Below, one piece after another: positions 1 through 22,200 of a stretch of 22,200 nt of DNA. How positions within the stretch are numbered: the stretch's first letter is position 1; each line of letters starts with the position of its first letter. The translations under genes and the position numbers were made by a program. The stretch lies in the IMG/VR virus record IMGVR_UViG_3300031673_000536, positions 1-22,200 of that record, one strand, 5' to 3'. The notes beneath the pieces are model-generated. The model made no database searches. It had not been told where the DNA came from and saw nothing but the letters and a program-made list of their open reading frames with translations. Origin of the DNA: a virus.

Positions 1-75
1 ACCAGCAGCTACTTCTGATAGTGGATTGGCATGGACACTAAGTCCTTTTAATGATATATTTAAACTTTGAGACAT
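1..75 (-). CDS. Tail tube / DNA-stabilization-like protein, N-terminus only (partial)
   Basis: Only the first 25 codons lie in the window; the gene runs off the left edge. The start ATG at 75 is preceded by GGAG, which overlaps the stop codon of the adaptor gene upstream, so the two are translationally linked. The visible peptide reads MSQSLNISLKGL and continues with NPLSEV. From memory, this opening (an 'N-L-S-I/L-K-G-L' start followed by a short 'L-S-x-V' segment) resembles the start of tail tubular or packaged-DNA stabilization proteins encoded right after the adaptor in podovirus-like genomes. With so little sequence, family and role are inference from position and this short resemblance. 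Confidence 0.5.
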   Translation of the reverse strand, partial: MSQSLNISLKGLSVHANPLSEVAAG

Positions 76-76
76 T

Positions 77-1000
77 TTATCTCCACAAATAGTTATTTGA
101 GACTAGTCTTTTTGGACTATCATCTGCTCTTGGTGTTACAAGAGTCGTAAATTTATCTTTCATGTCTTTATAGACATCAGCAGCTGCTTGGAGTCCTGTA
201 GTATCTCCAAGTCCTTCCATAATTTTAACTACAACTCTTTGTTCTAATAATTTATGAACTTCGTATGGTATTTGAACTAATGGTGCTTCGCCACTAATAC
301 AGACCCAGTCACCAACTTCTAGTCTTGTTGGTAATGGGGTATCGAACGTTATTTCTTGGGTAGTGACGTCTAATACTGTAGGAGTTTCATCATCTAGCAA
401 TGATTTAAAACCTGGTTTACCTTTAACTACATCAAATGTATCTGTGATGACCCAAGTATTTGGCATATGGTCTAATGTAATTTTGCCAGTTGCAGTGTCA
501 ATTATTGTTATCTTTCCACATGAAGAAGTACCGACCAAGTTGTTTGGTCTACGAAAATACTTCATCCTTATTTGATATTGTCCTAGTTCACTAGGATCTG
601 GAGATATGATTACGCTGTCATCTTGGAAAAAGAAGCCAGCTCTAAATTGTGATACGTGACCTAAATTTCTTCCATGACCATGTTTTAATTGATCAGGATT
701 AACTCTTGGCAAGCTAACTTCTTGTCCACTGGAATTTAATAGAACGACGTCTTTAAGTTTTCCGCCAATTGCACGATATGGAATAGCATATTCAGATACA
801 GAAGTATCTATTGCTTGATCATAATTGGTCAAGAAATAGTCTTCTTTAACTTGCATCAAAAGTGGAACAATATCTGATTGCAGTTCTTCAGACATCATTG
901 CCCTAATATCAGTATCTTGGTAAAGAAGCTGAGACGATGGGATGATTGCTCTTCTTTTAATGCTAGCTACATTTCCTACTACTGTAAAATCTACTGCCAT
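77..1000 (-). CDS. Head-tail adaptor / connector-like protein
   Basis: This 307-aa protein starts at ATG 1000 behind AAGAGGTT, a site that overlaps the stop of the preceding 114-aa gene. The N-terminal half (about 1-60) looks helical: a block IKRRAIIPSSQ near residue 14, then an acidic helix with EELQSDIVPLL. It is followed by IPYRAIGGKLKDV (about 73-85) and a beta-rich region with YFRRPNNLV. This order (helical opening, 'IP.RA.GGKL.DV', 'RRP') matches, from memory, a family of phage proteins placed between capsid and tail genes and annotated as adaptor or neck proteins. The likely role is to dock under the portal ring and receive the tail. The following gene also looks like a tail-tube protein. 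The exact family (P22 gp4-like or T7 gp11-like) cannot be fixed by eye. Confidence 0.6.
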   Translation of the reverse strand: MAVDFTVVGNVASIKRRAIIPSSQLLYQDTDIRAMMSEELQSDIVPLLMQVKEDYFLTNYDQAIDTSVSEYAIPYRAIGGKLKDVVLLNSSGQEVSLPRVNPDQLKHGHGRNLGHVSQFRAGFFFQDDSVIISPDPSELGQYQIRMKYFRRPNNLVGTSSCGKITIIDTATGKITLDHMPNTWVITDTFDVVKGKPGFKSLLDDETPTVLDVTTQEITFDTPLPTRLEVGDWVCISGEAPLVQIPYEVHKLLEQRVVVKIMEGLGDTTGLQAAADVYKDMKDKFTTLVTPRADDSPKRLVSNNYLWR

Positions 1001-1012
1001 GTTTTTAACCTC

Positions 1013-1357
1013 TTAGTCCATTAAATCTTCTTCTTTTTTCTTTCTTAAAATTTCTAAAAGAGAAGCAGTCATATCTTCATCATTGTCAAGTTTCATGTTG
1101 TCTTCGTCTTGTAACTTATTCTTTTCCATTTCATCAACTTGTTCAGGATCTTCACTCCAATGTTTCATCTCTTGAACGGCTTCCATCTCACTCTTTCCAT
1201 TGGGCATATCTTCTTTAGAAATACCAAATTCAGTAGGCGCTTTAGCAATTTCAATAGAAATTTTAGAATTACTTAGTCTACTACCAGTCATTTCTTCCAT
1301 GGCTTTGATCATGTTTTCTAAACTTCTTTTCTTTGGATCCATCATTTTATCGAACAT
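1013..1357 (-). CDS. Small acidic virion-operon protein, unknown function
   Basis: This 114-aa protein is very rich in Glu, Asp, Lys and Met, with no hydrophobic segment and no recognisable domain. It opens with MFDKMMDPKKRSLENMIKAM and ends in a Lys/Glu helix (LLEILRKKKEEDL). The composition suggests a mostly helical, soluble, possibly disordered chaperone-like or minor virion protein. ACAGGAG precedes the start codon at good spacing. The stop lies just before the adaptor start, so it belongs to the same transcript. Its start overlaps by 11 nt the end of a possible 28-codon ORF. I do not recognise a family. A fibre or adaptor assembly factor is possible from position only. Confidence 0.6.
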   Translation of the reverse strand: MFDKMMDPKKRSLENMIKAMEEMTGSRLSNSKISIEIAKAPTEFGISKEDMPNGKSEMEAVQEMKHWSEDPEQVDEMEKNKLQDEDNMKLDNDEDMTASLLEILRKKKEEDLMD

Positions 1358-1433
1358 TTAAATAGTCTCCTGTTTTGATTCTGTATGTTTTGTTTAATAT
1401 TGTTATAGTTTTATCATCTATTGGTCCAGACAT
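1347..1433 (-). CDS. Possible 28-aa small protein
   Basis: A short ORF runs from ATG 1433 to a stop at 1347, between the 955-aa fibre gene and the 114-aa gene, and overlaps the latter's start by 11 nt. The peptide starts MSGPIDDKTITILNKTYRI and ends GDYLNVR. Its alternating hydrophobic pattern resembles a beta hairpin and looks protein-like. A weak purine-rich GGATAGG lies 8-9 nt upstream. It may be a genuine tiny gene coupled to the 114-aa gene, or a chance ORF in a 118-nt gap. Nothing else in the gap explains its spacing. Confidence 0.3.
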   Translation of the reverse strand: MSGPIDDKTITILNKTYRIKTGDYLNVR

Positions 1434-1475
1434 CAACAGAACCTATCCTGGGTCACTCTGAACGCATCTGAAAGC

Positions 1476-4343
1476 TTAGTTCCGTCTGTAAGACATATAG
1501 AAAATTGCAGACCGAATAACTATTTCGTTACTTGCACTTTTGTTGACAGCTTGCAGTATTAATTCGTCTCCTGCTGTAACATTAGCATGAAGCGGAATTG
1601 ATACATTGACGTAATTGTTCGCTCCGGTGCCGGAAGCTCCCATATCATATCCTTCCTGCTTACTTTGCGTTATGTTCCAGACCCTAAAATCATAATCGTT
1701 CCCGTTACCCCCAGAGAATGTTATAGCCAAGTTACCGGTATAGTGACCAGAATTAGCTATGGTCATAGTTCCTTCGTACAGACTAAATCCATCGTATTCA
1801 TCACTATTCCATAAGGTGTGTGTTGCATTTTCAATGGTAGTCCAAACATTCTGAGCAAGAGATATTGGAATTAAAGCAGCTTGCGTCCCGCCGTAGATGT
1901 GCCAGCTATTGTCTCTTAAAATTCTGTGTGCTGTTATTGTTGACGAAATAATAGCCCCATTAACTTCTAATTTAACAGTTGGTTCTGTTGTGCCTATTCC
2001 AACATTACCGGATGGAAAGCACACTGAACTAATTGCGACATTAGCTCTTCCGACTTGCATGAAAGGAGCGAAAGAGTCATATGCATCATTAGTAGTCAAC
2101 CAAGACATTATGTTTCCATCTGCTTTCCATAACCAATTTTTATTATCTGTTGTTGCGTCATTTTCTTGCATTAAAAACTGGTCGCTATAGTTTGATATTT
2201 GGAATTTTGGATAAGTCAACGGAGCAGACATTCCTATAGCAAACGGACCACTTAAGCTCGGAATAGTTATGCTACTAACCGTTGCTCCTGCTCTATCAAT
2301 TCTGATTGCTGTTCCAAAAGAATCATACGCATCGTTCGCCACTAATAATGCGAAATAGTCTGCTCCGGCTTTCTGAGTCCACTGCTTCATGTCGTCTCCG
2401 GCATAATCATTCCGGATCATGAACTGATTGTCTCCGCCACCTACAGTAAGATTACAAGGAAGGAAACCATCAGTACTAATAGCAACTTTGTTTAAGAAGG
2501 TGCTACTTGAGGGATTAAATATCGCAACAGTCGTTCCTGCTCCAAGTGAATCACCAAAAGCAATAGACAGTGTTTTAGACGAAGGTCTAGATAAGAAAGT
2601 ATCTGTTCTTTCCCATCCGCCCTCTCCCAATTCCAATCTCATATATGGCCAAGAATTTAGTCTATAAATTGGCTCAGTGTCACCGTGCACAACAAATCCT
2701 TCCATTTGAGATCCACGAGACATACGTACAGAAGCAATTGTTCCTGAACTGTCGAAGATAAGAACAGGTCTTTCTGGCTGAGATTGATCAAATGATTGAT
2801 ATGTAAAGGCAATCATGTATTCACCAGCAATAGATGATGAAGAAATACCGCCGAAATGGAAGATCGGACGCTGAGTTAAATATCCATTCTCCCATCTAAT
2901 ACGAGAAGGTATTGTAGTTGTTGTTTTAAGCAAGATATTTTTGTTTTCCATGTGAAGACCTAAATCACCACCAGGATAACTATCAATATCTCCAGCACCA
3001 ATAACCATTCGTGCATCGCCATAAAGAACTACATGTGAAGACTGAACTATTTTACTGTTAAATTCAGATACAGCGTTAGCAGTAATAGAACTAGTAAAGA
3101 TGGTATGATTCTTAAAATCATTCATTCCAGTAAACGTATTGGTAGAATGCAAATATACAAATGTTCCAGAAGCTACAATTGCATCTAATTTTGCAGCAAC
3201 AGTTGACAAATTAATTGGAAAATTCGGCATATTTGTTGAAGTAATAGTTCCTACTACAGATAATGAAGAAATAGTAACTGGAACATTCATTGAAATTCCA
3301 GCAGTAGAAACTTTTAACATTTGAACGTAAGGAGTAGGAGCTGTAGAAGTAACTGGAACTAATTCTCCATAACCGCTTATATTATTTTGAACTCCAATAG
3401 TAGGATAATAGCCAAATGGATGACCTTCAGAAAGAGTAGAAAGATAAATACGATATGAATATCCTGTAGGATGTTGACCACCAGAACCGTTTGTATTCAC
3501 TTTAAAATGTTCAAATCCAGGATAAATAGCACCAGGATCTAAATTTGATACAGTGTAATTAGTAGATTCTCTTCCTTCTTCATCTAATACAGCAATAGTA
3601 ACGACCATTGTTTTACCTACCCAGTCAACTGCATCAAAGTCTCCTTGATTAGATGCTACTTGAATAGCAGAAGCAGTGAATGCTTTGATATTTTCGGTCT
3701 CTATTGTAACAGAAGATCTAAAAATAACAGGTTGAGTAAATTTAATAGGATTTCCTCTATAAACGTTAGCACCTAAATATGTAGCAGTTGCATTATAAAC
3801 AACTGATGGTAGAGTTGTAGTTGATGCATCTAAAGCATCAATTCTAGCATATGCATTAGTAATACTTGAGTTTAGGACGTTGTAAGTAGAAAGAATAGCT
3901 TCATAGATAGCAGTAGAACCTGAGATTAAGGTTCCATTAAAAACTAATTCATTTGATGGAGATGAAACAGATAAAGAAAGATTTGCACTATTAGTAGCAT
4001 TTCTCCAATTAATGACGTCTTTATTCCCCATTCTAATAGCACCAGTAGAAGCCACAGTTGAAGTAGTTAATTTGATGTAGGGAACTCTTAATCCATAATT
4101 TTCACCAAAATAAGCTTCGTTTGTGAGAGTAAATGTTCCACCTTTCTTCTGAAGCATTCCAGAAGTGACAGCAACTGCCCAATTCGTAGCATCTGCTCCC
4201 CACTCTTCATCATCAGTTTCTGGATAAGAATAAACAGAGTTATTAACATTGAGATTTTTGAATGCTGATGCAAATGTAGGTAGGACACAAACAAGTGCTA
4301 TAGATGAAAGAGCAATTGTGAATAGTTTCTTTATTAGTTTCAT
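1476..4343 (-). CDS. Large fibre-like protein with Sec signal peptide
   Basis: This 955-aa protein begins with a textbook signal peptide: K2-K6 charged, hydrophobic core about 7-22, and an AxA site (ASA, 25-27) followed by Phe. The mature part is Ser/Thr/Asn-rich and beta-rich, typical of trimeric fibres, with a short possible coiled segment near SITNAYARIDAL. Residues about 638-790 hold two related units of about 80 residues. Each has a DQF/NQF motif and NDAYDSF, and the second ends in GNVGIGTTEPTVKLEVNG, a signature common before the tips of phage fibres and bacterial adhesins. The last ~130 residues look like a C1q/TNF-type jelly roll (GHYTGN, AGDELILQAV). No S74-type chaperone ending is apparent. 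GC content rises from about 30% over the N-terminal half to 40-50% over the C-terminal part, as if the tip came from another source. It is probably an adhesin or receptor-binding fibre; the signal peptide is unexpected. Confidence 0.7.
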   Translation of the reverse strand: MKLIKKLFTIALSSIALVCVLPTFASAFKNLNVNNSVYSYPETDDEEWGADATNWAVAVTSGMLQKKGGTFTLTNEAYFGENYGLRVPYIKLTTSTVASTGAIRMGNKDVINWRNATNSANLSLSVSSPSNELVFNGTLISGSTAIYEAILSTYNVLNSSITNAYARIDALDASTTTLPSVVYNATATYLGANVYRGNPIKFTQPVIFRSSVTIETENIKAFTASAIQVASNQGDFDAVDWVGKTMVVTIAVLDEEGRESTNYTVSNLDPGAIYPGFEHFKVNTNGSGGQHPTGYSYRIYLSTLSEGHPFGYYPTIGVQNNISGYGELVPVTSTAPTPYVQMLKVSTAGISMNVPVTISSLSVVGTITSTNMPNFPINLSTVAAKLDAIVASGTFVYLHSTNTFTGMNDFKNHTIFTSSITANAVSEFNSKIVQSSHVVLYGDARMVIGAGDIDSYPGGDLGLHMENKNILLKTTTTIPSRIRWENGYLTQRPIFHFGGISSSSIAGEYMIAFTYQSFDQSQPERPVLIFDSSGTIASVRMSRGSQMEGFVVHGDTEPIYRLNSWPYMRLELGEGGWERTDTFLSRPSSKTLSIAFGDSLGAGTTVAIFNPSSSTFLNKVAISTDGFLPCNLTVGGGDNQFMIRNDYAGDDMKQWTQKAGADYFALLVANDAYDSFGTAIRIDRAGATVSSITIPSLSGPFAIGMSAPLTYPKFQISNYSDQFLMQENDATTDNKNWLWKADGNIMSWLTTNDAYDSFAPFMQVGRANVAISSVCFPSGNVGIGTTEPTVKLEVNGAIISSTITAHRILRDNSWHIYGGTQAALIPISLAQNVWTTIENATHTLWNSDEYDGFSLYEGTMTIANSGHYTGNLAITFSGGNGNDYDFRVWNITQSKQEGYDMGASGTGANNYVNVSIPLHANVTAGDELILQAVNKSASNEIVIRSAIFYMSYRRN

Positions 4344-4478
4344 TTTTAGGGTAACTCTCTCTATTGAATTGAAAATTTGTAGTGTATGTCAAAGTGACAT
4401 TGTCCCAACTCCCTACTGCCCAAGAACAGTTCCACAAGAACTATCCCTAACAGTAGAGAGTATGGAATTATCTTTTAA

Positions 4479-4527
4479 GTAGCTTTTCTTTTAGAAAGCT
4501 ACAGTTATCAGAATCTAGAGATTCTGA
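4479..4527 (-). other. Two tandem hairpins between decoration and fibre genes
   Basis: Just downstream of the 271-aa gene's stop on the minus strand lie two perfect inverted repeats. One is TCAGAATC/GATTCTGA at 4508-4527, with a 4-nt loop. The other is GTAGCTTT/AAAGCTAC at 4479-4502, with an 8-nt loop. Neither is followed by a clear U-run on the minus strand, so they are not classical terminators. They could be RNA-stability or processing elements separating abundant capsid mRNAs from fibre mRNA. The rest of the 185-nt gap (4344-4528) has further short hairpins and the GAGAGAG ribosome site of the fibre gene, but no ORF. Confidence 0.6.
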
Positions 4528-4528
4528 T

Positions 4529-5344
4529 TTACAGGTCGTTTGCTGCTGTGCGTTTGTAAGTATACTGAGTTCCTTCTGTACCACCAGTAAGTGCTGCAGC
4601 AGAAACACTTCCACGAGCGGAAATAGCCAATGTGCAGAGATTACCGATTTGTCCAGGAATAAGGCAATATACTAATACTGTATCTGATGCGATTGTTCCA
4701 TGAGCTGAATTTGCCAATTCAAGGTTATTAGGGGAGATGATTGTCAATACTCCAGCTGTTGAAGAAGAAGCGACTCCACTAAGAACACTTTCATAAGCTA
4801 CTGCTTGGTTAATAACAGCTGAGAGGTTTGCACCGGTCAGTGTATCAGTAGAACCAAGTTTGAATTCATAGATTCCCGAAGGAGAAGCTTTGCATGTGAA
4901 GACGATTCCATTGACTGTTACTGTGTCATCTGCTACCATCGCAGAAACAGTGCATGTTCCTTGTCTTTTCATTCCTAAGCAACCAACGATCTTTGCCGTT
5001 GTGTTGGCATTGATTACTGCTAATGCTGAATTGGCTGTGTTTTCATCACTTGTGCCAGTTTCAATCTGAACCTGACCAGTTGGTGTATCATCACCAGTAA
5101 CAGTTACTCCGTTAAGAGTAATAGTGTCTGCTGCCGCGAAGGAAGCAAAGGTGATATATCCAGAAGCTTGAACTGCTCCAAGATTCCAAACAATAGAACC
5201 ATCCTTATTTCCACCACCTAATGAACTGATAAAACCACCAAGTCTACCAACTGCGTTCTGATTTTCTGAAATACTATTGATGTCATTCTGAAGACTCGCA
5301 GAAGACTCAGAAGTCTGTATGCGAATTCTGTGCGTTGCACTCAT
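4529..5344 (-). CDS. Probable capsid decoration / beta-repeat virion protein
   Basis: This 271-aa protein, encoded directly after the major capsid gene, is Ala/Thr/Val/Gly-rich. A helical opening (about 1-50) is followed by two beta repeats. Repeat A (about 64-126) has DTITLNGVTVTG and later ALAVINANTTAKIV. Repeat B (about 132-256) has DTVTVNGIVFTCKA, LSAVINQAV, GQIGNLCTLAIS and ALTGGTEGT. The pattern 'dtvtvNGv.f ... a.aInan ... pG..GN...la ... LtGGt.g' is, from memory, a repeat seen in tail and decoration proteins of several phage groups. AGGAGAATTAAC precedes the ATG. There is no signal peptide. Position right after the capsid gene and similar composition favour an abundant decoration protein. 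A major tail protein is the alternative. Confidence 0.5.
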   Translation of the reverse strand: MSATHRIRIQTSESSASLQNDINSISENQNAVGRLGGFISSLGGGNKDGSIVWNLGAVQASGYITFASFAAADTITLNGVTVTGDDTPTGQVQIETGTSDENTANSALAVINANTTAKIVGCLGMKRQGTCTVSAMVADDTVTVNGIVFTCKASPSGIYEFKLGSTDTLTGANLSAVINQAVAYESVLSGVASSSTAGVLTIISPNNLELANSAHGTIASDTVLVYCLIPGQIGNLCTLAISARGSVSAAALTGGTEGTQYTYKRTAANDL

Positions 5345-5391
5345 GTTAATTCTCCTATACTGTTTTTATGTTTTAAATATAAAGATATGGT

Positions 5392-5421
5392 GGAGAGCAG
5401 GCAAGTTACCTCGCCTACTCC
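5392..5421 (-). terminator. GC-rich hairpin after the capsid gene
   Basis: About 20-45 nt past the capsid stop codon on the minus strand there is an imperfect GC-rich hairpin: GGAG plus AGGC on one arm, GCCT plus CTCC on the other, with a small internal bulge. It is followed by a moderately U-rich stretch (ATCTTTATATTT). In a low-GC genome this stands out as a probable weak terminator or processing site that sets the capsid mRNA apart from the genes downstream. There is no perfect U-tract, so read-through is expected. Confidence 0.45.
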
Positions 5422-5439
5422 CCATTCATACCTAATTGT

Positions 5440-6714
5440 TTATGCGTTTACGATGCCAGTGTACTTAAGGCACTTTGCGGGTGTCTCAATGTAGATTTGC
5501 TGGTCAGTCCATCCCTGATATTCATAGGTGTTGTAACCTTGAACTTTCGTGAATACTTCAGGATCACCGAATGGATTGTCGAAGCTAATGTCAGCAGAAC
5601 CAATTCTCTTCAGTTTCTTGAGAGGAAGAGCGAATGCTTCTCCTTCTTTAACAAGAGAATAAGGAACTACTTCAACTTCGGTTGCTCCACAGTAGAAACG
5701 AATAGCTCTGAAGCCATTCTTTCCGTCTGATAAGTCAGACGCTCCATACGTTCTAAGAGCAGCTTCGTCTGATACAAGACCAGAGAAAGTGCGATCGTTT
5801 ACGTAAAGAGTAACCTTTTCATCCAAACCTTTCGCGATAGGAAGTGCCAATCCATCCATTACTTTTTTAAGAGTAAGGGCTCCACCAACAGAGTAGGAAT
5901 TACCCTTCCACATGTTGTAGGTTGCAGCAGAGATGCCGAAAAGAGTTCCAGCATTCGTGATGATTTTGTCAATTCCGATCATTTCACGCCATACAGAAGC
6001 AGATGTACGAGCAGTATCAAAGTAGATGTCGCATGTTCCAGCACCAATTGCGATATCAAGAGCAGTGATTCCAGTTGTCGTACCAGCTACAGTGATTGTT
6101 CTATTCTCAACCGATACAGCGTCAATCGTGAAGATTGAATCTGCACCAGAAGAAGTAAGCGCACCAACTGAAGACCAAACCTGAATGGGACATCCACCTT
6201 CCATACCACCCCAAAGCTGTGAAGCCCAGGTTGCAGTCGTAAGTGTAATTATTGTGTGAGTAGTATCTACGTTAGAGGAACTAGATGTTTTACCAAGTCC
6301 AGTCTGTCCATAAAGAATAGCAATTTCAAGTCTCTTTGCAAGACTATTCATTGATTCAGTGACTGTATAGTCGATTGTTGATTTGTAAGTTACGTCGCCA
6401 GTGAGACCCTTTGAAAGAGCATCGTAGGTTACTTCGTTGCTGATAACCGTTGAGTATGAGTCAACTTCTGCTGTTCCGATGACTGGAGGAACTGAAGCGC
6501 GAAGCGCTGTTCTGCCAGATGAGGGTGCTAAGTACGTAATACCATGTGCATGTGTCAATGCAACGGGCTGTTTATATACTTCACCGATTTTTTCTGCTTT
6601 CGAGAAAGCAATCGCATCGATCAGTTTAGTGATGTCTGCGCGTACTTCCGCGAATGTTTTTGCGTAGCGGGTTTTAAATAACCCACCTAATTCTGTAATT
6701 GTTGCGGCTGCCAT
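5440..6714 (-). CDS. Major capsid protein (HK97-fold, inferred)
   Basis: I place the start at ATG 6714, giving 424 aa, because TAGGAGAAATT sits immediately upstream. An upstream in-frame ATG at 6771 has no comparable site and would add 19 unlikely residues. The protein opens MAAATITELGGLFKTRYAK. Early on it has a helical segment, then ALRASVPPVIGTAEVDSYS, in which most residues are small, typical of an extended arm. Further on it is beta-rich, with LYGQTGLGKTSSSS and a C-terminal VQGYNTYEYQGWTDQQIY. It follows the scaffold gene and matches the usual size of HK97-fold capsid proteins. Codon use and GC content (visibly above the early genes) fit a highly expressed gene. No obvious maturation protease lies nearby. 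Capsid identity rests mainly on composition, size and order. Confidence 0.8.
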   Translation of the reverse strand: MAAATITELGGLFKTRYAKTFAEVRADITKLIDAIAFSKAEKIGEVYKQPVALTHAHGITYLAPSSGRTALRASVPPVIGTAEVDSYSTVISNEVTYDALSKGLTGDVTYKSTIDYTVTESMNSLAKRLEIAILYGQTGLGKTSSSSNVDTTHTIITLTTATWASQLWGGMEGGCPIQVWSSVGALTSSGADSIFTIDAVSVENRTITVAGTTTGITALDIAIGAGTCDIYFDTARTSASVWREMIGIDKIITNAGTLFGISAATYNMWKGNSYSVGGALTLKKVMDGLALPIAKGLDEKVTLYVNDRTFSGLVSDEAALRTYGASDLSDGKNGFRAIRFYCGATEVEVVPYSLVKEGEAFALPLKKLKRIGSADISFDNPFGDPEVFTKVQGYNTYEYQGWTDQQIYIETPAKCLKYTGIVNA

Positions 6715-6945
6715 ATAATTTCTCCTAATTTTATTATGTGTGAGTTCGAATGCAATGCACTCTCTTCTCAATTTTAGTTTCTAACCATTTACCATCTTTG
6801 TAGTCTTTTTATGTTTCTTAGTGTGTAAATGCGTAGTTTAAAACGCGCATCGCAACGGAATTTAAAGGACTCTATTTCTCTAATTCTTAATCATTCATCC
6901 CTATTTCTAGAGGTAGAACGATATTTCCTTCAACTTAAATTTTTC
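6715..6945 (-). other. Leader region between scaffold and capsid genes
   Basis: This 231-nt stretch contains no convincing ORF; the longest start-to-stop reads are 10 codons or shorter. It holds the capsid ribosome site (TAGGAGA at about 6721-6727) and an inverted repeat ATGCG/CGCAT at 6829-6850. I see no matched -35/-10 pair. It probably serves as a long 5' leader giving the capsid message its own stability or promoter, but this is inference. Confidence 0.35.
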
Positions 6946-7902
6946 TTAATGTGTTGACAAATAATCTCTATATTCTGAAATTGTCATCTTCTGTTTAGGT
7001 TCAAGAGGTTTAACTTCTGCATCTAACTGAGCAGGTGGTTTATTTCTTGAAGGCACTTTCTTTAACTGTGCTGCCATCAATTTCTTAACTGTGTCTTCTC
7101 CAAGCATCTTTTCAAGGACATCACCATCACTTGATGAGAAGAGAGATTTAACATCATTCATGTAATCTCTACGAACCAACTCAACAACATCTTTAGCTTT
7201 TACATTTTCAAAGCGCTTATCACCTGTTCTTAAGTACTCATTGTAAGCTGAGAGCATATAATGAGCAAGTCTTTTAACTGTGTAGTCACTCTTTGGAAGA
7301 CCAGATGTTTCTAATGTTTCCATTACATCTTTAGTATTTTCTTCTTCGTAGTACTTAATTAATTGCTGTTGTTCGGCCTGAGTTCTTTGTTCTAATTCTT
7401 GTTTACGTTCTGCTTCTAGCTTAGAAAGTTTTGCTTTTGTATCTTCAGCATCTCTCTGTTCAGGAGTTAAAGTCTCTCTTTCTATTTCTTTAGAGATATA
7501 CTCTGTTGCCAGTTTCTTGAAGTCTAACCCTAATCGAGGATCTGTCAAAATAGACATTGGATCTTCTCTTAGAAGTTTAACAAGCAATTCTGACTGTTGT
7601 CTCATTGTTGCTGCTTCTTTGAATTTCTGATCTGCACCAACACCCTTCTGAGCGAACTGAAGAGCTTGATCTAATGTAACATTAACCATCTTGCCATTTA
7701 CTTTTAAGGTATAGGGCTTATTTGGATCTGCTGCATTAGGATCTTTCTTAATGCCTGCGTCTTTAATGTCTTTTGCTTCGGCTTTTGAAGCAGGATCTAC
7801 TATAGCATTAGGATCTTTAACTTCCGGTGCTACAACTGCCTCTGGTGCTTTAACTTCAGGTGCCGCTACTACTGGTGCTACTACTGCGATATTATCTGGC
7901 AT
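6946..7902 (-). CDS. Capsid scaffolding protein
   Basis: This 318-aa protein is charged and helical, encoded directly upstream of the capsid gene, the standard place for a scaffold. Residues 1-60 are Ala/Pro/Val/Lys-rich with imperfect repeats (APEVK, VAPEVKDPNA), so probably disordered. A small conserved-looking block YTLKVNGKMVNVTLDQALQFAQKG (split about 64-87) is a feature I associate with phage scaffold/minor capsid proteins. Residues about 138-190 form a strong coiled coil rich in Glu/Gln/Lys. The C-terminus is basic to mixed (KKVPSRNKPPAQ, PKQKMTISEYRDYL), as expected for a capsid-binding tail. AGGAGAGAG precedes the start. A TGTGTC/GACACA hairpin (7933-7953) lies just upstream in the leader. 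The role would be to guide procapsid assembly and then leave. Confidence 0.75.
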   Translation of the reverse strand: MPDNIAVVAPVVAAPEVKAPEAVVAPEVKDPNAIVDPASKAEAKDIKDAGIKKDPNAADPNKPYTLKVNGKMVNVTLDQALQFAQKGVGADQKFKEAATMRQQSELLVKLLREDPMSILTDPRLGLDFKKLATEYISKEIERETLTPEQRDAEDTKAKLSKLEAERKQELEQRTQAEQQQLIKYYEEENTKDVMETLETSGLPKSDYTVKRLAHYMLSAYNEYLRTGDKRFENVKAKDVVELVRRDYMNDVKSLFSSSDGDVLEKMLGEDTVKKLMAAQLKKVPSRNKPPAQLDAEVKPLEPKQKMTISEYRDYLSTH

Positions 7903-7986
7903 TTTAATTCTCTCTCCTATTGATTTTTATAGTGTGTCATTTATATAGACACAATAACTAACTGAGATTTTATTTACTACTTGCTA

Positions 7987-10041
7987 TTATGGACGACCTG
8001 TGTAATAACTCTTAACGTTCGTGGGAGTATTTGAACTTGAAACAACGTTCAATCTCAGCCAACGATAGTTTACATTTCCAAGATCAGCTGATGTTGAACC
8101 AGTGACATTCATTGAAATTGGAGTCGTTGCGTTTGTCCAATTTGCTGAGTCATTCGAAACCTGCCAAGTTGCAGAACTTAAACCAGTAGTTGATAAGTTT
8201 GCATTTGCTCCATAAAGAAGAGGAGTAAGAATGAAGTTACCTTCACCAGTTGAAAGAGTAACGGGTGTGAATGCTACGTTTGTTCCTGCTACTGCATTAC
8301 TAGGAGTTGTTGCAAGTTTGAAGACTTCTGCAACAGGTGTCTTGATAACGAAGTAGGTCGTATTAACTGTCAAAGGAGGCTGAACTCTTCCAGTTGAAGA
8401 TGTTAATAGAACTGCCATTCCAGTTGTGAATAGATTTGATTTAACAATTCCAGAAGAAGTGTTAATATCAGAAGCTAAACCATTTTCGAAATACTTCCAT
8501 GCACTATATGGATAAGAACCAGCAGCAGTGTATGAATTAGTAGAACCTTGAAGTGTTAGTGCTGCCTGTGTCGAAGTAGTTACGATGTACTCGTTCTTAT
8601 TGATCTGAGTTGATGTCACATAAACAACTGCATAACTTCCACCTGTGAAGCTTGCATTCAATACTGTGAATGAAGAAGCAGCTGGATTAAATGACAACCA
8701 GTAGTTATTTGGTGTCTGACCAAGCGTAGTAGACCACATATCAATATAGTCATCGGTAATAGAAGGTGCAGTTGCTATGATTAAGCCAGAGCTTGCTAAT
8801 GCAGTAGAAAGAGCTACCATTGTCGCATGGCTTGTTCCAAGAACTCTCCATTTATGTCCTCCACCTTCGGGGTAGTTTGTTCCATAGAAAGAAACAGTAG
8901 AACCAATTACGCCAGTCATTGAAGTGATATAGAGTCTGTTATAAGCATAAGCTGCAGGAATCCACGTAGAGATAACAATCTGTTTTAAACCATTGTTAGC
9001 CATCAATGCTTCTGAAAGTGCCTTAGCAGCATAAGAAGAGAATTGAACTTGTGTAGCTGTCCAATCTTTTCCGTTTTCAAATGCAAACTGATTGATCTTT
9101 AAGATTGCAGGATTTCTACCATCACGGAAATAACCAGTAGTTGTAGATACGTCTGTTGCTAATGCTGACTGAGTACTAGATAAGAGAGTAAAATAGTTAC
9201 CAATCGTTCCATATTTAAGAGCAGTAAATGTAACTTTAGTTCCATTTGCTGTTACTGCTACTCCATATGTAGAGAAATTAAGAGAAGAAGCTATTCTTGT
9301 TGCTGTGATACCATCTGATGCAATATCTACACCAAAGTCGATTCCTGCTTTTAATCTCTGACCATTCAATATTAGCTGAGCTCTCTTGTCCCATCCAAAT
9401 GAAAGAGTAGGATAAGCAATAGTTAGTGCAGCAGGAGTTGCTGATACTATAGAATAAGAACCGTTTGTTGCTTGACCATACTCATCTGCTACAATTTTAA
9501 CAATATTAAAACCAGTTGCAGTTGCTGTTAATGGAAGAGTAGAGGCATTGATACTTGCTGCAATATTCGTAGCAGTTAAAGCTGACGTTGTTCCCGAAGA
9601 CCAATCAATACCATTGACAAACCAGACACCGCTAATTGAGAAAGAAGAACTACCAAGTGTTTCTGTTTTGCAAGGATTTGAAGATACAGTTAAGAAACTA
9701 TATGCTCCAGTAGGAATTAGTGCTGTCGTTACTAATACTTGAAGAGTACAAACTGCTGGGGCACTTGAAAGCATCGTCGCAGAAGAAACAGTAATAGCAG
9801 CTGTAGATTGTCTACCATCAGTGAAATTGATAGCAGAAGCAGTTGCAGCAGTAGTGTACACAAGTTGAACCGAAACTCTCTCTGTCTTATCTGCATTTAA
9901 ATCTATAACATGACCCGTATCTGAATAACATTTTGCATTCTCATCTGTTGTTTTATAAACTGCTGAAAAACAGGTACTAGCACTTAGTGCTAATACTGCT
10001 AACGCAGTCAGCGATACTTTCTTAATTCTCGATTTTAACAT
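7987..10041 (-). CDS. Large beta-repeat protein with signal peptide, in the virion operon
   Basis: This 684-aa protein sits between the portal/endonuclease and scaffold genes. It begins with a charged n-region (K3, R5, K7, K8), a hydrophobic core (LTALAVLALSAS) and a likely cleavage zone near 22-27. C24 is not in a good lipobox. The body is Ser/Thr/Ala/Asn-rich. At least three related units occur: about 134-210 (FVNGIDW ... TATNIAASINAS ... GSYSIVS), about 222-305 (LILNGQRL ... ATRIASSLNFS ... YGTIGNYFTLLSS) and about 312-390 (LKINQFAF ... NGKDW). They share the 'NG..w..G.Dw ... A..Ia.sIn.s ... G..GNy..l.S' pattern, also present in the 271-aa protein. The C-terminal ~60 residues (WQVSNDSANW, YRWLRLNV) look like a separate beta sandwich. 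AGGAGAG precedes ATG. Function unknown: exported adhesin or decoration, or a virion spike with a misleading N-terminus. Confidence 0.65.
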   Translation of the reverse strand: MLKSRIKKVSLTALAVLALSASTCFSAVYKTTDENAKCYSDTGHVIDLNADKTERVSVQLVYTTAATASAINFTDGRQSTAAITVSSATMLSSAPAVCTLQVLVTTALIPTGAYSFLTVSSNPCKTETLGSSSFSISGVWFVNGIDWSSGTTSALTATNIAASINASTLPLTATATGFNIVKIVADEYGQATNGSYSIVSATPAALTIAYPTLSFGWDKRAQLILNGQRLKAGIDFGVDIASDGITATRIASSLNFSTYGVAVTANGTKVTFTALKYGTIGNYFTLLSSTQSALATDVSTTTGYFRDGRNPAILKINQFAFENGKDWTATQVQFSSYAAKALSEALMANNGLKQIVISTWIPAAYAYNRLYITSMTGVIGSTVSFYGTNYPEGGGHKWRVLGTSHATMVALSTALASSGLIIATAPSITDDYIDMWSTTLGQTPNNYWLSFNPAASSFTVLNASFTGGSYAVVYVTSTQINKNEYIVTTSTQAALTLQGSTNSYTAAGSYPYSAWKYFENGLASDINTSSGIVKSNLFTTGMAVLLTSSTGRVQPPLTVNTTYFVIKTPVAEVFKLATTPSNAVAGTNVAFTPVTLSTGEGNFILTPLLYGANANLSTTGLSSATWQVSNDSANWTNATTPISMNVTGSTSADLGNVNYRWLRLNVVSSSNTPTNVKSYYTGRP

Positions 10042-10072
10042 AATACTCTCCTATTAATGACTCCTAATTTAT

Positions 10073-10630
10073 TTAAATTGTGGCTAAATAGTGTTGATCC
10101 ATTCTTTTACATTCTCGTTTTAGTTGCCAAATTCTTGCATTTGCTTTATTAATAGCTATCTGGACTTCTTTTGTCTTAGGTTTCATTACAAAACCAGCTA
10201 AACGCCTAGACTGCTTGTATTTAACAGATAAAACACCATTTTTGTTTCCAAACATCTTCAAACGTATCTTTTGTTTAGTTTCTTCTGATGATTTCCTTTT
10301 TCTCATTTTTGCTTTTGTTTCTTCAGAGTGTTTATAACCGAGTGTAGTATTCCCACCATCAACTATATTATAACCTATTGGAACTTTAGAATTTAATTCT
10401 TTAATCCAAAATATCTCTCTTTCATTTAATTGTTCAATAGGAACTTCTTCTATTATTTCACGCTTAAAGTTTTGAAGTCCATGTTTTTTAATTGCCGGTT
10501 TAATTAATTTTCCACTACCATAGTATTTACTTTTTTCAAACTTCTTTCTATCTAACTTACTTAAACCAATATAAATCTTTCCATTCACTAAATTCGTTAT
10601 CTTATAAATTTCTCCTGTGTGCAGTTTCAT
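10073..10630 (-). CDS. GIY-YIG homing endonuclease with NUMOD3 motifs
   Basis: This 185-aa protein has the GIY-YIG nuclease core at its N-terminus: GEIYKITN (6-13) and YIG (20-22), KYYGSGKLI, then the general-acid region LNEREIFWI with the expected Glu near 72. Residues about 98-123 carry two NUMOD3-type DNA-binding motifs (GYKHSEETKAKM and KSSEETKQKI). The tail is basic. It is a free-standing homing endonuclease inserted between the portal gene (stop at 10634) and the 684-aa gene. It would cut an allele lacking it and spread by repair. No Shine-Dalgarno is visible ahead of its ATG, so translation is probably weak or coupled to portal termination. The nuclease family call is firm; the target is unknown. 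Confidence 0.85.
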   Translation of the reverse strand: MKLHTGEIYKITNLVNGKIYIGLSKLDRKKFEKSKYYGSGKLIKPAIKKHGLQNFKREIIEEVPIEQLNEREIFWIKELNSKVPIGYNIVDGGNTTLGYKHSEETKAKMRKRKSSEETKQKIRLKMFGNKNGVLSVKYKQSRRLAGFVMKPKTKEVQIAINKANARIWQLKRECKRMDQHYLATI

Positions 10631-10633
10631 AAT

Positions 10634-12610
10634 TTAAATTGTTGGCATTTTTGGCATTGAAGGCATTCTTACTTCTCGAGCTTTTTCTACTACTGGAGGT
10701 ACACTTGAGAGCGTCTCACTATTTCCCTTTAGATCGCCAACCGCTTGGGGTTGAGGTACTTGTGCAGGTACAACAGGAGGAGGTGGTTCTTTAAGCAACA
10801 TTAAGAGCGCAGGATCTGCACTCTTCCATAAATTGATATGCTCTAAAATGTGATTCATGGTATTTGTGACTGCTTCAGCATTCTCTCTTGACATTGGTGA
10901 AGCCAATACTGATTTGTGTTCTATAACGTGAATTGAGTGGTTATCTGTTCTAACTGCAATAACTGGTTTTCCTTCAGACAACTGTTCATTCTCTGACTTG
11001 ATAAGCATTAATTCTGCTTGCTGGCCTTCAATTAAAGGTTCAAGCCTTCCTGTAGTTAATACTTGAATATATTCGGCTGGGTTCTTAATTAAACCAGCAG
11101 TTAAGAGATTGTCTGCCATATTAACTTTACCTGCAGTTGTCTTTGAAAGAGGATTACCAACATCTACAATCACTCTATTTACATTAGAAATATCTTTCGA
11201 TGTAAACTCTTTTGCATAAGAAGCATTATTAACTCCTGATATTTCTATCATTCTAGGAGTCTGAGCATTTGCTTTCAAGATGTTGATAAGACCAAGACCA
11301 AGTTTTTCTAATAAATTAGTGTATGACTGTTGCAAACCAGAGTTGAATTGGATTGCCATTGATTGAACAAGGGCAAGAGCAGAACCTGACTTTAAAGAAG
11401 GTTCTGGATTTCCTCTAGCAACGCTGTTGATTCCTGAAATAGTTTCCATCCTTGATTCTAATGTAGCAATGAAGTTAAAAATCTCTGGAGGAGTATTTGT
11501 TAGATTCAAAGATTCAGGTTTAGGAAACTGGGGATCATAATAAATAGCATTGAGTCCATCCATGATCTCTACTGGAGAAAGCGAAGAACCTTTTGGAAGA
11601 ACAATAGACTGAACTCCGAAACTGCTCTGATTTGTCAAAACAGTAGAATATAGAACGTTGATTGCTTCTTGTTCTGCTGCTAAGTCAAATGCAACTGTGT
11701 AACCAAAAGAGGTTCCAGTTTGCTTGCTTCCTCTAATATGATAAACAGGAAAGTCTTGATAAAATTCTGGAAGTGGAGCATCTATTAAATAAGTATCATT
11801 AGCAACACAAGTAAAGAATCTTCCATCTGGTAAAGCATCTGTTCTTCTATGAATGAAGATGTAAACTGGGACATAATCTGAATCATATCCAAAATTAGAA
11901 TTGAAAGCATTTATTGAATGTCTATAACTACCTTCTAATTGAATAAGCTTATCTTTTAATTCTGGGTATCTTTCAACTAAATTCCATTTGTTCTGCCAGT
12001 CTCTTAATATCACCCATTCTGATTCACTATCATGAAAACCTGCAGTAAAATCTATAATGACATCTAAAGGAGTGTAATTCTTATGAAGTACATCACCTTG
12101 CTTGATCATCTTCTGTGTTTCTGGGTCGACCATATAAGGATCACCCAATGAGAAGTCCCATCCTTGATAAACGAAAGCATCTGCAAAGACTAGAACATCT
12201 TCAACTGCTTGCTTAGTGTAATTTTCTAATCCTTTACTTCTTGTGTAATAGTCTAAAATGTTGTTGGCTACTTTTGTTTGAGCTAAACTCTTATAATCAT
12301 TAGTGGAGGCTCTTGCATCAAAAGCTGGGCGTTGGTTGGTTGTTAATTGAAGGATGTGTGTTAAAAGGTTTCTGAAGTGATTGATCTCAAGTCTCTTATA
12401 TTCACCTTGTTCTCCAACTGTTGAAACGCTTGCTCCATTTAAAGCACCTGAATTATAAAGTTTGTAAGTTTGGCGATAAAGATTAAGACGTCCTGACGCA
12501 GATAAATATCGATCATATGCATCGACTTTATTTAATACCTGTTTTGCGAGTTCTGCTGGATCTTCGCTTGCAAAATATTTATCTTTTGATGAAGTATTGC
12601 CGGTATTCAT
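10634..12610 (-). CDS. Portal protein
   Basis: This 658-aa protein starts at ATG 12610, overlapping the TerL stop by one base (TAATG), the usual coupled terminase-portal arrangement. It has a helical N-terminus, then HILQLTTNQRPAFDARA (about 85-101) and AVEDVLVFADAFVYQGWD (about 135-152), features shared by P22-like portals. It continues with a stem/crown-like region with SGINSVARGNPEPSLKSGSA and a long C-terminal helix, ending in a Pro-rich tail (PPPPVVPAQVPQPQ) that may be disordered. Length falls in the range of large podovirus portals. Twelve copies would form the vertex ring through which TerL pumps DNA and to which the adaptor at 77-1000 attaches. Identification is strong from order and motifs. 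Confidence 0.88.
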   Translation of the reverse strand: MNTGNTSSKDKYFASEDPAELAKQVLNKVDAYDRYLSASGRLNLYRQTYKLYNSGALNGASVSTVGEQGEYKRLEINHFRNLLTHILQLTTNQRPAFDARASTNDYKSLAQTKVANNILDYYTRSKGLENYTKQAVEDVLVFADAFVYQGWDFSLGDPYMVDPETQKMIKQGDVLHKNYTPLDVIIDFTAGFHDSESEWVILRDWQNKWNLVERYPELKDKLIQLEGSYRHSINAFNSNFGYDSDYVPVYIFIHRRTDALPDGRFFTCVANDTYLIDAPLPEFYQDFPVYHIRGSKQTGTSFGYTVAFDLAAEQEAINVLYSTVLTNQSSFGVQSIVLPKGSSLSPVEIMDGLNAIYYDPQFPKPESLNLTNTPPEIFNFIATLESRMETISGINSVARGNPEPSLKSGSALALVQSMAIQFNSGLQQSYTNLLEKLGLGLINILKANAQTPRMIEISGVNNASYAKEFTSKDISNVNRVIVDVGNPLSKTTAGKVNMADNLLTAGLIKNPAEYIQVLTTGRLEPLIEGQQAELMLIKSENEQLSEGKPVIAVRTDNHSIHVIEHKSVLASPMSRENAEAVTNTMNHILEHINLWKSADPALLMLLKEPPPPVVPAQVPQPQAVGDLKGNSETLSSVPPVVEKAREVRMPSMPKMPTI

Positions 12611-14088
12611 TATTTCCTTCTACCACCACTAAATATATTTTTAATAGCTTTTTCTGTAGTTGTCAGCTGCGATTTATCTCTTGGATCTCTAAAATAATTT
12701 GCTTTCTCTATTCCAAAGTCTTTTGGAATTGGATTCGTTGTTTGATCAATACTTAATGCTAAATAAATCAATGCTGCTAAATGATCAAAGTGCCCAAGTT
12801 CTTCACTTCTGTCAAAACCATCTCTTTTATTATTCCAAACTCCGTATTTTAAACAACCGATCAAACCTTTACATCTAGGAGATACGATAATTCTTCCTGC
12901 TGCAACCATCACCCTTAGATTATTAATCATTGCATCTAATGTGGTCTTTCTTACTGTTGAAAAATATAGTTGGTATGTCGAACCTAAATCTTGAACTAGT
13001 TGTAGAGCATTATCTGATATTCTATTCGGAGTTTGAAGTCCTTCGAATTTAAGTTCTTTTTCTTTTGCTTTAATCTGAGCAGCTAGTTTTTCGGTTGTCA
13101 TTTGAGGCCCATTCATCTGAGTCTCATCTAATATAACTAATGCTGCTCTTTTAAAGTCATAGTACCCATAAATTCCAGCAGTTAAATCTTTTACTCCAAC
13201 ATCTAAACCAACATATCTCTTATAGAACTGAGTGTATTCATCTGGAACAATATCTTTTGCCAATTCGTCTTTCCACTCTGGGATAATACTATAATTTGTA
13301 TCTACTACGAACTGACAAAGATACTGAGACTTCCAAGTTGTTGATTCTGGTCCGCCTGCTTTCTCACAGAATTTCTGAATTCTGTCTGCAGGATATTCTG
13401 TTTCATAGATGCTATACTCTGAGTAGTTGTTTGCTGCTTGTGCTTCTTTTACATACTCCATACATTCATGAACTGGAGTCTTAGGTGGAGTCATTAAGAT
13501 CCAAAACTGTCCGTTTGTAGAAAGAAGTTGAGGCATTAAAACTGTGTCAACTACATACTTAAGGCGCTTAATACCTTGAGCTTCATCTACAATACAAAGA
13601 TCCGAAGCATTTCCTAATAAATCATCTTCATGACCACCATTACAACCTGCGATATGAAGTTCTGAACCTGTTGATGGGAAGTAATACTTTCCATCGAAAC
13701 CTTTCCAAAGTGGTCTAAGATCTGAAGGAGCACCCTCACAAATTCTCTTCATGATGGGTTGAATAATATTCTTAACCTGTTTCTGAGTAAGAGCTGCAAA
13801 CCTAATTAGTGCATTATTATTCTTGAGTGCAAATTCTGTAGCTTTAGTTAATGCCGTTGAAGTCTTTCTAGATCTTCTTGAACAGTTTAAAAGCTTAATC
13901 CCTGTAGAAGCACTGCTTAAATTTTCTGCCATCTTCTTCTGAACTGGCCAAAATAAATAACTTAAATCTGCTTTACGCCAATACTTTTCTATTTCAACAG
14001 GTGAAAGAGTATTTTCTATAGACTGCCTTCTAAACTTAGAAGCTAGTTCCTTTAGTGCTTGAGAAATCTGAGAAGTATGTTGAGCCAT
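12610..14088 (-). CDS. terL: Terminase large subunit (ATPase plus nuclease)
   Basis: This 492-aa packaging motor has an N-terminal ATPase and a C-terminal RNase H-like nuclease. The Walker A-like motif is CSRRSRKT (69-76), unusual because Arg replaces the Gly before the Lys. Walker B is LCIVDEAQ (164-171), and the coupling motif is ILMTPP (197-202). Nuclease acidic residues lie in YVGLDVG (D296), ISDNAL (D359) and GHFDHLAALIYL (D435). Length and order match the family. It docks on the portal encoded immediately downstream and is preceded by two small genes and the TerS candidate. The altered phosphate-binding loop deserves attention, though RRxxKT-type loops vary among terminases. Functional call is firm. 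Confidence 0.93.
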   Translation of the reverse strand: MAQHTSQISQALKELASKFRRQSIENTLSPVEIEKYWRKADLSYLFWPVQKKMAENLSSASTGIKLLNCSRRSRKTSTALTKATEFALKNNNALIRFAALTQKQVKNIIQPIMKRICEGAPSDLRPLWKGFDGKYYFPSTGSELHIAGCNGGHEDDLLGNASDLCIVDEAQGIKRLKYVVDTVLMPQLLSTNGQFWILMTPPKTPVHECMEYVKEAQAANNYSEYSIYETEYPADRIQKFCEKAGGPESTTWKSQYLCQFVVDTNYSIIPEWKDELAKDIVPDEYTQFYKRYVGLDVGVKDLTAGIYGYYDFKRAALVILDETQMNGPQMTTEKLAAQIKAKEKELKFEGLQTPNRISDNALQLVQDLGSTYQLYFSTVRKTTLDAMINNLRVMVAAGRIIVSPRCKGLIGCLKYGVWNNKRDGFDRSEELGHFDHLAALIYLALSIDQTTNPIPKDFGIEKANYFRDPRDKSQLTTTEKAIKNIFSGGRRK

Positions 14089-14090
14089 GT

Positions 14091-14291
14091 TTATTTTGCA
14101 TCAGCTGCATCCTTAGTTTTCTTCTTGCCAGCAAACGAAACAAACAAAACTATCTTAGAGATCTCATCTTTAAGTGCTGTAATATCTGCAGCATGCTTTC
14201 TTTCTGCTGCATCAAAGTCAACCGCTTGTTTATGAAGTTGTGCCTTCAAATCTGCTATATCTTTTGAGTAGTCGTGAAATGGATTGTTCAT
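14091..14291 (-). CDS. Small coiled-coil protein upstream of TerL
   Basis: This 66-aa protein has a long amphipathic helix (about 8-46, Asp/Lys/Ala with heptad-spaced Leu, Ile and Val). A short hydrophobic patch follows (ISKIVLFVSFAG) and a Lys/Ala/Asp-rich tail. The patch is too short to be sure of a membrane span. It overlaps the previous gene by 4 nt (ATGA at the junction) and ends 2 nt before the TerL start, so it belongs to the packaging transcript. No family recognised. It could be a terminase accessory or head-completion factor, judged from position only. Confidence 0.6.
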   Translation of the reverse strand: MNNPFHDYSKDIADLKAQLHKQAVDFDAAERKHAADITALKDEISKIVLFVSFAGKKKTKDAADAK

Positions 14292-14578
14292 CTCTGCACG
14301 TCTCGTTCAACGGCACGTATAAGATAGCCTAATTGAACTGAATAGAGGTTTGAGTTGGATTTGTCAAACTCAATAATCTTGTCGCCTTGATATGTTATCT
14401 TCAGAAGATGAAAATCTATACCTGTTCCGTTCTTAGACGGAATTCTAAGAACATTATATGCTGTTAAGATTGGTTCTGGAACAAGTTCCTGTTTTACGAT
14501 TGTTTCTATACTGTCGGTTGTTATACCTTCTGGCGAAACAATTTCTTCCACTACTGCTTCTTTCTTTTTACGTCCCAT
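14288..14578 (-). CDS. Hypothetical protein of the terminase operon
   Basis: This 96-aa protein starts MGRKKKEAVVEEI, a basic then acidic opening, followed by an alpha/beta-looking body with VLRIPSKNGTGIDFHLLKITYQ and GYLIRAVERDVQR. The ribosome site TAGGAGAATATCAC lies upstream, and the gene begins right after a minus-strand terminator-like hairpin (14597-14636). Its stop overlaps the next start, so the two are coupled. I recognise no family; it is a soluble, possibly DNA- or terminase-binding factor. Expression probably depends on read-through of the hairpin or on a promoter hidden in it. Confidence 0.6.
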   Translation of the reverse strand: MGRKKKEAVVEEIVSPEGITTDSIETIVKQELVPEPILTAYNVLRIPSKNGTGIDFHLLKITYQGDKIIEFDKSNSNLYSVQLGYLIRAVERDVQR

Positions 14579-14596
14579 TGTGATATTCTCCTAATA

Positions 14597-14636
14597 TGAA
14601 AAAACACTCACGTTCTATAATAGTGTAGTGAATGTT
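14597..14636 (-). terminator. Intrinsic terminator / attenuator between TerS and TerL genes
   Basis: On the minus strand a 9-bp stem (AACATTCAC with GTGAGTGTT, one G-U wobble) encloses a 16-nt loop and is followed directly by TTTTTTC. The single imperfect pair is a wobble in minus-strand RNA but an A-C mismatch in plus-strand RNA, which shows the hairpin is built for minus-strand transcripts. It lies between the TerS candidate and the rest of the virion operon, so partial termination would lower late gene expression or answer an antiterminator. Confidence 0.65.
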
Positions 14637-14660
14637 ATTTTAGTTTGCGAGCATCTATGT

Positions 14661-15137
14661 TTAACTCCGAGTACTTAATGTTTCTAAATACGTAGGATCT
14701 GCTAATTGATCTGAGAGTCTTTCAAGTTCTAATGCAATAGCACTTCTTTGATTTAAATCTGCTTTACAGTGAGGGCAATGAGAAAGAATGACTCGGTCTA
14801 GCAAAGAGTGAATGAGTGTCATTATCTGAGTGATGAGAGTCTGTTTGACTGAATCGTCTTGAGGCTTTGCTATTACTTTATCTGAGATTTCATGGAATAC
14901 TTTAAGTCTATTCTCTAAAGAAGGTGTGCGTTCATGCTTCGTAGTTGTTTTGGTACCATCGGTGTTATGACGAACTATCACTTCTTCGATTAGTTTACCA
15001 GCTAAAACATCAATAAGAAATTTCTGAGTCTTGGGCGAATTTATCATCTCTAATAACTTTGCTCTAAACTCATCTGGCTTACGACCTGAGTTTGGTCGTT
15101 TCCCTCCTTTGCTCAACTTGTGGCCCTTAGTAAACAT
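14661..15137 (-). CDS. terS: Small terminase subunit candidate
   Basis: This 158-aa protein is the first gene of the leftward operon. Its opening has KGHKLSKGGKRPNSGRKP (about 4-21), a Gly/Lys/Arg/Pro-rich arm that I know from phage small terminases and related DNA-binding proteins, followed by a helix (DEFRAKLLEMI). The middle is helical, and a half zinc-knuckle CPHC sits at 121-124. Place (promoter-proximal, then TerL and portal) fits TerS, which recognises packaging-initiation DNA and presents it to TerL. TAGGAATTT precedes the start. The possible Cys/His zinc site is not a standard TerS feature. Alternative: an early transcription regulator. Confidence 0.6.
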   Translation of the reverse strand: MFTKGHKLSKGGKRPNSGRKPDEFRAKLLEMINSPKTQKFLIDVLAGKLIEEVIVRHNTDGTKTTTKHERTPSLENRLKVFHEISDKVIAKPQDDSVKQTLITQIMTLIHSLLDRVILSHCPHCKADLNQRSAIALELERLSDQLADPTYLETLSTRS

Positions 15138-15410
15138 ATTGAAATTCCTATTGATTTAGATTTATGAGTTTTGATGTAAGTACAGAACTCAAGCTTCCTT
15201 CAATATCAATTCTACATTATATTTTATACAACGTGACTTTTTGCTAGTTTTCGAAAAAGTGAAGAAGTTATAGAGTATGAAAAAAATAATTTCTATGAAT
15301 ACAGAGTGAATTTGTGTGTATAAAAATCAAGTATATAATTGTATATATTATGTAAGCATCTCTTATGAAGCTGCAAAATTTCAAATTTTTATAAGAGAGA
15401 GTAAATTACA
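15138..15410. promoter_or_regulatory. Divergent promoter/operator region
   Basis: This 273-nt AT-rich gap separates the leftward virion operon from the rightward genes and holds no ORF. A TATAAT lies on the minus strand at 15216-15221 and another on the plus strand at 15334-15339. Neither has a good -35 at 16-18 nt, so an activator or phage-specific factor may be needed. A perfect 10-bp palindrome TTTTCGAAAA (15248-15257) sits inside a larger inverted repeat ACTTTTT/AAAAAGT (15236-15260), a good operator candidate between the two promoters. The segment 15331-15350 is a TATATA-flanked quasi-palindrome. It is the likely early/late transcription switch (inference). Confidence 0.55.
15359..15398 (+). 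promoter_or_regulatory. Hairpin burying the ribosome site of the GIY-YIG gene
   Basis: An 8-bp perfect inverted repeat, TCTCTTAT (15359-15366) with ATAAGAGA (15391-15398), lies directly ahead of the ATG at 15411. The GAGAG that serves as ribosome site is in and beside the 3' arm. A second AT-only stem (AAAATTT/AAATTTT, 15375-15389) sits within the loop. If transcription begins upstream of 15359 the site is masked. If it begins inside the hairpin it is free. This is the logic known for T4 intron endonucleases such as I-TevI. Confidence 0.6.
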
Positions 15411-16070
15411 ATGTCAAACAAAACTGCCTATCAAATGAAAAACATTCAAAACATGCCAAAAATCAGCTGTGTTTATGAACTTCTAGCCAAGAAAGGGAGC
15501 ACAACAAAACACTACATCGGAAGTACACTAAATCTGCGAGAGAGAAGTTATAGACATTTCTATAGATTTAAAAACAATAAGCAAACTAAAAAATTGCAAA
15601 AAGACTGGGATAATGGATTCCAATTTAGCATTCAAGTGTTGCAAGTTGTAGATAATCCACAAGATTCTACTTTAGAAGCTAATGAAAAAAAGTGGACTGA
15701 CAAGATGATCAAAGAATTCGGTCAGGATAGAGTTTATAATAAATTAAGAGTTTTTAGAAATGTAGTAACTGAAACAAGGAAACTTCATCAGAAAGAAAAT
15801 CATGCTTATTATTGGTTAGGAAAAAAGGGTCCAGATGCTCCAATGTATGGACATCAGCACACAGAAGAAACAATAAAACTTATGCAAGAAGCTCATAGAG
15901 GTAGAAATAATCCAATGTGGGGAAGGTTTGGAACTAAAATAGTCAATAGAGTCGAATACCCTTTTTGCAAACACGGACACTTAAGAACACCAGAAAATCT
16001 GATGAAGAATCAAAGAAACTGCAGATTATGCTATGAGAACAAGAAAAAGTCTAAAAGTATAGGTATATAA
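15411..16070 (+). CDS. GIY-YIG endonuclease with NUMOD3 and C-terminal zinc motif
   Basis: This 219-aa protein has a GIY-YIG core: SCVYELL (19-25), YIGST (35-39), NLRERSYRH with candidate catalytic Arg (43-51), and LEANEKKW with the likely general-acid Glu (about 88-95). A NUMOD3-type motif (HTEETIKLMQEAHRG, about 150-164) and a NNPMWGR motif follow. The end carries CKHGH ... C..C (C186, H188/H190, C204, C207), a zinc site also found at the end of phage HNH and GIY nucleases. It is the first rightward gene, beneath the masked ribosome site. The architecture is that of a free-standing homing endonuclease. It differs clearly from the one at 10073-10630, so it is not a recent duplicate. Confidence 0.85.
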   Translation: MSNKTAYQMKNIQNMPKISCVYELLAKKGSTTKHYIGSTLNLRERSYRHFYRFKNNKQTKKLQKDWDNGFQFSIQVLQVVDNPQDSTLEANEKKWTDKMIKEFGQDRVYNKLRVFRNVVTETRKLHQKENHAYYWLGKKGPDAPMYGHQHTEETIKLMQEAHRGRNNPMWGRFGTKIVNRVEYPFCKHGHLRTPENLMKNQRNCRLCYENKKKSKSIGI

Positions 16071-16100
16071 TAGAATTATACATAGGAGGTGATAAACCAA

Positions 16101-16274
16101 ATGAGAAAAGTTAAATGTCAATACAGAAACTGCAGAATAGTCATGAAAAACCCACTTACAAAATTTGGAATTGAAAGAAAGTATTGTTGCACCAATCATG
16201 GAGTGTATGAAGGAATTTATAAATGGCGTGAACGTGAAAGAGCTAAAAAAATTGCTAAATTACTAGGAGAATAA
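16101..16274 (+). CDS. Small zinc-binding-like basic protein
   Basis: I choose ATG 16101 (57 aa). TAGGAGGTGAT, a near-perfect Shine-Dalgarno, ends 10 nt before it, whereas a GTG at 16089 lies inside that site. C6, C11, the CC pair at 29-30 and H33 form a likely zinc knuckle (CQYRNC ... YCCTNH), followed by a very basic helix (KWRERERAKKIAKLL). This resembles short single-knuckle phage proteins that bind nucleic acid or act as host-takeover factors. A TATAAT at 16066-16071 lies just upstream without a clear -35. The unusually strong ribosome site predicts high early expression. Function unknown. Confidence 0.65.
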   Translation: MRKVKCQYRNCRIVMKNPLTKFGIERKYCCTNHGVYEGIYKWRERERAKKIAKLLGE

Positions 16275-16278
16275 ATAA

Positions 16279-16494
16279 ATGGAAACTAAACAGAAATTAA
16301 TTGAATTAGAAAATAGAATGAGTGATAAAGTTGAACATGATATTTTAAATAATTATTTAAATAATATCCAGTATGACATTTCTGAAATAAATATAAAAAT
16401 AGAAGCATTGATGAGCATTTTAACTTCTAAACAAATGACTAATGTAGAGTGGAAGATTAATGAAATCAAGCGTCATATAAAATTAGGAGAATAA
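16279..16494 (+). CDS. Small coiled-coil protein, unknown function
   Basis: This 71-aa protein is almost wholly helical, with heptad-like Ile/Leu spacing (LIELENRMSDKV, ISEINIKIEALMSIL). It has no membrane segment or Cys motif. It follows the zinc-knuckle gene by 4 nt; the TAGGAGAATAAATA upstream is the ribosome site and overlaps that gene's stop. Very similar TAGGAGAATAAA sequences precede several genes of this cluster. Likely an oligomeric accessory or host-interaction protein, but nothing identifies it. Confidence 0.6.
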   Translation: METKQKLIELENRMSDKVEHDILNNYLNNIQYDISEINIKIEALMSILTSKQMTNVEWKINEIKRHIKLGE

Positions 16495-16495
16495 A

Positions 16496-16579
16496 ATGAC
16501 TTCTAAAACTTACAAAATCAGTTCGTTAATTTATGCTATAAGTATTATCGTATTTATTATCACAAAAGGAGCACATTAA
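16496..16579 (+). CDS. 27-aa single-pass membrane peptide
   Basis: This short ORF starts 1 nt after the previous stop with TAGGAGAATAAA ahead. The peptide opens MTSKTYKISS, then a hydrophobic run LIYAISIIVFII (about 11-22) and a short basic end. The size and pattern suggest a single membrane span. The end of the ORF carries the AAAGGAG ribosome site of the next gene, so the four genes 16101-16890 are translated as a tight chain. Function unknown; a small inhibitor or membrane modulator is possible. Confidence 0.55.
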   Translation: MTSKTYKISSLIYAISIIVFIITKGAH

Positions 16580-16581
16580 TC

Positions 16582-16890
16582 ATGCCATTCGTTAAAATCA
16601 CACCTAGACCATTTGTAGACATCACTAAATGGAAAGTAGGAGAATCTTATACTGGGACTCTAAAGTCTATAAAATCAGTCACTCGTAAATATGGAGAATG
16701 CACAGTCTATTGTTTTGAAAGAACTCCTGCTGCTCATTCTGTGAACGACACAAACATCTATGGATTCTATAATTTAGACTGTCAAATGGAAAATGTCAAT
16801 ATCGGTGAAATCACTAAAATTACTTATCTTGGGAAAAAAGACAACGAACATCAAGTTTCTGTAGAAGTCTACGAAGCTAAATTCAAATAA
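16582..16890 (+). CDS. OB-fold-like phage protein
   Basis: This 102-aa beta-rich protein follows the pattern 'W..GES..GTL.......KYGE..V..F ... G...LD.Q......G....ITYLGKK' : KWKVGESYTGTLKSI at 17-31, RKYGECTVYCFE at 35-46, FYNLDCQ at 62-68, IGEITKITYLGKK at 74-86. I know this layout from small phage proteins located near replication genes that look like OB-fold, single-stranded-DNA-binding modules. Family resemblance is from memory and not confirmed. AAAGGAG precedes ATG. It is followed by a primase-C-terminus-like gene, which supports a replication role. Confidence 0.5.
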   Translation: MPFVKITPRPFVDITKWKVGESYTGTLKSIKSVTRKYGECTVYCFERTPAAHSVNDTNIYGFYNLDCQMENVNIGEITKITYLGKKDNEHQVSVEVYEAKFK

Positions 16891-16902
16891 GAGGAACTGA
16901 AG

Positions 16903-17748
16903 ATGTCAAACTTAGAAGAAACTAGACAGAATTGGAATTGGGTACCAGTTAAGAAAGAAATTAAATCGGTCTTGAAAAAGAAGATCTGGGAAGTTGAGCA
17001 TCCTGGTGAAAAATATCCATTTTCTGAAGAAGATGAAAATCTCGAGAAGAATTCAGACTCTCTTGATTTATTCAATTCTTCTAGTTCTCTTCTCTCTTCT
17101 CTTGAAAACTCTCTAAACCCCATTAAGGAATTTAAATTAAATAATAAATATAATGTTTTAAAAACAGTAAACTGTTTTAAAACTATAAACTATTCAGTTA
17201 GTAAAGAGGTAAAAAGATGTATCTGTCAGCTAATACGTAAACAGATGATTCAGGGACAAGATAGAGAGATCTGTTTTTATTTATCTGCTCTCTGTGTAGT
17301 TAGAAGTATAGATTCTAAATCAGTAATAGAAATTATATCTGAATTTATAACAGATACAGATGAATATATTAAAATTATAAATAGAACATATGAGAAGTTT
17401 TATTCTAATAAAAAAATAACTGGTTATAAATTATTTAGAATTCTTGGGAATAGAAAGTACTATCAGCTTATCAAACTACTAGATTCTGCGACTGGGAAAA
17501 TAAATACTTCACATATTGACTTTATAGAAAACTTCACTAAATTAGATTCTAATTCTAAAATAGAACAGAAAACATTAAGAAACTACTATCTTGATTATTG
17601 CAAGAAACTAGACGTAATTCCACAGTCTGCTATAGCTTTCAATAGATTCTTAAAATATGAATATAATCTGACTGCTTGCAAGATACGTAAAGATTGGGCT
17701 TGGAGAGGCATTTCGGTTAAAACCTTAACACTTGCCACTCAACGTTGA
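16903..17748 (+). CDS. Primase/helicase C-terminal-domain-like protein
   Basis: This 281-aa protein has a charged N-terminus and a Ser/Leu-rich linker (about 51-70). A helical middle (about 104-170: REICFYLSAL, VIEIISEFIT) resembles the helical domain found C-terminal to primase cores (PriCT type). The last ~55 residues (NYYLDYCKKL ... FNRFLK ... CKIRKDWAWRGISVK) have the winged-helix pattern seen at the C-end of D5-like phage primase-helicases. No primase active site and no Walker motif is present, so the catalytic parts are absent here. It may be a replication initiator, a split primase subunit or a decayed remnant with the ORF still open. AGAGGAACTGAAG precedes the start. Confidence 0.45.
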   Translation: MSNLEETRQNWNWVPVKKEIKSVLKKKIWEVEHPGEKYPFSEEDENLEKNSDSLDLFNSSSSLLSSLENSLNPIKEFKLNNKYNVLKTVNCFKTINYSVSKEVKRCICQLIRKQMIQGQDREICFYLSALCVVRSIDSKSVIEIISEFITDTDEYIKIINRTYEKFYSNKKITGYKLFRILGNRKYYQLIKLLDSATGKINTSHIDFIENFTKLDSNSKIEQKTLRNYYLDYCKKLDVIPQSAIAFNRFLKYEYNLTACKIRKDWAWRGISVKTLTLATQR

Positions 17749-17818
17749 AAGAAACGTAAATGCGGACGTACAGAATTGATTGTAGTTTGTCTTTAAGACT
17801 AGACTTCTAGGAAAACAA

Positions 17819-18409
17819 ATGAAAAAGAGAAAAACATATTTTGAGAAGGTACGAATTACTTTAATAAATAATTCAAATGCGTTTAATTGGGCAATGGTGG
17901 GGAAAAGAAGAAATGCTATACTTCCAGAGAAACTACTAAAAGTACTTAAATCAGATGCTCAGTGTGCTTACTTATATGCATTTAAAATACTCAATAAAAG
18001 ATGGGAAGAAGGAGAAAAAGCAATAGTGAAAGATCCAGGATATGCAATTGATTATGCAAAGAATGTACTTAAGAGTCCTTTCTTAGAAGCTGAAAAGAAT
18101 ATTGCAAAAGATAGAGAATATGCTTTTATTTATTCCAGAGAAGTACTAAAGAAAAGATTTTTAAGAGCAGAAAAGCTCATAAGTTCAGAATTAGATATGA
18201 CTTCGACTCTCTATTACTCAGATTGGAAACATGAAATAGACAAAGACTATAAGAATGGAAATACTACATGGGAATACTTTTTAGAAATGTTAGCACACTC
18301 TAAGAAAAGAACTTATCGCAAATTCTATGAAGACAACTCTTCACGAAAAGCCGATTATGTAAATACTAAATATATTAAGAAAAAAGATAGAAAACCCAAG
18401 GAGAAATAA
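17819..18409 (+). CDS. 26-residue YA-repeat protein
   Basis: This 196-aa basic protein has at least three tandem 26-residue helical repeats at residues 49-74, 75-100 and 101-126. Each has the form 'YAx.YA..VLK.rF..AEk.I.kD', for example YAIDYAKNVLK and FLEAEKNIAKD. From memory such repeats occur in uncharacterised proteins of many large phages, with 'WPEAEPxI' wording. The tail is Lys/Arg-rich (KKKDRKPKEK). TAGGAAAAC lies ahead of the start. Helical-repeat stacks of this kind usually bind protein. No function is known to me. The 70-nt gap before it holds only a short palindrome GTCTTTAAGAC. Confidence 0.6.
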   Translation: MKKRKTYFEKVRITLINNSNAFNWAMVGKRRNAILPEKLLKVLKSDAQCAYLYAFKILNKRWEEGEKAIVKDPGYAIDYAKNVLKSPFLEAEKNIAKDREYAFIYSREVLKKRFLRAEKLISSELDMTSTLYYSDWKHEIDKDYKNGNTTWEYFLEMLAHSKKRTYRKFYEDNSSRKADYVNTKYIKKKDRKPKEK

Positions 18410-18410
18410 A

Positions 18411-18584
18411 ATGACAATTAGCAACAAAATAGACCAGATTTTTATTGAAGTATTCTTTATGTACCCCTTATTATTATTTGACAAAATATTTAGTCTATTA
18501 CTTTTCATTCTTGGTATATGTGTGCGTTTTATCGATATAGTTCTTGGTATATGTAGTTGTAGAAAACTTAAAGGAGAAATATAA
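18411..18584 (+). CDS. 57-aa membrane protein
   Basis: This 57-aa protein starts at ATG 18411, 1 nt after the previous stop, with AAGGAGAAATAAA as ribosome site. It is very hydrophobic: FFMYPLLLFDKI and FSLLLFILGICV, then IVLGICSC, with a short basic end (RKLKGEI). One long or two short membrane spans are likely, with Cys at 36, 48 and 50. The next gene starts at the base after its stop. Unknown function; candidate inner-membrane modulator made early in infection. Confidence 0.55.
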   Translation: MTISNKIDQIFIEVFFMYPLLLFDKIFSLLLFILGICVRFIDIVLGICSCRKLKGEI

Positions 18585-18962
18585 ATGAGAGAAACAACAT
18601 TAATTACTCGGTTAACAGACATAGATGCAAAAATTAACTGGTTGGCCACAACAACGAACCAGATTGACCAGTTCCATTCTCAGTGCATTAGTCGGTACAA
18701 TCTCCAGATACAAAGCCTTATCAATATAGCTATAAAGAATAAATTATGTACCGAACCAGAGTTTCAGGCAGAGTGTGAAAGGATCTTAAATGAAATTAAA
18801 ACAGAATTGGCAGCGCAAGAAGCTAAAAAACTATTGGCAGCCAAAGAGGTAAACAAAAATGATACAGCAACAAACCTTACATCTGCTACCACAATTCAAG
18901 TACTTGAAGATGCGACTGGCACTCCCATTGTTGGGCCGCAAAAAGAGACTCCGAAAAATTGA
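18585..18962 (+). CDS. Hypothetical helical protein
   Basis: This 125-aa protein begins MRETTLITRLTDIDAKINW. It has long amphipathic helices (ECERILNEIKTELAAQEAKKLLAAK, seen in two halves) and a Thr/Ala/Pro-rich tail ending GPQKETPKN. The ATG is contiguous with the previous stop, and AAAGGAGAAATATAA provides the ribosome site. No family recognised. Its last 104 nt overlap a second reading frame that opens at 18859 with its own good ribosome site. Confidence 0.55.
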   Translation: MRETTLITRLTDIDAKINWLATTTNQIDQFHSQCISRYNLQIQSLINIAIKNKLCTEPEFQAECERILNEIKTELAAQEAKKLLAAKEVNKNDTATNLTSATTIQVLEDATGTPIVGPQKETPKN

Positions 18963-19215
18963 ATTAAACTTAACGATGGCAGGAATTAGAGTTGAGATAG
19001 ATAAGATTTGTGAAGAAAGAATAAAAGTACTTTCTAACATTTGTTCCAAGAAGATAGAGAAACTTGAAGAAACAGAATACCAACAATTAGCTCTATCTCA
19101 AATGGCTGCGCAACAAACTTACCAGCCAGGATTAGGAGCATATGGTAATCTTGGTTCATTAGGCTTCGGATCTGCTTTAGGCAATATTTTCCAAGGACCA
19201 ACGAATAGGCGGTAA
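18859..19215 (+). CDS. Hypothetical protein with overlapping start
   Basis: Two starts are possible. ATG 18859 (118 aa) has AGAGGT 8 nt upstream but would overlap the 125-aa gene by 104 nt. ATG 18976 (79 aa) avoids overlap but has no visible ribosome site. The first 39 residues of the long form look like a shadow of the neighbouring frame, with clustered Leu and Arg. From MAGIRVEIDKIC onward the protein looks natural: a charged helix (EERIKVLSN ... KKIEKLEE) and then a Gln/Gly/Leu-rich low-complexity tail (GLGAYGNLGSLGFGSALG). Function unknown; the Gly-rich end suggests a flexible tail. Confidence 0.5.
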   Translation: MIQQQTLHLLPQFKYLKMRLALPLLGRKKRLRKIELNLTMAGIRVEIDKICEERIKVLSNICSKKIEKLEETEYQQLALSQMAAQQTYQPGLGAYGNLGSLGFGSALGNIFQGPTNRR

Positions 19216-19221
19216 ACATAT

Positions 19222-19419
19222 ATGGCAATAAAATTAACGAAAGCTACTTGCTTTGAAAAATGGAAAGTGTTTGATGGATGTAGTTCTGGTCTTAATTATT
19301 ACATTGGTCCAAAACATGGAAGACTTATTGTCGCCGAATATCTTACAAAAGAAGAAGCAGTCGCTGCATTAGAAATGAAAGGCTGGCTAATGGAATATTT
19401 AGAAATAAAGGAGAAATAG
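19222..19419 (+). CDS. Small hypothetical protein
   Basis: This 65-aa protein has an alternating beta/helix layout: CFEKWKVFDGCSSGLNYYIG, then LIVAEYLTKEEAVAALEMKGWL, ending EIKEK. The form 'W.vfDG...G..YYIGP.hGR.IvaeyLTkeEA' looks like a small compact fold seen in phage hypothetical proteins. GGCGGTAAACAT is the weak upstream site. It ends 3 nt before the HAD phosphatase start, and its end carries that gene's AAAGGAG. No enzyme motif seen. Confidence 0.55.
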   Translation: MAIKLTKATCFEKWKVFDGCSSGLNYYIGPKHGRLIVAEYLTKEEAVAALEMKGWLMEYLEIKEK

Positions 19420-19422
19420 AAA

Positions 19423-19755
19423 ATGTCAATTAGCGTAGATTTGGATGGAACGTTAGCTAAGTATCATGAATTCATTTCAGAAACGCATATAGGTGATCCA
19501 ATACCTCTTATGTTATTTAGAGTCCAAAGATGGATTGCCCAAGGAAAAGATGTTGTGATATTCTCAGCAAGAGCTAGGACTCCAGAAGCAATTAAAGCAA
19601 TCGAAGACTGGACAGAGAAACATTGCGGAAAAAGACTTCGAGCAACAAATATCAAAGAAACGACGTTTGAAGTCATGTACGATGATCGAGCTATTAGAAT
19701 AAAAACTAATACTGGTAAGATTTTATCTAGTGAGATTCCTAAAAATGAAGAATAA
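19423..19755 (+). CDS. HAD-superfamily phosphatase
   Basis: This 110-aa protein carries all four HAD motifs: motif I DLDGT (6-10) with the nucleophile Asp6 and acid/base Asp8, motif II FSAR (47-50), motif III Lys78 in TNIKET, and motif IV YDDRA (86-90). Between them RVQRWIAQGKDVVIFSAR and TPEAIKAIEDW match small capless HAD proteins that phages carry. These are often annotated as polynucleotide or 5'-nucleotide phosphatases; the substrate cannot be decided. Cytoplasmic, probably nucleotide or DNA-end metabolism. AAAGGAGAAATAGAAA precedes the ATG. The end overlaps the next gene by 11 nt, indicating coupling. Confidence 0.82.
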   Translation: MSISVDLDGTLAKYHEFISETHIGDPIPLMLFRVQRWIAQGKDVVIFSARARTPEAIKAIEDWTEKHCGKRLRATNIKETTFEVMYDDRAIRIKTNTGKILSSEIPKNEE

Positions 19756-20092
19756 CAAAAAAACATTAGCTGAGCAAGAACGATTCGCATTCATTAAGTG
19801 CGTTGAAAAACTATTGCGTACTTCGCAAGAATATATAGCTTGGGCCACATCTATTAGAATGAAAGCAAAAAACTGTAAAATGTGTAATTTGCTTAATGAT
19901 GAAACTATTATCTTTCATGTTCATCATTCACCGACTCTATATGAAGTTTGTGATACTAACATTAAATCTATCCAGGATAAGTCTACTCTACAGACAGCCA
20001 TAGATATTCTAAATCTTCACATGAATAAAAAAGTGACGACAGAAGTTCTTTGTCCAAACTGTCATTTAAAAGTGCATTCTTTAAGGAGATAA
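19745..20092 (+). CDS. HNH-like zinc protein
   Basis: I use ATG 19745 (115 aa); a GTG at 19730 in the same frame has no better site. The N-terminal 40 residues form a helix. Two Cys pairs frame the centre: CKMC (44-47) and CPNCH (103-107) with H111. Between them is FHVHHSP (57-63), the typical position of the first HNH histidine. This is the layout of HNH endonuclease-like domains with two zinc knuckles. The short size and absence of a separate DNA-binding domain suggest a stand-alone nuclease or packaging-type HNH. Catalytic status needs testing. It is coupled to the HAD gene by an 11-nt overlap. Confidence 0.6.
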   Translation: MKNNKKTLAEQERFAFIKCVEKLLRTSQEYIAWATSIRMKAKNCKMCNLLNDETIIFHVHHSPTLYEVCDTNIKSIQDKSTLQTAIDILNLHMNKKVTTEVLCPNCHLKVHSLRR

Positions 20093-20094
20093 TT

Positions 20095-20397
20095 ATGAAA
20101 TTTAGTCAAAAGAAGAAATTAATTAGATTAAAATATTTAATATGTAATGTTATACTTCATTTTCCATCTTTTATAAAATGTGTATTACCACTTCTCTTAA
20201 ATGAGCTTTTATTCAAATGGAAACAAAAACATTGGGAAATGAAGAAAGCCGCTGGTTTTAAAAAACTAGGAATACATGAAGAACCTACTTTTTTTTGGTG
20301 CATACTTCCCGATGGTAAATACCTTTATCATGATAAAGATAGAAACTCAAACAGTCTGTCCGACGTGTCACCAAACTATACACGCATTAAGACATAA
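20095..20397 (+). CDS. Hypothetical protein with N-terminal hydrophobic segment
   Basis: I choose ATG 20095 (100 aa): TTAAGGAGATAATT, a good ribosome site, lies directly ahead. The earlier in-frame start at 20050 would overlap the HNH gene with no such site. The start is basic (KFSQKKKLIRLK), then a hydrophobic region (about 13-40: LICNVILHF, IKCVLPLLLNELLF) that may be a membrane span or buried helix. The C-half is polar and Tyr-containing (FWCILPDGKYLYHDKD). Function unknown; a membrane-anchored early protein is possible. Confidence 0.5.
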   Translation: MKFSQKKKLIRLKYLICNVILHFPSFIKCVLPLLLNELLFKWKQKHWEMKKAAGFKKLGIHEEPTFFWCILPDGKYLYHDKDRNSNSLSDVSPNYTRIKT

Positions 20398-20426
20398 TTG
20401 AAATCTTTATGAATAGTTGATATAAT
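20398..20426 (+). promoter_or_regulatory. Near-consensus sigma70 promoter
   Basis: TTGAAA (20398-20403) lies exactly 17 nt before TATAAT (20421-20426): a 5/6 -35 match plus a perfect -10. It begins at the base after the previous gene's stop and is followed by a 32-nt gap and a strong GAGAGGAGAG ribosome site. It would drive the two small genes at 20459 and 20645 using host RNA polymerase alone, so they are probably transcribed very early or constitutively. Confidence 0.75.
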
Positions 20427-20458
20427 ATACAAGTTAAAGAGAGAGGAGAGAAAAGAAT

Positions 20459-20626
20459 ATGAAATATACTGTGTGCGCAGAATGTAAGAAGATACTTCCA
20501 GATAGAGACGTTACAAACCTTAAAGATGTTAAGCTTGCAGATATTGATAAACATGGCTATCAGTTTGGTAATGGAAAAATATTGTGTTTGGAGTGTGATA
20601 TAGAAACAACTCAAAAGAGAGATTAA
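20459..20626 (+). CDS. 55-aa zinc-ribbon protein
   Basis: The ATG at 20459 gives 55 aa. Two CxxC pairs, C6/C9 and C43/C46, frame a 33-residue middle with a short acidic-basic helix (LKDVKLADIDKHGYQF), the form of a small zinc ribbon. GAGAGGAGAGAAAAG lies ahead. It sits first behind the strong promoter at 20398. Such tiny ribbons often bind host RNA polymerase, ribosomes or nucleic acid, which suits a takeover role, but that is inference. Too small to identify a family with certainty. Confidence 0.65.
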   Translation: MKYTVCAECKKILPDRDVTNLKDVKLADIDKHGYQFGNGKILCLECDIETTQKRD

Positions 20627-20644
20627 AGAGAGGAGTGTGTAAAT

Positions 20645-20863
20645 ATGTTTTTTGAACCAGAAATTATTCCAACTAAAGAGCAAGCTGCAGATTATGAAAA
20701 CTTAACTCGATCAGAAGCAATCAACCAATACATGGAAGATGAAGGGTTAAATACAGAATCTATTGATGATAGATGGGAAGCGATTAAAGAAATTGATCCT
20801 GAAGCTGAAAATTCTTGTTTAGGTTGGTTAGAAGCGGTTTTTGGCATTGACGAAGATCGTTAA
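20645..20863 (+). CDS. Small acidic protein, unknown function
   Basis: This 72-aa protein is very acidic (Glu/Asp-rich throughout: ITRSEAINQY-like helix, IKEIDPEAENSC), with a C-terminal hydrophobic patch CLGWLEAVFGIDEDR. GAGAGGAGTGTG provides the ribosome site. It is second in the strong-promoter unit and last before the terminator. The acidic composition recalls DNA-mimic inhibitors and other host-interaction proteins of phages, but no fold is recognised. A C-terminal Trp/Phe hook could be a binding motif. Confidence 0.6.
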   Translation: MFFEPEIIPTKEQAADYENLTRSEAINQYMEDEGLNTESIDDRWEAIKEIDPEAENSCLGWLEAVFGIDEDR

Positions 20864-20871
20864 TGTAATAG

Positions 20872-20897
20872 GGGGATATTTTTATAATTTTATCCCC
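20872..20897. other. GGGGATA/TATCCCC hairpin at the end of the rightward unit
   Basis: A perfect 7-bp inverted repeat, GGGGATA (20872-20878) and TATCCCC (20891-20897), with a 12-nt AT-rich loop lies just past the last rightward stop codon. No U-run follows on either strand, so it is more likely an RNA 3'-end stabiliser or processing site than a terminator by itself. It lies directly ahead of the true terminator. Confidence 0.5.
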
Positions 20898-20906
20898 TAC
20901 TTAACA

Positions 20907-20956
20907 CTCCCTAACTCAGATTTATCTCCTTTCCTGGGTTAGGGAGCCTTTTTATT
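20907..20956 (+). terminator. Rho-independent terminator of the rightward genes
   Basis: A 12-bp stem pairs CTCCCTAACTCA (20907-20918) with TGGGTTAGGGAG (20935-20946) across a 16-nt loop, followed by CCTTTTTATT. The one imperfect position is a U-G wobble in plus-strand RNA but a C-A mismatch in minus-strand RNA, which marks it as built for rightward transcripts. It sits between convergent genes and stops the early unit before it runs into the lysis cassette. Confidence 0.85.
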
Positions 20957-21308
20957 ATTTGCTGATTGTCTTATCACCAGTTCTTAGTCCATACAGACCG
21001 AACGCTCCTAAGAAGGAATAAACCCACATAGGGACTTCTACTGGATGACCTAATGATGCTGAAACTGGTTGTACTGCTCCAAGAATTGCAGTAACTACTG
21101 CTGTCCATAGAGTTTTACTTTGATACCACTTCTTCTGATCGACTGGAGTTTCTGCTTCCATTTTAGCCCACCTCTTTTGTAATTTATTTCCTGCTATCTT
21201 TACTGCTGCCATGCTCGTCTTGTGATGGAGCCCGTCTTCCATTGGAATCCCCTTCACTATCCAAGCCAAACTTTTTCCCTGTATTTTTGCTTTTGTCTTT
21301 TCGAACAT
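20955..21308 (-). CDS. Holin-like membrane protein
   Basis: This 117-aa protein has a basic/charged N-half (MFEKTKAKIQGKSL ... KRWAKMEAETPVDQKK) and a C-half with two hydrophobic spans, LWTAVVTAILGAV (about 67-80) and VPMWVYSFLGAFGLYGL (about 92-108). The phrase WYQSKTLWTA just before span 1 is typical, from memory, of small phage holin families that begin with 'K.W..SKT.W...'. The role would be to form inner-membrane lesions that time lysis and release endolysin. CAGGAAGAT lies ahead of the ATG. The start overlaps the end of the 66-aa gene by 52 nt. Adjacent amidase and coiled-coil TM genes support a lysis module. Confidence 0.6.
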   Translation of the reverse strand: MFEKTKAKIQGKSLAWIVKGIPMEDGLHHKTSMAAVKIAGNKLQKRWAKMEAETPVDQKKWYQSKTLWTAVVTAILGAVQPVSASLGHPVEVPMWVYSFLGAFGLYGLRTGDKTISK

Positions 21309-21457
21309 TTTATCTTCCTGTGGATGTAGACTACTAGTCTTTCACTTAGTCTTGGTCTATCAAATATCTCTTTCTTCGGCTTGCATTTACATACATCTGG
21401 AGTATGCTCCATAATGGGAAATTTCTTATAGTCGTTGATTATTCTAGTTTTAAGCAT
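21257..21457 (-). CDS. 66-aa basic Cys-containing protein (uncertain)
   Basis: This 66-aa frame begins MLKTRIINDYKKFPIMEH, has a Cys pair (CKCKPKK, C23/C25) and a very basic tail (RKIKCSKRQKQKYREKVW). A CCGAGGCGG site lies about 8 nt before the ATG. Its last 52 nt overlap the holin-like gene in another frame, and the basic tail is just the stretch that overlaps, so the C-terminus could be shadow sequence. It could be a real small lysis-region protein, or the 5' leader of the holin mRNA. No family recognised. Confidence 0.4.
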   Translation of the reverse strand: MLKTRIINDYKKFPIMEHTPDVCKCKPKKEIFDRPRLSERLVVYIHRKIKCSKRQKQKYREKVWLG

Positions 21458-21486
21458 TTGACCGCCTCGGCTTTTCTAGATTTCAG

Positions 21487-21596
21487 TTAAACGTTATAGT
21501 TTCTTTTAATAGATAAATCTGTTCTTCTGTTGATACTTTTGTAGGTCAAGAAACGTTTCTGTCAACTTTGACGTATACACCCACCTTAAACGTTAT
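21487..21596. repeat. Repeated TTAAACGTTAT motif and GAAACGTTTC palindrome
   Basis: The 11-mer TTAAACGTTAT occurs twice in direct orientation, at 21487-21497 and 21586-21596, exactly 99 nt apart. The perfect 10-bp palindrome GAAACGTTTC lies between them at 21550-21559. All three share an AACGTT core in a 135-nt gap with no convincing ORF. The layout suggests a repressor or activator binding array controlling the downstream holin-like unit. Only the repeat structure is observed; the function is inferred. Confidence 0.55.
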
Positions 21597-21892
21597 CTTT
21601 GAGAACTAATCGTAACTGCTGGTTGTGAAGCATTGATACTTGAAGGTGCGAATACTTTATAAGTCAAGAATGCAGTGACTAAACAATTAAAGACTACTAG
21701 TGCAATCTCCCATTTACGATCTGAAGACTTTTCTTCATGCTTAGAATGTTGATCAATGTGATCTTTAAGCATTGCATTTTGACTATCAAGTTTATCGTTG
21801 ACTGTTTTGAACTTGAGATCAAGTACTTCATTAAAACCATCAAACTTTGTCTCTACGACTGAGACCCTTGTTTCTATTGGCTGAGCTGACAT
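21593..21892 (-). CDS. Coiled-coil plus TM lysis-region protein (XhlA-like, tentative)
   Basis: This 99-aa protein has MSAQPIETRVSVVETKFDGF at the start and a long coiled coil (about 10-50: VLDLKFKTVNDKLDSQ), then a charged linker. One hydrophobic span IALVVFNCLVTAFLTYKVF (about 63-81) is followed by a polar tail. The order (coiled coil, then C-terminal membrane span) matches the layout of XhlA-type hemolysin/holin helpers and related phage lysis proteins. AAGGGGAAACAT is the upstream site. Placed between the 55-aa gene and the holin-like gene. A spanin-type role is less likely, as no signal peptide or lipobox is visible. Confidence 0.55.
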   Translation of the reverse strand: MSAQPIETRVSVVETKFDGFNEVLDLKFKTVNDKLDSQNAMLKDHIDQHSKHEEKSSDRKWEIALVVFNCLVTAFLTYKVFAPSSINASQPAVTISSQR

Positions 21893-21918
21893 ATGTTTCC
21901 CCTTGTAGTTTTGTGATA

Positions 21919-22086
21919 TTATCTGCTAATAGCAAAATATTCTTCTTTCTTTTTAATTAAATGTTCTTCTTGTGCTAGCGTTAATTCGTCTGTGTTTATT
22001 TTAGAATATCTTCTATTTTTAATTCTTTGAAAATATTCTTCTACTAAAAGCTTCGTTGCAAATAGTATCTGTTCATTTGATTCCAT
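21919..22086 (-). CDS. 55-aa helical protein of the lysis cassette
   Basis: The ATG at 22086 overlaps the end of the amidase gene by 14 nt and gives a 55-aa charged helical protein (LFATKLLVEEYFQRIKN, then LAQEEHLIKKKEEYFAI). It has no membrane span, signal or Cys. Translational coupling to the endolysin gene suggests an accessory or chaperone role, or simply a small conserved neighbour. I recognise no family, and a strong ribosome site is not visible, which suits a coupled start. Confidence 0.55.
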   Translation of the reverse strand: MESNEQILFATKLLVEEYFQRIKNRRYSKINTDELTLAQEEHLIKKKEEYFAISR

Positions 22087-22200
22087 ATTCGTTCAATAAC
22101 CGGCGTACTCTGTTTAGGTCGAAATTATTGCCAGGACATGTTTTTAGTTTTTTAGTATTAAGTAATGCGTATGATTCTCTGTGACCAATTATTCTATTTG
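22073..22200 (-). CDS. N-acetylmuramoyl-L-alanine amidase endolysin, C-terminus (partial)
   Basis: The minus strand is open from the right edge to a TGA at 22073. The peptide reads NRIIGHRESY, then LKTCPGNNFDLNRVRRLL. This is the C-terminal signature of Amidase_2/PGRP enzymes: GHRE supplies a zinc-binding His, the CPG Cys is another zinc ligand, and the Thr/Lys before it fits the active-site edge; 'FDL..VR..L' is the final helix. The enzyme cleaves the amide bond between MurNAc and L-Ala in peptidoglycan during lysis. The N-terminal part, with the remaining zinc ligand, lies outside the window. No cell-wall-binding domain follows the catalytic domain on this side. Confidence 0.85.
   Translation of the reverse strand, partial: NRIIGHRESYALLNTKKLKTCPGNNFDLNRVRRLLNEYGIK

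Follow-up and report, generated by a model that had tools for sequence, protein, structure and literature searches.

A tail-fibre orthologue and a second large protein of a phage virion operon bear predicted Sec signal peptides

A tail fibre that appears to be made as a Sec preprotein is encoded in the virion operon of the viral record IMGVR_UViG_3300031673_000536. The 955-aa product of this gene (1476-4343, minus strand) is, judging from its sequence and position, an orthologue of the tail-fibre gene found between the capsid and adaptor genes, and its predicted signal peptide stands directly in front of the residue at which signal-less fibres begin. A second gene of the operon (7987-10041, minus strand; 684 aa) also starts with a Sec-type signal. 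Tailed-phage virion assembly is held to be cytoplasmic, and we accept the point, raised in an earlier note on this DNA, that Sec signals conflict with it; both large open reading frames described there were present at these coordinates.

The window and its late block

The window analysed here spans the whole IMG/VR record (22,200 bases) and is probably a fragment, since no repeats were found at its ends. Its early block runs rightward and its late block leftward, the latter with the transcription order terminase, portal, GIY-YIG endonuclease, 684-aa protein, scaffold, major capsid protein, 271-aa protein, 955-aa protein, 114-aa protein and adaptor. On the minus strand, the gene for the large terminase subunit (12610-14088) matched phrog_7579 and Terminase_6N weakly and belongs to a family found in 103 loci. 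The portal gene (10634-12610; 106 loci) matched phrog_156 with an E value of 3e-15, by which the window would be classed as a podovirus with a P22/SU10-type portal; its P22_portal match (5e-5) fell below the gathering score. The putative scaffold (6946-7902) was recognised by position and by homologues in 64 loci, and the major capsid protein (5440-6771; 56 loci) by phrog_14242 (E 6.7e-6). The capsid gene probably starts at the ATG near 6714, which has AGGAG upstream, and not at the listed TTG at 6771. Adjoining it is the gene for the 271-aa protein (4529-5344; 28 loci), syntenic in relatives and a candidate head decoration protein. The adaptor or connector gene (77-1000) matched SU10_adaptor below the cut-off (E 0.002) and belongs to a family found behind the fibre gene in 24 loci. 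No signal peptide was seen on the portal, scaffold, 271-aa or adaptor proteins. Family support is thus good for the portal and capsid and weak for the terminase and adaptor, but dozens of viral contigs have homologues with this gene order, so that the virion module is settled despite the weak families. The earlier placement of both large genes inside a virion operon is borne out.

The only close relative found was IMGVR_UViG_3300031999_000204 (L002), with a portal 58% identical to that of the window; the next portals lie at 49% or less. The best match of the window portal among isolates was that of a Silvanigrella phage (30% identity), in whose gene list no homologue of the fibre N-terminal module was found, and scans of genome contigs with the portal and the 684-aa family returned no prophage or cellular relative. 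L002 has homologues of both large proteins at corresponding places, both with signal peptides: a 450-aa protein starting MKKFAKVLMTVGALILPGLVYG.. between portal and scaffold, and a 912-aa fibre starting MKKFLIGFVTMLAMGIGLARA^YQT behind the capsid gene. Directly behind this fibre lie two tandem paralogues (18993-19400 and 19367-19804) with signal peptide scores of 7.7 and 9.8, the former below the range of known signal peptides; they gave no family match, and their position would suit an exported fibre chaperone. Further on, the first half of a 275-aa ORF of L002 (20910-21737) resembles the 117-aa holin-like protein of the window (20955-21308; E 4.5e-16), and its second half has a signal-like stretch and an outer-membrane beta-barrel-like end (..GFGLNTGIKF), a hint that the host may be diderm.

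Homing endonucleases have been inserted repeatedly beside the signal-bearing genes of these two phages. The GIY-YIG gene of the window (10073-10630, between the portal and 684-aa genes) gave SegE_GIY-YIG and NUMOD3 matches, and a second GIY-YIG-type gene was recognised by eye at 15411-16070; L002 has, in place of the window's GIY-YIG gene, an HNH gene (15707-16177) between capsid and fibre.

A fibre orthologue with a signal peptide added before its first residue

Signal peptides were scored with a home-made scorer based on n-region charge, the hydrophobic core and the (-3,-1) residues. In a trial, 15 known signal peptides scored 8.2-12.0 and seven other proteins at most 7.9, a narrow separation (lowest signal peptide 8.2 versus 7.9 for the highest non-signal protein, a membrane protein). 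The 955-aa protein begins MKLIKKLFTIALSSIALVCVLPTFASA^FKN, with predicted cleavage at ASA^FKN, and its signal (residues 1-27; 4263-4343, minus strand) scored 12.2, the highest value among 1430 genes of at least 100 aa from the pooled loci; none of 2000 composition shuffles reached it. The 684-aa protein begins MLKSRIKKVSLTALAVLALSASTCFSA^VYK, the exact cleavage point being uncertain, and its signal (approximately residues 1-27; 9961-10041, minus strand) scored 9.7. Taken alone this second signal is the weaker case, because 7 of 2000 shuffles reached its score and an internal window of the same protein scored 10.0, above its own N-terminus; it is backed by signal peptides on both known homologues, of 450 aa in L002 and 571 aa in a further contig, L115. 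The Sec-type signals that the earlier note had read on both proteins were recovered with this reservation for the 684-aa protein, and both N-termini have the positive n-region, hydrophobic core and AxA-type site of predicted Sec/signal peptidase I preproteins. A lipoprotein signal was rejected, as the 955-aa protein has no Cys near the site and SAST-C24 of the 684-aa protein does not fit the L-[AS]-[GA]-C lipobox.

Among 551 genes of at least 300 aa with complete 5' ends, 12 rows scored 8.5 or more, which came to eight genes once duplicate loci were removed; large signal-bearing genes are therefore rare in these phages. Seven of the eight are treated here. The remaining one, a 776-aa gene of L072, was discounted: its start is internal, at codon 57, and probably false, which makes the signal a likely false positive.

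In 30 additional viral contigs there are matches to residues 30-140 of the 955-aa protein, with identities of 34-57%. For most pairs the similarity stops near residue 140, and the homologues range in total length from a few hundred to more than 1800 residues; a common N-terminal module followed by a variable distal part corresponds to the build of phage receptor-binding proteins, with the module on the virion side. The module (residues 28-140; 3924-4262, minus strand), likely the virion anchor from its architecture and synteny, is 34-56% identical between the window and the other members of a 29-sequence alignment (A5). Residues 141-955 (1476-3923, minus strand) would form the variable shaft and tip; they gave no family match, include GNVGIGTTEP-type repeat text and putatively end in a beta-rich tip. 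The variable parts of signal-less orthologues match tail-collar, tail-fibre, tail-protein and virion-structural families. Pfam, PHROGs and NCBIfam offered no credible family for the 955-aa or the 684-aa protein, searches of PDB sequences were empty or returned chance matches, and among phage isolates there were no homologues of the fibre module, the 684-aa protein or the L002 and L115 fibres. A monomer AF2 model of the anchor module reached medium confidence (pLDDT 71); in a fold search it had no PDB match and one BFVD match, an uncultured Caudovirales protein 47% identical to it.

The locus agrees with the module. The order terL-portal-scaffold-MCP-271-fibre-adaptor is kept in about 25 relatives, to which the window corresponds over 77-6771 with the 955-aa gene in the fibre slot; in about 25 contigs the fibre gene, sometimes in two copies, lies between the capsid (and 271-aa) genes and the adaptor. 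The YPE-WG N-terminal module, with its conserved P, W-G, GGxF, FG and R columns, is present in the window protein, which keeps all 11 invariant columns. Fibres of the YPE-WG family start their module at the initiator Met without a signal peptide, and here a signal peptide of 27 residues precedes it. We take this signal, from the comparison of sequences, as a derived feature of the window clade and as no reason to deny fibre orthology.

The placement of the signal is precise. The other fibre homologues, where their start could be read, open with M-[ST/A]-[VIP] right at the module, none of them with a signal peptide, and the predicted mature residues F28 of the window and Y22 of L002 align with Met1 of 27 signal-less fibres, so that cleavage would restore the ancestral N-terminus in two proteins whose signal peptides have diverged. 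Both signal-bearing fibres keep every one of the 11 columns that do not vary among the 29 sequences, which is what continued use of the anchor would lead one to expect; such purifying retention favours a virion role, short of proof. The module tree joins window and L002 with support of 96/91 and the portal tree with 100/99, and in both the pair is nested among signal-less lines, which makes a single gain of the signal peptide the simplest history. The earlier note had proposed that absence of these N-termini from related phages would speak against export; most relatives do lack them, but the signal is a precisely placed, clade-specific gain, and L002, the nearest relative, keeps a signal peptide on both genes, so their absence elsewhere does not refute it.

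The gene in the window also appears to have lost any signal-less start. Between codons 2 and 62 there is no ATG, GTG or TTG, and the first in-frame start after the initial ATG is codon 63, inside the module; a fibre with an intact module and no signal peptide is therefore impossible by ordinary initiation, and we discarded an internal start as a source of signal-less fibre in the window. The L002 fibre has in-frame starts at codons 9, 11, 12 and 14 within its own signal peptide, so a truncated signal is possible there.

The 684-aa family and other signal-bearing fibre-like genes

The mature 684-aa protein (7987-9960, minus strand) consists of repeated beta-rich domains and is a putative fibre or decoration protein; its AF2 model had a pLDDT of 31. 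Three members of its family are known (window, L002 and L115), all with signal peptides. L115 (IMGVR_UViG_3300036766_000242) is unrelated to the window by portal and has a lambda-like portal match and a Mu gpT-like capsid match, both weak. Its member of the family (571 aa) lies directly behind the capsid gene, and the profile of the signal-less 271-aa family matched the L115 protein with an E value of 7e-14, in a three-sequence search with strong composition bias. The same profile matches the window and L002 members weakly; hhalign gave a value of 87%. With moderate trust, we regard the family as probable exported relatives of a phage structural domain; the origin of the 684-aa protein is less clear than that of the fibre, being linked by this weak profile similarity to a capsid-adjoining phage family. 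The next gene of L115 encodes a fibre-like protein of about 929 aa with its own signal peptide (MKKGLFIAGFFLIGFLGVAFG^DVAP).

Further cases lie elsewhere. L121, with an HK97-type portal (PF04860, 3e-83), encodes between portal and gp6-like connector a 1104-aa protein in which a signal peptide (10.7) is combined with a Phage Tail Collar domain (PF07484, 2e-17). In the interval from fibre to adaptor, L089 encodes a signal-bearing C1q-domain protein of 594 aa (9.7), and L087 a 606-aa protein 28% identical to it with a weaker signal (7.3). Signal-bearing fibre-like genes are thus found in the head operons of at least three unrelated backbones. It is possible, if doubtful, that these cases make up a class of tailed phages with Sec-exported receptor-binding fibres, periplasmic maturation and docking at lysis, with separate origins in window/L002, L115, L121 and L087/L089.

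Two other gene products were observed in these contigs. Between the portal and the Collar-domain fibre of L121 is a 688-aa collagen-like protein with GPRGxxG repeats (2139-4205). A family of about 245 aa occurs in larger relatives, for example in the terminase-portal gap of L036 (9218-9976) and also in L027, L042, L043, L045, L048, L049, L055, L060, L080 and L081; its charged, hydrophobic N-terminus, either signal-like or a membrane anchor, is followed by [AG]P-x-x-H/K-x-x-Y-x-R.

Export of the fibre, rival readings and known systems

The reading to which we lean, tentatively and at somewhat less than an even chance, is that a podovirus-like phage uses the 955-aa protein as its tail fibre, the receptor-binding protein, and makes it as a Sec preprotein that would be exported, cleaved, folded outside the cytoplasm and docked at or after lysis. 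An ancestral cytoplasmic fibre would have gained a signal peptide exactly before its first residue in the lineage of window and L002. Host Sec would export the chain and signal peptidase I remove the signal, giving back the ancestral N-terminus and with it an anchor that works. The fibre would fold, perhaps as a trimer, outside the cytoplasm (in the periplasm if the host is diderm) and attach to completed particles, either as the compartments mix through holin, endolysin and lysis or outside the cell. The 684-aa protein would be another exported protein, again a fibre or else a decoration protein. For T4, and for the tailspikes of P22, it is established that fibres can join particles late, when these are complete in other respects, and can do so in mixed lysates as well; the attachment step would therefore not need the cytoplasm. 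In vitro complementation in T4 lysates has been described (PMC3004832, PMC9576892). Against this reading, fibres of such size would have to escape proteolysis in the periplasm once exported, and it would be unusual for attachment to take place only at the moment of lysis. Both window and L002 are also incomplete, so another, signal-less fibre may lie in the missing part.

Of the three options in the earlier note, a fibre added outside the cytoplasm seems to us to fit best, and the others have to be weighed with the same evidence. The canonical signal peptides on the 955-aa protein, the 684-aa protein and their L002 homologues would also be expected of an exported adhesin, present on the cell surface or in the medium during infection with no need to be in the virion, which would occupy receptors on the infected cell, debris and neighbours and so prevent superinfection or wasted adsorption of progeny. 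The binding domains of a fibre would recognise the receptor of the host itself, and L002 has further small signal-bearing proteins beside its fibre. We consider such a receptor blocker unlikely, however: the virion-type N-terminal module, needless in a pure surface adhesin, is fully kept, the gene occupies the virion fibre slot with no second fibre adjoining, and inspection by eye showed no lipobox, autotransporter or sortase type of surface anchor. A single exported pool that blocks receptors while infection lasts and supplies virion fibres once the cell has lysed would reconcile export with the retained module, but it assumes two functions, and we think it improbable.

The ambiguous cleavage site of the 684-aa protein, and the fact that cleavage of the fibre is a prediction, leave room for an uncleaved N-terminus that would keep the fibre attached to the inner membrane, either so that assembly takes place at the membrane or so that the fibre can insert into a membrane when the next cell is infected. 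This is very improbable in our estimate, since the AxA sites are in textbook position and the exact restoration of the ancestral N-terminus in two diverged proteins would then be a coincidence. Signal peptides and adhesin-like repeats, and a 684-aa protein without homologue in the genomes or phage isolates searched, had suggested that the virion operon carries, as cargo, complete surface genes taken from a host; this is hardly credible now, and for the 955-aa protein the option is not supported, because its mature N-terminus is a phage fibre module at the same locus in about 25 relatives. The 684-aa family, for its part, was found only in three phage contigs, near capsid or portal, and has the weak match to the 271-aa phage family. 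That the N-termini are signal-like by chance and the proteins cytoplasmic is equally hard to credit: the scorer is home-made and an internal window of the 684-aa protein scores as high as its N-terminus, but the fibre signal ranks first of 1430 genes, beyond every shuffle, and signals occur on four of four genes in two phages despite diverged signal sequences.

Comparison of this fibre with its signal-less counterparts at the same locus makes the place of fibre addition directly testable. If fibres are fitted outside the cytoplasm, this bears on fibre folding, self-adsorption and superinfection exclusion, and on the use of signal peptides in sorting viral from cellular genes in metagenomes.

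Among known systems, the signal-less orthologous fibres (L035, L040/L098, L083-L113) share with the window fibre the module of about 110 aa, the position from MCP/271-aa to adaptor and the variable C-terminus, and differ in that they start with MSV or MAV at the module, whereas window and L002 have signal peptides of 21-27 aa. The P22/SU10-type podovirus head-tail module is alike in its P22-like portal (phrog_156), SU10-like adaptor and gene order; to our knowledge, P22/SU10-type fibres and tailspikes are made and used without Sec signals. The 1104-aa protein of L121 likewise joins a signal peptide to a fibre-type domain inside a head/portal operon, but in an unrelated phage with an HK97-type portal and without the shared N-terminal module. 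Signal-bearing bacterial DGR target adhesins are also exported variable binding proteins, but cellular ones; in a survey, phage DGR targets were without signal peptides, and this absence was used as support for phage origin (PMC6199706). Our literature search, with subscription papers mostly outside its scope, returned no report of Sec signals on tailed-phage fibres. Phage proteins known to carry Sec signals are endolysins with signal peptides, spanins and the coat proteins of filamentous phages. One such endolysin has been reported (PMC8951688). These proteins have a phage-encoded Sec signal in common with the window fibre, but they serve lysis or membrane-extruded filamentous virions and are not tailed-phage fibres. 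Phage-borne Sec signals are thus already known, and what is new here is a tail fibre that, as predicted from its sequence, has the form of a Sec preprotein.
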